In this document: positions 1 to 64,000 of the stretch, one piece after another
Layout of the letters: every line of letters starts with the position of its first letter
How positions within the stretch are numbered: position 1 is the first letter of the stretch
Assembly (NCBI RefSeq): GCF_030864005.1
Contig: NZ_CP132976.1
Location: forward strand, 2,480,001-2,544,000
Origin: Achromobacter seleniivolatilans
GTDB lineage: Bacteria > Pseudomonadota > Gammaproteobacteria > Burkholderiales > Burkholderiaceae_B
Direction of reading: 5' to 3'
Length of the DNA stretch: 64,000 nucleotides
Position numbers and translations under genes: made by a program
Notes under the pieces: model-generated
Databases searched by the model: none
Told to the model about the DNA's origin: nothing
The model's input: the letters and a program-made list of their open reading frames with translations, nothing else

Positions 1-701
1 GCCTCGTCCGCCGAAGACGCAGGTGCGCCAGGCGGCGCGGTGTTTGCAGAGACGGCTGCCGACACACTCAACTCGCGGCGCTCATGGCAATCTTCGGTCC
101 AATCCCACACGCTGCCCGCCATGTCCTTCAACCCTGCCGTGTTGACACCGTATCCGCCGAACGGACGCAGCGCGGTATCCGCCTGTTCGCCCCGGGCGCT
201 TTGCTGTTCGTACTCGGCCAGCCAGCGCTGGGCGGGGTCAGTGCTGTCCGGAAATGAAGCGACGGCGGCTTCCTGGTAGGCCTCGCCCGCCGCATAGACC
301 CATTCCGCATAGGCGGGAAGACGAAACCGGCGTCCGGTACCCGCTGACAACCAGGCAGCGTAGGCGGTGGCGTCAGTCCAACTGATGCCAGAGGCTGGCA
401 GAGTAGCGTTGGATGCCTGGCGTTGCGCCGCATCCAGCGGTTTGCATCCGCCGGCGCCTACGCACGCGGCATAGTCGGCCTGGCTGACCTGCCGCGTCAT
501 GATGGAAAAGCCATTGGGATAGCGCACAAGCTTGGGCGCAGGCGTGACCGGATAGCCGTTACGCAGCGCCTCGCCTGGTGGCACATAACGCACTTCGCCC
601 GGCGGCAGCCGGGTCAGTTCCGGCAATGCAAGGCGGGCCCGATCTCCGGGCCCGCAAGCAGTCAACAGCAACGATGCCGAAACGATCAGTTGGGAACGCA
701 T
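1..701 (-). CDS. NirV-like SUMF1/FGE-family lipoprotein (3' part cut by window edge)
   Basis: The frame reads from an ATG at 701 and runs off the window edge, so the C-terminus is missing (233 residues visible). It starts with a hydrophobic leader and an LLTAC lipobox with Cys at residue 16, so an exported lipoprotein is expected. The body has formylglycine-generating-enzyme/SUMF1 features: a conserved YPNGF stretch, a SWTDATAYAAWLS segment, a RLPAYAEW segment and a DMAGSVWDWTED segment. Proteins of this type next to denitrification genes are called NirV; their role is not settled. It follows norB on the same strand, 109 bases downstream, so co-transcription is plausible. The symbol is withheld because nirK is not visible and the end of the gene is missing. 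Confidence 0.8.
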   Translation of the reverse strand, partial: MRSQLIVSASLLLTACGPGDRARLALPELTRLPPGEVRYVPPGEALRNGYPVTPAPKLVRYPNGFSIMTRQVSQADYAACVGAGGCKPLDAAQRQASNATLPASGISWTDATAYAAWLSAGTGRRFRLPAYAEWVYAAGEAYQEAAVASFPDSTDPAQRWLAEYEQQSARGEQADTALRPFGGYGVNTAGLKDMAGSVWDWTEDCHERRELSVSAAVSANTAPPGAPASSADE

Positions 702-770
702 ACAGCGGTGCTCCGGATAACCTGCGCCGATGGGGCGCCTGCGAGTCTCCATTGAACCTGCCGTACAGGA

Positions 771-800
771 CCGCGACTTTGCGCTGGCGCAAAGTCGCGG
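771..800 (-). promoter_or_regulatory. 14-bp perfect RNA hairpin between norB and the NirV-like gene
   Basis: CCGCGACTTTGCGC (771-784) is followed after TG by its exact reverse complement (787-800). The hairpin begins 10 bases past the norB stop codon. No T-run follows on the minus strand, so it is not a textbook intrinsic terminator. It could stabilise the norB 3' end or reduce read-through into the downstream lipoprotein gene. Confidence 0.6.
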
Positions 801-810
801 ACGCCTTGCG

Positions 811-3096
811 TCAGCCCCGCGCGGTCTTGGCCTGCAAGCGTGGTTCAACCAGAGCAGGCTTGGCGCTCAACAGCCCCAGGATCACCTGCATGACCATTGC
901 CAGCGCGCCCAGCAGGAACACCACGTCGCCAAAGGTACGACCCCAGCGCAAGGTCTTCAGCAGGTCTTGCTGCATGAAGGCCTCGCTGCGGGCGTACCAC
1001 ATCCCTTCGCTGACGCTGGCATGGAACTGGATCAGACCTATCGGCAACAAGCTTGTGAAGATCATCAGCGCCAGGCCTATGTTCATCCCCCAGAACGCCA
1101 GCTTCATCAGCCCGGGGCTAAGCGAGTATTGCGGACGGATGTAGCGCAGCACCAGCAAGGTAAAGCCCAGCGCCAGAAAGCCGTACACCCCAAAGAGCGC
1201 CGCATGAGCATGAACTGGCGTGGTATTCAGACCCTGGATGTAGTACAGCGAAATCGGCGGATTGATCATGAACCCAAAGACGCCCGCGCCCAGCATGTTC
1301 CAGAAGGCCACGGCCACGAAGCACATCAGCGGCCACTTCAAGTCAGCCATCCACGGGGCACGAGACTTCAGACGCCAGTTTTCCCAGGCCTCGTGGCCCA
1401 GCACGATCAGCGGCACCACTTCCAGCGCCGAGAAACTTGCGCCTACCGCCATGACGGGTGTCGTCGTGCCGGCAAAGTACAAGTGATGGAACGTGCCGGG
1501 AATACCGCCCAGCATGAACAGCGAGGCCGAAGCCAGGCTGGCGGTGGTGGCCATGCGGCGCGACACCAGCCCCAAGGTGGAAAAGATGAATGCAAGCGCC
1601 GTCGTGGCGAACACTTCAAAGAAGCCCTCCACCCACAGATGCACAATCCACCAGCGCCAGTACTCCATCACGGTCAGATGCGTGCGTTCACCGTAGAAAA
1701 AGCCTGCGCCATAAAACAACCCAATCGCGCCGACAGAGGCCGTCAGCAAGGCCAGCAGGTTCTTGTCGCCGCCCGGCTTGCGCAGCGCGGGCACAATGCC
1801 GCGCAGCATCAAGACGAGCCAGAAGCAGATCCCCGCGAACTTGCCTATCTGCCACAGCCGGCCCAGGTCCACGTATTCATAACCCTGGTGACCCAGCCAG
1901 AAATTCAGGTTCGGCGGCATGATCTGCGCAATGGCCAGATAGTTGCCGGTAAATGACCCGACCACCACGAGCACCAGCGCCCAGAACAGAATGTCGACAC
2001 CCGCTTTCTGAAATTTCGGATCGCGCCCGCCGTTGATCAACGGCGCCAGGAACAGGCCGGCCGCAAGAAAGCCGGTAGCGATCCAGAACAGCGCGCTTTG
2101 AATGTGCCACGTCCGCACCAGCGAATACGGGAACCACTGCGATACGTCGATGCCGTAGAACTTTTGCCCTTCAACCGTGTAGTGCGCCGTAAACCCGCCC
2201 AGCAGCACTTGAAAGCCGAACAGCGCCACCACCAGGAACAGATACTTGCCCAAGGCGCGTTGCGACGGCGTCAGCGCAAACGCGGCCAGCGGGTCCTTGG
2301 CGGGCGCCTCCGGCTCGGCCTCTTCCTTGCCGCGCAGGAACGCCCAGGCCCAGATCAAGAGCCCAATGCCCGCCAACAGCACCACCACACTGACGATGGA
2401 CCACATCACGTTCTCGGCGCTGGGCTGGTTGCCGATCAGCGGTTCGTGCGGCCAGTTGTTGGTGTAGGTGACAGACTTGCCTTCCCGTTCAGTAGCGGCC
2501 GCCCATGCGGTCCAGAAGAAAAACCGCGTCAGCTGATTGCGACGCGCGGCGTCCGGCAAGGTGTTTTCCTTCATCGCGAAATGCTCGCGGCTGGTATGCA
2601 GCGCTGGCGCATCGGAAAACAACTGGTCGTAGTAGGCCGCCGTCTGCTCGATGGCTTGCGCGCGGCGCGCGCTGATCGTCAGCGTATCGGTCGCCGCATC
2701 GCTGCGGTTGCCGCGATACTCGGCCTTCAGAGCCTCGCGCAGCGCGGCTTGCGCGGGCGCGGCCAGTTGCGCATAGGCAGTGCCATGTTCGTCGCGCGCG
2801 GCCAGATCCAGCCAGGCGGTCAGTTCACGGTGCAGCCAGTCCGCCGTCCAGTCGGGCGCCTGATATGCGCCATGGCCCCACACGGAGCCCAGTTGCATGC
2901 CGCCCACCGACTGCCACGCAGTCTGGCCGTCCAGAATGTCTTCGCGGCCGAACAGAGGTTTACCGTCGGCCGTGACGACCTGGCCCGGGATGGGTGGAGC
3001 TTGCCGGTAGACCTCGCCGCCGTAGAAACCCAGCAATGCGAACGTGATCGCCACCACAGCGATCAATGTGAACCATAATTTCCGATACGGACCCAT
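811..3096 (-). CDS. norB: Quinol-dependent nitric oxide reductase (qNOR), large single subunit
   Basis: This 761-residue membrane enzyme reduces two NO to N2O with electrons from quinol. The length fits the fused qNOR form, which carries an extra N-terminal periplasmic domain (about residues 30-220) before the twelve-helix haem-copper-oxidase-like core. Candidate metal ligands are visible: His331 in TWHIQ, His486 and Glu490 in HLWVEG, His537-His538 in TFHHLY, Glu559, and His629/His631 in VHAHA. No NorC cytochrome gene is present, as expected for qNOR. The NirV-like gene lies downstream. NsrR and flavohemoglobin are encoded about 20 kb away, but I found no convincing NsrR or Dnr box upstream of 3096. 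Confidence 0.95.
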   Translation of the reverse strand: MGPYRKLWFTLIAVVAITFALLGFYGGEVYRQAPPIPGQVVTADGKPLFGREDILDGQTAWQSVGGMQLGSVWGHGAYQAPDWTADWLHRELTAWLDLAARDEHGTAYAQLAAPAQAALREALKAEYRGNRSDAATDTLTISARRAQAIEQTAAYYDQLFSDAPALHTSREHFAMKENTLPDAARRNQLTRFFFWTAWAAATEREGKSVTYTNNWPHEPLIGNQPSAENVMWSIVSVVVLLAGIGLLIWAWAFLRGKEEAEPEAPAKDPLAAFALTPSQRALGKYLFLVVALFGFQVLLGGFTAHYTVEGQKFYGIDVSQWFPYSLVRTWHIQSALFWIATGFLAAGLFLAPLINGGRDPKFQKAGVDILFWALVLVVVGSFTGNYLAIAQIMPPNLNFWLGHQGYEYVDLGRLWQIGKFAGICFWLVLMLRGIVPALRKPGGDKNLLALLTASVGAIGLFYGAGFFYGERTHLTVMEYWRWWIVHLWVEGFFEVFATTALAFIFSTLGLVSRRMATTASLASASLFMLGGIPGTFHHLYFAGTTTPVMAVGASFSALEVVPLIVLGHEAWENWRLKSRAPWMADLKWPLMCFVAVAFWNMLGAGVFGFMINPPISLYYIQGLNTTPVHAHAALFGVYGFLALGFTLLVLRYIRPQYSLSPGLMKLAFWGMNIGLALMIFTSLLPIGLIQFHASVSEGMWYARSEAFMQQDLLKTLRWGRTFGDVVFLLGALAMVMQVILGLLSAKPALVEPRLQAKTARG

Positions 3097-3336
3097 GATG
3101 GGAACGCCCTCCAGTGTTGCGGTTAGTTGGGGTGCATTTCCCTATGCGAATTCCGTGCCAGAAAAAAATAGCGACAAATCAGCATGTTGAAATTTCCGGG
3201 GTTTTTTTCACCTTGCCGGAAAAGGGTATAAATCACTGCCATCAGGTTTTTTTTACCCGGCTGCGCCGGCGCAGATGCCGTCCCGCCCTCGTACAATCGC
3301 CGCAGCACCGTCCCAATACTCAAAGGAAACGACCGC

Positions 3337-3795
3337 ATGGCCACGGGCAAGCCCGATGCATGGAGCCTTTTTCTGACCGCGCATGCGCTGGTCGTGGAAG
3401 AGATCGAAAAGCGCCTGTCCGCAGCCGGCCTTCCGCCGCTGGCCTGGTATGACGCGCTGTGGGCGCTGGAACGCGCGCCCGACGGCACGGCCCGCATGTT
3501 CGAGATGGCGGAGCGCATGGTGATCGCGCGCTACAACCTGACGCGCCTGATGGACCGCATTGAAGCCGCCGGACTGGTCGAGCGCTTCCGGTCCGATGAA
3601 GACCGCCGCGCCACCTTTGCCCGCCTGACGCCCAAAGGCCGCGCCTTGCGCCGCGAGATGTGGAAGGTCTATGGGCCAGCCATCGACGAGTTGTTCCTGT
3701 CGCAACTGCCCGCTGCGCAACAGGCAGCCATGGCGGACAGTTTTCGCCACATCGCCCGCCACGTGCGCGCCTTGAACAAGGAACCCGCTCCATGA
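3337..3795 (+). CDS. MarR-family transcriptional regulator
   Basis: This 152-residue protein has the MarR winged-helix layout: a dimerisation helix at the N-terminus, a recognition region around residues 60-80 (YNLTRLMDRIEAAGLVER) and the basic wing DEDRRATFARLTPKGR. An AAGGAA ribosome site precedes the ATG. It is divergent from norB, with a 240-base intergenic region that includes an AT-rich stretch, and its stop codon overlaps the start of the racemase gene (ATGA). It probably regulates that gene or itself; the ligand cannot be told from sequence. Confidence 0.88.
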   Translation: MATGKPDAWSLFLTAHALVVEEIEKRLSAAGLPPLAWYDALWALERAPDGTARMFEMAERMVIARYNLTRLMDRIEAAGLVERFRSDEDRRATFARLTPKGRALRREMWKVYGPAIDELFLSQLPAAQQAAMADSFRHIARHVRALNKEPAP

Positions 3796-4496
3796 CCGCT
3801 GCGCCGTTGCATATTGGAATCGTCGCTTGCTCTGCCGAAGGCGCGGCCTTGTGCTATCGCACCCTATGCGCCGAAGGCGCGCAACGCATGGGGCCGCACG
3901 CGCATCCGGAAATTTCGCTGCACACCCATTCGCTGGCGGATTACGTGGTCTGCCTGGACCAGAACGACTTGCCCGGCGTGGCCGCGCTGATGCTGTCTTC
4001 GGCAGGCAAACTGGCCCGCGCGGGCGCGGATTTTCTGATCTGCCCCGACAACACCATTCATCAGGCAATGGGCCATGTGCTGCCGCAGTCCCCCCTGCCC
4101 TGGCTGCATATTGCTGAAGAGGTGGCCGCCGAGGCCGCCGCGCGCGACTTCCGCCGCATTGGCATTCTGGGTACGCACTGGCTCGTCACCAGCGATGTCT
4201 ATCCCAACAAACTAGAGGCCCAGGGATTGCAGTACGTGCGCCCAAGCGGCGATGATCGCCAAGAACTGGGCCGCATCATCATGGACGAACTGGTTTATGG
4301 CGTCTTCAAGCCGGAATCCGTTGCGCGGCTGCAAGCCATTATTGAACGCCTGCGCGATGCCGGGTGCGATGCCGTCGTACTGGGATGCACCGAACTGCCG
4401 CTGGTGTTGAACGACGGCAACTCGGTGTTGCCTACGCTGGACTCCACCCGCATTCTGGCCCGCGCCGCGTTGACCCGGGCGCTTCGGTCCCGCTGA
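3792..4496 (+). CDS. Aspartate/glutamate racemase family protein
   Basis: This 234-residue protein resembles the Asp/Glu racemase (YgeA/RacX) family: an opening LHIGIVACSAEGAAL, a middle LICPDNTIHQA and a late VVLGCTELPL, where the Cys would be the second catalytic cysteine. The first catalytic position usually lies in a C-(S/T)-N motif; here the aligned stretch is CPDNT, with Cys followed by Pro. The start at 3792 is chosen because its ATGA overlaps the MarR stop, which implies translational coupling. Broad-specificity amino-acid racemase is the best guess; the substrate is not predictable. Confidence 0.8.
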   Translation: MTAAPLHIGIVACSAEGAALCYRTLCAEGAQRMGPHAHPEISLHTHSLADYVVCLDQNDLPGVAALMLSSAGKLARAGADFLICPDNTIHQAMGHVLPQSPLPWLHIAEEVAAEAAARDFRRIGILGTHWLVTSDVYPNKLEAQGLQYVRPSGDDRQELGRIIMDELVYGVFKPESVARLQAIIERLRDAGCDAVVLGCTELPLVLNDGNSVLPTLDSTRILARAALTRALRSR

Positions 4497-4502
4497 CCCC
4501 GG

Positions 4503-5213
4503 CTAGAGCTGGTCCAGCCCGTACTGCCGCAACCGGTCCAGGTCCAGTACCTTGATCTGGTTGTAGGCCACGGTCAGAATTTCCTGATCCGCCAGCGCCT
4601 GCAAAGCCTGGTTGACCCGCTGCCGCGACAAACCCGTCAAGTACCCCAGTTCTTCCTGCGAAATGGCCAGGGTCAGATCCGTGGACGGATACAGCTGCGG
4701 ATTGAACAGTTGCGCAAGAGACTGCGCCACCCGCGCATCCGCGTCCAGCAAACGATGGTTTTGAATGGACGCGATGAACTCACCCATCCGGTCATTCAAC
4801 TGGCCGATGACAAAATGCGAAAACGGCAGGCTGGCCGACAGCAGCGCATGAAAGGTGGTTGCTGGCACCAGCATCACCAGCGAAGGCTGAATCGCCACCA
4901 CATCGTATTTGCGCAGCTCGCGCTTGATGACGCTGCCTTCGCCAAACCAGCCGCCCCGAGGCACCCCCGAAAACGTGCAGCTGCGGCCCGATTCGTTATA
5001 GATCGCCAGCTTGAGCAGGCCGGTGTGCACGCCCAGCCAATAATCCGATGGCGCATTGCGCCGCGCAATCCACGCGCCGTTGCCCACGTGTTCGGCGCGC
5101 GAAGACGCCAGCACCAGCTCCTGATGGCTGGCGTCCAGCGCCTGAAACCAGGAGCAGGCGCCGAACAGGCCTGCCAGTTCGGCAGGGGAAACAACGTTTG
5201 AAACATCGGACAT
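4503..5213 (-). CDS. Crp/Fnr-family transcriptional regulator
   Basis: This 236-residue protein has an N-terminal cyclic-nucleotide-type beta barrel (about residues 15-130), a dimer helix and a C-terminal HTH with SQEELGYLTGLSRQRVNQAL. It lacks the N-terminal cysteine cluster of oxygen-sensing Fnr, having only scattered cysteines (ACSW, SCTF). Sensing by an iron-sulfur cluster is therefore unlikely. The start at 5213 is preferred over an in-frame ATG seven codons upstream because family members begin close to the first helix. It is divergent from the acyl-CoA synthetase gene and may control it. A denitrification role (Dnr-like) is possible but unsupported. Confidence 0.85.
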   Translation of the reverse strand: MSDVSNVVSPAELAGLFGACSWFQALDASHQELVLASSRAEHVGNGAWIARRNAPSDYWLGVHTGLLKLAIYNESGRSCTFSGVPRGGWFGEGSVIKRELRKYDVVAIQPSLVMLVPATTFHALLSASLPFSHFVIGQLNDRMGEFIASIQNHRLLDADARVAQSLAQLFNPQLYPSTDLTLAISQEELGYLTGLSRQRVNQALQALADQEILTVAYNQIKVLDLDRLRQYGLDQL

Positions 5214-5374
5214 GGAAATAACCGTGTAAAACATGGAAAAGCGGAGTCGGCCAGCCGTCTGTCATGCAGGTGACAGACACTATTTTCCGGCTGCCTCTAA
5301 GCTCACGCAAGCGGCGGGAATCAAATGGCCCGCAATCAAATACAGGACGCCTGCGCGCCCACCGGAGACAAAAC

Positions 5375-7030
5375 ATGAGCGGTATGTTCGACCACGGCCT
5401 TGCGCGCCGCGACGCCAACTACGAAGCCCTGACCCCCGTGGATTTCATTGCCCGGGCCGCCGAAGTCTATGGCAACCGCCTGGCCGTGGTGCACGGCAAG
5501 GTGCGCCAGACCTGGGCCCAGACTTATGAGCGCGCGCAGCGGCTGGCTGGCGCGCTGGAACAAGCCGGCATCAAGCGCGGCGACACCGTGGCGGTCATGC
5601 TGCCCAACATCCCCGCCATGGTCGAAGCCCACTTCGGCGTGCCGATGCTGGGCGCGGTGCTGAACACCTTGAACACCCGTCTGGACACGCCCAGCGTGCT
5701 CTTCATGCTGGGGCACGGCGAGGCCCGCGCGCTAATCGTAGATACTGAATACAGCGACGTCGCCCAGCGCGCGCGCGCCGAGTTTCCGCATCTGGTCGTG
5801 ATCTCCGTCCACGATCTGGCCAGCGCGCCCGCCACGCTGGCGGGCGCCACGGACTACGAGGCCTTCCTGGCCAGCGCCCCCGCCGCCTACGACTGGAAAC
5901 CGCCCGCCGATGAATGGGACGCCATTGCGCTGAACTACACATCTGGCACAACGGGCGACCCCAAAGGCGTGGTGTATCACTACCGCGGCGCGTATATGAA
6001 CGCGATCAGCAACATCCTTGAATGGGACATGCCCAAGCACGCCGTCTATCTGTGGACGCTGCCGATGTTCCATTGCAATGGCTGGTGCTTTCCGTGGACC
6101 GTCGCCGCGCGTGCAGGCGTGAACGTGTGCCTGCGCAAATTCGATCCCCAGACCGTATTTGACCTGATCCGCAACGAAGGCGTCACGCATTACTGCGGCG
6201 CGCCCATCGTTCAAAGCGCCTTGGCCAATGCCCCCGCCGAAATGCGGGCAGGCATCACGCACACCGTGCGGACCATGGTGGCGGGCGCTGCGCCCGCGCC
6301 GGCTGTCATCGCCAAAATGCGCGACATCGGCTTTGAACTGACCCATGTGTATGGCCTGACCGAAGTCTATGGCCCCGCCGCTGTCTGCGCCCGCCAAGAG
6401 GCCTGGGATGCGCTGGACGATGAACGCCGCGCACTGCTGACCGCGCGCCAGGGCGTGCGCTACCACTTGCAGGCCGGCGTATCGGTGCGCAACCCCGACA
6501 CCATGGAAGAAGTGCCTGCCGACGAACAGACCGTGGGCGAGATCATGTTCCGCGGCAATATCTGCATGAAGGGATATCTGAAGAACGAACGCGCTACCGA
6601 CGATGCCTTTGCGGGCGGCTGGTTCCACACCGGCGACCTGGGCGTGATGACAGCGGACGGCTATGTACGCATCAAGGATCGCAGCAAAGACATCATTATC
6701 TCGGGCGGCGAGAACATCTCCAGCATCGAGGTCGAAGACGCGCTGTACCGCCATCCCGCCGTCGCGGCCGTGGCCGTGGTGGCGATGCCAGATCCGAAGT
6801 GGGGCGAAACCCCCTGCGCCTTTGTGGAACTCAAAGCGGGCTGCACCGCCACCGTTGAAGAAATCATTGCGCATTGCAAACTGCTGCTGCCCGGCTTCAA
6901 AGTGCCGCGCGCCGTGCGCTTTGGCGAACTGCCCAAAACGTCCACCGGCAAGATCCAAAAATTTGAACTTCGCGCCGCGGTGGGCGCAACCCAGGCCATC
7001 GACCTGTCCAACCCCGATAAAACTGACTGA
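5375..7030 (+). CDS. AMP-forming acyl-CoA synthetase (medium-chain/DmdB-like)
   Basis: This 551-residue ANL-superfamily enzyme activates a carboxylic acid to its CoA thioester through an acyl-adenylate. The P-loop-like motif YTSGTTGDPKG, the VYGLTEVYGP motif, the FHTGDLGV core and the C-terminal catalytic lysine region PKTSTGKIQKF are all visible. The start at 5375 has a GGAGA ribosome site; an earlier in-frame ATG would add 37 residues with no family character. It is followed after 66 bases by an acyl-CoA dehydrogenase on the same strand, so the pair likely starts a beta-oxidation route. The closest characterised relatives by motif are 3-methylmercaptopropionate and medium-chain fatty acid ligases. 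Confidence 0.9.
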   Translation: MSGMFDHGLARRDANYEALTPVDFIARAAEVYGNRLAVVHGKVRQTWAQTYERAQRLAGALEQAGIKRGDTVAVMLPNIPAMVEAHFGVPMLGAVLNTLNTRLDTPSVLFMLGHGEARALIVDTEYSDVAQRARAEFPHLVVISVHDLASAPATLAGATDYEAFLASAPAAYDWKPPADEWDAIALNYTSGTTGDPKGVVYHYRGAYMNAISNILEWDMPKHAVYLWTLPMFHCNGWCFPWTVAARAGVNVCLRKFDPQTVFDLIRNEGVTHYCGAPIVQSALANAPAEMRAGITHTVRTMVAGAAPAPAVIAKMRDIGFELTHVYGLTEVYGPAAVCARQEAWDALDDERRALLTARQGVRYHLQAGVSVRNPDTMEEVPADEQTVGEIMFRGNICMKGYLKNERATDDAFAGGWFHTGDLGVMTADGYVRIKDRSKDIIISGGENISSIEVEDALYRHPAVAAVAVVAMPDPKWGETPCAFVELKAGCTATVEEIIAHCKLLLPGFKVPRAVRFGELPKTSTGKIQKFELRAAVGATQAIDLSNPDKTD

Positions 7031-7096
7031 ATCCGGCCTCCGGTTCCGTCTACCAATTTCCGGCCCCCTATCACCCTATCCTGGAGCTCCGACGCC

Positions 7097-8866
7097 ATGA
7101 CGTACCAAGCCCCCGTGAAAGACATGCTGTTCGTGTTGAACCATCTGGCCGACTTGCACAAAGTGGCCGCCCTGCCCGGGTTTGAAGAAGCCACGCCCGA
7201 CACGGCACAGGCCGTGCTTGAAGAGTCCGCGCACTTCGCGGCCGACGTGCTGGCTCCGCTGAACCATCCGGCCGACCGCGAACCCAGCGCCTGGCGCGAT
7301 GGCGCCGTCACCACCGCCCCCGGCTTCAAACAGGCTTTCCGCCAATACACCGAAGCCGGCTGGCAAGGGATGTCGCATCCCGTCGAATATGGCGGCCAGG
7401 GCTTGCCCGGGCTGATCGGCTCGCCCTGCTCTGAAATGCTGAACGCCGCCAACCTGTCGTTCGCCCTGTGCCCCTTGCTGACCAACGGCGCCATCGAAGC
7501 GCTGATGACGGCGGGCTCCCCCGAACTGCGCGAACGTTTCATTGGCCCCATGATTTCCGGGCAATGGACCGGCACCATGAACCTGACCGAGCCGCAGGCC
7601 GGTTCCGATCTGGCCATGATCCGCACGCGGGCGCAGCCCGTGGGCGATGGCACCTACCGCATCTCGGGCACGAAGATCTTCATCACCTATGGCGATCACG
7701 ACCTGACCGAGAACATCCTGCATCTGGTGCTGGCCCGCCTGCCCGATGCGCCCGAAGGCGTCAAAGGCATTTCGCTCTTTCTGGTGCCCAAGATCCTGGT
7801 CAACGACGACGGCTCGCTGGGCGCGCGCAACGACGTCACCTGCGTCTCTATCGAACACAAGCTGGGCATCAAGGCCAGCCCCACCGCCACGCTGCAATTT
7901 GGCGACGCGGGCGGTGCGCTGGGGTATCTGGTCGGCCAGGAGAACCGCGGGCTGGACGCCATGTTCATCATGATGAATGCCGCCCGCTACGCCGTTGGCG
8001 TGCAAGGCATTGCCATCGCCGACCGCGCCTATCAACATGCGCTGGCCTATGCCGCCGATCGCGTGCAGAGCCGCCCGGTAGACGGATCTTCGCGCGAAGC
8101 CGTTGCCATCATCCAGCACCCGGACGTGCGCCGCATGCTGGGCACCATGCGCGCCCTGACCGAAGCCGGCCGCGCGCTCGCCTATGTCACCGCCGGTCAT
8201 GCCGATCTGGCGCACGCCAGCCCCGATGCCGAAGAACGCAAGCGGCAACTGGCCATCCAGGAATTTCTGGTGCCTATCGTGAAGGGCTGGTGCACGGAAA
8301 TGTCGATCGATGTGGCCAGCCTGGGCGTGCAGGTCCATGGCGGCATGGGGTTCATCGAAGAAACGGGCGCCGCGCAGTACTACCGCGACGCCCGCATCCT
8401 GACCATTTACGAAGGCACTACTGCCATCCAGGCCAACGACCTTGTCGGACGCAAGACCTTGCGCGACGGCGGCGCGGTGGCGCATGCGCTGCTGGATGCC
8501 ATCCGCCAGACGGAAGCCGAACTGGAATCACGCACTGAGCCCGCAGCCGGCCTGGTGCTGAAACCGCTGCGCCAGGCCCGCCTGGCCCTGGCCAATGCCG
8601 TGGACTTTGTTCTGGCCAATGCCGCGAGCCACCCCAACGCCGTCTTCGGCGCTGCGGTTCCCTACCTGCTCTTGGCGGGCACCACGCTAGCGGGCTGGCA
8701 GATGGCGCGCGCGCTGCTGGCAAGCCTGGACTTGCAACAGGAAGACCCGGCGTTCCACCAGGCCAAGATCGCCACGGTGCAGTGTTACGCGCTGCACAAA
8801 CTGACGCAGGCCCCGGGGCTGGCGGCCGTTGTGCTGGGCGCTAAGGACTACGAGGTCCAACCCTGA
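7097..8866 (+). CDS. Acyl-CoA dehydrogenase with extended C-terminus (DmdC-like)
   Basis: This 589-residue flavoprotein oxidises an acyl-CoA to the trans-2-enoyl-CoA. It is about 200 residues longer than ordinary acyl-CoA dehydrogenases. It fits the family with an extra N-terminal segment and a dedicated C-terminal domain, whose studied members include 3-methylmercaptopropionyl-CoA dehydrogenase. Signature stretches are TMNLTEPQAGSDLA (FAD/substrate region) and QVHGGMGFIEE followed by YEGTTAIQANDL. It sits 66 bases behind the synthetase and is closed by a strong terminator. The actual substrate, methylthio-propionyl or an ordinary medium-chain acyl group, cannot be decided from sequence. Confidence 0.9.
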   Translation: MTYQAPVKDMLFVLNHLADLHKVAALPGFEEATPDTAQAVLEESAHFAADVLAPLNHPADREPSAWRDGAVTTAPGFKQAFRQYTEAGWQGMSHPVEYGGQGLPGLIGSPCSEMLNAANLSFALCPLLTNGAIEALMTAGSPELRERFIGPMISGQWTGTMNLTEPQAGSDLAMIRTRAQPVGDGTYRISGTKIFITYGDHDLTENILHLVLARLPDAPEGVKGISLFLVPKILVNDDGSLGARNDVTCVSIEHKLGIKASPTATLQFGDAGGALGYLVGQENRGLDAMFIMMNAARYAVGVQGIAIADRAYQHALAYAADRVQSRPVDGSSREAVAIIQHPDVRRMLGTMRALTEAGRALAYVTAGHADLAHASPDAEERKRQLAIQEFLVPIVKGWCTEMSIDVASLGVQVHGGMGFIEETGAAQYYRDARILTIYEGTTAIQANDLVGRKTLRDGGAVAHALLDAIRQTEAELESRTEPAAGLVLKPLRQARLALANAVDFVLANAASHPNAVFGAAVPYLLLAGTTLAGWQMARALLASLDLQQEDPAFHQAKIATVQCYALHKLTQAPGLAAVVLGAKDYEVQP

Positions 8867-8891
8867 TTCCGGTGTAATTTTGCGCAGCACG

Positions 8892-8920
8892 AATGACCGC
8901 GGCTTCGCGGTCATTTTTTT
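8892..8920 (+). terminator. Intrinsic terminator after the acyl-CoA dehydrogenase
   Basis: A 10-bp perfect stem (8892-8901 with 8906-8915) has a GCTT loop and runs into a T-tract ending at 8920. It lies 26 bases past the stop codon and separates this operon from the ABC transporter operon. Confidence 0.9.
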
Positions 8921-9076
8921 GCCTGTGCTCGTTTCAGATGCATCATTAAGCATATAACCAGAAAGAATAATGAACTGAAATAAACATATCTAAAATTATT
9001 AAACGGACATCGGAAACTCCCCTGGCCCGTAGGCAAAGGCGCCGGCCGCACCAAGGCGCGTTTCACAGGATTTCCC

Positions 9077-10087
9077 ATGCTCCGCAAGCTTTTGGCTGTT
9101 TCTTTGCTGTCTGCCTTTGCCGCCGCCCCGGCCCTGTCCGCGCCCCCGGCGCTTGAAATCGGCTACCTGCCCATCCTGCCCGACGCCCAGCTCTTCATTG
9201 CGCTGGAAGAAGGCACCTTGCAGGCCAAAGACGCGCCAGCTCCCAAGCTGGTCCAGTTCCAAAGCGGCCCGGCGCTGACCCAGGCGCTGATCGCAGGCCA
9301 GCTGGACGCCGCATATGTTGGCATCGGTCCGGCACTGGTGGCACGCGCCAAGGGCGCAGACATCAAGGTCATCGCGTCCAACATCGTCGAACAGGTCAAT
9401 GTGGTGGCCCTGGGGCCGCTGGCGCCCTATTTCGCATCCGGCGACCCGGCCACGGCGTTTGCGCGCTTTGCCAAAGACCACGGCAGAAAGCCCGTTATTG
9501 CCAGCTACCCCAAGGGCGCTGTGCCAGAAGCCGCGCTGCAATATTGGCTGCGTAATCAGATCAAGGCCGATCCGGCCAGCGTAGAACTGATCTACCAGGG
9601 CGAAGCCCAGATCCAGCAATCGCTCTTGACGGGCGCTATCGACGGCGCGGCCATTCTTGAGCCCACGGTAACGACGGTGCTGACCCGCGCCCCCGAATCC
9701 CGCGTGGTGGCCCGTGGTTCTGAGCTGTTTCCCAAACAGCCCGGCGCCGTGCTGCTGGTGCGTGAAAAGCTGATCGCCGAACATCCCGACACCGTGCAGC
9801 AACTAGTCAACGCGCATTTGACGTCCACCGCGCTACTGAAGAATGATCCCGCCAAGGCCGCGGGGTACGTGCAGAAGTACGTGGGCGGCGGCCGTCTGGA
9901 TCGCAGTCTGGTGGAAAAAGCCATTCGCAGCTCGCATGACCAGTTCGTGGCCGACCCGCACGCCATCGTCAACGCCACCGCAGAACTGCAAACCTTCCAG
10001 GCCACGCTCGGCACGGTAGAAGCGCCGCCCGTGGACGTGAAGCAGCTGTTCGACACCCGCTACTACGACAAGGCCGCGAAACAATGA
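9077..10087 (+). CDS. NitT/TauT-type ABC transporter substrate-binding protein
   Basis: This 336-residue protein opens with a Sec signal peptide (MLRKLLAVSLLSAFAAAPAL, cleavage near SA-PPA). Next come the SsuA/TauA/NrtA-like features: an IGYLPILPDAQLF opening, FQSGPALTQALIAGQLDAAY and a GPALVARAKGADIKV stretch. It would capture a small anion, such as a sulfonate, taurine-like compound, nitrate or thiamine precursor, in the periplasm. The gene overlaps the permease gene by four bases. The DsrE-like gene at the operon end hints at sulfur compounds, but that is inference. The 156 bases upstream are AT-rich and presumably hold the promoter. Confidence 0.88.
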   Translation: MLRKLLAVSLLSAFAAAPALSAPPALEIGYLPILPDAQLFIALEEGTLQAKDAPAPKLVQFQSGPALTQALIAGQLDAAYVGIGPALVARAKGADIKVIASNIVEQVNVVALGPLAPYFASGDPATAFARFAKDHGRKPVIASYPKGAVPEAALQYWLRNQIKADPASVELIYQGEAQIQQSLLTGAIDGAAILEPTVTTVLTRAPESRVVARGSELFPKQPGAVLLVREKLIAEHPDTVQQLVNAHLTSTALLKNDPAKAAGYVQKYVGGGRLDRSLVEKAIRSSHDQFVADPHAIVNATAELQTFQATLGTVEAPPVDVKQLFDTRYYDKAAKQ

Positions 10088-10902
10088 GCCAGGCCGCTTC
10101 GGCCCTTTCCGTGGCCCCCGTCACGCTGCGCAATGGCCCGCCGCCCTGGCTGGCTGCTGCGCGCCGGGCGGCTTACGGGATCGCGGGCCTGATTATTTTC
10201 ATCGGCATCTGGAAGGCCGCGCTGGTCTGGCAATGGGCGCCGCGCGGCACCTTGCCCGATCCCTTCGCCCTGCCCGCCACGCTGGCGCAGGAATGGCAAT
10301 CGGGCCGCCTGCTGCCCGCCATCGGTTCCAGTCTGGTGCACTATTTTTGGGGCCTGGCGCTGGGCACGGCGCTGGGTTTTGGCGTGGGGCTGGCGGCGGC
10401 CACGCTACCGCGCTTTGACCTGATGCAAGCCTATCTGGTGCGCGTGCTGCGCCCGATCCCGCCGCTGGCCTGGGTGGTTTTTGCCATTGCTTGGTTCAAG
10501 GTCAGCCACGCGGGCGCGGCTTTTGTGATCGCCATCGGCGTGTTCTGGGTGAACTACTTCGCCACCTATAGCGCCGTGCGCAACGTAGATCCGCGGTACT
10601 ACGAACTGGCCCGCGCTTTCGGGCATGGCGGATATCTGGCGCGCGCCTTTTCCGTGACCTTGCCCGCCATCGCGCCGGGTGCGCTGTCTGGCGTACGCAC
10701 CGGCATCGGGCAGGCCTGGATGACGCTGATCGCAGCGGAACTATTGGGCGTGCCGGGCATGGGCCAGGAGATGAATGCGGCGGCAGGCGTAGGCGCCTAT
10801 GACGCCGTAGTGGTCTATATGCTGATCATCTCGCTGGTCTACACAGTCTGCGACCTGGCGTTTTCCGCCATCGAAAGCAAGGTGCTGCAATGGCGTCCGT
10901 AA
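10084..10902 (+). CDS. NitT/TauT-type ABC transporter permease
   Basis: This 272-residue protein has about six membrane helices in the BPD_transp_1 fold. The cytoplasmic EAA-type loop that contacts the ATPase is visible as ELARAFGHGGYLARAFSVTL followed by P and G residues (about residues 175-210). It starts inside the end of the binding-protein gene (ATGA overlap) and ends 13 bases inside the ATPase gene. Tight translational coupling of the three subunits is expected. Confidence 0.92.
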   Translation: MSQAASALSVAPVTLRNGPPPWLAAARRAAYGIAGLIIFIGIWKAALVWQWAPRGTLPDPFALPATLAQEWQSGRLLPAIGSSLVHYFWGLALGTALGFGVGLAAATLPRFDLMQAYLVRVLRPIPPLAWVVFAIAWFKVSHAGAAFVIAIGVFWVNYFATYSAVRNVDPRYYELARAFGHGGYLARAFSVTLPAIAPGALSGVRTGIGQAWMTLIAAELLGVPGMGQEMNAAAGVGAYDAVVVYMLIISLVYTVCDLAFSAIESKVLQWRP

Positions 10903-11630
10903 TTGAATTTTCCAAGCTGTCTTACCAGCATCCCGGCGCCCCCGCGCCAGTCATCCAAGGGCTGTCGCTGCATATCGAAGCGGGTAGTTTCGTGGCGATC
11001 GTCGGCGGTTCCGGCGTCGGTAAATCGACACTGTTGCGCGCCGCTGCCGGCCTGACCGAACCGTCCGCCGGCGATGTCCGCTTTCACACGCAGCCCCGGC
11101 CCGGCCGCCGCGCGCGCGCCGTGGTTTTTCAGGACAGCCGTTTGATGCCCTGGCGCACCGTCGGCGGCAACGTGGGATATGGGCTTGAAGGCTTGGGCCT
11201 GACGCGCCAGGAAAAAACGCAACGCGTTGAATCCGCGCTGCAATTAACGGGTTTGGACGGCTATGGCCGGCGCTGGCCGCATCAGTTGTCCGGCGGCCAG
11301 GCGCAACGCGTGGGCATTGCCCGTGCATTGGCGGTCAAGCCCGATCTGTTGCTGATGGACGAACCTTTCAGCGCCGTGGACGCCATCACGCGCCGCAATC
11401 TACAGCAGGAACTGATCCGCGTGTGGCAGGCATCAGGCGCCGCAGTGCTGTTCGTCACGCACGATATTGAAGAAGCGGTATTCCTGGCAGATAAGGTCGT
11501 CGTGCTGGGCGGCCACCCGGCCAATATCGTCGGCAGTTACGATATCGGTTTGCCGCGTCCGCGCGACCGCAGCGCGCCGGCCTACGCCGCGCAGGTTGCG
11601 GCCATTGCCCACACGCTGGAACACCACTGA
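10890..11630 (+). CDS. NitT/TauT-type ABC transporter ATP-binding protein
   Basis: This 246-residue nucleotide-binding subunit has a complete set of motifs: Walker A GGSGVGKST, a Q-loop in VVFQDSRLMPWRTV, the signature LSGGQAQRVGIARAL, Walker B LLLMDEPFSAVD and the switch histidine in VTHDIEEA. MPWRTV after the Q-loop is typical of the SsuB/TauB/NrtD group. It overlaps the permease gene, and the next gene starts two bases after its stop codon region. Confidence 0.93.
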   Translation: MASVIEFSKLSYQHPGAPAPVIQGLSLHIEAGSFVAIVGGSGVGKSTLLRAAAGLTEPSAGDVRFHTQPRPGRRARAVVFQDSRLMPWRTVGGNVGYGLEGLGLTRQEKTQRVESALQLTGLDGYGRRWPHQLSGGQAQRVGIARALAVKPDLLLMDEPFSAVDAITRRNLQQELIRVWQASGAAVLFVTHDIEEAVFLADKVVVLGGHPANIVGSYDIGLPRPRDRSAPAYAAQVAAIAHTLEHH

Positions 11631-11631
11631 C

Positions 11632-11925
11632 ATGATCCAACTGCTGATACACGCCCCCACCCCGGCCTCGTTGGAACGCGCCCGCCGCAATGCCGCGAAC
11701 CTGAAAAAAGCGGACCCGCAAGCAGCCGTGGAAATCGTCGCCAACGCTGGCGCCGTGGCGGCGGCGTTGGATGACCCCCATCCCACCGACGAACATCTGC
11801 TTCTGTGCCAGAACACGCTGACCGCAACGGGCGCGCAAGCGCCAGAGCATCTTCAGACCGTGGGCGCCGCCGTGCTGCACATCGCGCAACGCCAGCATGA
11901 CGGCTGGGCCTATATGCGGGCGTGA
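11632..11925 (+). CDS. DsrE/DsrF-like small cytoplasmic protein
   Basis: This 97-residue protein begins MIQLLIHAPTPASLERARRN and ends HDGWAYMRA. Layout and length fit the DsrE/DsrF-like fold, whose known members move sulfur. It has a single Cys (LLLCQN, about residue 62) that could be the reactive position. The start at 11632 directly follows the ATPase stop codon, so it is the last gene of the transporter operon. Its presence suggests that the imported compound contains sulfur. The family assignment rests on overall pattern and not on a decisive motif. Confidence 0.6.
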   Translation: MIQLLIHAPTPASLERARRNAANLKKADPQAAVEIVANAGAVAAALDDPHPTDEHLLLCQNTLTATGAQAPEHLQTVGAAVLHIAQRQHDGWAYMRA

Positions 11926-11966
11926 AGGACCGTCATTCAGGTCATCCGCGTGGCTACGGCTCGGCG

Positions 11967-12635
11967 CTAGCGCACGGCCTGCACGACGTGAAATAGACGC
12001 GCTACCCCCGCCCCGTGCGCATGCGCGCTGGGCATGATGTCTTGATGCGTCTCTACCCCCAGCACTTTGAATTGCGCGGCTTCCAGCAGCGCGACCATTT
12101 CATCCGTACCGAACAGACTGAAGCCGTGCTGCGCAAAGGCTTGCTGGCGCATGAATGCCTTGTCGGCAAAGGCCAGACTGAAGGGCGCGCCCGGGCGCAG
12201 CACACGGTAGGTTTCCTCAAGGAATGCCAAGGGCTGCGGCAGGAAATACACCGTATTCACGCTCATCGCCGCATCAAATTGCTGCGCCGAAAACGGGAAA
12301 CAGCCGCCATCGTATTGCGTAAAGACCGCTAGCCCGCGCTGCACCGCTGCGTGATTCAAGCGCGCAGCTTCGTCGCGCATCAGGCTGGATACGTCCAAGC
12401 CTTGAAACCGGATTTCCGGACAGGCCTGCAATAGCCCGGGAACATGCGCCGCGTTGCCATGGCCGATCTCAAGCAAGGTTCCGCCTTCGGTTAGCCCCAG
12501 GCTGGCGAAGCACGCTTGTGTCATGCGGAAATTGCCCGCGTGCATCACATTGCCAATGCGGATGCCATCGTCGCCTTGGGGCTCACGCAGTTGGCGCGCC
12601 AGTTCACGCGCGTCCCGATCTGATGCCGGTGTCAT
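11967..12635 (-). CDS. Class I SAM-dependent methyltransferase
   Basis: This 222-residue protein has a Rossmann methyltransferase core. Motif I is LLEIGHGNAAH (about residues 54-64), an acidic residue follows in FQGLDVSS, and a motif IV-like stretch FDAAMSVNTVYFLPQP and a post-motif RVLRPGAPFSLAF come after. That arrangement matches UbiE/Methyltransf_11 type enzymes acting on small molecules. It converges on the ABC operon and lies 39 bases downstream of the MFS gene on the same strand. The substrate is unknown. Confidence 0.82.
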   Translation of the reverse strand: MTPASDRDARELARQLREPQGDDGIRIGNVMHAGNFRMTQACFASLGLTEGGTLLEIGHGNAAHVPGLLQACPEIRFQGLDVSSLMRDEAARLNHAAVQRGLAVFTQYDGGCFPFSAQQFDAAMSVNTVYFLPQPLAFLEETYRVLRPGAPFSLAFADKAFMRQQAFAQHGFSLFGTDEMVALLEAAQFKVLGVETHQDIMPSAHAHGAGVARLFHVVQAVR

Positions 12636-12674
12636 GGTCCTCTCTCCTTAAGCTGACCGCAAAAGGTAACCCAT

Positions 12675-13916
12675 TCAACAACGCTGCGCCTGCGGCGCCG
12701 TCTTCTGCGGCAAGGTAGCGGCCCAGAACACCAAGGCCGCCACACTAAACGCTGCGCCCAGCGCGCACACGCCCAGCCAACCCGCCTGTGCATAAACAGC
12801 AGTGGCCGCAATCGACCCCAGCCCGCTACCCACGGCATAGAACATCATGTAGCCGCCCACCAGCCGGCTATGCGCCTCGCTGCTGATGCTGAAGATCATC
12901 GTCTGATTGGTCACGTGCAATGCTTGTAGCGCCACATCCAGAATCAGCACGCCCAAGGCCAGCGCCCACAGGCTTTGCTCAAGAAATGCGATGGGCACCC
13001 AGGCCAGGCACAACAGCAGCAGCCCTATGCAAGTCGTGCGCTGACCCAAGCCGCGATCGGCCAGCCGGCCCGCGCGCGCGGCCATCAGCACACCCAACAC
13101 ACCCACCAGTCCGAACGCGCCCACCGCCGTATGCGACAAGGAGTACGGCGGCGCACTCAGCGGCAACACCAACGCCGTCCAGAACGCGCCAATGGCGGCA
13201 AACATCAGCAGCGCGATCATGCCGCGCACACGCAAAACACGCTCGGTAGCCAGCAAGGCGTACAGGGACCGCAGCAGCGCCCAATACGAGAGGTCAGCAG
13301 CAGGCAGCCGGCGTTGCGGCAAACAGCGCATCAGCACCAACGCCAGCACCGCGGCCACACCAGCCGACGCCAGATAAACAGCGCGCCAGCCCCACAAGTC
13401 GGCCAATGCGCCAGACAACGTGCGCGCCAACAGCAGTCCGATCACCACACCGCCCTGGGCCGCGCCCACCACGCGCCCCCGCTCGGCGGGCGCGGCCAGA
13501 GCGGCGGACAGGGCAAGCAAACCCTGCGTCATCGCCGTCCCCAACAGGCCGAGTGCCACCATGCCCGTCAGCAGCCACGGGGTGTTGGCGGAAAGCGCCA
13601 CCGCGCCCAGCGCCAGCACCAATAAACCCAGTTGCCCGATCATCAGGCGGCGGCGGTCCAGCAGATCACCTAACGGCACCACGAACAGCAGTGCCAGGGC
13701 GCATCCAAACTGCGTTGCGGTGATGACAACGCCCACCGCCCCTTCGCTCATTGAAAACTCGCGCCCGATGGCGTCCAGCAAGGGCTGCGCGTAATACACG
13801 TTGGCCACGCTCAAGGCGCAGGCCACGGCCAACAACAGCACCAAAGGGGCCGGCATCGGCGGCGGGGTCTCGGGCAACGGCGCGTCAGCGGACGCAACGG
13901 CAGGTCGGGGTGGCAT
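12675..13916 (-). CDS. MFS efflux transporter (YnfM/arabinose-efflux-like)
   Basis: This 413-residue protein has about twelve hydrophobic helices. The conserved MFS loop after helix 2 is present as VVPLGDLLDRRRLM, and the first helix carries NVYYAQPLLDAIGREF, a hallmark of the YnfM-like subgroup of drug/sugar exporters. It is divergent from an HxlR-type repressor, and the shared 113-base region contains two near-identical 17-bp elements. Inducible export of a toxic small molecule is the likely role. Confidence 0.88.
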   Translation of the reverse strand: MPPRPAVASADAPLPETPPPMPAPLVLLLAVACALSVANVYYAQPLLDAIGREFSMSEGAVGVVITATQFGCALALLFVVPLGDLLDRRRLMIGQLGLLVLALGAVALSANTPWLLTGMVALGLLGTAMTQGLLALSAALAAPAERGRVVGAAQGGVVIGLLLARTLSGALADLWGWRAVYLASAGVAAVLALVLMRCLPQRRLPAADLSYWALLRSLYALLATERVLRVRGMIALLMFAAIGAFWTALVLPLSAPPYSLSHTAVGAFGLVGVLGVLMAARAGRLADRGLGQRTTCIGLLLLCLAWVPIAFLEQSLWALALGVLILDVALQALHVTNQTMIFSISSEAHSRLVGGYMMFYAVGSGLGSIAATAVYAQAGWLGVCALGAAFSVAALVFWAATLPQKTAPQAQRC

Positions 13917-13930
13917 CAGAAATCCTATGT

Positions 13931-13980
13931 GGTTTTATTACGAAACCAGATGCTAGACCGATAGGTTTTATAATGCAACC
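13931..13980. promoter_or_regulatory. Two near-identical 17-bp elements between the MFS and HxlR genes
   Basis: GGTTTTATTACGAAACC (13931-13947) and GGTTTTATAATGCAACC (13964-13980) match at 14 of 17 positions. Both have inverted GGTT/AACC ends, and they lie 33 bases apart start to start, about three helical turns. This is what an operator pair for a dimeric winged-helix repressor would look like. HxlR, encoded 50 bases away, is the obvious candidate protein. Confidence 0.6.
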
Positions 13981-14029
13981 ATAAATACCGTGCGCTGTTT
14001 CCGTCCATCCTCTTGCTTAAGGGCCCGAC

Positions 14030-14485
14030 ATGGTTAAACGCACCAGCCTTGAGGGCGCCGCCTGTCCGGTGGCGCGATCGTTAGATGCCATTGGCGATTG
14101 GTGGTCGCTGCTGATTGTGCGAGACGCCTTCGACGGCGTGCGGCGTTTTGGGGAATTCCAAAAAAGCCTGGGCGTGGCCAAGAATATTCTGAGCGACCGG
14201 CTGCGAACTCTGGTCGCTCATGACATTCTTGCTGCCGCCCCCGCGTCGGACGGCAGCGCCTATCAGGAGTACGTGCTGACGGAGAAAGGCCGCGCCCTCT
14301 TTCCCGTCATCGTCAGCCTGCGCCAATGGGGCGAAGACCATCACTACGCCGCAGCCGAACCCCATTCGGCCCTGATCGACCGCAAGCGCGGCCAACCGGT
14401 GCGCCGGCTGGAAATACGGGCACAGGACGGCCGCGTGGTGGGTCCTGACGATACAGTCGTGCAGAAGATCACGTCAGCAAATTAG
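14030..14485 (+). CDS. HxlR-family transcriptional regulator
   Basis: This 151-residue winged-helix protein has the HxlR signature: an N-terminal CPVARSLDAIGDWWSLLIVRD with Cys12, FGEFQKSLGVAKNILSDRL as the recognition region, and YQEYVLTEKGRALFPV as the wing. The single Cys at this position in several family members senses aldehydes, quinones or oxidants; sensing here is inferred. It is divergent from the MFS exporter and probably represses it. The 3' end overlaps the convergent PNPOx gene by four bases. Confidence 0.9.
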   Translation: MVKRTSLEGAACPVARSLDAIGDWWSLLIVRDAFDGVRRFGEFQKSLGVAKNILSDRLRTLVAHDILAAAPASDGSAYQEYVLTEKGRALFPVIVSLRQWGEDHHYAAAEPHSALIDRKRGQPVRRLEIRAQDGRVVGPDDTVVQKITSAN

Positions 14486-15450
14486 GCGGACTTCGGCCAC
14501 TGCCCCGTTGCCAGCGACGTCGGCGAATACGCGTCGAACGTCCACCGCAACGCCAGAGCGCCCGGGCGGCGCACGACTCGGCGTACGTGTACGCGCCACA
14601 GCCGTTCCGCGCCCTCGAACCCCTGCGCTTCCGGACTGTCCAGCAGCACTTCCGCCTGGCCGGACACCTGCAACACGTCGCCGCGTTCAAAATCAATAAA
14701 CACCAGTCCGGCGCGGGGGTTTGCAGCCAGGTTTCCCAAGGTGTTGAAAAAGCGGTTGCCCGAGAAATCCGGAATGGTCAGCACGTTGCCATCCACGCGC
14801 ACAAATCCTCGCTTGCCACCGCGATGCGAGACGTCCACGGCGCGCCCGCCCTCATCGGTGTCCACATAACTTGCGACAAAGAAGGTGTCTGACGCCTTAA
14901 TCAGCGCACGCGCGGCATCGTCCAGTCCGGCGAGTTCATGCGGCGCGGACGGAAAACGCAGGCTGGGCGAACGCGAGAAATGAAAATCGCGAGACTGGAT
15001 GTATTGCGGACAGTTGCCAAAGGATTGCGCCACGGCCACGTCAAACCCTTTATCCGTCGCCGCCGCAACCCGCCCATTCATCCGGTTGCGGCGGCGCGTA
15101 TGCAATTCGATCCCCAATAAACCTATCGACTTGTCCGGCCCCAGACCGGCGCGCAGCGGATCATCGGCATCAGGCATCGCGGACACGCGCAGGCTGCGCG
15201 GATCAGGAGACACGGCGAACCCCGGCAAACCTTCCAGCACGCCCGCCCACGGATCACCCTGTTCGTCCACTGCCCCCATCACAACAAAGGGCAGTTGCGC
15301 AAAGAAGTCGCGGTGCTGGTCAGGCATGTAGTCGCGGATGATTTTCGGACCAATCTGCGCCATGCGCTCGGCCATCCCGGCACTGGCTTGCAGCAGGCGT
15401 TCGCCGGCGTGCCAGGGTTGTCTCGGGGCGGCAATAGGGTCGGTAGTCAT
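14482..15450 (-). CDS. Pyridoxamine 5'-phosphate oxidase-family FMN-binding protein
   Basis: This 322-residue protein has two split-barrel halves. The first (about 40-190) carries FFAQLPFVVMGAVDEQGDPW; the second (about 195-310) has SDTFFVASYVDTDEGGRAVDVSHRGGKRGFV and GNRFFNTLGNLAANPRAGL, the FMN-binding pattern. In many bacteria this module is fused to a ferredoxin-reductase domain; here it stands alone. It is not a classical PdxH, and no vitamin B6 genes are near. It lies 39 bases upstream of the GST gene on the same strand, so both may be transcribed together. Confidence 0.8.
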   Translation of the reverse strand: MTTDPIAAPRQPWHAGERLLQASAGMAERMAQIGPKIIRDYMPDQHRDFFAQLPFVVMGAVDEQGDPWAGVLEGLPGFAVSPDPRSLRVSAMPDADDPLRAGLGPDKSIGLLGIELHTRRRNRMNGRVAAATDKGFDVAVAQSFGNCPQYIQSRDFHFSRSPSLRFPSAPHELAGLDDAARALIKASDTFFVASYVDTDEGGRAVDVSHRGGKRGFVRVDGNVLTIPDFSGNRFFNTLGNLAANPRAGLVFIDFERGDVLQVSGQAEVLLDSPEAQGFEGAERLWRVHVRRVVRRPGALALRWTFDAYSPTSLATGQWPKSA

Positions 15451-15489
15451 GTTGCGATTCTCCTGACGCGGTAGCAGGGATGGAGGGGA

Positions 15490-16119
15490 TCAAGCCGCCA
15501 GCAAGCCTGCCGCCGATGACGGCATCGGCACAAAGCGCGGCAAGCTTTCAATGCGTTCCAGCCAGGCCCGGATATGCGGGTAAGCGGCAAGCGATACATT
15601 GCCTTCGGGGGCATGCGCCACGTACGCATAGCAGGCCACGTCCGCAATCGTCAGCGTTTCGCCCGCCAGGAAAGCGCGGGTCGACAGTTCGCTGTCCATT
15701 ACGGCCAGCAAGGCGTGCGCCCGGGCCAGCGTGGTCTCAACATCGTAAGGCGCGCCAAACACGGTAATCAGCCGTGCAGTGGCAGGGCCGCTGGCCAAGG
15801 GGCCGGAAGCAACCGACAGCCAGCGCTGCACCTGCGCGGCGCCCGCGGGATCAGCGGGCAGCCAGGATGCGTCGCCGTAGCGCTTGGCCAGATAGACCAG
15901 GATGGCGGTGGAATCCGCGATGACAACGCCGTTGTCGTCGATCACCGGCACTTGCCCAAAAGCGTTCATTGCCAGATATTCGGGCCGCTTCTGTTCTCCC
16001 TGGCGCAAATCCACCTCGACCTGCCGGTGGGGCACGTTCAGCAGCGACAACATCAGGGCCACGCGATGGGCGTGTCCGGACAGGGGAAAACTGTAGAACG
16101 TCAAAGAAGCGGTTTGCAT
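15490..16119 (-). CDS. Glutathione S-transferase family protein
   Basis: This 209-residue protein has a thioredoxin-like N-terminal half (LTFYSFPLSGHAHRVALML, then the NAFGQVPVIDD loop and the DSTAILVYLAKRY segment) and an all-helical C-terminal half with LTIADVACYAYV. The start at 16119 (MQTASLTFY) is preferred because the 18 residues added by an upstream ATG do not resemble the family. The active-site residue is likely the Ser of the FPLSGH loop. A detoxification role is assumed, and the substrate is unknown. A LysR gene lies just upstream on the same strand. Confidence 0.88.
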   Translation of the reverse strand: MQTASLTFYSFPLSGHAHRVALMLSLLNVPHRQVEVDLRQGEQKRPEYLAMNAFGQVPVIDDNGVVIADSTAILVYLAKRYGDASWLPADPAGAAQVQRWLSVASGPLASGPATARLITVFGAPYDVETTLARAHALLAVMDSELSTRAFLAGETLTIADVACYAYVAHAPEGNVSLAAYPHIRAWLERIESLPRFVPMPSSAAGLLAA

Positions 16120-16241
16120 GTCGAAAGTCCAGGATGGGAAGTCAGGACTCCATCGTGGACCGATGCGCGCCAAAGGGGAACGTCCAAGGATGGCAAGACA
16201 CTCTTGCCATTCCTGAAAGAAAGCCGCCTGGCCCGGGCGGC

Positions 16242-17147
16242 TTACGCGGGCAGCGCCGCCAGATCCTGGCGTAACCCTTCCACGCAGAATTCGACAAAAC
16301 TGCGCACTTTGGCTGAACTTCTACGCCCTTCCGGGTACACCACATGCACGGGCATCGGCGGCAGTTCGAATTCACGCAGCACGACTTGCAAGGCGCCGCT
16401 GGCCAGATGCCGCGCCACTTGATAGGACACGACTTGCGTCAGGCCCCAGCCTTCGCAAGCAGCCAGCACCGCCGCCTGGAAAGACGTGACGGTCAATTGC
16501 GACTCCACGCTCAGTCTGCGAGGCTGCCCTGCCTGCAAGAACCGCCACTGAGGACTCCTGCCCTCCATGGCAGCGGTGATGGTGCAATAGCGATGCAAGG
16601 CGTCCGGGTTTTGGGGAATGCCGTGGTCCTGCAGGAAACTGGGGGACGCGCAAACGACGCGGCGCACATGGCCAACCGGAACAGCCGTCAGCGTGGAATC
16701 CGGCAAGGCGCCGATACGCACCGCCACATCCACGCCTTCGTCCATCAGGTTCACCACGCGGTCGACCAAAAGCGTGCGCACCGACACTTCCCGGTGAGTG
16801 CGCAAGTAGCCCAAGACAACAGGCATCACATGCAATTCCCCAAACAAAGCAGGCGCGGTGATGTGAAGCGCGCCGCGCGGCGCGGCCATCGCGCCTGCTG
16901 CGGCATCGTCAGCCTGCTCCACCGATTCCAGAATGCGCCGGCAATCGGTGGCGTAACGCTGGCCTGCTTCGGTCAGGCGCAAGCTGCGCGTTGTGCGCAC
17001 CAGCAGCAAGGCCCCCAGCCGCCGCTCAAGCGCCGCAACACCCCGGGTAACCGAGGGCGCGGACATCTCCATGCGGCGGGCGGCCGCGGCGAAGCTTTGC
17101 GATTCAGCCACCGCCAGGAACACGGACATTTCATGGAATCGATTCAC
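16242..17147 (-). CDS. LysR-family transcriptional regulator
   Basis: This 301-residue protein has a typical N-terminal HTH (MNRFHEMSVFLAVAESQSF, then AAAARRMEMSAPSVTRGVAALE) and a C-terminal effector-binding domain with LHITAPALFGELHVMPVVLGYL. It belongs to the CrgA/DsdC-like subgroup that often regulates oxidoreductases or GSTs. It is upstream of the GST gene on the same strand, with a 122-base gap. Regulation of the GST/PNPOx genes is a reasonable but unproven idea. Confidence 0.9.
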   Translation of the reverse strand: MNRFHEMSVFLAVAESQSFAAAARRMEMSAPSVTRGVAALERRLGALLLVRTTRSLRLTEAGQRYATDCRRILESVEQADDAAAGAMAAPRGALHITAPALFGELHVMPVVLGYLRTHREVSVRTLLVDRVVNLMDEGVDVAVRIGALPDSTLTAVPVGHVRRVVCASPSFLQDHGIPQNPDALHRYCTITAAMEGRSPQWRFLQAGQPRRLSVESQLTVTSFQAAVLAACEGWGLTQVVSYQVARHLASGALQVVLREFELPPMPVHVVYPEGRRSSAKVRSFVEFCVEGLRQDLAALPA

Positions 17148-17165
17148 AGACTGTCCCTTTACTTT

Positions 17166-18089
17166 TCAAATCCCAGCGGGGCCTGCCGTATGGGCAGGCG
17201 CCCAGGCGTCAGCGCTGTCATAAATGCACTGCTGCACGATGCTACCCAACGCGGCGGCCACCGAATCGGGCTGCGCTTGGGCGCGGTACAAAGTCAGCGC
17301 AATGTCCGGCAAGCGCGGCAGGCCGAATTCGCCGGGGGCCAACGCGCGAACGGCGGCGGGCAGCCCCAACGGCGACCTTACCGACAATCCCAAACCGGCA
17401 GATACCGCCGCCCATAACCCTGCCAGACTGGGGCTGGTAAAGGCCGCCGACCACGGCATGCCCGCGCGATCCAACGCATCCGTTGCAGCGCTGCGAAATA
17501 GACAAGGCGGCTCAAACGCCGCCAAGGGCAACACGCCGTCGGCATCGAACACAGACGCAGGCGGCTGCGCGGGACCTATCCAGCACATAGGCAAATCCAA
17601 CAGGCGCTCGGAATGCGGCAACCGGCCGTCGTGGCCCCAGGCCAGCGCCAGATCCAATTGGCCCGCCGCGATACGTTCCAGCAAGTCTGCATTGCGCGCA
17701 ACGCGGGCTTCGATACGCACCTGGGGATGTGCGCGGGCGAACTGGCCCAGCACCTGGGGCAACAGCGCTTCGCCGAAGTCCTCTTGCATGCCCAGCCGCA
17801 CGCGGCCTTGCAATTCCACGCCGCGCACGGCGCGAGAGGCCTGGTCATTCAATTCCAGAAGGCGGCGCGCGTAGGCCAGCATGGTCTCGCCAGCGTCGGT
17901 CAGCGCCAGACCCCGGCCTTCTTTGCGCAACAACACCACGCCCGCCTGTTCCTCCAGCTTTTTCATCTGGGCGCTGATAGCGGATGTGGACCGGCCCAAT
18001 CGGCCAGCCGCACGCCCAAAACTGCCCAGATCAACGCCAGTGACAAAACTGCGCAGCACCTCAAGGTCAAAAATGATCGGCCTCATCAA
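17166..18089 (-). CDS. LysR-family transcriptional regulator, divergent from MFS gene
   Basis: This 307-residue protein has an N-terminal HTH (DLEVLRSFVTGVDLGSF, then GRSTSAISAQMKKLEEQ) and a substrate-binding-like C-terminal domain beginning at GRVRLGMQEDFGEALLP. That pattern is common in the subgroup controlling divergent transporter genes. The 105-base region shared with the MFS gene contains TTTCCTGATTTTCAGAAC, which includes a short CTGA/TCAG inverted repeat that could be part of its binding site. Divergent orientation is the main evidence for its target. Confidence 0.9.
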   Translation of the reverse strand: MMRPIIFDLEVLRSFVTGVDLGSFGRAAGRLGRSTSAISAQMKKLEEQAGVVLLRKEGRGLALTDAGETMLAYARRLLELNDQASRAVRGVELQGRVRLGMQEDFGEALLPQVLGQFARAHPQVRIEARVARNADLLERIAAGQLDLALAWGHDGRLPHSERLLDLPMCWIGPAQPPASVFDADGVLPLAAFEPPCLFRSAATDALDRAGMPWSAAFTSPSLAGLWAAVSAGLGLSVRSPLGLPAAVRALAPGEFGLPRLPDIALTLYRAQAQPDSVAAALGSIVQQCIYDSADAWAPAHTAGPAGI

Positions 18090-18194
18090 CCGTCCTGTTT
18101 TTTTAAACTATTCAATCAATATTTCCTGATTTTCAGAACAATATCAGAAGTGCAGACTAAACGGCATCCCTGTTTTTCACTTCTGGATCTTCTT

Positions 18195-19511
18195 ATGCCC
18201 GCCTTAACCCTGCCCGCCCAAGCCCCGTCCCAACTGCCTGCGCACCGCTGGAAAGTGCTTGCCGTAGGGGTGGCGGCCAACGCGGCCTTTTCCGCCGCCG
18301 CTGCCGGTTTGCCGACAACTGCTATTTTCATGCGCGCGGGCTATCAGTTGGACAACGCGCAATTAGGCTTGGCGCTCGGACTGCTGGGGCTGGGCGTGGC
18401 GCTGTTCGAACTGCCCTGGGGTCTGTTGACCGACCGTTGGGGAGACCGCCCGGTACTGTTGACAGGCCTGGGCGCTACCGCCGCTGCGCTTGCCTGGATG
18501 AGCGTCTTTGCCTCGCCGGCCCACGGCGTCGCACCCAGCCTGTGGCTGCTTGCGCTGGGACTGGTGCTGGTAGGCGCGTTGGGAGGCAGCGTCAACGGCG
18601 CGAGCGGCCGCGCGGTGATGGCGTGGTTTGGCGAAGGCGAACGGGGCCTGGCGATGAGCATTCGCCAAACCGCTGTGCCGCTTGGCGGCGGACTGGGCGC
18701 GCTATTGCTGCCCTGGCTGGCGGCGCGGTCGGGCTTTGGCGCCGTGTACGGTGTGTTGGCGCTGATGTGCGGCCTGGCGGCGCTATCGGCCCTGTGCTGG
18801 CTGCGCGAACCTGCGCATCTGGCCAATGCCCCGGCAGAACGCGGCGCTGCCGCCACTCCATTACGCGACACCCGGGTCTGGCGGGCAGCGGTGGCCATTG
18901 GCGTGATGTGCTGTCCGCAGTTCGCCGTGCTGACGTTTGCCACGGTGTTCCTGCACGATTTCAGCCACGCGGGCATCGGCACACTGACCGGCGTCATGGT
19001 GGCGGTGCAACTGGGCGCGATGGTGGCGCGCATTGCGAGCGGACGCTGGACGGATCGCCATGGCAACCGGCGCGGATATTTGCGCGGCTGCGCGTGGTTG
19101 AGCTTTCTGCTGTTTGCAGCGCTGGGCGCGTTGGCCTGGGCTGTCAGCGGGTCAGCCAGCACGCCCGCCGCCGTCATCAGCGTGGCTGTGCTGCTCGCCG
19201 CAGCGGGCATCTGCGCATCCGCTTGGCATGGTGTCGCTTACACCGAACTGGCGACGCTTGCAGGAGCATCGCGCGCGGGCACGGCGCTGGGCATGGCGAA
19301 TAGTTGCGTCTATCTGGGGCTGTTCCTGACGCCGCTTGCCATTCCGCATGTAGCCGCCGTCGCTTCCTGGCCCATGACTTGGGTGCTTGCCGGGTTGTGC
19401 ATGTTGGCGGCGCTGCCTTTTCTGACGCGGCCGCAAAAACAGCCGGCAACTGAACGCCCAGGGCCGGCCAATCCTGGAATTTCGTGCGCGGCCACGTCAG
19501 AAACGCCGTGA
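18195..19511 (+). CDS. MFS transporter
   Basis: This 438-residue protein has about twelve hydrophobic helices. The signature loop LPWGLLTDRWGDRP follows helix 2, and GEGERGLAMSIRQTAVPLGG lies near helix 5. That pattern recalls the CynX/YcaD-like and NNP-type groups. The start at 18195 is the first ATG beyond the divergent promoter region; upstream in-frame sequence belongs to the antisense LysR gene. It is probably controlled by the divergent LysR protein. The substrate is unknown. Confidence 0.87.
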   Translation: MPALTLPAQAPSQLPAHRWKVLAVGVAANAAFSAAAAGLPTTAIFMRAGYQLDNAQLGLALGLLGLGVALFELPWGLLTDRWGDRPVLLTGLGATAAALAWMSVFASPAHGVAPSLWLLALGLVLVGALGGSVNGASGRAVMAWFGEGERGLAMSIRQTAVPLGGGLGALLLPWLAARSGFGAVYGVLALMCGLAALSALCWLREPAHLANAPAERGAAATPLRDTRVWRAAVAIGVMCCPQFAVLTFATVFLHDFSHAGIGTLTGVMVAVQLGAMVARIASGRWTDRHGNRRGYLRGCAWLSFLLFAALGALAWAVSGSASTPAAVISVAVLLAAAGICASAWHGVAYTELATLAGASRAGTALGMANSCVYLGLFLTPLAIPHVAAVASWPMTWVLAGLCMLAALPFLTRPQKQPATERPGPANPGISCAATSETP

Positions 19512-19589
19512 CCGGAAAGCAACGAAACCGCTGGGCGCTGAATCCTTCACGCGCAAGTATTCGGACTGCCGGATCGAAACGCCGCGCCC

Positions 19590-20411
19590 TCACAACGTGC
19601 GGACATCGCCCTCGCCCGCCCTGCGCAGCACTCCCGGCGTGCTGCCGTAAACCTGTTTGAATACCCGCGTCAGGTGCGCCTGATCTGCAAAACCCACGGC
19701 TTGCGCGGCCTGAGCCAACGGCAAACCATTGCGCAATAGCGTGCGGGCGCGTGCCACCCGCCAGTTGCGTAACCACGCCTGCGGCGGCAGGCCATAGCGG
19801 CGGGCGAACTGCTTGACCAGCGTGGTGCGATGCCGGTCCTGTGCACGGGCCAGCGCTTCCAGATCGGGTGCGCAAGCCGGATCTGCCGCCATACGTTCGC
19901 GCAGCATGGCGCAGACATCGGTAGCCGCGGGCGTAGTGGAATGACTCTGTGCCTGACCTCGCGCATGCGAGGACAACAAGGCGAACAACGCGGCCGACAG
20001 GCGCTCTCTGCGTTCAGTATCCGCGATGGCATCCGGCGTCAGTGCAGCCAGCCATTGCGCGCACAATCCGGGCGACGTAATCACTGGCCCCGGCAAGTGC
20101 GCCTCGTCGGCAAACAACGTCTGCATGTGGTCGCCGAACCAGCCTGCGTCGATATAGGCCATGCGATACGCCAGTGGTTCTGCCGAAGTGCCGCCAGTGT
20201 GAACCTGCCCCGGCGCGATCACCACCAGATCGCCCTCGCCCGCCACATACGATTCGCCATGCACCGTGAATGTGCAACGGCCATGCTCAATGGCGCCGAT
20301 CGACCAGGCGTCATGAAAATGCGGCGCATAGCGATACGCGCGCAGGTCGGCAATCAGCACGTCGCCGGGCAAGCCTGCGCCGCAATGCCAGATATGTTGG
20401 GAAACCGCCAT
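19590..20411 (-). CDS. AraC-family transcriptional regulator with cupin sensor domain
   Basis: This 273-residue protein has an N-terminal cupin-type AraC_binding domain (HFHDAWSIGAIEHGRC, GDLVVIAPGQVHTG) and a C-terminal double HTH ending AQAVGFADQAHLTRVFKQVYGSTPG. The start at 20411 (MAVSQHIWH) is chosen because the frame upstream lies antisense to the proline dehydrogenase gene. Proteins of this layout often control an amino-acid exporter. The EamA gene two genes upstream on the same strand fits that pattern. Confidence 0.88.
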   Translation of the reverse strand: MAVSQHIWHCGAGLPGDVLIADLRAYRYAPHFHDAWSIGAIEHGRCTFTVHGESYVAGEGDLVVIAPGQVHTGGTSAEPLAYRMAYIDAGWFGDHMQTLFADEAHLPGPVITSPGLCAQWLAALTPDAIADTERRERLSAALFALLSSHARGQAQSHSTTPAATDVCAMLRERMAADPACAPDLEALARAQDRHRTTLVKQFARRYGLPPQAWLRNWRVARARTLLRNGLPLAQAAQAVGFADQAHLTRVFKQVYGSTPGVLRRAGEGDVRTL

Positions 20412-20439
20412 GAATGCGCCAGACGTTGCGGCTGCCTGC

Positions 20440-21399
20440 TTACCCGAAGTAATGCCCGTCCGATGTGAGGGAACGGGCCAGCAGCCACGCGTTACGAGGA
20501 TTCTCTCCGACCCGGCGGATGGCGTACGGCCACCAATCTGCGCCAAAAGGAAGATAGACCCTGACGTTATAGCCCATGCCGCGCAGCGCCAGTTGCCAGT
20601 CTGGGCGCACGCCATAGAGCATTTCGAATTCAAAATCGTCTGGCGCCCATCCGCGTTCGCGCGCCAGCGCCATGATGGCGCCAGCCAGCCGGTCATCATG
20701 GGTGCCAAAAACGGGAAAGAACCCGGACTCCCGCGCCTCTGGCGAGAGCATGATGGACGCCGCGTCCAGATAGGCTTGATCAATTCGGGCGCGCCCGGCG
20801 TGATCCAGCGCCCGCTCTGGAAATGCGCCCTTGACCAGCCGCAGCGACGTGCGCTGGCGTATGGCCCAGGCCAGGTCCTCTGGAGTGCGCCGGCGCCGCG
20901 CCTGCAAAGTCAGGCCGGCAGGCATGCCGGCCGCCAGCAAGTCCCGATGCAGCGCGCACGTGCGGTCGCGGATGCCGGAGTCTTCCATGTCGAGCACAAC
21001 CCAATCACGCCCGCCGCCTGCCGCAACGCGCGCCGCCGTGCCTATACGCCGGGCATTGGCCGCGCCCAGCGCATCGCTATGCATATAGCCAATGGCGGTA
21101 GGGTCAATGGACACATGCACATCCAGGCCCGCCGCCCCCAGGGCGCCGCAGGCTGCCTCCGCCTGCGCCACGTTGTGCTCGATGGCGGCCGGGTCCGCCA
21201 CGTACTCGCCCAAATAAAACAAGGACGACCGGATTCCGTGGTGATCCCGCAACCGCAACGCGGTGCGGACCGCTGCGCCCACGTCCGCGCCGCCAACAAA
21301 GCGGCGGGCCAGCGACGAACGGGCCGCCAGGGTCCGCATGGCGCGCCCTAACGCGGAACTACGCGCCAGCGCGATGGCGGTTTTTTGGAAAATGCTCAT
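20440..21399 (-). CDS. Proline dehydrogenase family protein, monofunctional
   Basis: This 319-residue protein contains the FAD-binding beta/alpha barrel of proline dehydrogenase. The C-terminal motif YAIRRVGE (Tyr292, Arg295, Arg296, Glu299) fits the YxxRRxxE proline-contacting signature, and LVKGAFPE supplies the conserved lysine. It lacks the P5C-dehydrogenase half of PutA, which is normal for Gram-positive-type PRODH but less usual in proteobacteria. The start at 21399 follows a GGGGGAA ribosome site. A PutA elsewhere in the genome would make this an accessory copy. It sits between EamA and AraC genes on one strand. Confidence 0.82.
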   Translation of the reverse strand: MSIFQKTAIALARSSALGRAMRTLAARSSLARRFVGGADVGAAVRTALRLRDHHGIRSSLFYLGEYVADPAAIEHNVAQAEAACGALGAAGLDVHVSIDPTAIGYMHSDALGAANARRIGTAARVAAGGGRDWVVLDMEDSGIRDRTCALHRDLLAAGMPAGLTLQARRRRTPEDLAWAIRQRTSLRLVKGAFPERALDHAGRARIDQAYLDAASIMLSPEARESGFFPVFGTHDDRLAGAIMALARERGWAPDDFEFEMLYGVRPDWQLALRGMGYNVRVYLPFGADWWPYAIRRVGENPRNAWLLARSLTSDGHYFG

Positions 21400-21469
21400 G
21401 GTTCCCCCGGGAAAGAAAACCACTTTGCCGCGCCGGTCAGCGTTTGTATTGAACGCCCGTGAACGCAGG

Positions 21470-22384
21470 TTACGGCCTGCCGCTGGCCAGTCCGCTGCGC
21501 GCCACTCGGCCAAACAACGGGCGCTGTACCGTTTGCGCCAGCAACACGCCGCCCAATGTCACCAGACCGCCCAACAGGTGGTAAGCGTGCAGTTGCTCGT
21601 GCAGCATCATGAACGCGGCCAGCGCCGTGAACAACGGCAGCAGATTGATGAAGATGCTGCAACGGTTGGGGCCCAGCCGCTGCACGCCTTCGATCCACAG
21701 GAAGGACAGCAACACGGACGAGAAAATGCCGGCATAAAGAATGAGCGGAATCGTGTTCACATCCAGCGCGGCCTGGGCGGCCGGTACACGCAAGTACAAG
21801 GGGAACATATACAGCAGCGCAAAAATCGACTGCACGAACGTGGATTGCCAGGCCGGGACTGGCACCTTCCAGTGGCGCAACAGCACCCCGTACAAGGCGT
21901 AGGACAGCGCGGCCAGCAGCATCAAGCCATCGCCCACATGAATGCCATGCTGAAACACACTCAGCATGTCACCCTGCCCGACCAGGTACAGCAAACCCAG
22001 GAACGACATCACACCGCCCGCAGCCATGCCCAGCGTCAGCGGGTCGCGCAGAATCAGCACACTGAGCAGCATGCTCAATAAAGGAATCAGCGCCGTCAGG
22101 ATGGCCATGTTGGTGGCCGTCGTGGTTTCGGCGGCACGGTATGACAGCGCCTGAAATACGGCTGATGACAGCGCGCCGTACAACGCCAGCTTGGGCCAAT
22201 GTCGCAAGATCACCTTGCGGTTGCGCCAGGCTGGCCGGGCGGTAAACAGGCCCATCAGAAACAGCGCCAGCACCAGCCGATAAAACGTAATGGCGGTAGG
22301 CGAGATGGCGCTGGCGGCCATCTTGGACACAATGACATTGCCCGCCCAGAACAAGATGGCGAACAACGGGAACAGATAGGACAT
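21470..22384 (-). CDS. EamA/DMT-superfamily exporter
   Basis: This 304-residue membrane protein has ten predicted helices in two EamA repeats (about 1-140 and 150-290). The first repeat has FAILFWAGNVIVSKMAASAI and ITFYRLVLALFLM, typical of RhaT/YdcZ-like amino-acid or metabolite exporters. It is the first of three same-strand genes (EamA, proline dehydrogenase, AraC), which suggests an amino-acid-related function for the group. The substrate is not predictable. Confidence 0.88.
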   Translation of the reverse strand: MSYLFPLFAILFWAGNVIVSKMAASAISPTAITFYRLVLALFLMGLFTARPAWRNRKVILRHWPKLALYGALSSAVFQALSYRAAETTTATNMAILTALIPLLSMLLSVLILRDPLTLGMAAGGVMSFLGLLYLVGQGDMLSVFQHGIHVGDGLMLLAALSYALYGVLLRHWKVPVPAWQSTFVQSIFALLYMFPLYLRVPAAQAALDVNTIPLILYAGIFSSVLLSFLWIEGVQRLGPNRCSIFINLLPLFTALAAFMMLHEQLHAYHLLGGLVTLGGVLLAQTVQRPLFGRVARSGLASGRP

Positions 22385-22550
22385 GATGATTTCGCTCGGA
22401 GGATGGGAATCGGACCCCGCTGTGCCAACCGCCGGACATGGCGGGTAGCACAGGGGGAATCGCTATCCTATTGAGCGAGAATCAGTCCGTCTGCCGACAA
22501 ACTGGCAACAGCTATCGAGAAATGGACATCACGAAAAATCAGCTGTCACG

Positions 22551-23798
22551 TCAGGGGCGAAACGGCGCAGGATCTAACGGCAGCTCCACGCCGCCCATCT
22601 GGGCGGTCAGCAACGCGGCGCTGCCGCAGGCCAGGGTGAAGCCCAACGCGCCCTGGCCTATGTTCAGCCACAGATTGTCCGCGGCGGGGCTACGCCCGAT
22701 CAGCGGCTTGCCCGTCGGTGTTGCCGGACGCAGCCCGGCCCACGGGATGGCCTGGCGCAGGTCCAGCGCCGGAAACGCTTCCTGGACCTGGCGCTTCAAC
22801 AACTCGACGCGCGCGGTATCAATGTCGGCGCTGCCGCTGCCAATATCCACCATGGCCGCAATCCGCAACACGCCGCCCACACGAGCGTAGACAATGCGCC
22901 GCTCGTAATCCGTGACGCTGATGCGTGGCGCGACCGTCTCGCCATCAGCCAGCGGCACACTCAAGCTATAGCCTTTCAAGGGATACAGAGGCACATCGTG
23001 GCCCAGCGGCTTAAGCAACGAGCGCGTGCCTATGCCGGTGGCCAGCACAACGGCATCTGCGCCTATGTCGCCATCGCGCGTGTTCACCGCGACGATGCGG
23101 CGGCCTTCGCGCTGCAAGCCGGACACTGGATTGGACATGGCGCATTCCACATTGCCGAGTGCCTGCAGGCGGTCAAACAAGGCTTCGGTGAATTGGCGGC
23201 AGTCGCCAGCTTCTTCACTGGGGGTATATATCGCGCCCGCTAGTTGCTTGCCCATGGCGGCAAGCGCTGGCTCCATCGCCAGGGTCTGGGCGGCGTCCAG
23301 CACTTGCTGATCCGCGCCATGCCCCGCCTGATAGGCCACCAGCGCGCGCGCCTTGTCCAGCAAGTCTGCGCTGCGGTAGGCAATGAGCTTGCCGTTCTTC
23401 AAATGACCAAAATCCAGGTCTTCCTGCGTCAGCAAGGTATGCATGACGTCACGGCTGAGATACGACAAACCCAGCAATTGCGCAGTCGATGCCTTGGCTA
23501 CCGATGCGCGGCACGCCAGCACAAATTGCAGACACCAGCGCCATTGATGCGGATCAAGCCGCGGGCGAAAGCGCAGCGGAGAATCCTGGCGCAGCAGCCA
23601 GCCGGGCACGCTGGGCAATACACCCGGACCCGCCAGCGGCGCCACATAGCTATAACTGAGCTGCCCGCCATTGGCATAGCTGGACACCTCTGCCGGCCGG
23701 GGCTGGCTGTCCACCAACACCACGTCGTGGCCCTGGCGCGCCAAGAAATAGGCCGACGTCACACCCACGACGCCAGCGCCAATTACGCAAACGCGCAT
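22551..23798 (-). CDS. dadA: D-amino acid dehydrogenase, small-subunit type
   Basis: This 415-residue FAD enzyme oxidises D-amino acids to 2-oxo acids at the membrane, with electrons going to the respiratory chain. The N-terminal Rossmann motif VIGAGVVGVTSAYFLARQGH is clear, as are SYANGGQLSYSYVAPLAGPG and the late WAGLRPATPTGKPLIG and NIGQGALGFTLA motifs typical of DadA. The start at 23798 puts MRVCVIGAG at the N-terminus, as in the family; another ATG lies four codons upstream. No alanine racemase gene dadX is next to it. It precedes nothing related, since nsrR is 107 bases upstream. Confidence 0.9.
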   Translation of the reverse strand: MRVCVIGAGVVGVTSAYFLARQGHDVVLVDSQPRPAEVSSYANGGQLSYSYVAPLAGPGVLPSVPGWLLRQDSPLRFRPRLDPHQWRWCLQFVLACRASVAKASTAQLLGLSYLSRDVMHTLLTQEDLDFGHLKNGKLIAYRSADLLDKARALVAYQAGHGADQQVLDAAQTLAMEPALAAMGKQLAGAIYTPSEEAGDCRQFTEALFDRLQALGNVECAMSNPVSGLQREGRRIVAVNTRDGDIGADAVVLATGIGTRSLLKPLGHDVPLYPLKGYSLSVPLADGETVAPRISVTDYERRIVYARVGGVLRIAAMVDIGSGSADIDTARVELLKRQVQEAFPALDLRQAIPWAGLRPATPTGKPLIGRSPAADNLWLNIGQGALGFTLACGSAALLTAQMGGVELPLDPAPFRP

Positions 23799-23904
23799 AC
23801 CTGTATCCAAGAAAGCGAGAAATTGCGCCTATTCTGAAACGCGCGCGGTCCAACCGGCAAATGCCAAATTCCGCATCACCCATAACAAAACATCATGTCC
23901 CGAT

Positions 23905-24342
23905 TCAGGCGGCGCGATGCAGCTTGATAATGGCGGCCGCCGTGGGGTCTCGCACCAGATCAGCCAGCGTGTAGGCATTGAGGGCGTCATAGAACGTCTG
24001 CAAGGTCTGCGCCAGCAAACCCGACAGCCGGCAGGAACCGTCCAGCGCACAGGGCGGCTCGCGGCAGTCGATCAGCGGCCCCTGCTGTTCCAATTCGCGG
24101 ATCAGGTCGCCCACCTGATAATCAGCAGCTGGGCGCGCCAGGCTCAAGCCCCCTCCCTTGCCGCGCGACGTGTTGACCCAGCCGCGCTGTGACATGAAAT
24201 GCACCACCTTGACCAGATGATTGCGGGACACGCCAAAGCGCCCGGCAATTTCCGGGATGGTGACAGCGGACGGCCTGTCGCGGCATTGCGTCAGATACAT
24301 CAGGACGCGCAAGCCGAAGTCGGTGAATCGGGTCAGTTGCAT
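23905..24342 (-). CDS. nsrR: NO-sensing Rrf2-family repressor NsrR
   Basis: This 145-residue Rrf2 winged-helix protein begins MQLTRFTDFGLRVLMYL. Three cysteines at 93, 98 and 104 are spaced C-x4-C-x5-C, the pattern that holds the NO-sensitive iron-sulfur cluster in NsrR. DNA-binding residues lie in GVSRNHLVKVVHFMSQRGWV. The gene follows hmp on the same strand with a 59-base gap. A matching operator is found upstream of hmp, so the repressor, its site and its target gene are all in place. Confidence 0.93.
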   Translation of the reverse strand: MQLTRFTDFGLRVLMYLTQCRDRPSAVTIPEIAGRFGVSRNHLVKVVHFMSQRGWVNTSRGKGGGLSLARPAADYQVGDLIRELEQQGPLIDCREPPCALDGSCRLSGLLAQTLQTFYDALNAYTLADLVRDPTAAAIIKLHRAA

Positions 24343-24401
24343 GGCAGGAAAAGCGGAGGCGCCTGGAGGCCCAGGTAGATCAGGCCGCCAGGATACACCG
24401 C

Positions 24402-25619
24402 TTAGGCGGGCGCCCCTCCGCTGCCAAACGCCTCGGCATGGATGCGATCAACGCCCACCCCCAGGTCCAGCAGGGCGGCGCGCTGCGCTTGCATGAACGG
24501 CGCCGGGCCGCACAGGTAGTAATCCGCGCCAGGGACGATAGCTTCATCGCGAATGGCCCGCAGGTCCACACGGCCGGCATGGTCGTAGTCTTGACCTTGC
24601 TGATCCTCCTGGCTGATTTCTTCATAAAACACGGCTTTGCGCACATTGCCGCGCTCCGCCGCAATACGATTGACGTGATCTTTCATGGCGTGCACCGATC
24701 GATTGCGGCAGCCATGAACAAAACGAATCTGGCGTTCGTCATTGGCGCGCACCAGATGGTTCAGGATAGACACCATGGGCGTCAGTCCGACGCCACCGCT
24801 CAACAGCACGACCGGGGCGCTGCTGTCTTCGCGCAGATGAAAATCACCCTGCGGCGGCGCCACATCCAGCACGCCTCCCTCTTCCAGCTGATCATGCAAC
24901 GCATTGGACACGCGGCCTGCGGGCAATTGCCCGCTACCCGATTCGCGCTTGACCGAGATACGCAGGCGATCGTGCCCAGGCGCATCCGACAAGCTGTACT
25001 GGCGCGGCTGCATCAACCCCAATTCAGGCACATAGACGCGCACGGACACATACTGGCCCGGGCGGTATACCGGCACCGTGCCGCCATCGGAGGGCGCCAG
25101 ATAGAAAGAAGTGATCTCGGCGCTTTCTATTTGCTTGCCCACCACGCGAAACGCCCGCCATCCCGTCCAGCCGCCAGGTTTGGACGCGGACTCCGCATAC
25201 AGACGCGACTCCTCGGCAATCAACAGATCCGCCAACTGGCCGTAGGCAGCGCCCCAGGCGTCCACCAATTCATCGCTTGCGGCGTCACCCAACACTTCGC
25301 GGATCGAGGCCAATAGATGCTTGCCCACGATGGCGTAGTGCTCAGGCCGGATGCCCAGACTGACGTGCTTGTGCACGATGCGCGTCACTACCGGCATCAG
25401 CACCGAGGGGTCATCAATGTGTTCCGCGTACGCCGTCACCGCGCCCGCCAAGGCGTGCTGCTGCTGACCGCCCGCTTGATGCGCCTGGTTGAAGATGTGC
25501 TTGAGTTCGGGATTGTGCTCGAACATGCGCGCATAAAAATGGCGGGTCAGCGCCACGCCATGCGTCTTAAGTACAGGGGCCGTGGCTTTGACCAGCGCCC
25601 GGATTTGGGGACTCAACAT
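24402..25619 (-). CDS. hmp: Flavohemoglobin / nitric oxide dioxygenase
   Basis: This 405-residue cytoplasmic enzyme converts NO and O2 to nitrate using NAD(P)H. The N-terminal globin domain (about 1-140) has FYARMFEHNPELKHIF and the proximal-His region IVHKHVSLGI. The reductase half has RQYSLSDAP for FAD and SGGVGLTPM plus CGPAPFM for NAD(P)H. The start at 25619 is preferred because AAGGAG lies seven bases before it; an ATG eight codons upstream lacks this. It is transcribed with nsrR downstream, from a promoter holding an NsrR operator. Confidence 0.95.
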   Translation of the reverse strand: MLSPQIRALVKATAPVLKTHGVALTRHFYARMFEHNPELKHIFNQAHQAGGQQQHALAGAVTAYAEHIDDPSVLMPVVTRIVHKHVSLGIRPEHYAIVGKHLLASIREVLGDAASDELVDAWGAAYGQLADLLIAEESRLYAESASKPGGWTGWRAFRVVGKQIESAEITSFYLAPSDGGTVPVYRPGQYVSVRVYVPELGLMQPRQYSLSDAPGHDRLRISVKRESGSGQLPAGRVSNALHDQLEEGGVLDVAPPQGDFHLREDSSAPVVLLSGGVGLTPMVSILNHLVRANDERQIRFVHGCRNRSVHAMKDHVNRIAAERGNVRKAVFYEEISQEDQQGQDYDHAGRVDLRAIRDEAIVPGADYYLCGPAPFMQAQRAALLDLGVGVDRIHAEAFGSGGAPA

Positions 25620-25654
25620 CAACTGCTCCTTGATTGCGATCATGCTCGCCTTTG

Positions 25655-25677
25655 AACATATATTTATAATACATCTT
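25655..25677 (-). promoter_or_regulatory. NsrR operator upstream of hmp
   Basis: Read on the minus strand, the site is AAGATGTATT, then ATA, then AATATATGTT. It follows the published NsrR consensus of two inverted AAGATGYATT-type arms, with nearly all positions conserved in the first arm. It lies 36 bases before the hmp start codon, where a bound repressor would block transcription. With nsrR in the same operon, this implies autoregulation and NO-induced expression. Confidence 0.8.
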
Positions 25678-25709
25678 TAAGTTCGGCCAGCAAATCCTGC
25701 GCCGCCCGC

Positions 25710-26348
25710 TCAGCCGGCCAACGACCGCCAGTCGCCGATCAGCTCGATAGGCGGCAAGACGCTGCCGGCACCCGCACGCCATTGAGGCGGCGCTGGGGCA
25801 AGTGACGATGCCTGCCACGCCACCGATGCCATCCAATCGTCTCCAATACGCCAGCTACAGGCGCGCCACACACCTGCCGGCGCGCACAGCGCCCATCCTC
25901 CGCCCGCTCGCGCCGCAAGGCCAACGGAAGCCATATCAGCGGGAAAATCCAGCTTTGCAGCCTTGATGAAAGACTCTTTCAGCGTCCAGAGGAGATAAAA
26001 GTGCTCCAATTGCGCCGCGCCTGACAGCCCCGACAGGGTGTGTTGTTCTACTTTGGAACACACCCATTCAGCCATCCGAAGCACGTCGCGCGGCCGGATG
26101 CGTTCGACGTCGGCTCCCACGGCAAAGCCTGCCGGCGCACGGGCGCAAATGGCGTGGCCAGCGCTATGACTGAGTGATAAAGCGCCAGGAGCAGGGAAAA
26201 ATTGCCGGATATCGTGCAGCAGCGCGCGGCTGACCTGCCAGTCGGCCTGCGCTTTGCGGCTACGTATCGCTAGCGCCCGTTGGGCGTCCTCAGCGGATAA
26301 ATCGTGCGCACGGTAGTGACTGGCGGCGCTTTGGTCCGCCCAGTACAT
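25710..26348 (-). CDS. 4'-phosphopantetheinyl transferase (Sfp/AcpT type)
   Basis: This 212-residue enzyme moves phosphopantetheine from CoA to a serine of an acyl carrier protein. The motifs VGADVERI (Mg-binding Asp and Glu, about residues 76-83) and LWTLKESFIKA (WxxKE type) define the family. The start at 26348 (MYWADQSAAS) is used because the upstream in-frame extension lies in the AT-rich promoter region. It is divergent from the aryl polyene cluster, separated only by 134 bases with a palindromic operator. It very probably activates the two carrier proteins encoded there. Confidence 0.9.
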   Translation of the reverse strand: MYWADQSAASHYRAHDLSAEDAQRALAIRSRKAQADWQVSRALLHDIRQFFPAPGALSLSHSAGHAICARAPAGFAVGADVERIRPRDVLRMAEWVCSKVEQHTLSGLSGAAQLEHFYLLWTLKESFIKAAKLDFPADMASVGLAARAGGGWALCAPAGVWRACSWRIGDDWMASVAWQASSLAPAPPQWRAGAGSVLPPIELIGDWRSLAG

Positions 26349-26420
26349 GAATAGTTCCTGAATATCCACAGCAACAAGTAACAATATAATTTTGAAAACA
26401 AGCCATCCAGCCAGGGAATT

Positions 26421-26441
26421 TATATCGTTAGTAACGATATA
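26421..26441. promoter_or_regulatory. Perfect 9-3-9 inverted repeat in the APE/PPTase divergent promoter
   Basis: TATATCGTT (26421-26429) and AACGATATA (26433-26441) are exact reverse complements around AGT. The repeat lies 42 bases before the first APE gene and 73 bases before the transferase start. It sits within the only AT-rich stretch in this control region. Such symmetry is typical of an operator for a dimeric repressor or activator. No regulator gene is adjacent, so the cognate protein must be encoded elsewhere. Confidence 0.65.
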
Positions 26442-26482
26442 AAACAAAATACTCCGACATTGGCATAGTAGAATCGCGCGCT

Positions 26483-27211
26483 ATGTTGACGTTCTCAATC
26501 GCGCAATGGCAGGGTTGGACGCAAGGAATTGATGAGCCCACGGATTGGTTGGACTGGGCAAAACATCCTTACTGCCCCCTCGGAGATCAACGCGCGCCCC
26601 GCCTCGACTTCTTGCCACCCATGCAACGCCGCCGCCTAAGCCCGCTGGCTCGCGCGGTGTTCGAGTGCGCGTGGCCACTGGGCGAGAACCATCCCAACAT
26701 GCCACTGGTCTTCGCCTCCCGTCATGGAGAAACCACCCGCAACTTTGGTTTGCTGCAATCGCTGGCGGCGGGCGAAGCGCTATCACCCACCGCGTTCGGC
26801 TTATCCGTGCACAATGCCATCGCCGCGCAGTGGTCGATCATACGCCGCGAAACCGCTGAGTCTGTCGCCCTGTCTGTCGAAGACGACGGACTGGAACACG
26901 CCTTCATCGAGGCCGCCATGCTGTTCGACCAGGGTCACAAAGATGTTTTGCTGGTGCTGGCCGAAGAGCGCCCGCCGGCCGCCTACACGCCCTGGATGGA
27001 CGACGTGCCGTATACCTATGCAGCGGCGTTCCGGCTGCGCCCCGGCAACGAGTGGACGTTGACGATGTCGGCAGAGCCAGCCCACACGGACGCAAGCAGA
27101 GAACAAGTCTGGCCCAATCCGCTGAATCTGCTCCGCCACCTGACGCTGCGCACTCCCAGTTGGCACCACGCCAATCATGCCCGCCGCTGGACTTGGACAC
27201 GCACCGAATGA
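26483..27211 (+). CDS. APE ketosynthase-like chain length factor
   Basis: This 242-residue protein is about 60 percent of the length of a full ketosynthase and contains the family feature GLSVHNAIAAQWSIIRRE. There is no catalytic Cys-His-His triad, which fits the beta-ketoacyl-synthase chain-length-factor partner known in APE clusters. It would pair with a catalytic KS and set polyene length. It is the first gene of the cluster; its stop overlaps the next start. Confidence 0.85.
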   Translation: MLTFSIAQWQGWTQGIDEPTDWLDWAKHPYCPLGDQRAPRLDFLPPMQRRRLSPLARAVFECAWPLGENHPNMPLVFASRHGETTRNFGLLQSLAAGEALSPTAFGLSVHNAIAAQWSIIRRETAESVALSVEDDGLEHAFIEAAMLFDQGHKDVLLVLAEERPPAAYTPWMDDVPYTYAAAFRLRPGNEWTLTMSAEPAHTDASREQVWPNPLNLLRHLTLRTPSWHHANHARRWTWTRTE

Positions 27212-28059
27212 CAAGCACGACTCAACGCCGCCAGGATTTCTGGCTCTGGCGTCTGCTCGCCACTGGCGTGGCATTCACCATGTTCGGCCTGGGCGGCGTA
27301 TTGCTGCGCGTCCTGGTCTTTCCGCCGCAGCGGCTTTTTCCCGGCAGCAAGCTCGATCGGCAACGCCGTGCACGCTGGGCATTGAACGGCACCTTTCGCC
27401 TGTTCATCCGGTTTATGGTCCGCGTTGGCATTCTGACGGTGGAATTCAAGGGCGCTGACCGCCTGGGCAAACCCGGTCAGATGATTCTGGCCAATCATCC
27501 GTCGCTGCTGGATGTCGTGTTTCTGGTCGGCCATGTCAAAAACGCCAATTGCATTGTCAAGCACGGGCTGGCCACCAATCCGTTTACGCGCGGCCCCATT
27601 GCCAACGCCGGCTACATCACGAATGACGAAAGCTTCGACATGTTCGACCGCGCAGCCGATGTCCTGCGCAATGGCGAAACGCTGATTGTGTTTCCCGAAG
27701 GCACGCGCACACCGCCCAATGCATTGCCGCAGTTTCATCGCGGCGCTTGCGCCATCGCGCTGCGCGGCGCAAGAATCGTGACCCCCGTGGTCATCCAGAT
27801 GAACCCGCGCAGCCTGACCAAAGGCGAGCCCTGGTATCGGATTCCGCCCTGCCGCATGCGCTATGTCATTCAGGTGGGCGATGACATAGATCCCGCCACC
27901 TGGAGCAGCGCACACCCCTTGCCGATCGCGGGCCGCAAGATGAATGCCTGGCTGCATGCCTATTTCGAAGCCGAGCTGGCGCGCCTTGCGCCGGCCGGCT
28001 CCCTCATGAACGAACAATCGCCCAAGGCGATGGAAGTGGAGTCTAAGCGGGATGAATGA
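27208..28059 (+). CDS. PlsC-type 1-acyl-glycerol-3-phosphate acyltransferase-like protein
   Basis: This 283-residue protein has a hydrophobic anchor (about residues 12-35) and then the PlsC motifs NHPSLLD (catalytic H-x4-D) and FPEGTRTPP, with a CAIALRGARIVTPVVI stretch after. It resembles APE cluster acyltransferases that attach the polyene or a fatty chain to a lipid. The start at 27208 overlaps the previous stop; the earlier in-frame ATG is inside the CLF gene. It ends eight bases into the first ACP gene. Confidence 0.85.
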   Translation: MTSTTQRRQDFWLWRLLATGVAFTMFGLGGVLLRVLVFPPQRLFPGSKLDRQRRARWALNGTFRLFIRFMVRVGILTVEFKGADRLGKPGQMILANHPSLLDVVFLVGHVKNANCIVKHGLATNPFTRGPIANAGYITNDESFDMFDRAADVLRNGETLIVFPEGTRTPPNALPQFHRGACAIALRGARIVTPVVIQMNPRSLTKGEPWYRIPPCRMRYVIQVGDDIDPATWSSAHPLPIAGRKMNAWLHAYFEAELARLAPAGSLMNEQSPKAMEVESKRDE

Positions 28060-28312
28060 ACTGGAATTTGAGCTGAAGACGCTCGTCATCGAGTCGCTGG
28101 GGCTGGAAGACATTACGCCTGACGATATCGAACGCGACGCTCAACTCTTCGGCGACGGATTAGGGCTGGATTCGGTCGACGCCCTGGAGCTGGGCCTTGC
28201 GCTGCAGAAGCGCTACGGCATCACCATCGATCCCGAAACACGCAATATGCGTGAACACTTCACCAGCATTGCCAGCCTGGCGGCTTTTGTCGCCGCGCAA
28301 CGGCGCGCCTGA
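28052..28312 (+). CDS. Acyl carrier protein (first APE ACP)
   Basis: This 86-residue four-helix carrier has the phosphopantetheine-binding serine in GLGLDSVDALELGLAL (Ser about 44). In APE systems the polyene grows on such a carrier. It overlaps the acyltransferase gene by eight bases and is followed after a short gap by a second carrier gene. The two carriers differ around the serine (GLDSVDAL against EIDSIDAI), so they may take different partners. Confidence 0.92.
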   Translation: MNELEFELKTLVIESLGLEDITPDDIERDAQLFGDGLGLDSVDALELGLALQKRYGITIDPETRNMREHFTSIASLAAFVAAQRRA

Positions 28313-28329
28313 TGCATAAGGAGTCCACG

Positions 28330-28584
28330 ATGCATACCCGCGAGGACATCTTCAACACGTTGCGCGACGCGCTGGTCGAACTGTTCGAAATCGAACCGGA
28401 ACGTGTCACGCCCCAAGCCAATCTGTATACAGATCTGGAAATCGACAGCATTGATGCGATTGACCTGATTGATCACGTGTGCCGTCAAACCGGCCGCAAG
28501 CTGGACGCCAACGACTTCAGAACGGTGCGCACCGTCGAAGACGTGGTCCAGGCAATGTGGCAAAAGCAGGCCCCTGACGCATGA
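28330..28584 (+). CDS. Acyl carrier protein (second APE ACP)
   Basis: This 84-residue carrier has the serine motif LEIDSIDAIDLIDHV. The start at 28330 is chosen because AAGGAG lies seven to twelve bases before it; an ATG at 28312 touches the previous stop but has a poorer site and gives an atypical N-terminus. The paired-carrier arrangement is usual for APE clusters. Its stop overlaps the membrane-protein start by four bases. Confidence 0.9.
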   Translation: MHTREDIFNTLRDALVELFEIEPERVTPQANLYTDLEIDSIDAIDLIDHVCRQTGRKLDANDFRTVRTVEDVVQAMWQKQAPDA

Positions 28585-29129
28585 AGCGCGGCGTTACGGC
28601 CAGCCTGGCCGTCGCCGGCGTCGCCTACCCCTTCGTCGTGCATGCGACGTTGGGACATGTCAGTCCCGCATGGCTGGCGCTGCCACTGGCCGCACTATGG
28701 CTGGCCCGCGGGCTGACCGCGCGCGGCGCCCAGGCAGGCGGCCGCTTGCTGCCAGCCGTGGCCGTTATCTTCTGCCTGATCCTGGCCGTATCGAATTCGG
28801 AGGCCTGGCTGCGCTGGTATCCCGTGCTGGTCAACGCCATGATGCTCGTCATTTTCGGCGCCAGCTTGCGGGTCGGCCGTCCGGTGATTGAACAACTGGC
28901 AAGACTGCGTCACCCCAACCTGCCGCCAGAAGGCATACGCTACACGCGTAATGTGACGCGCGCGTGGTGCCTCTTTTTCGCCCTGAACGGCGCCATCGCA
29001 GCTGCCTTGGCCGCCTGGGCGCCCTGGAGCTGGTGGCTGGCCTATAACGGCGCAGTCAGTTATGCACTGATGGGCTTGTTGATGGCCGGTGAATGGCTGC
29101 TCCGCCCTGCCGCGGCCAAAGCGGCATGA
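28581..29129 (+). CDS. APE cluster membrane protein (COG4648-like)
   Basis: This 182-residue integral membrane protein has about five hydrophobic segments, near residues 5-25, 30-45, 52-70, 75-92 and 130-165. The central loop has ARLRHPNLPPEGIRYTRNVTRAW, matching the COG4648 family found in nearly all APE clusters. The mechanism is unknown; a scaffold for the polyene-synthesising enzymes or a transport partner is possible. It overlaps both neighbours. Confidence 0.82.
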   Translation: MKRGVTASLAVAGVAYPFVVHATLGHVSPAWLALPLAALWLARGLTARGAQAGGRLLPAVAVIFCLILAVSNSEAWLRWYPVLVNAMMLVIFGASLRVGRPVIEQLARLRHPNLPPEGIRYTRNVTRAWCLFFALNGAIAAALAAWAPWSWWLAYNGAVSYALMGLLMAGEWLLRPAAAKAA

Positions 29130-30823
29130 CTATGACCCCACTGACCCGACTGCTGCTGCCGGTATCCGGCCCCGCAGACAACGTTATCGCAGACGCCCCA
29201 CTGCTGACCCGCAATGCGTTCTCGCACGCCAGTTTGCTGGCCGCGGCAGCATTGCAGGCCCGCGCCCCGCGCCGAGCCGCCCTCTGGTTTGAAGATGCGG
29301 CGGCACTGGCCATCGCACTTTTCGCGTGCTGGCGCGCAGGCGTCATCGCGGTGCTGCCGGGCGACGCGCAACCGCAAACTTGCACCTCGTTGGACGCCAG
29401 TGTCGATGCGTGGTTGACGGACAGCGACCTGCCCGTTGCATCAAACCGGCAATGGCGGCTGTCAGACCTGCAGGATCAAGACGCGCTGGCGCCCGCCGAA
29501 CTGGATCCATCGCTGACGCTGGTCATGTGTACCTCAGGCTCAAGCGGCAATCCCAAACATCTGAGCAAACAGTGGCGGCAACTGGCTGAAGAGGTCAACG
29601 CTTTGCAGCAGCAATGGCCGGGCGAGATCACGCCCGTGTTAGGCAGCGTGTCTGCCCAACACATGTACGGCCTGCCTTTTCGGGTGCTGTGGCCCTTGTG
29701 CGCCGGCAGGCAAATCGACCGTCATCAACGTCACTACCCCGAAGACCTGCAACAGGCCAGTTTGCGTTATCCGGCATTCACCTGGATCGCCAGCCCTGCG
29801 CTGCTGCGCCGGCTGGGGCAAAGACTGGACTGGGCGCAACTGCGCGGGCGGCTGACGCGCATCTATTCGTCAGGCGGCGCATTGCCGCCAGCGGTATCCG
29901 ACGACATAGCATGCCAGTTGGGCCTGCGGCCCACCGAGATTTATGGCAGCTCAGAAACCGGAGCCGTCGCCTGGCGCAAGGGAGCCGCCAACTGGCAGCC
30001 GCTGCCCGGCATGACCGTCAATCTGAACACCGACGGCGCCTTGCGCGTGCAATCGCCCTGGGTCAATGCCACCGATGAACAGACGGCTGACGGCGCCCTG
30101 CTCGCGGACAACGGTTTCCAGTTGCTGGGCCGTCTGGACCGGATCATAAAAATCGAGGAAAAGCGCATTTCGCTGCCGATGCTGGAACAGTCATTGATGC
30201 AGCACCCCTATGTGACTGACGCGCGCCTGGGGCGCGCCAGCGGGGCCACCCGGCTTGCGGGCCTGATCGCTTTGTCCGCCTTAGGCCTGCACGCTTTGCG
30301 CAACCAAGGCCGCAAGACCGTCGTGGACGCATTGCGCACGCACCTGAGCACGGGATTCGAGTCACTGGCCATTCCGCGTACGTGGCGCTTGTTCCAGCAT
30401 CTTCCTGGCAATGCTCAAGGGAAAATTCCCCAGGCTGAATTCGATATCGCGGCAGGCCCGCGCCCGGTGCAGCCAGCGGAAATCGAACAACCCGGCCAGC
30501 CCGCCAACGAGCGGCGCTACACGCTGGACATCCCTTTGGATCTGGCGTATTTCAGCGGTCACTTTCCATCGGCTCCCGTCGTGCCAGGCGTCGCCCAGAT
30601 CAGTTGGGCGCTATCACTTGCCCAGCGCGACCTGTATCCAGGCCTTCGGTTTGGCGGCATGGAAGCGCTGAAATTCCAAAGGCTGCTCCGTCCTGGCGAC
30701 ACCGCGATCCTCGTATTGAGGTGGGAAGAAGCCAAACAAAAACTGTATTTCACGTGCACGGTAGATGACGCGCCTTGCTCATCGGGCCGCATTTTGCAGG
30801 CGGACGGCCATGCCGGAATATAG
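29126..30823 (+). CDS. Starter-unit AMP ligase fused to a hotdog dehydratase domain
   Basis: This 565-residue protein joins two functions. Residues about 1-440 form an ANL-type ligase: CTSGSSGNPKHL phosphate loop, IYGSSETGAVAWR, and GRLDRIIKIEEKRISL. It would activate an aryl acid such as 4-hydroxybenzoate for loading onto an ACP. Residues about 455-565 resemble the small dehydratase encoded separately in the E. coli APE cluster, with HFPSAPVVPGVAQISWAL holding the likely catalytic His. The start at 29126 overlaps the membrane protein stop. The fusion is discussed as a separate finding. Confidence 0.87.
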   Translation: MTMTPLTRLLLPVSGPADNVIADAPLLTRNAFSHASLLAAAALQARAPRRAALWFEDAAALAIALFACWRAGVIAVLPGDAQPQTCTSLDASVDAWLTDSDLPVASNRQWRLSDLQDQDALAPAELDPSLTLVMCTSGSSGNPKHLSKQWRQLAEEVNALQQQWPGEITPVLGSVSAQHMYGLPFRVLWPLCAGRQIDRHQRHYPEDLQQASLRYPAFTWIASPALLRRLGQRLDWAQLRGRLTRIYSSGGALPPAVSDDIACQLGLRPTEIYGSSETGAVAWRKGAANWQPLPGMTVNLNTDGALRVQSPWVNATDEQTADGALLADNGFQLLGRLDRIIKIEEKRISLPMLEQSLMQHPYVTDARLGRASGATRLAGLIALSALGLHALRNQGRKTVVDALRTHLSTGFESLAIPRTWRLFQHLPGNAQGKIPQAEFDIAAGPRPVQPAEIEQPGQPANERRYTLDIPLDLAYFSGHFPSAPVVPGVAQISWALSLAQRDLYPGLRFGGMEALKFQRLLRPGDTAILVLRWEEAKQKLYFTCTVDDAPCSSGRILQADGHAGI

Positions 30824-31562
30824 GCTCTGCGCCGTCATCCCGGTCTATAACCATGGCGGCACCGTGGCGGCCGTGCATGCGCAACTGGCGGCCCAAGGTT
30901 TTCCTTGCGTGCTGGTGGACGACGGCTCCAACGCGGACTGCGCGACGGCCCTGGATGCACTTTCCACGCTGCCCGACACCCATCTGGTCCGCCGGCGCAT
31001 CAACGGCGGCAAGGGCGCAGCCGTGCAGGATGGTCTGCGCGCTGCGGCGGCGCTGGGTTTCACGCACGCACTGCAAGTCGATGCTGACGGCCAGCATGCG
31101 CTGCCCGACGCCGTGGCCTTTGCCAACGCATCGCGCGAGCAACCGCAGGCGGTCATTTGCGGCGCTCCCGTCTATGGCGACGACGTTCCGCGCAGCCGCC
31201 TGTATGGACGTTGGCTGACGCGCGTCTGGGTCTGGATCAATACGCTGTCGCTTGATATCCCAGACGCCATGTGCGGTTTTCGCGTCTATCCGCTGGCGCA
31301 TGTGCTGCCGGTAATCAACCGAGCCCACGTCGGCCGCCGTATGGATTTCGACATCGCCATTCTGGTGCGCCTGCATTGGCGCGGGGTGGCGATGGCTTGG
31401 CTGCCCACTCGCGTGGTGTATCCGGAAGGCGGCATTTCGCACTTCAAGGGCCTGCAAGACAACCTGCTGATCAGCCGTATGCATGCGCGGCTGTTCTTCG
31501 GCATGCTGGGCCGGTCACCCGCCCTGCTCTGGCGCCGTCTGGCACGAGGTCTGCGCTCATGA
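30810..31562 (+). CDS. Glycosyltransferase family 2 protein
   Basis: This 250-residue GT-A fold enzyme has CAVIPVYNHGGTVAAV, the VDDGS nucleotide-sugar motif and the DxD-like VDADGQH. There is no long N-terminal membrane segment. It likely adds a sugar or polyprenyl-like unit to make the lipid anchor of the aryl polyene. The start at 30810 overlaps the ligase by 14 bases; the upstream ATG is inside that gene. It is co-directional with an acyltransferase that starts within its last four bases. Confidence 0.87.
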   Translation: MPEYRLCAVIPVYNHGGTVAAVHAQLAAQGFPCVLVDDGSNADCATALDALSTLPDTHLVRRRINGGKGAAVQDGLRAAAALGFTHALQVDADGQHALPDAVAFANASREQPQAVICGAPVYGDDVPRSRLYGRWLTRVWVWINTLSLDIPDAMCGFRVYPLAHVLPVINRAHVGRRMDFDIAILVRLHWRGVAMAWLPTRVVYPEGGISHFKGLQDNLLISRMHARLFFGMLGRSPALLWRRLARGLRS

Positions 31563-32482
31563 CCGCTGCCGATCCCCATTGGGCCGACCAGCCCGAACGT
31601 GGCAGCCCCGCGCTTATGCGCGCCACGGCTTGGGCCGCGCGCACGCTGGGACGGCGCATTGTGGCGCCGGTTGTGTGGCTAGTGGTCCTGTACTTCTATG
31701 TCTTCGGCGGGCGGGCCCGTCGCTCGATCGCACGCTACCAGCAGCGCCTGGTGCAATCCGGCGAACTGGCCATGCCCTTGCCGCGCACCCTGCCCGTCTA
31801 CCGGCAGTACCTGGCATTCGCCGAGGCCATGCTGGACAAGCTGGACGTGTGGCAAGGCAAGATCACCATGTCTGATCTGGACATGAATGATCCCGATGGC
31901 CTGCACGATCAAATGGGCACAGGCCGAGGCCAGATACTGGTGGGCTCGCATCTGGGCAATATCGAAGTCTGCCGGGCGCTGGCCGAACGCTCCGGCACCC
32001 TGCGCTTGAATGTGCTGGTTCACAGCAAGCACGCCGTGCATTTCAACCGCCTGCTCGATCAGGCGGGCGGCGGGTTGCGGATGATTCAGGTCAGCGAATT
32101 GGATGCGCCCATGATGCTGGATCTGGCGCAGCGGCTGGATCGCGGCGAATGGCTGGCCATCGCCGGTGATCGTGTGCCGCTTCAGGGCGACCGCACAACC
32201 CCAGTGAACTTTCTAGACGCCAGCGCGGAACTGCCGCAGGGCCCCTGGCTGTTGGCCGGCCTGCTGCGCTGTCCGGTAAATGTTTTGTTCTGCACCCGCC
32301 ACGGCGCGCGCTACCGCGTATCGATGGAGCGCCTGACCGACGACATTGAATGGACGCGCGCCACCCGCCAGGCGCGTATCGCCCACTGGGCGCAACGCTA
32401 TGCCGACCGTCTTGCGGCGCACTGCCGGCTGACGCCGTTGCAATGGTTCAACTTCTACCCTTTCTGGAAAGACGATGCGTAA
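31559..32482 (+). CDS. LpxL/HtrB-family acyltransferase
   Basis: This 307-residue protein has an N-terminal membrane helix (about residues 33-50) and the lysophospholipid acyltransferase motif GSHLGNIEVCRAL with the H-x4-E pair. The start at 31559 overlaps the glycosyltransferase stop. In APE clusters a second acyltransferase of this type adds a fatty chain to the sugar-containing anchor. The enzyme resembles late lipid A acyltransferases but is found in the pigment operon and not with lpx genes. Confidence 0.87.
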   Translation: MTAADPHWADQPERGSPALMRATAWAARTLGRRIVAPVVWLVVLYFYVFGGRARRSIARYQQRLVQSGELAMPLPRTLPVYRQYLAFAEAMLDKLDVWQGKITMSDLDMNDPDGLHDQMGTGRGQILVGSHLGNIEVCRALAERSGTLRLNVLVHSKHAVHFNRLLDQAGGGLRMIQVSELDAPMMLDLAQRLDRGEWLAIAGDRVPLQGDRTTPVNFLDASAELPQGPWLLAGLLRCPVNVLFCTRHGARYRVSMERLTDDIEWTRATRQARIAHWAQRYADRLAAHCRLTPLQWFNFYPFWKDDA

Positions 32483-32918
32483 ACGAGGCGTCATCGGCGC
32501 TGAAGTCGAAATCCGCGTGCCCTTCTTCGACGTCGACTCGATCAACGTCGTCTGGCACGGACACTACGTCAAATATCTGGAACAGGCGCGCTGCGAGCTG
32601 CTGGATCAGTTGGGTCACAACTACGATGCCATGCGCGTCAGCGGCTATGTGTGGCCGGTGATCGACCTGCATCTGCGCTACGCGCAGCCCGCGCAATTCG
32701 GCCAACGGCTGACCGTGCGCGCCGAACTGGTGGAGTGGGAACACCGCCTGAAGATCAACTACCTGATTCTGGATGCAGCAAGCGGTCAACGGTTGACGCG
32801 AGCCACGTCCGAGCAGGTGGCCGTCTGCATCGAAACCCGTGAAATGCAGCTGGCATCGCCCGCCGCCTTCGTCAACGCCGTACAGCGCAAGCTGCAATCG
32901 CTGGAGAGTCCGGTATGA
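32475..32918 (+). CDS. 4-hydroxybenzoyl-CoA-type thioesterase
   Basis: This 147-residue hotdog protein has the 4HBT motif PFFDVDSINVVWHGHYVKYLEQAR, with the conserved Asp near residue 19 and the VVWHGHYVKY helix. It would cut CoA or ACP thioesters in the polyene pathway, either proofreading stalled intermediates or releasing product. It starts eight bases inside the acyltransferase gene and its stop overlaps the LolA-like start. Confidence 0.9.
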   Translation: MRKRGVIGAEVEIRVPFFDVDSINVVWHGHYVKYLEQARCELLDQLGHNYDAMRVSGYVWPVIDLHLRYAQPAQFGQRLTVRAELVEWEHRLKINYLILDAASGQRLTRATSEQVAVCIETREMQLASPAAFVNAVQRKLQSLESPV

Positions 32919-33544
32919 AGCCGCTATACATGGGAACGCATCTTTTCATCCGCCGTCTGCTCATGATGGCAGCGCTGGCCATATTGCCCTTGACCGCGCG
33001 CGCCTTCGATCTGAATGATCTGCAAACCCAGTTGCGCGCAACGCCCGTCGTACGCGGGCAGTTTGTGCAGCAGAAATTCCTGCGCTCGCTGCCACAGCCC
33101 CTGACCAGCCGGGGCGACTTCACACTGGCGTCAGGCCAGGGCCTGCTCTGGTTGTTGCGCACGCCTATCAAGCAAGACCTGCGTATCAACGCAAAAGGAA
33201 TCTCGCGCCGCGACGAAACTGGCGCTTGGCAAAGCCTGCCGCAGCAGACCGGCTCGGGCCGTGAAAACCGCTTGTTCCTATCGGTGCTGGCTGGCGACAC
33301 CACGGGCTTGCAAGAGAACTTTGACCTGGCGCTCACAGGCGAAGCCAACGCCTGGCAATTGCTGCTGACCCCCAAGTCGGTGCTGCTGCGCCAGATTTTC
33401 GACAACATCCAGATCAACGGCGGCAAGCTCGTGGACCGCATCGAACTGCGCGAAACGCAGGGCGACCGCAGCGTTCTGCAAATGACCGATGCTGTTGCCG
33501 CCGACGCGTTAAGCCCCGAGGAACAACGTGCGTTTTCAGACTGA
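32915..33544 (+). CDS. LolA-like outer-membrane carrier protein
   Basis: This 209-residue protein has a signal peptide (FIRRLLMMAALAILPLTARA, cleavage near residue 30) and a LolA-fold body with VVRGQFVQQKFLRSLPQPL. Such proteins carry hydrophobic ligands across the periplasm. Here it would receive the polyene lipid from the MMPL pump. The start at 32915 overlaps the thioesterase stop (ATGA), and the 3' end overlaps the exporter gene by 17 bases. Confidence 0.85.
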   Translation: MKPLYMGTHLFIRRLLMMAALAILPLTARAFDLNDLQTQLRATPVVRGQFVQQKFLRSLPQPLTSRGDFTLASGQGLLWLLRTPIKQDLRINAKGISRRDETGAWQSLPQQTGSGRENRLFLSVLAGDTTGLQENFDLALTGEANAWQLLLTPKSVLLRQIFDNIQINGGKLVDRIELRETQGDRSVLQMTDAVAADALSPEEQRAFSD

Positions 33545-35858
33545 ACGCTGGCTGCCCCGGCTCTTCAAACTGGGCTTGGCGCTGGTGCTATGCGCCGGCG
33601 CCTGGCAATGCCGCAACGGGTGGCCCGTATCGGCCAATCTGATGGAACTGGTGCCGCAGGCTGCGGCGGACGCCACGCGCCAATTGGCCGAAGCCAGAAT
33701 TCAAGAGCCGCTGTCCCGGCAACTGATCGCGCTGGTCGCGGCGCCTGCCGGCGCGGATTCCGCCGCGCCAGCCCGGCTGCTGGCGGAACGTTGGACCCGC
33801 AGCGGGCTGTTCTCTTCGGTTCAGGTGGAATTGAATGTGGACGTCGCCGCGCTGCGCGCGCAATTGTTGGCGGGACGTCTGGCTATGCTGCCCGCCGCCG
33901 ACCGCGAGCAACTGGCATCGGACCCTGCCACCTACGCGCAACGGCGTGCTCGTGAACTGTCGGACCCCTTTTCGTCTTCGGGCCTTTTGCCCGTGGATCA
34001 GGATTGGCTGGGCCTGACGCGCCGCGCCGAACAAGCGTTGCGGCCGGGCGGCGCCGTGCAATATGACATGGGCACCGGAACGTTGCAGGCCGAGCATGGC
34101 GGCAAGCGTTGGGTGCTCGTGCGCGCCGAAACGCGTTCCGACGCTTTCGACACCGGCTCTCCCCAAGGCATTGCGCAGCAAATCGATCAAGACCGACTGG
34201 CACTCAACGCCTCTGGCGCAGAATTGCTGGTAGCCGGTGGCCCGCTGTATGCCGCAGCGGGGCGCGCTCAGGCCGTAGCGGAAAGCAGCTGGATCGGCTC
34301 GGGCGCAATGATCGGCATCATCCTGGTGCTGCTGCTGACTCTGCGGCGCGTCCGCGCACTGCTGGCCTTCGTGCCGGTCGCCGTCGGCCTGCTGACCGGC
34401 GCAGTGGCCTGCGTAGCCGTATTCGGGTCCATCCACGTGCTGACGCTCGTCATCGGCGCCAGCCTGATTGGCGTGGCGGTGGACTTCCCCATGCACTGGC
34501 TCGGAAAAAGCTACGGCATGCCCGACTGGCAAGCCTGGCCCGCTCTGCGCCGGGTCTTGCCCGGCCTGACGATCAGCCTGGCAGCCAGTCTGGTCGGCTA
34601 CATCGCACTGGCCTTCACACCATTCCCCGCTTTGACGCAAACCGCCGTGTTTTCGGCCGCCGGGTTGCTGGGCGCCTATGCCTGCACCGTTTGCCAGCTT
34701 CCCGCCTGGATGAGCAACGGTTGGCAGCCGCGCCCTTGGCCGCCGCTGCTGCGGTTTGCGCAGGCAGCCCTGCTTGCACGCGAACGCCTGGCGGCCCGGC
34801 GCGCCGTGCTTGGATTGGGCGCCTTGATACTGGGCGCAGCGACGGTGGCAGGCATCAGCCGGCTCGTCATTCAAGATGATTTGCGCCAATGGCTCAGCCT
34901 GCCCGCTCCGTTATTGCAGCAAGCCCGTCAAATCGGCGAGATTACCGGCTTCATGCCCACCAGCCAGTTCTTCCTGGTGCGCGCGCCCGACACTGATGAA
35001 CTCCTGCGCCGTCAGGCTCTGGTCGCCCAAAAGCTCGACCCCCTGGTCAAACGCGGCGACCTGGCTGCCTACAACTCGCTTAGCCAGTTGGTTTCGCCCG
35101 CGGCGGACCAGCGGGCGCTAGGCCAGCGTCTGGCGGCGCTTGCCGAGCAGCCAGACGTCTGGAAACCCATCACCGATCTAGGCATCCCCTTCGATGCGCT
35201 ACGTGTAGAGCTTCAAGCCATGGCCACGCTACCCGTCGTCACCATCGACGGCGCGCTGCAAGGGCCCCAAGCCGAACGCTGGCGGACGCAATGGCTGGGC
35301 GTGCACAACGGCGAGGCAGCCGGCATGATCACGCTCCTGGGCTTGCGCAACACAGCGGTGCTGGAAGGCATTGCCCAAGGACTACCGGGCGTGGATCTGG
35401 TGGACCGCAGCGGCGAGCTGAATCGGATGTTTGCCGCTACCCGCATCGAGGCGGCCGAACTCAAGCTGCTTTCCTACGCCGTAGCAGCCGCGTTGCTCCT
35501 TCTGACCCTGGGACGCGCCGCCACATGGCGCATCCTGGCCGTGCCGCTGGCCGCTACGGCCTGCGCGCTGGCCGCGCTGGGTTTCCTGGGGCAGCCGCTC
35601 ACCCTGTTCAGCCTGTTCGGGCTATTGCTGGTGTCCGCTATCGGTGTGGATTACGCCATCTTCATGTACGAGCGCGTCGCCGGCGCGGCGGCCAGCTTGG
35701 TCGGCATCCTGCTGGGTGCCGCCACCACGCTGCTGTCGTTCGGACTTCTGGCCATCAGTCACACCCCTGCCATCGCCAATTTTGGCTTGGCGGTCGCATT
35801 GGGCGTGGGCTTTTCGCTGTTGTGGGCTCCCTGGCTCCGTCCGCCTGTGGCGGCCTGA
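33528..35858 (+). CDS. MMPL/RND-family exporter of the APE cluster
   Basis: This 776-residue pump has the two-fold RND-like layout. One helix starts each half, a large periplasmic domain follows (about residues 30-235 and 440-640), then clusters of five helices (about 245-400 and 645-770). Helix 4-like segments carry acidic and Gly residues (IGVAVDFPMHWLGKSYG and VSAIGVDYAIFMYER), as in proton-driven MMPL proteins. It would move the polyene lipid out of the inner membrane together with the LolA-like carrier. Confidence 0.9.
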   Translation: MRFQTERWLPRLFKLGLALVLCAGAWQCRNGWPVSANLMELVPQAAADATRQLAEARIQEPLSRQLIALVAAPAGADSAAPARLLAERWTRSGLFSSVQVELNVDVAALRAQLLAGRLAMLPAADREQLASDPATYAQRRARELSDPFSSSGLLPVDQDWLGLTRRAEQALRPGGAVQYDMGTGTLQAEHGGKRWVLVRAETRSDAFDTGSPQGIAQQIDQDRLALNASGAELLVAGGPLYAAAGRAQAVAESSWIGSGAMIGIILVLLLTLRRVRALLAFVPVAVGLLTGAVACVAVFGSIHVLTLVIGASLIGVAVDFPMHWLGKSYGMPDWQAWPALRRVLPGLTISLAASLVGYIALAFTPFPALTQTAVFSAAGLLGAYACTVCQLPAWMSNGWQPRPWPPLLRFAQAALLARERLAARRAVLGLGALILGAATVAGISRLVIQDDLRQWLSLPAPLLQQARQIGEITGFMPTSQFFLVRAPDTDELLRRQALVAQKLDPLVKRGDLAAYNSLSQLVSPAADQRALGQRLAALAEQPDVWKPITDLGIPFDALRVELQAMATLPVVTIDGALQGPQAERWRTQWLGVHNGEAAGMITLLGLRNTAVLEGIAQGLPGVDLVDRSGELNRMFAATRIEAAELKLLSYAVAAALLLLTLGRAATWRILAVPLAATACALAALGFLGQPLTLFSLFGLLLVSAIGVDYAIFMYERVAGAAASLVGILLGAATTLLSFGLLAISHTPAIANFGLAVALGVGFSLLWAPWLRPPVAA

Positions 35859-35898
35859 CAGGACCTTTTTTCAATCATCCAACAAGGAAACATCCAGC

Positions 35899-37146
35899 AT
35901 GGAACATCGGGAAGTCGTCGTCATTGGTGCGGGCCCCTCCGGCGCGGTTGCGGCGGCCCTGCTCAAGAGGCAAGGGCATGATGTGCTGATGCTGGAGCGC
36001 CAGCAATTTCCCAGGTTTTCCATCGGTGAAAGCCTGCTGGCGCACTGCCTGGAATTCGTGGAAGAAGCCGGCATGATGCCCGCCGTGCAAGCAGCGGGCT
36101 TCCAAGTCAAGAATGGCGCCGCCTTCGCGCGGGGCGATGAATACGCGTATTTCGACTTCCGCGACAAATTCACGCCCGGCCCCGGCACCACGTTCCAAGT
36201 GCAACGCGCCCATTTCGACAAGGTGCTGGCCGACGACGCCGAACGCCAAGGCGTTGAAGTGCGCTACTTGCAGGAAGTCACCGCTGCCAACTTCGAGGGC
36301 GACAGCCCACTACTGGACGTGCGCGGCGCCGACGGCAGCACCTACCAAGTGCAAAGCCAATTTGTGCTGGATGCCAGCGGCTATGGCCGCGTGCTGGCGC
36401 GTTTGCTGGATCTGGAGCGTCCGTCGTCGATGCCGCCCCGCAAAGCCATCTTTACCCATATCGAAGACCGCATCGATGACGCCGGTTTTGACCGCGAGAA
36501 GATTCTGATCAGCGTGCATCCGGAACAACCCGGCATCTGGTACTGGCTGATCCCGTTCTCCAACGGCCGTTGCTCATTCGGTGTCGTCGGCGGGCAAGAC
36601 CTGTTCGGCGGGCCTGATCAGGATTTGATGGCGACGTTGCGGGCCATGGCCGACGCCGCGCCCAATCTGAAGCGCGTGCTGAAGAATGCAGTGTGGGACA
36701 CCCCCGCCAACACCATCGGCGGGTATTCGGCTAGCGTCACCCGCCTGTATGGCCCCGGCTACGCGCTGTTGGGCAACGCCGCCGAATTTCTGGACCCCGT
36801 ATTCTCGTCCGGCGTCACCATCGCCCTGCGCTCGTCCAAGCTGGCCACCGACGCCTTGCATCGCCAACTGAGCGGCGAACCGGTCGACTGGCAAACGGAT
36901 TTCGCCGATCCGCTGATGCTAGGCGTAGAAACTTTCCGCGCCTACGTGCAAGGCTGGTACAGCGGAGAATTCCAAGATGTGGTGTTCTACCAGAACGCCC
37001 AACCAGAGATCCGGCGCATGATCAGTTCCATCCTGGCGGGTTACGCCTGGGACACCAGCAATCCGTTTGTCGCCAACCCGCAGCGCCGCCTGCGCATGCT
37101 GAGCGAATTGTGCCGCGGCGTTCAAACGCAAGCCGAACCTGCCTGA
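35899..37146 (+). CDS. FAD-dependent halogenase-like oxidoreductase
   Basis: This 415-residue flavoprotein starts with VVVIGAGPSGAVAAALLKR (GxGxxG) and has ERQQFPRFSIGESLL. W214-Y-W216-L-I218-P219 is an exact WxWxIP motif, and Lys71 in GFQVKNGAAF is where the catalytic lysine of CmlS/CndH-type flavin halogenases sits. The late GNAAEFLDPVFSSGV is the FAD-binding region. It lies inside the APE operon, between exporter and lipoprotein genes, with a 40-base gap holding an AAGGAAA ribosome site. Halogenation of the aryl head is possible; a plain dehydrogenase or reductase role is the alternative. Confidence 0.82.
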   Translation: MEHREVVVIGAGPSGAVAAALLKRQGHDVLMLERQQFPRFSIGESLLAHCLEFVEEAGMMPAVQAAGFQVKNGAAFARGDEYAYFDFRDKFTPGPGTTFQVQRAHFDKVLADDAERQGVEVRYLQEVTAANFEGDSPLLDVRGADGSTYQVQSQFVLDASGYGRVLARLLDLERPSSMPPRKAIFTHIEDRIDDAGFDREKILISVHPEQPGIWYWLIPFSNGRCSFGVVGGQDLFGGPDQDLMATLRAMADAAPNLKRVLKNAVWDTPANTIGGYSASVTRLYGPGYALLGNAAEFLDPVFSSGVTIALRSSKLATDALHRQLSGEPVDWQTDFADPLMLGVETFRAYVQGWYSGEFQDVVFYQNAQPEIRRMISSILAGYAWDTSNPFVANPQRRLRMLSELCRGVQTQAEPA

Positions 37147-37151
37147 TTGCC

Positions 37152-37706
37152 ATGATGTCCGCTTCCCTGCCCTTTCTGTCCGCGTGCCGCGCCACGGCCG
37201 CCGCACTGACGCTTGCCCTGTTGGCTGGGTGCGCTGGCGCGCCCCCAGTGCCCGCTCGCGATGCCCGCTTTACGGTGCCGCGCCAGTTGCACGTGGTGCA
37301 GTCGGCGGCAGGCCAACCGCAGCAGGACACGCTGCTGGTCGTGCAACGCGAAGGCGCGGCCCTGCGCTGGTCATTGTTTGACCCGATGGGCGTGCCGCAA
37401 GCGCGGCAGATGCTGGAACACGGGCAATGGCGCAATGACGGCTTCCTGCGTCCCAACGGACAGGCGCGCAACCTGTTCGCCGCGCTCATTTTTGCGTGGA
37501 CGCCCGAACAGGATCTGGATGCCGCATACGGTGCGGGCGCTTGGCGCAGCCGCGCCATCGGCGCAGGCGCCGAACGCACCTTGCAGGACCGCGGCGCAGC
37601 ACGTTGGACTGTGCGCTGGACGCAGGCGTCGCAGCCAGACGTCTTTTCCATTACCAATACCGATGGCGTCACGTGGCAGATCGAACCGCTGAGGGAACAA
37701 CCATGA
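37152..37706 (+). CDS. DUF3261 lipoprotein of the APE cluster
   Basis: This 184-residue protein has a hydrophobic leader and a clear LLAGC lipobox with Cys about residue 27. The body contains TVPRQLHVVQSAAGQPQQDTLL and a WSLFDPMGVPQARQML stretch typical of DUF3261 proteins found with APE genes. Outer-membrane anchoring and insertion of the polyene lipid is the inferred role, similar to LolB. The start at 37152 is six bases past the oxidoreductase stop; the 3' end overlaps the KS gene. Confidence 0.85.
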   Translation: MMSASLPFLSACRATAAALTLALLAGCAGAPPVPARDARFTVPRQLHVVQSAAGQPQQDTLLVVQREGAALRWSLFDPMGVPQARQMLEHGQWRNDGFLRPNGQARNLFAALIFAWTPEQDLDAAYGAGAWRSRAIGAGAERTLQDRGAARWTVRWTQASQPDVFSITNTDGVTWQIEPLREQP

Positions 37707-38902
37707 TCAGTTGGCTGGGCACGCCCGGTATCGTCTGCGCGCTTGGCGCCGGGACCGATGCCGCCGCTCGGGCCGCCTTTGCCGGCGACACAGGCGGCAT
37801 GCGCGCGCAGACGGGCTGGGTTGACGGCCGCGCTTTGACGCTGGGCAGCTATGCGGGCGAGCTGCCGCCCATTGGCGATGACCTGCCCGCGCACCATCAC
37901 AGCCGCAACAACCAATTGCTGCTGGCCTGCGCGGCGCAGATCGAAAATCAAATTCAACGCGCCATTGCCCGCCATGGCCCTCACCGCATCGCCGTGGTCC
38001 TTGGCACCAGCACGTCCGGCGTGAACGACAACGCCCCCGCCTTCCGCCAGCTCGCAGCCCAAGGCGCTTGGCCGGACGGTTACGACTACCGGCGCCAGGT
38101 TCTGTCTTCGCCTGCATCATTCCTGGCTGACTACCTGCGCGTAACCGGTCCTGCTTATACGCTGTCGACCGCCTGCACCTCCAGCGCGCGCGCGCTGCTG
38201 TCGGCGCGCAGACTGCTCGCATCAGGCCTGTGCGACGCCGTGATCTGCGGCGGCGCGGACACCCTATGCCGCCTGACCATCAATGGTTTTGCCACATTGG
38301 AAGCCGTGGACGATACGCGCTGTCTGCCATTTTCGGTCAACCGCCGCGGCATCAATATCGGCGAGGCCGGCGTGCTGTTCCTGATGGAACGCGAGGCCGC
38401 TGACGCGCAGGCGGTGGCGCTGTTGGGCGGTGGCGCCAGCTCCGACGCATGGCATATGTCAGCGCCGGAGCCCACTGGCGCTGGCGCGCGTCAGGCCATG
38501 CTGGCCGCCTTGGCCTCTGCGGATGTGGACGCAGCAGCCATCGGCTGGGTCAATCTGCACGGTACCGGCACGCAGCACAACGATGCGATGGAAAGCCTGG
38601 CCATGGATGCCGTATTTCCGCAAGGCGTGCCGTGCGCGTCCACCAAGGCGCTGACCGGCCACACGCTGGGCGCTGCGGGCGCAATGGAAGCCGCGCTGGC
38701 GTGGATCACGCTGTCCGAAAGCAATGCCGGCGGACACTTGCCTCCCCACGTTTGGGACGGCCAGCCAGACCCCGCTCTGCCCGCTCTGGACTTCAGCGCA
38801 GCCGGGCACCGCTACGCGCAGGGCCGGCCGCGCATTGCCATGAGCAACTCCTTCGCCTTCGGCGGCAACAACGCCAGCCTGATCCTGGGAACCCCACGAT
38901 GA
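37703..38902 (+). CDS. Beta-ketoacyl-ACP synthase (first APE KS)
   Basis: This 399-residue KS has the catalytic Cys in STACTSSARALL (about residue 155) and two histidines, in NLHGTGTQHND and ALTGHTLGAAG. All three active-site residues are therefore present, unlike the CLF at 26483. It would extend the polyene chain by condensing malonyl-ACP units. The start at 37703 overlaps the lipoprotein stop. Confidence 0.92.
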   Translation: MISWLGTPGIVCALGAGTDAAARAAFAGDTGGMRAQTGWVDGRALTLGSYAGELPPIGDDLPAHHHSRNNQLLLACAAQIENQIQRAIARHGPHRIAVVLGTSTSGVNDNAPAFRQLAAQGAWPDGYDYRRQVLSSPASFLADYLRVTGPAYTLSTACTSSARALLSARRLLASGLCDAVICGGADTLCRLTINGFATLEAVDDTRCLPFSVNRRGINIGEAGVLFLMEREAADAQAVALLGGGASSDAWHMSAPEPTGAGARQAMLAALASADVDAAAIGWVNLHGTGTQHNDAMESLAMDAVFPQGVPCASTKALTGHTLGAAGAMEAALAWITLSESNAGGHLPPHVWDGQPDPALPALDFSAAGHRYAQGRPRIAMSNSFAFGGNNASLILGTPR

Positions 38903-39360
38903 ATGCCTGCCCCTGGCCCATTTCCAGCCTGTTGCCGCACGCCGGCAACATGATTCTGATCGACGAAGTCTGCGGTTATGACGCTGACAGCCTTACCGCC
39001 CGCGCCGTAGTCCGGCCAGGCCCCTATTCGCTGCCCGACGATACGCTGCCGCCCTGGCTGGGCATGGAATTCATGGCACAAGCCGTCGGCGCTTGGGCGG
39101 GCTGCCATGCGCGCTTGGGCGGCGAAGAGGTCAAGCTGGGCTTCCTTCTGGGTACGCGCCGGTATGAATGCCACGCCGATACGCTACCCGTCGGAACCGT
39201 ACTGACTATCCGTGTTGAACGCGGCTTGATCGACGCCAGCGGCATGAGCGTCTTCGAATGCGAATTGCGCGACGCGACACGTCTGCTTGCACAGGCCAGG
39301 CTGAACGTCTATCAGCCCAAGGACCCTACCGCTTTTATCCAGGAAGAATCCCCTCAATGA
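38899..39360 (+). CDS. APE hotdog dehydratase (ApeP-like)
   Basis: This 153-residue single-hotdog protein has LLPHAGNMILIDEV with the catalytic His and PPWLGMEFMAQAVGAWAG with the second acidic position. The family dehydrates beta-hydroxyacyl-ACP during polyene growth. It overlaps the KS stop by four bases and the KR start by four bases. It is separate from the dehydratase domain fused to the ligase, so the cluster encodes two dehydratase modules. Confidence 0.9.
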   Translation: MNACPWPISSLLPHAGNMILIDEVCGYDADSLTARAVVRPGPYSLPDDTLPPWLGMEFMAQAVGAWAGCHARLGGEEVKLGFLLGTRRYECHADTLPVGTVLTIRVERGLIDASGMSVFECELRDATRLLAQARLNVYQPKDPTAFIQEESPQ

Positions 39361-40088
39361 GCGCTGCCCCCATCCTCGTAACCGGCTCAAGCCGCGGCAT
39401 CGGCCGCGCCATTGCGCTGGCCCTGGCCGATGCAGGCCACGACCTGGTGCTGCACTGCCGCCAGCAACGCGAACAAGCCGAATCGGTGCAAGCCGAGATC
39501 CAGGCCCTGGGCCGTCAGGCCCGCATTCTGCAATTCGACGTGGCAGATCGTGCACAATGCGCCGCAACGCTGCAAGCGGACATCGACGCACATGGCGCCT
39601 ATTACGGCGTGGTGCTGAATGCTGGCTTGACCCGTGACGGCGCTTTCCCCGCGCTGACGGGCGACGACTGGGATCAAGTCCTGCGTACCAATCTAGACGG
39701 CTTCTACAACGTGCTCAGCCCGCTGGCCATGCCCATGATCCGCCGCCGCGCAGCGGGCCGCGTGGTCTGCATGGCATCGGTCTCGGGCCTGGTGGGCAAT
39801 CGCGGTCAGGTCAACTACAGCGCGTCCAAAGCTGGCTTGATTGGCGCCGCCAAGGCGCTGGCCGTGGAACTCGCCAAACGCCACATCACCGTGAACTGCG
39901 TGGCGCCGGGCCTGATCGATACCGACATGATCGATGAGCATGTGCCCGTCGAAGAAATTCTGAAAGCGGTGCCAGCCCAACGTATGGGCCGACCGGAAGA
40001 GGTAGCCGCCACGGTGGTGTTCCTGATGTCGCCGGGCGCCGCCTATATCACGCGGCAGGTGATCGCTGTCAACGGAGGACTGTGCTGA
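39357..40088 (+). CDS. 3-oxoacyl-ACP reductase (SDR, FabG-like)
   Basis: This 243-residue short-chain dehydrogenase has VTGSSRGIGRAIAL for NADPH binding, VLNAGLTRDG, and the catalytic triad in MASVSG followed by YSASKAG. It reduces beta-ketoacyl-ACP after each condensation. The start at 39357 overlaps the dehydratase stop, and its own stop shares bases with the next ATG (TGATG). Neighbours place it in the polyene pathway, not in general fatty acid synthesis. Confidence 0.93.
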   Translation: MSAAPILVTGSSRGIGRAIALALADAGHDLVLHCRQQREQAESVQAEIQALGRQARILQFDVADRAQCAATLQADIDAHGAYYGVVLNAGLTRDGAFPALTGDDWDQVLRTNLDGFYNVLSPLAMPMIRRRAAGRVVCMASVSGLVGNRGQVNYSASKAGLIGAAKALAVELAKRHITVNCVAPGLIDTDMIDEHVPVEEILKAVPAQRMGRPEEVAATVVFLMSPGAAYITRQVIAVNGGLC

Positions 40089-41314
40089 TGAACCGCGTTG
40101 TCATTACCGGCATGGCCGGCATCAGTGCCCTGGGGTCCGATTGGGCCAGCGTCCAGCAGGCATTTCAATCAGGGCAAAGCGCCATCCGCTACATGCCGGA
40201 CTGGTCGCGCTACCCCGAACTGAACACACGCCTGGCCGGCCCCGTGGCTGATTTCAAGGTGCCAGCTCACTGGACCCGCAAGCAGCTACGCAGCATGGGG
40301 CGTGTATCGCAGTTGTCGGTGCGCGCAGCAGAACTGGCGCTGACAGACGCCGGGTTGTTGGGGGACGCCAGCATTACCGACGGACGCATGGGCGTGGCCT
40401 GCGGATCGTCAGTTGGCAGTACCGCGGAAATCCGGGCATTCGGCAACATGCTGCTCAATGGCGTGACGGAAGACCTCAACGCCAACTCCTACGTCCGCAT
40501 GATGCCGCACACGACAGCAGCCAACGTCGGCATCTTCTTTGAACTGAAGGGCCGCATCATTCCGACCTCCAGCGCCTGCACCTCGGGAAGCCAAGGCATA
40601 GGCTACGCCTACGAGGCGATCCGTTATGGCCGTCAGGCCATGATGCTGGCCGGCGGTTCGGAAGAATTGTGCGCCAGCGAAGCGCTGGTGTTCGATGCGC
40701 TCTACGCCACCAGCCAGCAAAACGACACACCGGAACTTACGCCACGGCCTTATGACCGCGACCGCGATGGGCTGGTAATTGGCGAAGGCGGCGGCATGCT
40801 GGTGCTGGAGTCCCTGGACCATGCAGTGGCCCGAGGCGCGCGCATCCACGCAGAAATCGTGGGCTTCGGCAGCAACTCGGATGGCACCCACATCACCCGC
40901 CCGGAAGCCACCACGATGCGCATCGCGATGGAAATGGCACTGACCGACGCATCCCTGCCGCCCGAGGCCATCGGCTACGTCAATGGCCATGGCACGGCGA
41001 CGGAACAGGGCGACATCGCTGAAACACAGGCAACGCATAGCCTGTTCGGCAGCCGCATGCCTATCAGCTCACAAAAGAGCTACCTGGGCCACACGCTGGG
41101 CGCCTGCGGCGTACTGGAATCGTGGTTCAGCATCGAAATGCTCAACCGCGATTGGTACGCCCCCACGCTCAACCTGCGCAATGTCGATCCGCGCTGCGGC
41201 GAATTGGATTACCTGCAAGGCGACGGACGGCGCATGAGCAATGAGTACGTCATGAACAACAATTTCGCCTTTGGCGGAATTAACACGTCCCTTATTTTTC
41301 GCCGCTGGCCCTGA
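40088..41314 (+). CDS. Beta-ketoacyl-ACP synthase (second APE KS, FabF-like)
   Basis: This 408-residue KS has the nucleophile in SSACTSGSQGIGYAYEA and histidines in VNGHGTATEQGD and SYLGHTLGACG. ATG at 40088 is preferred to the GTG at 40082 because it forms a TGATG overlap with the reductase stop. This is the last gene of the cluster; the strand continues with an unrelated secreted protein after 53 bases. One KS likely starts the chain and the other extends it; which does which is not readable from sequence. Confidence 0.92.
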   Translation: MNRVVITGMAGISALGSDWASVQQAFQSGQSAIRYMPDWSRYPELNTRLAGPVADFKVPAHWTRKQLRSMGRVSQLSVRAAELALTDAGLLGDASITDGRMGVACGSSVGSTAEIRAFGNMLLNGVTEDLNANSYVRMMPHTTAANVGIFFELKGRIIPTSSACTSGSQGIGYAYEAIRYGRQAMMLAGGSEELCASEALVFDALYATSQQNDTPELTPRPYDRDRDGLVIGEGGGMLVLESLDHAVARGARIHAEIVGFGSNSDGTHITRPEATTMRIAMEMALTDASLPPEAIGYVNGHGTATEQGDIAETQATHSLFGSRMPISSQKSYLGHTLGACGVLESWFSIEMLNRDWYAPTLNLRNVDPRCGELDYLQGDGRRMSNEYVMNNNFAFGGINTSLIFRRWP

Positions 41315-41367
41315 CCCGGAATCGGGCGGCCAGCGCTTTGCAATCTTTCATCCTTGGAACGCACGTC

Positions 41368-41808
41368 ATGAAGATCACCTACAAGCTGTTCGGAGCGCTT
41401 TCCCTGTCGCTCGCTTGCTCGGCGCAAGCGCTGGCCGCGGATCGCACCGTGTTTTTGCCCCTGCAACCGGCTATCGACGCCGCGCTGGCTGCGGGCAAGA
41501 TCGACGGCAGCGTGAAGTTCTACCTCGCCGGCACGGGTCCCAAGGGCCAGGTGCTGGAAGAAGGCGTGGTGACCAACCGCAAGACCAACGCGTTCGCCAA
41601 GAAAGATGAAGACGCTTGCCTGTGGGTGGCCCAGTCCGCCGTAATCTCGCTGCACGAAGCCGCCAAGAAAGCGAACGCGAATGCCGTGACCAACATCGTC
41701 AGCTACTATCGCAAGAACGTTTCCACCAGCAAGACCGACTACGAATGCCATGCTGGCGCCACGGTCGCTGGCGTTGCCCTGCGCGGCGATCTGGCCCGGG
41801 TGAAGTAA
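41368..41808 (+). CDS. Secreted protein of the misnamed 'excinuclease' small family
   Basis: This 146-residue protein has a signal peptide (MKITYKLFGALSLSLACSA, cleavage near ALA-ADR). The mature part has FLPLQPAIDAAL, VKFYLAGTG, TNAFAKKDEDACLW and a late YECHAGATVAGVALRGDL. It resembles small proteobacterial proteins that databases often label excinuclease ATPase subunit; it has no Walker motif and cannot be UvrA. Two conserved cysteines (in DACLW and YECHAG) may form a disulfide. The function is unknown. It follows the APE operon on the same strand and could be read through from it. Confidence 0.78.
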   Translation: MKITYKLFGALSLSLACSAQALAADRTVFLPLQPAIDAALAAGKIDGSVKFYLAGTGPKGQVLEEGVVTNRKTNAFAKKDEDACLWVAQSAVISLHEAAKKANANAVTNIVSYYRKNVSTSKTDYECHAGATVAGVALRGDLARVK

Positions 41809-41872
41809 ACGCCATACCGGTCAGCCCGGTTTACACTTCCTGTTTGCCGCAACACCACACAAAGGTTTACCC

Positions 41873-42334
41873 ATGAGCACTGCTACGCTCAAGACCCGCC
41901 TCTCTGATTCCGTCAAGGATGCGATGCGCGCCAAGGCCGCTGCGCGCCTGACCACGCTGCGTTTCCTGCTGGCTGCCGTCAAGCAAAAGGAAGTGGATGA
42001 ACGCCGCGACCTGAACGACGCCGAGATCACCGCCATCATCGAAAAGCAGGTCAAGCAACGCCGCGAGTCCATCGCCGCGTTTGAACAGGCCGGCCGCACG
42101 GAAACGGCAGAACAGGAAAAGGCCGAATTGGTCGTGTTGCAGGAATTCCTGCCGCAAGCCGCCACGGCTGAAGAAGTGGCAGCCGCCATTGATGCCGCGC
42201 TGGCCGAAGTCGCCGCGCAAGGCGTGACGGGCGCACCCGCCATGGGCAAGGTCATGGCCTTGCTGAAGCAAGCCCTGGCTGGCCGCGCCGACATGACCGC
42301 GCTGTCGCAGCAAGTAAAGGCTCGTCTGGCTTAA
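41873..42334 (+). CDS. GatB/YqeY domain protein
   Basis: This 153-residue helical protein has the YqeY features: KTRLSDSVKDAMRAKAAARLTTLRFLLAAVKQKEVDERR at the start, EQEKAELVVLQEFLPQ in the middle and APAMGKVMALLKQALAGRADM near the end. The same domain is the tail of the GatB amidotransferase subunit, where it touches tRNA. The role of the free form is not established. Often it lies between rpsU and dnaG; here those genes are absent. An AAAGG site precedes the start. Confidence 0.92.
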   Translation: MSTATLKTRLSDSVKDAMRAKAAARLTTLRFLLAAVKQKEVDERRDLNDAEITAIIEKQVKQRRESIAAFEQAGRTETAEQEKAELVVLQEFLPQAATAEEVAAAIDAALAEVAAQGVTGAPAMGKVMALLKQALAGRADMTALSQQVKARLA

Positions 42335-42354
42335 CGCCAGTTGGCGCTCCGCCT

Positions 42355-42377
42355 GCCCAGGCAGTCATTGCCTGGGC
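42355..42377. terminator. Hairpin between YqeY and dinB genes (no T-run)
   Basis: A 9-bp perfect stem GCCCAGGCA (42355-42363) pairs with TGCCTGGGC (42369-42377) around GTCAT. It lies in the gap between two convergent genes, where a shared terminator is expected, but no T-tract follows on either side. Confidence 0.45.
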
Positions 42378-42407
42378 GGTAGTCTTGTCAACGCCGTCCG
42401 GAACGGA

Positions 42408-43490
42408 TCAGAACGCACCGCCGAAAAGATCAGGTTGGCGCGACTGCTCCTCGGGGTCGGCAAAATTGCTCATCCCCACCCCCGCCAGCCGATACAGCGT
42501 ATCCGGCGGCAATTCCACGCGTTCGCACAGCAATCTGGCCACTGCTGCCAACTCCGCAGCCGACACCGGTGGATTCGGGCTGGTCTGGCTGCGCGTCAGG
42601 ATGCGAAACCGATCAGTCTTCAGCTTAAGCACCACCGTGCGCCCCAGCGCGCCTTTCTTTAACGCCTGATCCCACACCTTGTCCGCCATGCGGTCGATGG
42701 CGTCCCCCAGCGCATCCAGCCGGATATCTTCCGAAAACGTGGTTTCCGCAGACACCTGCTGCAAGGGCTGATCCGTCTGCACGTCACGCTCATCGATGCC
42801 GCGCGCTAACTCGTACAGCCGCCGGCCATAGCGGCCAAAATAGTGTTCAAGTTCCTGGGCGCTATGTGTAGCCAGGTCGCCTACGGTTTGGATGCCCAGT
42901 TGTTCCAGGCGCGCTTGCGTGACTTTGCCCACCCCGGGCACTTTGCGCACCGGTAAGGGTTGCAGGAATTCCAGCACTTTGGCGGGCCGGATCACATATT
43001 GGCCGTCGGGCTTGTTCCAGTCTGACGCAATTTTGGCCAAGAACTTGTTCGGGGCAATGCCTGCGGACGCTGTCAGCCCGGTTTCCTCGCGGATCTGGTG
43101 CCGGATAACCTGAGCCACCTCGGTAGCCGAAGGCAGCCCGCACTTATTGGTGGTGACATCCAGATAGGCCTCGTCCAGCGACAGCGGCTCAATCAAATCC
43201 GTGTGACGGGCAAAAATTTGACGAATCTGGCGCGAGACCTCGCGGTACCGGTTGAAATCCGGGGGCACGTAAATGGCCTGCGGACAAAGGCGCTCCGCGC
43301 GGATGGCGGACATGGCCGAGTGAATGCCAAAACGCCGGGCCTCGTAAGACGCCGCGCACACGACCGAACGCGGGCCGGTCCACGCCACGACCACCGGCTT
43401 GCCACGCAGATCAGGGTTGTCGCGCTGCTCCACGGACGCGTAGAACGCATCCATGTCCACGTGCACGATCTTGCGCAAAAGTTGAGACAT
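42408..43490 (-). CDS. dinB: DNA polymerase IV
   Basis: This 360-residue Y-family polymerase copies damaged templates with low fidelity. The N-terminal HVDMDAFYASVEQRDNP supplies the first metal-binding Asp, and PLSLDEAYLDVT the second acidic pair. The thumb and little-finger parts follow (VRKVPGVGKVTQARLEQLGI is a helix-hairpin-helix). The C-terminus lacks an obvious long beta-clamp tail, but it ends QSRQPDLFGGAF, whose QPDLFG is a good clamp-binding motif (QxxLF). It converges with yqeY. Confidence 0.95.
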   Translation of the reverse strand: MSQLLRKIVHVDMDAFYASVEQRDNPDLRGKPVVVAWTGPRSVVCAASYEARRFGIHSAMSAIRAERLCPQAIYVPPDFNRYREVSRQIRQIFARHTDLIEPLSLDEAYLDVTTNKCGLPSATEVAQVIRHQIREETGLTASAGIAPNKFLAKIASDWNKPDGQYVIRPAKVLEFLQPLPVRKVPGVGKVTQARLEQLGIQTVGDLATHSAQELEHYFGRYGRRLYELARGIDERDVQTDQPLQQVSAETTFSEDIRLDALGDAIDRMADKVWDQALKKGALGRTVVLKLKTDRFRILTRSQTSPNPPVSAAELAAVARLLCERVELPPDTLYRLAGVGMSNFADPEEQSRQPDLFGGAF

Positions 43491-43594
43491 TCCGCTGACG
43501 ACAAGTGGTTCGCCCCGCTACGCGCTGGCGGCCACTGCAAAAAAATATATTATGACCGGCTAACCCGCCTTCCAATACCGCCCATCACCGTTTT

Positions 43595-44011
43595 ATGACC
43601 GCACCCGCACAAACCGACTATTTCGGCCTGACGATTCCCTTCATGAGCTTCATCGGCCTGGTGCCAGAAAGCATCGCGCCAGCCTTTGCCCGCACAACGC
43701 TGCCCTGGCGGCAGGACTTGACCAACAGCCGCGGCGACATTCACGGCGGCACGCTCATGAGCGTGCTGGACTTCACGCTTAGCGCCGCAGCCCGCGGTTC
43801 GGCCGACGCCACCGAAGGCATGGCCACCATCGACATGAACACGACGTTCCTGTCGCCGGGCACGGGCGATCTGGTCATCGAAGCGCGCTGCCTGCGCCGC
43901 GGCGCATCCATCGCCTTCTGTGAAGGCGATATCCGCCGCGCCGATGGCGAACTGGTGGCGCGCGCCACCGCCACGTTCAAGATCATCCGCCGCCGTCCCG
44001 GCGGCGATTGA
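43595..44011 (+). CDS. PaaI-family hotdog thioesterase
   Basis: This 138-residue protein has the hotdog motif [21 protein letters not shown], with the catalytic acidic residue in the helix, and [14 protein letters not shown] after. Proteins of this type hydrolyse aryl- or acyl-CoA thioesters. It is divergent from dinB with a 104-base gap, and I see no strong ribosome site. No aromatic-degradation genes are near. Confidence 0.87.
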
Positions 44012-44050
44012 TTCCTGCCATCGACGGCAGCACCGCCTTGCGCGCCTGGC

Positions 44051-44506
44051 CTAGTTTGGCAAGTCGCGCGAGGGCTTGACGACGGGACGCGGGTCCAGCG
44101 GCATATAGGTGCTGCACGAAGTAATGCTGTAGTAGATAGCGTCCTGCATCGCCTGCATTGCAGCCGCATCCCAGGTGCCCTTGCCCCACATCACAATGCG
44201 CACATCGGTGGACTTTGGGCCCGCCGCTTTCAGGTCAACGCGCGACATCTCGTTGTCCGTGTAAGGCGCCAGCACCCGCACCACGCCAGACTGCGCGCTT
44301 TCGTTCAGATCAGCGATCACGCGGTAGGCATTGTCGGTGCTGCGCAGGCAGTTGTTCGACTGCCGGATCACCGTGGCGTAGGCGTCCTTGAAGGCGACCG
44401 GCGCCTTGAACTCGCTGTGCGGCGACGAACTGCCCGGCGAGATGCCCAACGAGCAGCCTGCCAGACCCAGCGCCAGCGCGGATGCCGCGACCAGATTCCT
44501 GTACAT
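44051..44506 (-). CDS. Small lipoprotein of unknown function
   Basis: This 151-residue protein starts at 44506 (GGAG ribosome site seven bases before) with MYRNLVAASALALGLAGCS, an ideal lipobox with Cys about residue 18. The rest has FKDAYATVIRQSNNCLRS and two further cysteines (CLRS, TSCSTYM) that may pair. It resembles lipoproteins conserved in Bordetella and Achromobacter, but I cannot name a function. It converges with the thioesterase gene. Confidence 0.78.
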   Translation of the reverse strand: MYRNLVAASALALGLAGCSLGISPGSSSPHSEFKAPVAFKDAYATVIRQSNNCLRSTDNAYRVIADLNESAQSGVVRVLAPYTDNEMSRVDLKAAGPKSTDVRIVMWGKGTWDAAAMQAMQDAIYYSITSCSTYMPLDPRPVVKPSRDLPN

Positions 44507-44727
44507 GTAATTCTCCAGATGAATTGCCGCGATTATCCCGCAAACCGTCCGGCGGCATAAGTGGTGCCGGTTCGACACTGCGCGCGCGACTATGGCATTA
44601 TCGACGAGCCGCCGGCGGCTGACGCCGGCACGTGCCCGCCGGACCGCCCGCCTGCCTGAGACGGTCCGCGCCGCATTCCGCACCAATGCCAAAAACACCT
44701 AAGGCATTGAAATCACGGAGGTCTTCC

Positions 44728-46647
44728 TTGTTTGCATTCATGACGCGCACCATTCTGGCCGCTGGCATTATCGGCACCACGCTAGGCGCCTGCGCCACGC
44801 AACCGCCGCCCCGCGCCTACCCCCTGAAGGATTTTTTCCGCAATCCAGAGCGCGGTTTTTTCCGCCTGGCCGAAGACGGCCAAACGCTCGCCTTCATGCA
44901 ACCCACCAGCGTGGACGGCAACCCGGCCCGCATGAACATTTATGTGCAGCCGCTGGAAGGCAGCAAACTGGTGGGCGAACCGCGCCAGATCACCCACGAA
45001 ACCGCGCGCGATATCAGCAACTACTTCTGGAAGGGCGGCGACGTCGTGCTCTTCCAGAAAGACTTTGGCGGCGACGAGAACTTCCACGTGCTGGCGGTTA
45101 ACGCCAAGACCGGCAAGACGACCGACCTGACCCCCTATGAAGGCGCACGCGCCAGCATAGAGGACGATCTGGAAGATGATCCCGACCACGTCCTGATCAG
45201 CCATAACCAGCGCAATCCTGAAGTCTTTGACGTGTACCGCGTCAACGTCCACACGGGCGCAGCGGTGCTGGTGGCGCAAAATCCCGGCAATATTGTCGGC
45301 TGGCAAACCGACCACGCCGGCAAGGTGCGCGCCGCTGTCACCAGCGACGGCCTGAACACCACCCTGCTCTATCGCGACGACGAGGCATCGGAATTCCGGC
45401 CGCTGATCACGACTGACTACCGCACCAGCGTCAGCCCGTCTTTCTTCACATTCGACGACAAGAAGATCTATGCGTTGAGCAACCGCGGCCGCGACAAGCT
45501 GTCGCTCGTGGTTATCGACCCGGCCACGCCCGATACCGAACAAGAGATCTTCACCCCGGACACGGTGGACCTGGACGGAGCCGGCTATTCGCGTAAACGC
45601 CGCGTGCTGACGGTAGCCGCCTATCAGACCGACAAGCCGCAGTACAAATTCTTCGACGCGCAATCCGAAGCCCTGTACAAAAAGCTGTCGGACAAGCTCC
45701 CGGGCTACGACGTAGCGCTGCAAGGCACCAACCGCGACGAAAACAAATTTATCGTCGCCGCCTATAACGACCGCACGCCCGGCTCGCGCTACATCTACGA
45801 CGCCACGACCGACACGCTGACCAAGCTGGCCGACATCAATCCGGCCATTCCTGAAGCGGATATGTCCCATGTGCGTCCCATCACGTACCAAAGCCGCGAC
45901 GGACTGACCATACACGGCTACCTGACGCTGCCCGCTGGCCGCGATCCGAAGAATCTGCCTTGCATCGTGAATCCCCACGGCGGCCCCTGGGCACGCGACG
46001 GCTGGGGCTACAACCCGGAAACGCAGTTCCTGGCCAACCGCGGTTTTTGCGTATTGCAGATGAACTTCCGCGGATCAACCGGCTACGGCCGCGCGTTCTG
46101 GGAAGCCAGCTTCGGCCAATGGGGCCTGAAGATGCAAGACGACATCACCGACGGCGTGCAATGGCTGATCAAGCAAGGCATTGCCGATCCCAAGCGCATT
46201 GGCATCTACGGCGCCAGCTACGGCGGCTATGCCACGCTGGCGGGCGTGACCTTTACGCCTGACCTGTATGCGGCGGCGGTGGACTACGTGGGCGTGTCGA
46301 ACCTGTTCACGTTCATGAAATCCATTCCGCCGTATTGGAAACCCATGCTGGACAAGATGCAGGACATGGTGGGTCACCCCGAGCGCGACAAGGAACGGCT
46401 GGCGGCCACCTCGCCCGCGCTGCATGCGGACAAGATCAAGACGCCGCTATTCGTGGCTCAAGGCGCCAAGGACCCCCGCGTCAACAAGGACGAGAGCGAC
46501 CAAATGGTGCAGGCGCTCAAGGCCCGCGGCGTCGAGGTGGAATACATGGTCAAAGACAACGAAGGCCATGGTTTCCACAACGACGAGAACAAGTTTGAAT
46601 TCTACGAAGCTATGGAAAAGTTCCTGACGGAACACCTCAAGCCGTAG
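44728..46647 (+). CDS. S9-family prolyl oligopeptidase-like lipoprotein
   Basis: This 639-residue secreted peptidase has a leader ending LGACATQ (lipobox Cys). A seven-bladed propeller-like region follows (about 40-370), then an alpha/beta hydrolase with [11 protein letters not shown] (Ser nucleophile), [11 protein letters not shown] (Asp) and NEGHGF (His). TTG at 44728 is preferred over the ATG at 44740 because GGAGG lies six bases before the TTG and 18 before the ATG. It likely cleaves oligopeptides in the periplasm. Its 3' end overlaps the convergent cyclase gene by 11 bases. Confidence 0.88.
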
Positions 46648-47881
46648 TTTCCGACGTTTCACAGGTGGCGACCGGCGCATTGGCCGCCGCGCCACCGGCC
46701 AGGCCGCCCACCTGGGTGCGGCCTGCGCCGCGCCCGTTCCAAGCCATTTCCACTCGGTCGCGGCCTTGCTCCTTGGCCCGATACAAGGCCACATCAGCAC
46801 GCGCCAAAATGACATCGGCGCTATCGCCCATCTGGTAGGTCGCCACGCCGCCGCTGGTCGTCATCGGCACTTCCACTCCCTGCAAGTACAGGGGCGTATC
46901 CCGCAAGGCATCGCACACGCGTTGGGCCTGCACCAGCGCGCGCGCGGGATCACAGTCATACATCAGCAGCACAAACTCTTCGCCGCCCATGCGGCCGAAC
47001 CGGTCACTGCCGCGCACCGCGTTTTGCACTACCTGCGCATAGTGCCGCAGGGCGGTGTCTCCCGCCGCGTGGCCATAGCGGTCGTTGATGGACTTGAAGT
47101 GGTCGATGTCCAGCACCAGGACCGCAAATTTGCCGCCGCCGCGATCGCAGCGGTGCAACTCGTGATCCAGTTCGTCCAGGATGCTGCGCCGCGAATACGC
47201 ATGCGTCAGGCTATCGAAAGTCAACGCAGCCTGCATCTGTTCGGACAAGCTGGTCTGGATCAGCAACAGCAAGGCCAGGAACAACGCTGGCACTGCGACC
47301 GACCCGCAGACGATAAAGACGAGCCCCCAGCGCGACAGTTGCAACATGGATACGGGCGCTTCCCAGCCAAAGCCATAGACCACGACGCGCAACGCATGCA
47401 AGGCTGCCAGGCCGAAAACAGCAAGCATCACATAGAGCATCACGCCACGCGTATGGATACGCTTGCGATGCCGATACATCAGCCGCCCCGTTGCCAACAT
47501 GACCACGCAGGTAAAAACGGAAAACAGCACCATTCGGCCAACCAGGTTGCCCTGGACATACAGCATCCATGCAAAGGCGGCGATACAAATCCCGCTGATA
47601 CCCAGGGTGCGCGCGATGTGCGGACGCAATCCGAAGAACTGGCGCACGCCGACATACACCAGGCTGACTGCGCAGACCCACGTGGCATTGGACAGCATCA
47701 CGTACAGACCGGGTGGAACGATCTCGGCTGATGCATAGGACAGCATGGAAAACGCTGCCAGGGCATTGGCTACCGTAAAGGCCTGAATGCCGCCCACACC
47801 GCGAGTGCGCAACGGCAGCAGCAACGGCAGCGCAAGCGCCGTGGCCAGCCCCCACATCAGGAAGAACAAAGAAGTCGTCAT
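46637..47881 (-). CDS. Membrane-bound diguanylate cyclase
   Basis: This 414-residue protein has about six to seven N-terminal helices (residues 5-215) and a C-terminal GGDEF domain. The active site reads GGEEF in RFGRMGGEEFVLLMYD, and RGSD lies exactly five residues upstream of it, matching the RxxD inhibitory site. It should therefore make cyclic di-GMP and be feedback-inhibited. The helices match a 7TM-like input module; the signal is unknown. Confidence 0.92.
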   Translation of the reverse strand: MTTSLFFLMWGLATALALPLLLPLRTRGVGGIQAFTVANALAAFSMLSYASAEIVPPGLYVMLSNATWVCAVSLVYVGVRQFFGLRPHIARTLGISGICIAAFAWMLYVQGNLVGRMVLFSVFTCVVMLATGRLMYRHRKRIHTRGVMLYVMLAVFGLAALHALRVVVYGFGWEAPVSMLQLSRWGLVFIVCGSVAVPALFLALLLLIQTSLSEQMQAALTFDSLTHAYSRRSILDELDHELHRCDRGGGKFAVLVLDIDHFKSINDRYGHAAGDTALRHYAQVVQNAVRGSDRFGRMGGEEFVLLMYDCDPARALVQAQRVCDALRDTPLYLQGVEVPMTTSGGVATYQMGDSADVILARADVALYRAKEQGRDRVEMAWNGRGAGRTQVGGLAGGAAANAPVATCETSETTA

Positions 47882-48179
47882 GAGTTTTTCCGGCTCCCGC
47901 CTTTTGGGCGTTCGCCTTCACTTGGAACTGCTGTTGCACTGGGTTCGTAGTTGGAGGACGTGTAACACGCCAGCATTTTGATGCTTTTTGTTACCAAAAT
48001 GACAAATGGACGAGCCCCATGTATGGCGATTTCCGCTGCCACATGGCTGTTCGTCCTGAACCTTTACTACCCGTGCAAAGACGGTTGCACGGTATGCAAC
48101 GAAGGATACGCCAAGCCTAGTCTCCCAAGACGCTCCTTTGCAGTAATTGACAGTTGCCCTGGCCGCTTACGCGCACCTG
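47882..48179. other. Gene-free gap of about 300 bases
   Basis: This gap lies between the start of the cyclase gene and the stop of the fosmidomycin-type exporter. I see no credible gene; a short open frame in it has no ribosome site or family character. The left part presumably contains the cyclase promoter. Confidence 0.6.
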
Positions 48180-49439
48180 CTAGGCACTCTTCGTCTTCCG
48201 GGTACTCGGCAACAGAATAGCCACCACCCCCAACAGCGGCAGATAGGCGCACACCTGATAGACATACCCAATGCTGGTGGCGTCCGCCAGCTTGCCCAGT
48301 GCCGCGGCCCCCACGCCGCCCATGCCAAAGGCAAAGCCGAAAAACAAGCCGGCGATCATGCCTACCTTCCCCGGCACCAGTTCCTGCGCGTAGACCACGA
48401 TGGCCGAAAACGCCGACGCCAGCACCATGCCGATAATCACCACCAGCGCTCCCGTCCAGAACAGGTTGGCGTAGGGCAACAACAGCGTGAACGGCGCCAC
48501 GCCCAAGATAGACACCCAGATCACGATCTTGCGGCCGATGCGGTCACCGACAGGGCCGCCCACTACTGTGCCCACCGCCACGGCAGCCAGGAACAAGAAC
48601 AAGTACAACTGCGCCTCGCGCATTGACAGGGCAAACTTGTCGATCAGATAAAAGGTGAAGTAACTGTTCAGACTGGCCAGGTAGAAGTATTTGGAAAACA
48701 CCAGCACGCCCAGCACCGCCAACGCGCCCAGCACCTGATTGCGCGACAAGCCGTTGCCAGCCGCGTCACGGCGCACGCGCGGCTTGAGCCGGACGCGGTT
48801 GGCGCTATACCAGCGGCCAATCCCCGTCAGCACCACCATGCCAAACAACGCCGCCAGCGAAAACCACGCCACGCTGCCCTGGCCATGCGGAATGATGAAA
48901 AGCGCGGCTAACAGCGGCCCCAGCGCTGACCCGACATTGCCGCCCACCTGAAACAGCGATTGCGCCAAACCATGCCGCCCGCCCGAAGCCATGCGCGCCA
49001 CCCGTGACGATTCCGGATGAAACACCGATGACCCCGTGCCCACCAGCACGGCAGCCACCAGCAGCCAGCCGAATGACGGCGCCACCGATAGCAGCAACAG
49101 GCCCACCAACGTGAACCCCATCCCCACCGGCAATGAATAGGGCTTGGGGTTGCGATCGGTATAGAAGCCGATGAAGGGTTGCAGCAATGATGCCGCCAAT
49201 TGATAGGCCAAAGTGATCAGGCCGATCTGCGCGAATGACAGACTGAATGAATCCTTCAGCATGGGATAGATGGCCAACAGGATCGACTGGATCATGTCGT
49301 TCATCAGATGCGCCACGCTAATCGCGCCCAGCACTTTGAATGCGGTGGAAGAGTCAGCCGGAGCCGGGCTGGCCGCCGCAGACGGTGCGGCAATATTGGG
49401 ATCAGAAATACCGGCGACAGGATTTTGGGCGGAATTCAT
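48180..49439 (-). CDS. MFS exporter, fosmidomycin-resistance (Fsr) type
   Basis: This 419-residue protein has twelve hydrophobic helices. Features typical of Fsr are SVAHLMNDMIQSILLAIYPMLKDSFSLSF near the start, then FIGFYTDRNPKPYSLPVGM and SSVFHPESSRVARMASGGRHGLAQSLFQVGGNVG. It pumps drugs or metabolites. The start at 49439 (MNSAQNPV) is the ATG nearest the first helix. It is divergent from an AraC gene, which probably controls it. Confidence 0.9.
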   Translation of the reverse strand: MNSAQNPVAGISDPNIAAPSAAASPAPADSSTAFKVLGAISVAHLMNDMIQSILLAIYPMLKDSFSLSFAQIGLITLAYQLAASLLQPFIGFYTDRNPKPYSLPVGMGFTLVGLLLLSVAPSFGWLLVAAVLVGTGSSVFHPESSRVARMASGGRHGLAQSLFQVGGNVGSALGPLLAALFIIPHGQGSVAWFSLAALFGMVVLTGIGRWYSANRVRLKPRVRRDAAGNGLSRNQVLGALAVLGVLVFSKYFYLASLNSYFTFYLIDKFALSMREAQLYLFLFLAAVAVGTVVGGPVGDRIGRKIVIWVSILGVAPFTLLLPYANLFWTGALVVIIGMVLASAFSAIVVYAQELVPGKVGMIAGLFFGFAFGMGGVGAAALGKLADATSIGYVYQVCAYLPLLGVVAILLPSTRKTKSA

Positions 49440-49603
49440 AGCGTGCACACATAGGGGATTGAGCCTGCCGGCCAATGACCGGGATCAGCAGATAGTGTAA
49501 AAATCCAGAGCCAGATCGATCTGCCAATTTTCGTCGCCTAAGTGACAAAATATGCTTAATGCGCTTTGACGCTCCACCTCATCCGTTTGCCGGAAGTGAC
49601 ACC

Positions 49604-50422
49604 ATGCCCGCCCGCCTGCCTTTGCCCGATCCTGGCCGGAGCATCAACGCCCAGGACTACCAGGACCGCCCCCGCGCCGTCACGGCCATGGCCAAGGACT
49701 TCCCCGCGGGCGCACAAACCGGCGCCCACTCCCATCCCCGCGCGCAATTAATCTACGCCGTTGAAGGCGTCATGCGCGTCACCACCCCCAGCGGGTTCTG
49801 GGCACTGCCGCCGCTGCGCGCCTTATGGGTGCCTGCCGGGGTGCCGCATGGCGTAGACATGGTGGGCGCCGTATCGATGCGCTCGCTCTACATTCAGGCC
49901 GATGCCGCAGCAAATTATTGGCCGCAGTGCCAAGTGGTGGAAGTCAGCGGCCTGCTGCGCGAACTGATCCTGGCGCTGACGGCAGAACCCATCGACTACC
50001 CGCTGGGCGGACGGGTCGAACAGGTTGCCGCGCTGGTCTTGTCCGAATTGGCCGCCGCCCGCGTCGTGCCCATCCAGATACCCTGGCCACGGGACCGCCG
50101 CTTGCAAACCATCTGCATGGCCATCCTGGACCAGCCCGGTCTTCAGCGAGGCATTGAAGATTGGGGCAGCGAGGTCGGCGCCAGTGCACGTACGTTGATC
50201 CGGCTGTTTCAGGCAGAACTCGGGCTGAACTACCGGCAGTGGGTGCAACAAGTACGCTTGGCCGATGCCGTGTGCCGTCTATCGTTGGGCGTGCCCGTGG
50301 CGCGGATAGCCGCCGATTTGGGGTATCGCAGCCCCAGCGCATTTTCCGCCATGTTCCATCGCGCGCTCGGCGCGCCTCCGCAGCGCTACCTGCAAGCCGC
50401 CAACTCGCTGAACAACGGCTGA
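49604..50422 (+). CDS. AraC-family transcriptional regulator with cupin domain
   Basis: This 272-residue protein has a cupin sensor (QTGAHSHPRAQLIYAVEGVMRV, WVPAGVPHGVDMVG) and an AraC HTH ending RIAADLGYRSPSAFSAMFHRALGAPP. GGAAG precedes the ATG at 49604; an ATG 15 codons upstream is possible but lacks a ribosome site. It is divergent from the Fsr-type exporter with a 164-base gap containing the 12-bp palindrome CAGATCGATCTG at 49512-49523. Confidence 0.9.
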   Translation: MPARLPLPDPGRSINAQDYQDRPRAVTAMAKDFPAGAQTGAHSHPRAQLIYAVEGVMRVTTPSGFWALPPLRALWVPAGVPHGVDMVGAVSMRSLYIQADAAANYWPQCQVVEVSGLLRELILALTAEPIDYPLGGRVEQVAALVLSELAAARVVPIQIPWPRDRRLQTICMAILDQPGLQRGIEDWGSEVGASARTLIRLFQAELGLNYRQWVQQVRLADAVCRLSLGVPVARIAADLGYRSPSAFSAMFHRALGAPPQRYLQAANSLNNG

Positions 50423-50662
50423 ATCGCAGATTGAAGGCTGCAACTGGCCTTGCTGTTTGTCACGGCGCGCAATACAGTTCACACCGCAGTTCATCGCGCG
50501 CGCGGTGTGCGCGTGCGCATGAAAGCCGCACCCCGCGTATGCTAGACCCTGTCCCTATATTTACGTGGCAATTCGCCCTCCACCCGCCTGCCGTAATTTT
50601 GGTTACTGAAACCTTATTGCGTCATGGCCGGTCTATAGCGTTCTGTCCTAGAATCGCCTGCA

Positions 50663-53257
50663 ATGAGCACCCCCCAGCAATCCTCCGCCACCCCGGGCGG
50701 CAAATCGGGCATCCCCTGGAAACGACTCCTGGTCAAAGCGGGCGTCGCCGTGGCCGGCGCCGGCGTGTGCGGAGCCGTGCTGCTCGGGCTCGCCCTTGCG
50801 CTCGCCTGGCCCAGCCTGCCCGATCTGCACGCCATGACAGACTACCGGCCACGGGTGCCGCTGCGCATCTACACGGCAGACAAAGTGCTGATCGGCGAAT
50901 ACGGTGAAGAACACCGCAACGTGCTGCGCTTTGACGAAATCCCGCCCGTCATGCGCCAGGCCGTGCTGGCCGCCGAAGACGACCGCTTCTACAGCCATGG
51001 CGGCGTGGATTGGATGGGCGTTGCGCGCGCGGTGCTGACCAACGTCGTCAAGGGATCAAAATCCCAAGGCGGCAGCACAATCACCATGCAGGTCGCCCGC
51101 AACTTCTATCTGTCGTCGGAAAAGACCTATTCCCGCAAGTTCTACGAACTGCTGCTGACGTTCAAGATTGAATCCGAGCTCTCGAAGGATCAGATTCTTG
51201 AGCTCTACATGAACCAGATCTACCTGGGCCACCGCGCCTATGGTTTCTCCGCAGCGTCGCGCACCTATCTGGGCAAACCGTTGTCGGAAGTGACACCAGC
51301 CGAAGCCGCCATGCTGGCTGGCATCCCCAAGGCGCCGTCGCGCTTCAATCCCATCACCAACTATCCGCGCGCAGAAATCCGCCAGCACTATGTGCTGGGC
51401 CGCATGAAGACGCTGGGTTATCTCACGCCGGAGCAGGCAGACGAAGCCCTCAAGCAACGCCTGACCATACGCGGCGCCGACGGCACCAGCGCACGCGGTT
51501 TTGCGGTGCATGGCGATTACCCGGCTGAACTGGCGCGCCAGTTGATGTACGGCGTATTCCAGGAAGAAACCTATTCCAAGGGCATCGACGTCTACACCAC
51601 GATCGACTCCAAAGCTCAGGACGCCGCTTACCGCGCCGTGCGCGATGGCGTCATGGACTACACGCGCCGCGCCGTTTACCCAGGCCCGGAAGACCAGATC
51701 GACCTGCCCGACGGCGTCGAAGATGACCCGGCTGCGCTGGACGACATCCTTGATGGCGTGCAGGAAAAGACACCAGATAGCGAAGACTTGCTGGCCGCCG
51801 TCGTATTGTCGGCCAGCCCCACCGAGGTCAAGGTGGCGCGCAGCGCGCGGGACATCATCACCATCTCTGACAAAAAGGCGCTGGGTGTCGTGGCCCGCGC
51901 CCTGAATCCCAAAGCCAGCGACAGCCAGCGCATCCGCCGCGGTTCGGTCGTTTATATCCACAAGACCGGCGACAAGAGCAGCGACAACTGGGAAATCATC
52001 AACATGCCGGCGCTGCAAGCCGCGCTGGTATCCATGGTGCCGCAAGACGGCGCCATCCGCGCCATGATCGGCGGCTTTGACTACAACCGCGGCACGTTCA
52101 ACCGCGTCACCCAAGCGTGGCGCCAGCCCGGTTCAAACATCAAGCCCTTCGTGTACGCAGCGGCGTTGGAACGCGGCTTGACGCCAGCCACCCAGATCTC
52201 GGACCAGCCCTTTATGCTGACCGCGGCCCAGACCGGGTCCAAGGATTGGCAGCCGAAGAACGACGGCAACAAATACGAGCCCATGCTGACCTTGCGCCAA
52301 GGTCTGATGCGCTCGAAGAACATGGTGTCGATCCGCATTCTGCAAGCCATTTCGCCGCAGTACGCGCAAGACTACCTGACCCGCTTCGGCTTCGATAAGT
52401 CTCGCTGGCCCGCCGTGCTGCCGCTGGCGCTAGGCGCGGGCGGCGCGACCCCCTTGCAGGTCGTCAACGGCTACAGCGTATTTGCCAACGGCGGGTATCG
52501 CGTCACGCCTTATCTGGTGGACCACGTGACCGACCGCTCTGGCAAGGTGCTGATGCAGGCGCAACCGGTCGTTGCCGGTGACGAGGCCGCGCGCGCCATT
52601 GACCCGCGCACCGCCTGGGTCATGGACGACATTCTGCGCGGCGTCACGGTCAGCGGCACCGCTGCCCGCGCGCATCAGGTCTTAAAGCGCAACGACATCG
52701 GCGGCAAGACCGGCACAACCAACGAGGCCGTGGACGTGTGGTTCTCGGGTTTTACGCCCAATCTGGCCACGACCGTCTGGATGGGCTTTGACCAGCCCAA
52801 GTCCCTGGGCACTAATGAATTCGGCAGCGGCCTGGCCTTGTCGACCTGGCTGGACTACATGCAGCCGGTATTGAAGGGCGTGCCCGAAACCAAGCCGGTG
52901 CCGCGTCCCGACGGCCTGCTGGTGGATAACGGCGAATACTATTTCTCGGAATTCCCGCCGGGCCAGTCGGTGGCTTCATTGGACCTCTCGTCCGGCGATG
53001 CCCTGACCGACTTCCTGAACAACAACCGCAACACTGACGGCGTGGACACCTCGGTCAAGCCCTTGCCCCCCGTCAACGGTGCGGCACAAGCGCCGAACAG
53101 CGCAGTTCAGGCGCCCTTGCAGCCGATACCCGTACCCCGCGCTGACAACGCGCCGGCCGGTGGCAACCCGCCCGCCGCAGCGCAGGCCGATGGCGACGGC
53201 GGCGCCCGCGCCAGCGCCGTCACCGGTGCTGGCTCGGTAGCGGCCCGGCCCCTTTAA
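50663..53257 (+). CDS. mrcA: Penicillin-binding protein 1A (bifunctional)
   Basis: This 864-residue cell-wall synthase has a membrane anchor (about residues 24-50) and a GT51 glycosyltransferase domain with catalytic Glu105 in LAAEDDRFYSHGG and GGSTITMQVARNFYLS. The transpeptidase domain has SxxK with Ser491 in PGSNIKPF, RSKNMVSI as the SxN motif, and KTG at Lys682. A Pro/Ala-rich tail follows. It makes and crosslinks peptidoglycan. A terminator follows 22 bases after the stop. Confidence 0.95.
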   Translation: MSTPQQSSATPGGKSGIPWKRLLVKAGVAVAGAGVCGAVLLGLALALAWPSLPDLHAMTDYRPRVPLRIYTADKVLIGEYGEEHRNVLRFDEIPPVMRQAVLAAEDDRFYSHGGVDWMGVARAVLTNVVKGSKSQGGSTITMQVARNFYLSSEKTYSRKFYELLLTFKIESELSKDQILELYMNQIYLGHRAYGFSAASRTYLGKPLSEVTPAEAAMLAGIPKAPSRFNPITNYPRAEIRQHYVLGRMKTLGYLTPEQADEALKQRLTIRGADGTSARGFAVHGDYPAELARQLMYGVFQEETYSKGIDVYTTIDSKAQDAAYRAVRDGVMDYTRRAVYPGPEDQIDLPDGVEDDPAALDDILDGVQEKTPDSEDLLAAVVLSASPTEVKVARSARDIITISDKKALGVVARALNPKASDSQRIRRGSVVYIHKTGDKSSDNWEIINMPALQAALVSMVPQDGAIRAMIGGFDYNRGTFNRVTQAWRQPGSNIKPFVYAAALERGLTPATQISDQPFMLTAAQTGSKDWQPKNDGNKYEPMLTLRQGLMRSKNMVSIRILQAISPQYAQDYLTRFGFDKSRWPAVLPLALGAGGATPLQVVNGYSVFANGGYRVTPYLVDHVTDRSGKVLMQAQPVVAGDEAARAIDPRTAWVMDDILRGVTVSGTAARAHQVLKRNDIGGKTGTTNEAVDVWFSGFTPNLATTVWMGFDQPKSLGTNEFGSGLALSTWLDYMQPVLKGVPETKPVPRPDGLLVDNGEYYFSEFPPGQSVASLDLSSGDALTDFLNNNRNTDGVDTSVKPLPPVNGAAQAPNSAVQAPLQPIPVPRADNAPAGGNPPAAAQADGDGGARASAVTGAGSVAARPL

Positions 53258-53278
53258 AAAAGCGGGACGCAAACGTAA

Positions 53279-53304
53279 ACGGGCGCCTCCTTGGCGCCCG
53301 TTTT
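53279..53304 (+). terminator. Intrinsic terminator after mrcA
   Basis: A 9-bp perfect stem (53279-53287 with 53293-53301) with loop TCCTT runs into a short T-tract. It lies between mrcA and the convergent phosphatase gene. Confidence 0.88.
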
Positions 53305-53337
53305 GCATCTGCCTTCTAAACCCGCCAGGCCGCAACC

Positions 53338-54054
53338 CTATTCTTCTGCCGCCGCCAGCTCGGTCACGACCTCGCAGGGCCAAGCCTGCAAGGACTCCAG
53401 GTCCAGAAACGTGAAGTAGCCGGACTTCCAGCCCTGGGTATCGATGTGATAGACGTTGCCCAGCGCCAGGGGTGCAGCAACCGGAGTGTGCCCCGCAACC
53501 ACGGCACGCACGCCTTGAATGCCCGTGCGATTCATTTCCCGTAAGCGGTCCCGCGACCACTGACAGGCGGCGCTGGTGCGTTTATAGCGGTCCTGAAGGG
53601 CAGCTTCCAGGCGCGGCCAGAACAGCACTGGACAATCGGCGTGCAACAACCCCACTGCCCCATCTACGGTTTCGACTTCGATCGCAATAGGCAGTTGCGC
53701 AAACGCTTCAGCAAAGACTTTCTGACGATCAGAGGGCAAATCCAGGAACCAGCCGCCGCCGTAGCCGCGCCAATTCACCACGTCCACTTGCCCAGTGCGA
53801 ACGTGGCGGATCGCATAGTCCTCATGGTTGCCCTGCACCGCAAAGAACCACGGCCGGGCCAGCCAGTCCAGCGTGGCTTCGCTTTCCGGGCCCCGGTCAA
53901 CCAGGTCTCCCACCGAGAACAAGCGGTCCCGGGCGGGGTCAAAACCCAGCCGGTCCAGGCTTTCCTGCAAGCGGGAAAAGTGCCCATGCACATCGCCCAC
54001 CGCGAAATCGCGGCCAAGCTCGTTGCGAGGGACTCTGAGAAAACGCTGCTCCAT
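53338..54054 (-). CDS. Metallophosphoesterase, PphA-like serine/threonine phosphatase
   Basis: This 238-residue protein has the three calcineurin-type metal motifs: GDVHGHF, GDLVDRGPESEA and GNHEDYA, with a late GHTPV. The arrangement and length fit bacterial protein phosphatase 1/2 relatives or a Nudix-like dinucleotide phosphatase. The target is not known. It converges with mrcA; the 241-base region before 54296 contains its promoter and that of the PepSY gene. Confidence 0.88.
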   Translation of the reverse strand: MEQRFLRVPRNELGRDFAVGDVHGHFSRLQESLDRLGFDPARDRLFSVGDLVDRGPESEATLDWLARPWFFAVQGNHEDYAIRHVRTGQVDVVNWRGYGGGWFLDLPSDRQKVFAEAFAQLPIAIEVETVDGAVGLLHADCPVLFWPRLEAALQDRYKRTSAACQWSRDRLREMNRTGIQGVRAVVAGHTPVAAPLALGNVYHIDTQGWKSGYFTFLDLESLQAWPCEVVTELAAAEE

Positions 54055-54219
54055 GATGAATCGCGACTATCTGCCCGGGCGGATTAATCCGTCCCTGTAA
54101 ACGGGCGATGGATCGTCGTACCTATAGATTGCTGACCCCTCTTTGTAACCCGCTTTCGCTGACGCCACCCTGGCGCCCCCCTGGGTAAAGGGGTCAAAAA
54201 TTGCTGTACGAGAATCGCT

Positions 54220-54234
54220 ATTATTCGTGATAAT
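54220..54234. promoter_or_regulatory. ATTAT-N5-ATAAT inverted repeat before the PepSY gene
   Basis: ATTATTCGTGATAAT has 5-bp arms around TCGTG and lies 62 bases before the PepSY gene. The composition recalls Fur-type boxes, but the match to the 19-bp Fur consensus by eye is only moderate. It is listed as a candidate only. Confidence 0.3.
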
Positions 54235-54295
54235 GTTCCGACTTTCCTCACAGATACCTTAAAGGGGGCCGCGCACGCCGCCCCCTGCCGTCGCC

Positions 54296-55471
54296 ATGAC
54301 TGCCGCGTCCACCATTAAAACCTGGTACTGGATCCATAAATGGACCAGCCTGGTTTGCACCATATTCCTGCTCATCATCTGTCTTACCGGTTTGCCGCTG
54401 GTGTTCCATCACGAGATCGAACACTGGCTGGATGACGGCAAGCCCTTGTCGGCAGTGCCGGCTGACACGCCGCGCGCCAACCTGGATAAGCTTGTCGACC
54501 ACGCCAAGTCCATGTATCCCGGCGAGGTCATCGACTATCTGTTCTTCGACCCCGATGAACCCCAGGTCTTTGTGGGCATGGCCAAGAAGCCCGGCGACGG
54601 CCAGGTATCGGGCCACGCCGTGCGCATGGACGGCCGCACGGGCGACGTGCTGCTTGATGGCCCTCTGTACACCGAAGACAAGTTTTCGTTCATGGGCATC
54701 ATGCTGGCGCTGCATGTGGACCTGTTCGCCGGGTTGCCGGGCGAACTGTTCCTGGGTTTCATGGGCCTGTTGTTCTGTGTCGCGATTGTGTCGGGCGTGG
54801 TGCTCTACGGCCCCTTCATGAAAAAGCTGGAATTTGGCACCGTGCGCGCCACGCGCTCAACCCGTCTGAAATGGCTGGACCTGCATAACCTGCTGGGCAT
54901 CGTCACGCTGGTATGGGCTTTTGTAGTTGGCTTCACCGGTGTCATCAACGAGCTGTCGACTCCGCTGTTCCGCCTGTGGCAGTCCACCGAGCTGGTACGC
55001 ATTCTTGAACCCTATAAGAATCAAACCGTACCGACCGAACTGGCGTCTGCCCAAGTTGCCGCAGACACCGCCAAAAAAGCACTGCCCGGCAATGAAGTGT
55101 CGTTCATCGCCTTCCCCGGCAACGCTTTCGGCAGCCCGCACCATTACATCGCCTGGATGCGTGGTGACACGCCCCTGACCTCCAAGCTGAATACCCCCGT
55201 GCTGGTGGACGGCAAGACCGGCGAACTGACCACCGTAGCCAAAATGCCCTGGTATCTGACCGCGCTGGAAGTCTCGCGTCCCCTGCACTTTGGCGACTAC
55301 GCTGGCCTGCCCCTGAAAATCATCTGGGCGTTGCTGGACCTGATCACCATCGTGGTTCTGGTTAGCGGACTCTATCTGTGGGTAGCGCGGCGCCGTGCCA
55401 CCGAGGCCCGTATCAACGAGCTCGTGAAGAAACACCAAGCCGCCGCCGCCACGCAAAGGAGCCCCGCATGA
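54296..55471 (+). CDS. PepSY-associated TM helix protein
   Basis: This 391-residue membrane protein starts with WYWIHKWTSLVCTIFLLIICLTG, the PepSY_TM signature (also FoxB/PiuB-like). A periplasmic loop with a PepSY region follows (about 55-125), then helices near 145-170, 205-225 and 340-365. Proteins of this group reduce ferric siderophores or other iron compounds at the inner membrane; that role is inferred. A 65-residue membrane protein overlaps its stop. Confidence 0.87.
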   Translation: MTAASTIKTWYWIHKWTSLVCTIFLLIICLTGLPLVFHHEIEHWLDDGKPLSAVPADTPRANLDKLVDHAKSMYPGEVIDYLFFDPDEPQVFVGMAKKPGDGQVSGHAVRMDGRTGDVLLDGPLYTEDKFSFMGIMLALHVDLFAGLPGELFLGFMGLLFCVAIVSGVVLYGPFMKKLEFGTVRATRSTRLKWLDLHNLLGIVTLVWAFVVGFTGVINELSTPLFRLWQSTELVRILEPYKNQTVPTELASAQVAADTAKKALPGNEVSFIAFPGNAFGSPHHYIAWMRGDTPLTSKLNTPVLVDGKTGELTTVAKMPWYLTALEVSRPLHFGDYAGLPLKIIWALLDLITIVVLVSGLYLWVARRRATEARINELVKKHQAAAATQRSPA

Positions 55472-55665
55472 GCACGCACACCCGTAAAGGCGGCCGTGGT
55501 TTCATGTTTGTCTGGGGCGTGCCCCTATTGCTGGGCGTACTGAGCGTGTTCGGCCTGTTGGCCGCGCTCCTTGGCACGGGCGCGTGGCACTGGGCCTCGT
55601 GGATCACGCTGACCATTCTGCTCGTGGTCATCGCGCGCTACTGGGTTTTCCCGCTAAAGCACTAA
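55468..55665 (+). CDS. Small membrane protein downstream of PepSY gene
   Basis: This 65-residue protein has two hydrophobic segments (about residues 12-35 and 41-60) and a basic N-terminus (MSTHTRKGGRGF). The start at 55468 overlaps the PepSY stop (ATGA) with AAAGGAG eight bases before it. A partner subunit of the PepSY protein is likely; similar small proteins are found with such genes, but I cannot name a family. Confidence 0.8.
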   Translation: MSTHTRKGGRGFMFVWGVPLLLGVLSVFGLLAALLGTGAWHWASWITLTILLVVIARYWVFPLKH

Positions 55666-55672
55666 GTCCGGC

Positions 55673-55694
55673 ACAGGAGCCCCGCAGCTCCTGT
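55673..55694. terminator. Hairpin between convergent genes
   Basis: ACAGGAGC (55673-55680) pairs with GCTCCTGT (55687-55694) around CCCGCA. No T-run follows, but the position, eight bases past the small membrane protein gene and 31 before the convergent reductase stop, suits a terminator. Confidence 0.45.
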
Positions 55695-55724
55695 CCTGGC
55701 CCTGCTGTCGTACCGGGCCCGGCC

Positions 55725-56552
55725 TTACTTGCCGAAGCGCTCGGGATCAGGCCCCAGCCGCGCGCCTTCCTTGATCCCGTCGATTGCCGCCATATCCTCC
55801 GACGACAATTCAAAGTCAAACACGTCGATGTTCTCGCGGATGCGGGCCGGCGTGACCGATTTCGGGATCACGATCAAATCGCTTTGCAAATGCCAGCGCA
55901 GCGTGACTTGAGCAGGTGACTTGCCGTGCTTGCGCGCCAGGTCCAGGATGACTTTTTCCTTGGTGATTCCACCTTGGGCCAAGGGGCTCCACGACTCGGT
56001 CGCAATGCCATGCTTGGCATGGAATGCCCGCAGGCCGTGCTGCGCAAACCCCGGATGCAGCTCAATCTGATTTACAGCCGGCACGACCCCGGACGCATCG
56101 ATCAGGCGTTCCAGATTGGCCTGGGTAAAGTTGGATACGCCGATTGAACGGGCGCGGCCGTCTTCCTTCATCTCTGCCATGGCGCGCCAAGCGTCCAGGA
56201 ACTTCTCGCTGCCCGCCACCGGCCAATGGATCAAATACAGATCCACATACGCCAGACCCAGCTTTTCCAGGCTTTCATCCATGGCCTTGTGGGCGTCGTC
56301 ATAGCCGTGCTTGTCGTTCCAGAGCTTGGTCGTCACAAACAGGTCTTTGCGCGCCACGTTGCCTGCGCGCAAACCTGCGCCGACGCCAGCCTCGTTTGCA
56401 TAGATGGCTGCGGTGTCTACCGACCGGTAGCCTGCCGCCAGCGCTTCCTTCACACTGGACGCTGCCTGCTCATCGGGCACCTGCCAAACGCCCAACCCCA
56501 ACTGCGGAATCTTGTTGCCGTCATTCAGTTTCACTGCGGGTACCTTCGCCAT
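55725..56552 (-). CDS. Aldo/keto reductase
   Basis: This 275-residue NADPH-dependent reductase has the AKR features: GLGVWQVPDEQA, DTAAIYANEAGVG (catalytic Asp and Tyr), TKLWNDKHG (Lys) and LIHWP (His), with IPKSVTPARIREN for the cofactor. The start at 56552 puts MAKVPAVKLNDG at the N-terminus, right for 2,5-diketo-gluconate-reductase-like members, and an AGGGTC lies before it. The substrate is probably a small aldehyde or ketone. It is divergent from the Atm1-type ABC gene. Confidence 0.93.
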   Translation of the reverse strand: MAKVPAVKLNDGNKIPQLGLGVWQVPDEQAASSVKEALAAGYRSVDTAAIYANEAGVGAGLRAGNVARKDLFVTTKLWNDKHGYDDAHKAMDESLEKLGLAYVDLYLIHWPVAGSEKFLDAWRAMAEMKEDGRARSIGVSNFTQANLERLIDASGVVPAVNQIELHPGFAQHGLRAFHAKHGIATESWSPLAQGGITKEKVILDLARKHGKSPAQVTLRWHLQSDLIVIPKSVTPARIRENIDVFDFELSSEDMAAIDGIKEGARLGPDPERFGK

Positions 56553-56815
56553 AAGACCCTCCGTAGCTTGCAACGCAACGCCAGCGCGGCGAATTCGCGC
56601 TACGTTGCGCAACCAAGGAAACCACCCTGGTTGAAACAGAAAAAAAGCGGGATTGCCAAGTTGCCCCCGCCTACATGCACCGGATTGAAAACCCCTGGAA
56701 CCGGTGCGTGCGTACCAGGGGTTATCAGCCAAATAATAGCGCCGGTGTCCGATAATGGCCTTTTAGCCGGCTTTGCGCCCCGCAGCCGCCCTCCTGAGCT
56801 CCCTCCTGCCACACC

Positions 56816-58621
56816 ATGACTCCTGCTGAAGCGCCGCCCAAGAACCGCGGCGGTTTTTCCACCCTGCGCACCCTCTTTCCCTATCTCTGGCCCCCCGGCA
56901 TGACTGGGTTGAAGGTGCGCGTCGTGGCAGCGCTGGCCTGTTTGTTCGCCGCCAAGGCAGCAACCGTCTATGTGCCGCTGCTGTACAAGCACGCCATTGA
57001 TGAGCTTGGCAAAGGCGCGCCTGGCGCCGTCACGGTGCCGCTGGGCCTGATCCTGGCTTATGGCACGGCGCGGGTGCTGTCGCTGCTCTTCTCGGAGCTG
57101 CGCGACGCCATCTTCGCCCGCGTAGGCCAGCATGCAATCCGCGCAGTCGGCCTGCAAATCTTTCGCCATCTGCACGCGCTGGCGCTGCGTTTTCACCTGT
57201 CTCGCCAGACCGGCGGGCTGACTCGGGCCATCGAACGCGGCACCAAGGGCATCCAGACACTGCTGTCGTTCTTGCTGTTCAACATCCTGCCGACCTTCTT
57301 TGAAATCGGGCTGGTGTGTATCGTGCTGTGGAAGATGTTCGACATCTGGCTGGCGGTTGCCACCGGTTCCACCGTCATCCTGTACATGGCCTACACGCTG
57401 GCCGTCACCGAATGGCGCGCCAAGTTCCGGCGCCTGATGAACGAAACCGACTCCGAGGCCAACACCAAGGCCATCGAAAGTCTGCTGAACTACGAAACGG
57501 TCAAATACTTCGGCAACGAAGAACACGAAGCCCGCCGCTACGACGCCTCGCTGACCCGCTATGAACGCGCTGCCGTGCGCAGCCAGGTCAGTCTGTCGAT
57601 CCTGAACATCGGCCAGGCCGCCATCATCTCGGTCGGACTGACACTGGTCATGTGGATGGCCGCCACCGGCATTGCCGAAGGGCGTTACACGCTGGGCGAT
57701 TTCGTCCTGGTCAACACCTACCTGTTGCAGTTGTACCAACCGCTTAGTTTCTTCGGCTTCATCTACCGCGAAATCAAGCAGGCCATCATCGACATGGAGC
57801 GCATGTTCGAGCTGCTGGGCCAGGACCGCGAAGTGGCTGACCACCCCGACGCCCGGCCGCTGCAAGTGGCAGGCGCACAGGTGGAATTCCGCGACGTGCA
57901 TTTTGGCTATGACGCCCGCCGGCCCATCCTGAAAGGGGTCAGCTTCACCATCCCGGCAGGCAAGACGGTAGCCGTGGTGGGTACGTCCGGCGCGGGCAAG
58001 TCCACCATTGCCCGCCTGCTGTTCCGCTTTTACGACACCGACAGTGGCGCCATCCTGATAGACGGGCAGGACGTGCGCGACGTCACGCAGGCCAGCCTGC
58101 GGGCGGCAATCGGCGTGGTGCCGCAAGACACCGTGCTGTTCAATGACACCATCCACTACAACATCGGCTATGGCCGGCCCGGCGCCACCGAAGCTGAAAT
58201 CCAGGCCGCCGCCAAGCTGGCGCATATTCACGATCTGATCATGACGATGCCGGACGGCTACCAAACCATGGTGGGCGAACGCGGCTTGAAACTCTCGGGC
58301 GGCGAAAAACAACGTGTGGCTATCGCCCGCACCATTCTGAAAAACCCCGCCATCTTTCTGTTCGACGAAGCCACCAGCGCGCTGGACACCCATACCGAAC
58401 GCGAGATTCAAGCCAATCTGCGCGAAGTCAGCCAGGGCCGCAGCACACTGATCATCGCGCACCGGCTATCCACCGTGGCAGATGCGGATGAAATCATCGT
58501 CCTGTCTGACGGGCACATCATCGAACGCGGCCGCCACCCGCAACTGCTGGCGCAGCAAGGCGTCTACGCCGGCATGTGGGCGCGTCAGCAAGACAGCGCC
58601 TATGCCGCGCCCGCCGATTGA
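56816..58621 (+). CDS. Atm1/HMT-type ABC exporter
   Basis: This 601-residue half-transporter joins six membrane helices (about 35-325) to an ATPase domain (about 345-590) with GTSGAGKST, LSGGEKQRVAIART and FLFDEATSALD. The transmembrane part has ETVKYFGNEEHEARRYD, a hallmark of the mitochondrial Atm1 and bacterial HMT1 family, which moves glutathione-type sulfur or metal compounds. A Rieske ferredoxin-like gene follows 51 bases later. Confidence 0.93.
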   Translation: MTPAEAPPKNRGGFSTLRTLFPYLWPPGMTGLKVRVVAALACLFAAKAATVYVPLLYKHAIDELGKGAPGAVTVPLGLILAYGTARVLSLLFSELRDAIFARVGQHAIRAVGLQIFRHLHALALRFHLSRQTGGLTRAIERGTKGIQTLLSFLLFNILPTFFEIGLVCIVLWKMFDIWLAVATGSTVILYMAYTLAVTEWRAKFRRLMNETDSEANTKAIESLLNYETVKYFGNEEHEARRYDASLTRYERAAVRSQVSLSILNIGQAAIISVGLTLVMWMAATGIAEGRYTLGDFVLVNTYLLQLYQPLSFFGFIYREIKQAIIDMERMFELLGQDREVADHPDARPLQVAGAQVEFRDVHFGYDARRPILKGVSFTIPAGKTVAVVGTSGAGKSTIARLLFRFYDTDSGAILIDGQDVRDVTQASLRAAIGVVPQDTVLFNDTIHYNIGYGRPGATEAEIQAAAKLAHIHDLIMTMPDGYQTMVGERGLKLSGGEKQRVAIARTILKNPAIFLFDEATSALDTHTEREIQANLREVSQGRSTLIIAHRLSTVADADEIIVLSDGHIIERGRHPQLLAQQGVYAGMWARQQDSAYAAPAD

Positions 58622-58671
58622 CAAGCCCTGCCCCCTGTCCGAACATCGCTCCCTTTCATTCAAGGCCCGTC

Positions 58672-59076
58672 ATGCAGGAATCCTCCACCGCCCCCGAAGT
58701 CCGCGTCTGTGCCGCCTCTGATCTGGTCAACGGCGGCTTGGGCGTAAAAATGCCCGTGTCGGACAGCGCCGGCCAGACCACCGTGTTCTTTGTACGCTAC
58801 CAGGACCGCGTCCATGGCTACCTGAACCGCTGCGCCCACGTTGGCGTCGAGCTGGATTGGGAAGGCAGTTTCTTTACGCGGGCAGGCGACCTGATCATGT
58901 GTGCGCGCCACGGCGCCACCTATCAGCCGGATACCGGCGTTTGCGTGGGTGGTCCATGTAAGAACGGCCGTCTGACTGTGCTGACCGTCGGCGAGCGTGA
59001 CGGGCAGGTGTACTGGCAACCCAGCGGCAAGATCCGCCCGCTCGCGGACCCGCCCGCAGCGCCATCGGCCACCTGA
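58672..59076 (+). CDS. Rieske [2Fe-2S] domain protein
   Basis: This 134-residue protein has both cluster motifs: C54-x-H56 in NRCAHVG and C77-x2-H80 in CARHGATY. That gives two Cys and two His ligands in the standard spacing. Stand-alone Rieske proteins of this size carry electrons or act as nitrite-reductase-like small subunits. The start at 58672 is the first ATG after the ABC gene stop. The pairing with an Atm1-type exporter is discussed as a finding. Confidence 0.9.
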   Translation: MQESSTAPEVRVCAASDLVNGGLGVKMPVSDSAGQTTVFFVRYQDRVHGYLNRCAHVGVELDWEGSFFTRAGDLIMCARHGATYQPDTGVCVGGPCKNGRLTVLTVGERDGQVYWQPSGKIRPLADPPAAPSAT

Positions 59077-59078
59077 CC

Positions 59079-60062
59079 CTAAGCGCGCGCCACCACCCCA
59101 TCTGCTGGCTGCTCGCGTTCCGCATAACGGCGCGCCAACACCGCGCAGACCATCAGCTGCATCTGGTGAAAGATCATCAGCGGCAGCACCACAATCCCCA
59201 TCTGCGACGTGCCGAACAGCACCGTCGCCAGCGGAATCCCGGATGCCAGCGACTTCTTCGACCCGCAGAAAACCAGCGTAATCTCGTTTTCCTTGCTCAG
59301 TCCAAGCTTGCGGCTGCCCCAGGTTGTAATCAGCAGCACCGATCCCAGCAGCAGTGCATTCACCAGCACCATCGTGGCCAGATCGATCGCCGGAAAGGCA
59401 TGCCAGATGCCTTGCGCCACCGCTTCGCTGAACGCGGTATAGACCGCCAGCAAGATCGAGCTTCGATCCACTTTGGACAGGGTGCGATTATTGCGTTGCG
59501 CCCAAGCGCCAATCCACGGCCGCAACAGGCTGCCCACCGCAAACGGCAACAACAGCTGGAGCAGGATGCGGCCGGCATCCGCCAGGCCATGCCCGCCGCC
59601 CTGACGATGCAGCAGCACCGCCACCAACAGCGGCGTCAACACGGTGCCCAGCAGATTGGACGCCGTTGCCGCGCATATCGCCCCCGGCACGTTGCCACGC
59701 GCCATCGACGTAAATGCAATGGACGACTGCACGGTGGATGACAGCGTGCAAACGAACAGCACGCCCAACCACAACGACGGCGTCAGCAGGCCGGGGAACA
59801 AGGCACGCAGCCCCAGGCCCAGAGCGGGAAATAGCAAAAAGGTGCAGGCCAGAATCAGGCCATGCAGCCGTACGTCCTTCACCCCTGCCACGATGGCGTC
59901 GGTGGACAAGCGCGCGCCGTGCAGGAAAAACAGCAACGAAATAGCCACATTACTGGCCACCAACATGAACGACGCCCCCTTGCCAACGGCAGGAAAAAAG
60001 CTGGCGAAGACCACCGTGGCGATAAGGATGAGCGTGAATTGGTCGGGCAGGAAGCGGCGCAT
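59079..60062 (-). CDS. SBF-like (bile acid:sodium symporter family) transporter
   Basis: This 327-residue membrane protein has about ten helices. The features LLFFLHGARLSTDAIVAG, TLSSTVQSSIAFTSMA and CGSKKSLASGIPLA define the YfeH/PF13593 subgroup of the sodium symporter superfamily. It converges with the Rieske gene (two-base gap) and is divergent from a LysR gene. The substrate is unknown. Confidence 0.9.
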   Translation of the reverse strand: MRRFLPDQFTLILIATVVFASFFPAVGKGASFMLVASNVAISLLFFLHGARLSTDAIVAGVKDVRLHGLILACTFLLFPALGLGLRALFPGLLTPSLWLGVLFVCTLSSTVQSSIAFTSMARGNVPGAICAATASNLLGTVLTPLLVAVLLHRQGGGHGLADAGRILLQLLLPFAVGSLLRPWIGAWAQRNNRTLSKVDRSSILLAVYTAFSEAVAQGIWHAFPAIDLATMVLVNALLLGSVLLITTWGSRKLGLSKENEITLVFCGSKKSLASGIPLATVLFGTSQMGIVVLPLMIFHQMQLMVCAVLARRYAEREQPADGVVARA

Positions 60063-60175
60063 GGCAAAGGGAATCCGTAAAGTTACGAAAAACTATAGGC
60101 GGCCCTCTTGCTATCGTGAAGGCCACTAGGTACTTTGACTGTCATCGGAATTCCCTATAACCAAACCGCGCTGCC

Positions 60176-61018
60176 ATGCTCAATCCTTTGTGGCTCAAGA
60201 CCTTTGCCGCCGCCGCCGCCGCGCCCAGCTTCACAGAGACCGCCCGGCGGCTGGGCCTGACCCAGCCCACCGTCAGCGAACATATCCGCCAACTGGAGCA
60301 GGCGATGAACCGGCGCCTGTTTTTGCGCGACACGCATTCGCTTACGCTGACCAGCGACGGCCGCAGCTTGCTGGTGCATGCGGAACTGATCCTGGATGCT
60401 CACGAACGTGCCGAACGTCTGTTCGACGCCCCCCGGCTGCGCGGCCGAGTCCGCCTGGGCACGTCCGACGACCTTGCGATGGGTCCCTTGCCCGACGTGC
60501 TGGCCGCGTTCCGGCTGGCCCATCCCGAAGTGGAACTGGACCTGACCATCGGTGTTACCAGCGAACTCTATAAGTTGCTGGACGACAACGGGTTGGATGT
60601 CATGATCGGTAAACGGCGGCGCGGTGACCGCCGCGGCCAGACGCTCCACAAAGAAGCGCTGTTATGGCGCGCCAAAGAAGGGCTGCGGTTTGCACCCGAC
60701 GAGCCCTTGCCGCTGATCTTGCTGCGTGAACCCAGCGTGACGCGCACCTTGACGCTGGATGCGTTGGCGCGTGCGGGCCGCAGTTGGCAGATTGTCTGCA
60801 CCAGCACCAGCTACGCGGGTTGCCAGGCGGCGGCCCGCGCGGGCCTGGGCATTGCGGTGCAACCGTCACACCTGTCCACGGCAGGGCTGGCGGCGCCCCC
60901 TGCCGCTACCCAGCTGCCCGCGCTGCCGCAGGTGGAGTTCATCGTCATCTCGGCCCCCGCGCCCAACAAGCCGACCCGCGCGCTGACCGAGATTTTGATG
61001 CGCAGCACGCTGACTTGA
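60176..61018 (+). CDS. LysR-family transcriptional regulator, divergent from SBF gene
   Basis: This 280-residue protein has an N-terminal HTH (WLKTFAAAAAAPSFTETARRLGL, then TQPTVSEHIRQLEQ) and a C-terminal binding domain starting RVRLGTSDDLAMGPLPDVL. It probably controls the divergent transporter 113 bases away. It is the last credible gene before the abnormal stretch. Confidence 0.9.
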   Translation: MLNPLWLKTFAAAAAAPSFTETARRLGLTQPTVSEHIRQLEQAMNRRLFLRDTHSLTLTSDGRSLLVHAELILDAHERAERLFDAPRLRGRVRLGTSDDLAMGPLPDVLAAFRLAHPEVELDLTIGVTSELYKLLDDNGLDVMIGKRRRGDRRGQTLHKEALLWRAKEGLRFAPDEPLPLILLREPSVTRTLTLDALARAGRSWQIVCTSTSYAGCQAAARAGLGIAVQPSHLSTAGLAAPPAATQLPALPQVEFIVISAPAPNKPTRALTEILMRSTLT

Positions 61019-61048
61019 AGCCGGCGTCAGGTCCGTTACCGTGGCACG

Positions 61049-61132
61049 TTACTGCGGCGCCGGACGCGTGTGTTTGACGGCGCCTTCCAGCGCTTGCGGT
61101 TGCTTCAACAGATTCAGGATCGGGCACCACTG
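61049..61132 (-). pseudogene. Broken 3' end of an unidentified gene
   Basis: On the minus strand, a coding-like tail of about 28 codons reads LFQWCPILNLLKQPQALEG and then AVKHTRPAPQ before a TAA at 61049-61051. It has normal GC-rich composition and then stops being coding-like exactly where the sequence turns abnormal. The rest of the gene is missing or replaced. I do not recognise the family. Confidence 0.4.
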
Positions 61133-62140
61133 AAATAGGTGGGGGAGGGAATGTGAGTTGTGTTTGGACAGGGGGGGGGGGGGGGGGGGGGACCCACACA
61201 ACGGGTGTTAGTGTGTGAAACAACACCACACCGCTTTCAGTGCCACCGCGCAGCAACCTTCCTCCTGACTCGGCTGATGAGTATCGTTATAGAGGGGGAG
61301 ATGAGTGGTGGCGGATTATTACGGAAACGAATAGGAAACACGGTGGAAACAGAGGTACTGTTAAAACTGCGTTATAAATTCTAGAGTAGAATGTATGGGG
61401 AAAGATAGGAAGCATTGATCTGATGTTGTGAGTATAGTATTATGAATAGATTAAATAACTATGTTATGTGTTATAGGAAATGTATGTTAAGATTTTATAT
61501 GAAGGAATGACGATGTAAAAATGTGGTTACAAGTGTAGTTGTAGAAGATAGAAATGAGGAAGTAGGGAAGATAGGAAGAATGAGGGTAAGGGATTATGTG
61601 ATGGATATTCGAAGGGAGATAAGAATAGATTAGGAGATGATGGAAATGGTGTGGATTATTTGTTAGATGGTGGTTGTAATAGGTTGGGTTTTGTGTAGTA
61701 GGAAGAGATGAGAGGAGAGTAGAGAAAAGATGAAGGATAAGATATGGGAAAAGTTAATTGAATGATTTGAGAGAAATTTAATAGGAAGGGTGGTTGTAGC
61801 TTAAGAAAGAAAGTAACGAAGTAGGGATAGGCGATAGTCCATGAAGGGGAGGAAAAGGACATTGAGGAGAGAGAGATTAATAATAGAGGTTAATACTTGA
61901 TTGGAACCCCGGCCATTATTAAGGAGAGTAAAATGAGAATGAGCATAGGAGTAACAGGACAAGACCAAATGCAGACAAAGAATTACACTTACAACTCACC
62001 CTGAGCGAATAGAGGATTGGAATCAGTCAGAATGCAGGATCTGAGTTCATATGGCGAGAAACGGAGAAGTGCCACGAATAATAGAGGAAGGACAACCGAT
62101 TACAAGTACAATTACGCGGCGAACAAAGTAAAGGCTTACC
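61133..62140. other. Abnormal stretch: poly-G, then C-depleted AT-rich sequence (probable assembly artefact)
   Basis: The first bases are G/T-rich and include 21 G in a row (61171-61191). Composition then slides from genome-like to AT- and purine-rich. C almost disappears: 8 C in 420 bases at 61381-61800, with 189 C-free bases at 61611-61799. From about 61850 it returns stepwise to normal GC by about 62130. There is no ribosome site, coding bias or gene. The gradual loss and recovery of composition on both sides of a join fits low-quality consensus sequence, not transferred DNA. Confidence 0.7.
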
Positions 62141-63148
62141 CTAGTCGATAACGGGCGCGGGCGTAGGCGGCATGCCCGTGCCACCGCTAGCGCCATAGGC
62201 TTGCAGACGCAAATAGTCCAGCACCTGCCAGACCTCTTCCGGGCGCAACACCGCATTGAATTCATGTATCGCCCTCCCGGCCATTGATGGCTCGTTCTGC
62301 GCCACGCGCCAATACAGTTCGCCTTCCAGCCGGTTGTCGAACAAGGCTGCGCCCAATACGCTGGGCCACACAGGCAACGTTACCGCCCGCACGCCCCGGC
62401 CGTCGGCCGCGATGCCGTGACAACTGGCGCAATGCACCTGATACAACCGCCCGCCCTGCAACACGTTGGCATCCGAAAACGCCAGGGGCGACCGTTGATA
62501 AGACGTGCCGTGCGCTTCTGTCAGCAGCATCTGCGGACGCGGCCATGTTGCGCTCAACGCCAACACCGCCGCCGCTGCGAGCCACAGATATCGCCAACGC
62601 CTGGCAAACAAGGCGATCACCAACAGAGCCAGCGCCGCGCCGCTTTGCGCCAAGGCCAGCCACAAGCGGTGCCACGTGTGCGGGCTGACAGGCAGATCCG
62701 CGTCATAGCGCCAGGCAAACGGCCAGTTGGCCACCGCCAACGCATCACTCGGCAAACGCCAGATTGCCGTAGCCAAAATGATGATCAGCAGCGCCAGGGC
62801 GCCCATCGCTACCGCCACGCCACGCCGCCAAGAAAACTGCGCGGCGGCAGCTACCCCACCCGCGCGGCTGTGCAGCCAGGCAGCAGTCAGGCCGGCCAGC
62901 AGCAAGATGGCAATGACCGCCAACGCCAGATGCCCAACGCGCGAGCCCAGCAAACCCGGCGCGCCCTGCACCGTTCGCCAAGCGAGGCTGAACAACACAG
63001 CGGACACCGCCCAGGCCCCCGCCGCCAGCCAGGGCAAACGCAACACGACGGGCCCGCTCGTCCGGACCCGTCCCGCCACGCCCGCCCACGCCAGCATGGC
63101 GATGCCCGCCACGATCGCGGCCAGCGCCAACCCCTCCCGGCTCACCAC
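62141..63148 (-). CDS. Membrane-anchored cytochrome c domain protein
   Basis: This 335-residue protein has about six helices in residues 5-202 and then a cytochrome c class I domain (about 225-318) with CASCH at 240-244 and a likely axial Met289 in EPSMAG. The domain would face the periplasm and pass electrons. It overlaps the upstream ATPase gene by seven bases, so it is part of a transporter operon. The final residues lie next to the abnormal stretch, and the true stop could be affected by it. Confidence 0.85.
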   Translation of the reverse strand: MVSREGLALAAIVAGIAMLAWAGVAGRVRTSGPVVLRLPWLAAGAWAVSAVLFSLAWRTVQGAPGLLGSRVGHLALAVIAILLLAGLTAAWLHSRAGGVAAAAQFSWRRGVAVAMGALALLIIILATAIWRLPSDALAVANWPFAWRYDADLPVSPHTWHRLWLALAQSGAALALLVIALFARRWRYLWLAAAAVLALSATWPRPQMLLTEAHGTSYQRSPLAFSDANVLQGGRLYQVHCASCHGIAADGRGVRAVTLPVWPSVLGAALFDNRLEGELYWRVAQNEPSMAGRAIHEFNAVLRPEEVWQVLDYLRLQAYGASGGTGMPPTPAPVID

Positions 63149-63933
63149 GTTGCATCCAACCCCAACAACGCCAGCGCCCGATGCCGCAGCTCCGCCAGGC
63201 GCGGATCTCCGCGGTGCCGCGGATACGGCAGGTCATTGACGATCTCATCTTTGATTCGCGCGGGCCGCTCACTTAACACGACAATCCGCGACGCCATGAA
63301 CAAGGCTTCTTCCACATCGTGCGTCACGAGCAACGCCGTGAACCCCGTCCGCTGCCACAGCTCCACCAGCTCGGACTGCATGGCAATGCGCGTAAGCGAG
63401 TCCAGCTTGCCCAAGGGTTCGTCCAGGATCAGGATGCGCGGGTCATTGACCAGCGCGCGCGCCAGCGCCGCGCGTTGTGCCATGCCGCCAGACAACTGAT
63501 GCGGATACGCCTGACTGAAGCCTGCCAGCCCCACGCGCTGCAAAGCGTCGTCCACGCGGTGGCGTTCGGTCTTCAGCAGGCCACGCGCCTGCAAACCCAG
63601 GGCAACGTTGTTCCACACGGTGCGCCAGGGATACAGCGTAGGGTCCTGGAACACCACGATGCGCGATGGCGATGGCCCCTGAATCGGCGCGCCATCCGCC
63701 AGCAGATTGCCTTCGGCAGGCGGTTCCAGACCCGCCACCAGCCGCAGCAAAGTGGACTTGCCGCAACCGCTGGGCCCCAGCAGCGCCACGAATTCGCCAG
63801 GTTTGACGTCCAGATCAATACTGTCCAGCACCGGCAAAGCCGCGCCGTCCAGATCAAAGTGATGATTCACACCGTGTACGGCCAGCGCTGCGCCTCGCGA
63901 GACGGCCGATTCCTGCAATGCCGCCGCTACCAT
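63142..63933 (-). CDS. NitT/TauT-type ABC transporter ATP-binding protein (second system)
   Basis: This 263-residue ATPase has GPSGCGKST, VVFQDPTLYPWRTVW, LSGGMAQRAALARAL, ILILDEPLGKLD and VTHDVEEA. The group transports sulfonates, nitrate or similar anions. Its start overlaps the permease stop, and its end overlaps the cytochrome gene. An extra 20-residue N-terminal stretch precedes the usual domain start. Confidence 0.93.
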   Translation of the reverse strand: MVAAALQESAVSRGAALAVHGVNHHFDLDGAALPVLDSIDLDVKPGEFVALLGPSGCGKSTLLRLVAGLEPPAEGNLLADGAPIQGPSPSRIVVFQDPTLYPWRTVWNNVALGLQARGLLKTERHRVDDALQRVGLAGFSQAYPHQLSGGMAQRAALARALVNDPRILILDEPLGKLDSLTRIAMQSELVELWQRTGFTALLVTHDVEEALFMASRIVVLSERPARIKDEIVNDLPYPRHRGDPRLAELRHRALALLGLDATW

Positions 63934-64000
63934 TTCACGACTCCTTTCTGCCAGGCCAGAAGCCGGTCACGGCCCAGGAAAAGCAAGGTGATCAAGCCCG
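63927..64000 (-). CDS. ABC transporter permease, C-terminal end only (cut by window edge)
   Basis: The last 23 residues are visible: GLITLLFLGRDRLLAWQKG, then VVKW and a TAG overlapping the ATPase start. This is the usual C-terminal pattern of SsuC/TauC-type permeases. The rest lies beyond the window. Confidence 0.75.
   Translation of the reverse strand, partial: GLITLLFLGRDRLLAWQKGVVKW

What the first reader, a model, noticed from the sequence alone, without database searches (positions are those of the whole stretch)
61133..62140. A 1-kb abnormal stretch with 420 bases nearly free of C interrupts the window
The flanks are about 65 percent GC. Inside, GC falls steadily and C all but disappears on the plus strand: 8 C in 61381-61800, none in 61611-61799, while G stays common. 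Composition changes gradually on both sides instead of at sharp edges. This fits failed base calls or a bad consensus at a contig join. A real insertion of such DNA would be very unusual in this genome. Gene order across 61 to 62.1 kb should not be trusted, including any link between the LysR/SBF genes and the cytochrome/ABC operon.
Basis: partly seen in the sequence, partly recalled or inferred. Interest (0 to 1): 0.75.

Follow-up and report, generated by a model that had tools for sequence, protein, structure and literature searches.

The report
Garbage bases filling an assembly gap
About one thousand bases of this bacterial chromosome look like meaningless letters that overwrite the end of one gene and most of another, so the stretch is very probably an assembly error, while the order of the neighbouring genes looks sound.

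Summary
In detail: 8 C in 61381-61800, none in 61611-61799. The 21-G run at 61171 is the only run of 14 or more G or C in the 6.86-Mb genome. Named protein relatives are Achromobacter.

61133-62143 (1011 bp) takes the place of about 930 bp of conserved DNA: 150 codons of an OsmC-family gene, a short spacer and about the last 140 codons of the cytochrome c gene. Homology stops at one base on the left and within about ten on the right, although composition drifts gradually. No convincing trace of the expected sequence remains. The stretch is in 0 of 42 other congeners. Of 397 other genomes of the phylum, 2 gave only matches of about 30 bases. Plasmids, phages and E. coli gave nothing. Its letters are nearly uncorrelated.

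Most likely a gap of about 0.93 kb was bridged with worthless base calls (0.85, inferred; no reads could be inspected). The warning about gene order is not upheld: 19 of 36 congeners carry both flanks in the same order. Interest is low, except as a database warning: the truncated cytochrome is already in a protein collection.

The parts
61133..62143 (.). abnormal stretch (1011 bp: A 359, C 101, G 316, T 235) in place of about 930 bp of conserved DNA
61171..61191 (+). run of 21 G, the only run of 14 or more G or C in the genome
61611..61799 (+). 189 bases without C
61049..61132 (-). surviving 3' end of an OsmC-family gene (27 codons and stop); the other 150 codons are missing
   Evidence: PF02566 on the G017 orthologue
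62141..63148 (-). cytochrome c gene, truncated to 335 codons; its stop codon is the first codon inside the stretch; nearest relative P0002 has 473 residues
60176..61018 (+). LysR-family regulator gene, intact, left flank
59079..60062 (-). SBF-like transporter gene (PF13593), further left
63142..63933 (-). ABC transporter ATPase gene, right flank

Best explanation
Assembly artefact. At this locus the chromosome most likely carries ordinary Achromobacter DNA (the rest of an OsmC-family gene, a short spacer and the end of the cytochrome c gene, about 930 bp). That would explain four things together: homology ends abruptly because contig ends are exact; the length is nearly right (1011 against about 929 bases in G017) because a failed read still counts bases at roughly the right rate; the letters are nearly uncorrelated; and composition drifts with the signal. 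Shown: the replacement, its edges, the missing gene parts, the lack of relatives in what was searched, the texture. Inferred: that the cause is sequencing and assembly rather than biology. The instrument or tool is a guess.
For: Conserved gene parts are missing with abrupt edges inside conserved gene order. OsmC was not found elsewhere in the genome, while the same query finds the orthologue at 91-100% identity in 18 of 40 other congeners. The stretch is in 0 of 42 other congeners, with no match in plasmids, phages or E. coli genomes at E 0.1. In 397 other phylum genomes there were only 2 matches, 30 and 32 bases long. No stop-free frame over 88 codons inside. Adjacent letters nearly independent: z 0.5-0.9 without the first 100 bases, against 0 of 150 own-genome segments below 1.0, median 8.9. 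The only G or C run of 14 or more in the genome is here. The length is within 9% of the missing segment of G017.
Against: No reads were seen. The texture test is not conclusive: 5 of 98 segments of AT-rich phage T4 were at or below 0.6, and the stretch has a mild excess of repeated 6-, 8- and 10-letter words (z 2.1-2.4 without the first 100 bases). Abrupt edges also fit a real recombination event. Strong C depletion occurs naturally once more in the sampled 1.66 Mb, in a conserved gene. Some alignment tests against congener segments gave scores above shuffles. The rest of the contig shows no second such block in the 24% sampled.
Confidence: 0.85

Rival explanations
1. Real replacement: a recent recombination or end-joining event removed about 930 bp and put in about 1 kb of foreign, AT-rich, strand-skewed DNA of unknown origin. 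OsmC and the cytochrome end would really be lost in this strain.
For: Abrupt edges. A Ku gene is present. An OsmC orthologue is not found in 22 of 40 other congeners, so its loss seems tolerable, and this junction varies in the genus. 5 of 98 T4 segments have equally weak letter correlation.
Against: No relative in congeners, 397 other phylum genomes, plasmids, phages or E. coli. No stop-free frame over 88 codons. 189 bases without C while G stays at 36% fits no donor genome that I know of (recalled).
Confidence: 0.09
2. Gradual decay or strand-biased hypermutation (loss of C) of the original OsmC and cytochrome DNA.
For: A real gradient of C loss exists in an IclR-like gene of the same genome. 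Global alignments gave scores above local shuffles for some congener segments, and the best pair-HMM gain (0.08, G017) exceeds all 20 rotations. The surviving OsmC tail differs from G017 in 5 codons by amino acid and 4 silently.
Against: A gain of 0.08 is negligible: simulated segments keeping 30% of letters gave 8.1-14.1, and 20% gave 1.2-5.1. The tail next to the edge keeps its first 13 residues identical to all 14 congeners compared, which slow decay of the neighbouring base would not leave.
Confidence: 0.02
3. Deliberate construct: a laboratory deletion-replacement or stuffer placed in the strain.
For: The left edge falls on a codon boundary of OsmC, and the first codon of the stretch ends the cytochrome frame with a stop.
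Against: Both are unremarkable by chance (about 1 in 3 and 1 in 20, my estimate). No plasmid match, and none of eleven adapter or primer oligos exceeded shuffles (smallest fraction 0.12). No selectable gene.
Confidence: 0.02

Closest known systems
Erroneous gap closure with uncorrected long reads
   Same: Two correct flanks joined by a filler of about the right length that cannot be trusted. Passages of PMC7476103 state that gap-closing tools cause more assembly errors than de novo contigs.
   Different: Raw long reads normally keep most true letters; here less than about a fifth are retained. Whether any tool was used on this genome is unknown.
Natural C-poor, G-rich gene in the same genome (IclR-like, L062:6570-7364)
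   Same: C falls gradually along the strand: codon-third C from 18% in the first quarter to 0% in the last.
   Different: It keeps its frame and 84-94% protein identity to 11 congeners, one of them a partial match. G rises to 57%, whereas the window stretch is A- and T-rich.
Template-free DNA made by Abi-type and DRT1 reverse transcriptases
   Same: Random or semirandom letters with biased composition (passages of PMC9508834; PMC13275509).
   Different: No chromosomal capture of such DNA appeared in the passages I saw. No PF00078 reverse transcriptase was found in this genome.

Membership tests
Assembly artefact (bad gap fill) | Conserved sequence missing exactly where the stretch sits | tested here: met
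Assembly artefact (bad gap fill) | No relative in other genomes | tested here: met
   0 of 42 congeners; 2 of 397 phylum genomes with 30- and 32-base matches only; none
Assembly artefact (bad gap fill) | Letters without the correlations of natural DNA | tested here: inconclusive
   Below all 150 own-genome segments, but 5 of 98 T4 segments are as low
Assembly artefact (bad gap fill) | Drop in read depth or quality at the edges | not testable with these tools
   No reads available
Miscalled but true sequence (bad consensus) | Recognisable remnant of the expected sequence | tested here: not met
   Pair-HMM gain at most 0.08 against 8.1-14.1 for 30% retained letters; about 10% retention not excluded; mixed alignment scores
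Mobile element or foreign insert | Coding capacity or similarity to phages, plasmids or other genomes | tested here: not met
Captured template-free DNA | A template-free polymerase in the genome | tested here: inconclusive
   No PF00078 match; Abi-type enzymes may escape this model; Ku present

The most novel reading that the evidence does not exclude
The stretch is real and was made without a template: about 1 kb of random-sequence DNA, with nucleotide supply changing during synthesis (C running out and returning), was ligated into a chromosomal break by Ku-dependent end joining with loss of about 930 bp.
Probability: 0.02. Interest if true: 0.85.

Novelty: not a real feature. Interest (0 to 1): 0.15.

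Why it matters
If it is an artefact, as seems likely, a deposited chromosome contains about 1 kb of invented letters that delete most of an OsmC-family gene and shorten a cytochrome c. The shortened 335-residue protein is already in a protein collection, and comparisons of gene loss or gene length would inherit the error. The case also suggests a way to spot such filler: abrupt loss of homology inside conserved gene order, together with nearly uncorrelated letters of drifting composition. If it were real, it would be a very unusual case of large template-free or otherwise unexplained DNA in a chromosome.

Tried and rejected
Plain miscalling of the true sequence: alignment and pair-HMM tests against congener segments. 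The mixed alignment scores are told in the full report; the pair-HMM, which allows for local composition, found at most a negligible gain.

Strand-biased loss of C from the original DNA: disfavoured and by the intact OsmC tail beside the edge.

Mobile element, phage or plasmid insert: no matches, no long frames. Sequencing adapters and primers: eleven tested, none above shuffles. Hairpin read: self-complementarity below the shuffle mean.

OsmC moved elsewhere in the genome: not found (the query works). Another isolate of the same species with intact genes: the nearest full-length cytochrome is 76% identical (where only the 7,998 candidates sharing most words were scored). None of the five OsmC-family proteins that I read (P0178, P0179, P0181, P0182, P0191; 120 listed of 1,080 found) ends in the window's tail. 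So no independent isolate was found; members hidden in 90% clusters were not seen.

Other contigs by back-translation: one unrelated locus. Papers: listings for Achromobacter genomes and for the contig length did not identify the source. Searches were seen as listings with starts of abstracts; passages only were seen of PMC9508834, PMC7476103 and PMC13275509. A frameshift check of the rest of the window against G017 gave ambiguous overlapping-frame hits and is not used.

Full report
WHAT IS THERE. The window lies at 2,480,001-2,544,000 of a 6.68-Mb contig. Its close named protein relatives are Achromobacter. Between a LysR gene (60176-61018, +) and a cytochrome c gene (62141-63148, -) lies a stretch whose composition departs from everything around it. 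Over 1011 bases (61133-62143) it holds A 359, C 101, G 316, T 235. It includes 189 bases without C and a run of 21 G; that run is the only run of 14 or more G, on either strand, in the whole genome. In 1.66 Mb of the same genome (the window plus 80 sampled stretches) the only other strongly C-poor place is a gene, treated below.

WHAT IT REPLACES. Searching 36 congeners with the region, 35 matched the left flank and 19 matched both flanks in the same order and orientation within 3 kb. I fetched 20 of these loci, the 19 and one with the left flank only. In 15 of the 20 the left match ends at the same base, 61132; in the other five it ends earlier. In the 19 with both flanks the DNA between is ordinary high-GC sequence: 13 measure 932-976 bp, three without OsmC 429-547 bp, and the rest 1056, 1131 and 2102 bp. 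It encodes an OsmC-family protein (PF02566) on the minus strand and the end of the cytochrome. In the window the last 27 codons of OsmC survive (61049-61132). The first 13 residues of that tail are identical in all 14 congeners compared; against G017 the 27 codons show 4 silent and 5 amino-acid differences. Upstream of the tail homology stops. On the right, the cytochrome runs alongside its nearest relative P0002 (473 aa) through PAPVID (relative: PAPVVD), and the next codon, inside the stretch, is a stop. So 150 codons of OsmC, the spacer and about 140 codons of cytochrome are missing. In G017 the missing part is about 929 bp against 1011 here (the 936-bp gap less 7 aligned bases). OsmC was not found elsewhere in this genome; the same query finds the orthologue at 91-100% identity in 18 of 40 other congeners, and not in 22.

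IS IT RELATED TO ITS EXPECTED CONTENT? Probably not. Local alignment with four congener segments is at the level of shuffles on both strands. Global alignment is mixed. Against shuffles of the stretch, G017 scored above all 60, a second congener equalled the highest and a third was ordinary. Against 400 unrelated window segments none of 13 stood out; 255 to 400 of the 400 scored as high or higher, though that control is not matched for composition. With block shuffles, five of 13 congeners scored above 98-100% of shuffles and 90-100% of rotations; the other eight did not stand out in both controls. A pair-HMM that allows for local composition gave a gain of 0.08 for G017 and below zero for six others. 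The 0.08 exceeds all 20 rotations (-2.08 to -0.28) but is negligible: in four simulations each, segments keeping 30% of letters gave 8.1-14.1, 20% gave 1.2-5.1 and 10% gave 0-3.2. I conclude that less than about a fifth of the true letters is retained; a trace of 10% or less is not excluded.

IS IT RELATED TO ANYTHING ELSE? 0 of 42 other congeners. 2 of 397 other phylum genomes gave matches of 30 and 32 bases at E about 5e-4, which I take as chance. Nothing in plasmids, phages or E. coli genomes at E 0.1. No stop-free frame over 88 codons inside it. None of eleven adapter or primer oligos scored above shuffles, and there is no self-complementarity.

TEXTURE. Without the first 100 bases, which hold the G run, adjacent letters are close to independent given the drifting composition: mutual-information z 0.66, 0.5 to 0.9 on repetition. 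With those bases it is 1.53. Of 150 random 908-base segments of the same genome none fell below 1.0 (median 8.9), and 14 low-GC segments gave 1.9 to 11.2. Of 98 segments of AT-rich phage T4, 5 were at or below 0.6, so the test supports random letters but does not prove them. Repeated words of 6 to 10 letters are mildly in excess (z 2.1-2.4). Doubled letters are somewhat rare (z about -2.3), as when neighbouring equal peaks merge; the own-genome median is -1.1, so this is weak.

READING. Gradual composition with abrupt homology edges, a length within 9% of what is missing, near-random texture and no relatives fit filler letters placed between two correct contig ends. The cause could be a failed segment of an uncorrected long read or a failed finishing read; I cannot tell which. 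A gap-closing paper states the error risk of such steps (passages of PMC7476103). The truncated cytochrome (P0001) is in a public protein collection on a contig of the same length, with two member sequences on one contig, so at least this edge was deposited, but I found no independent support for it.

RIVALS. A real foreign replacement cannot be excluded without reads: Ku is present, OsmC is often absent in the genus, and the junction varies. Gradual decay or hypermutation fits poorly with one-base edges beside a recognisable tail. Capture of template-free DNA is the boldest reading. Abi polymerases make random sequence (passages of PMC9508834) and DRT1 semirandom, A-rich DNA (passages of PMC13275509), but no PF00078 reverse transcriptase was found here, and nothing in the passages I saw links such DNA to chromosomal capture.

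A NATURAL C-POOR GENE. Sampling showed one other strongly C-poor place, an IclR-like gene (named by eye, not run against Pfam) whose codon-third C falls from 18% in its first quarter to 0% in its last. The gradient is shared by 11 congeners, one a partial match, and is weaker in the three most distant. It shows that C loss can be natural in this genus, but there frame and homology are kept.

GENE ORDER. The caution about gene order is not upheld: both flanks are collinear in 19 of 36 congeners, and the window is collinear with G017 up to 61132 (85% identity) and from 62151 (79%).

VERDICT. Observation confirmed, interpretation partly supported, most likely not a real feature. Until reads are checked, OsmC loss and the short cytochrome in this genome should not be taken as biology.

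Noticed in passing
L062:6570-7364 (G000 contig 1, about 886,570-887,364, + strand): An IclR-like regulator gene (named by eye) whose C content falls steadily towards its 3' end (codon-third C 18% to 0%, G 45% to 79%), shared by 11 congeners at 84-94% protein identity, one a partial match, weaker in the three most distant. A conserved gradient of C loss within a gene is unexplained and may deserve its own study.
   Followed up: partly
window 25700-41825: About 16 kb present here and absent from G017, where the flanks lie about 40 bases apart. It carries ketosynthase, ApeI-like dehydratase/AMP-binding and phosphopantetheinyl transferase genes and looks like an aryl polyene type cluster (resemblance recalled).
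   Followed up: partly
L029:1-180 (G018 contig 583, first bases): A congener's draft contig begins with 122 C followed nearby by a sequence like the Nextera mosaic end (recalled), a probable sequencing artefact left at a contig end.
   Followed up: no
L024 (G014), between the same two flanks: One congener has about 1.1 kb more here, with an open frame of 290 codons that resembles an SRAP/YedK-type protein (recalled); the junction is variable in the genus.
   Followed up: no
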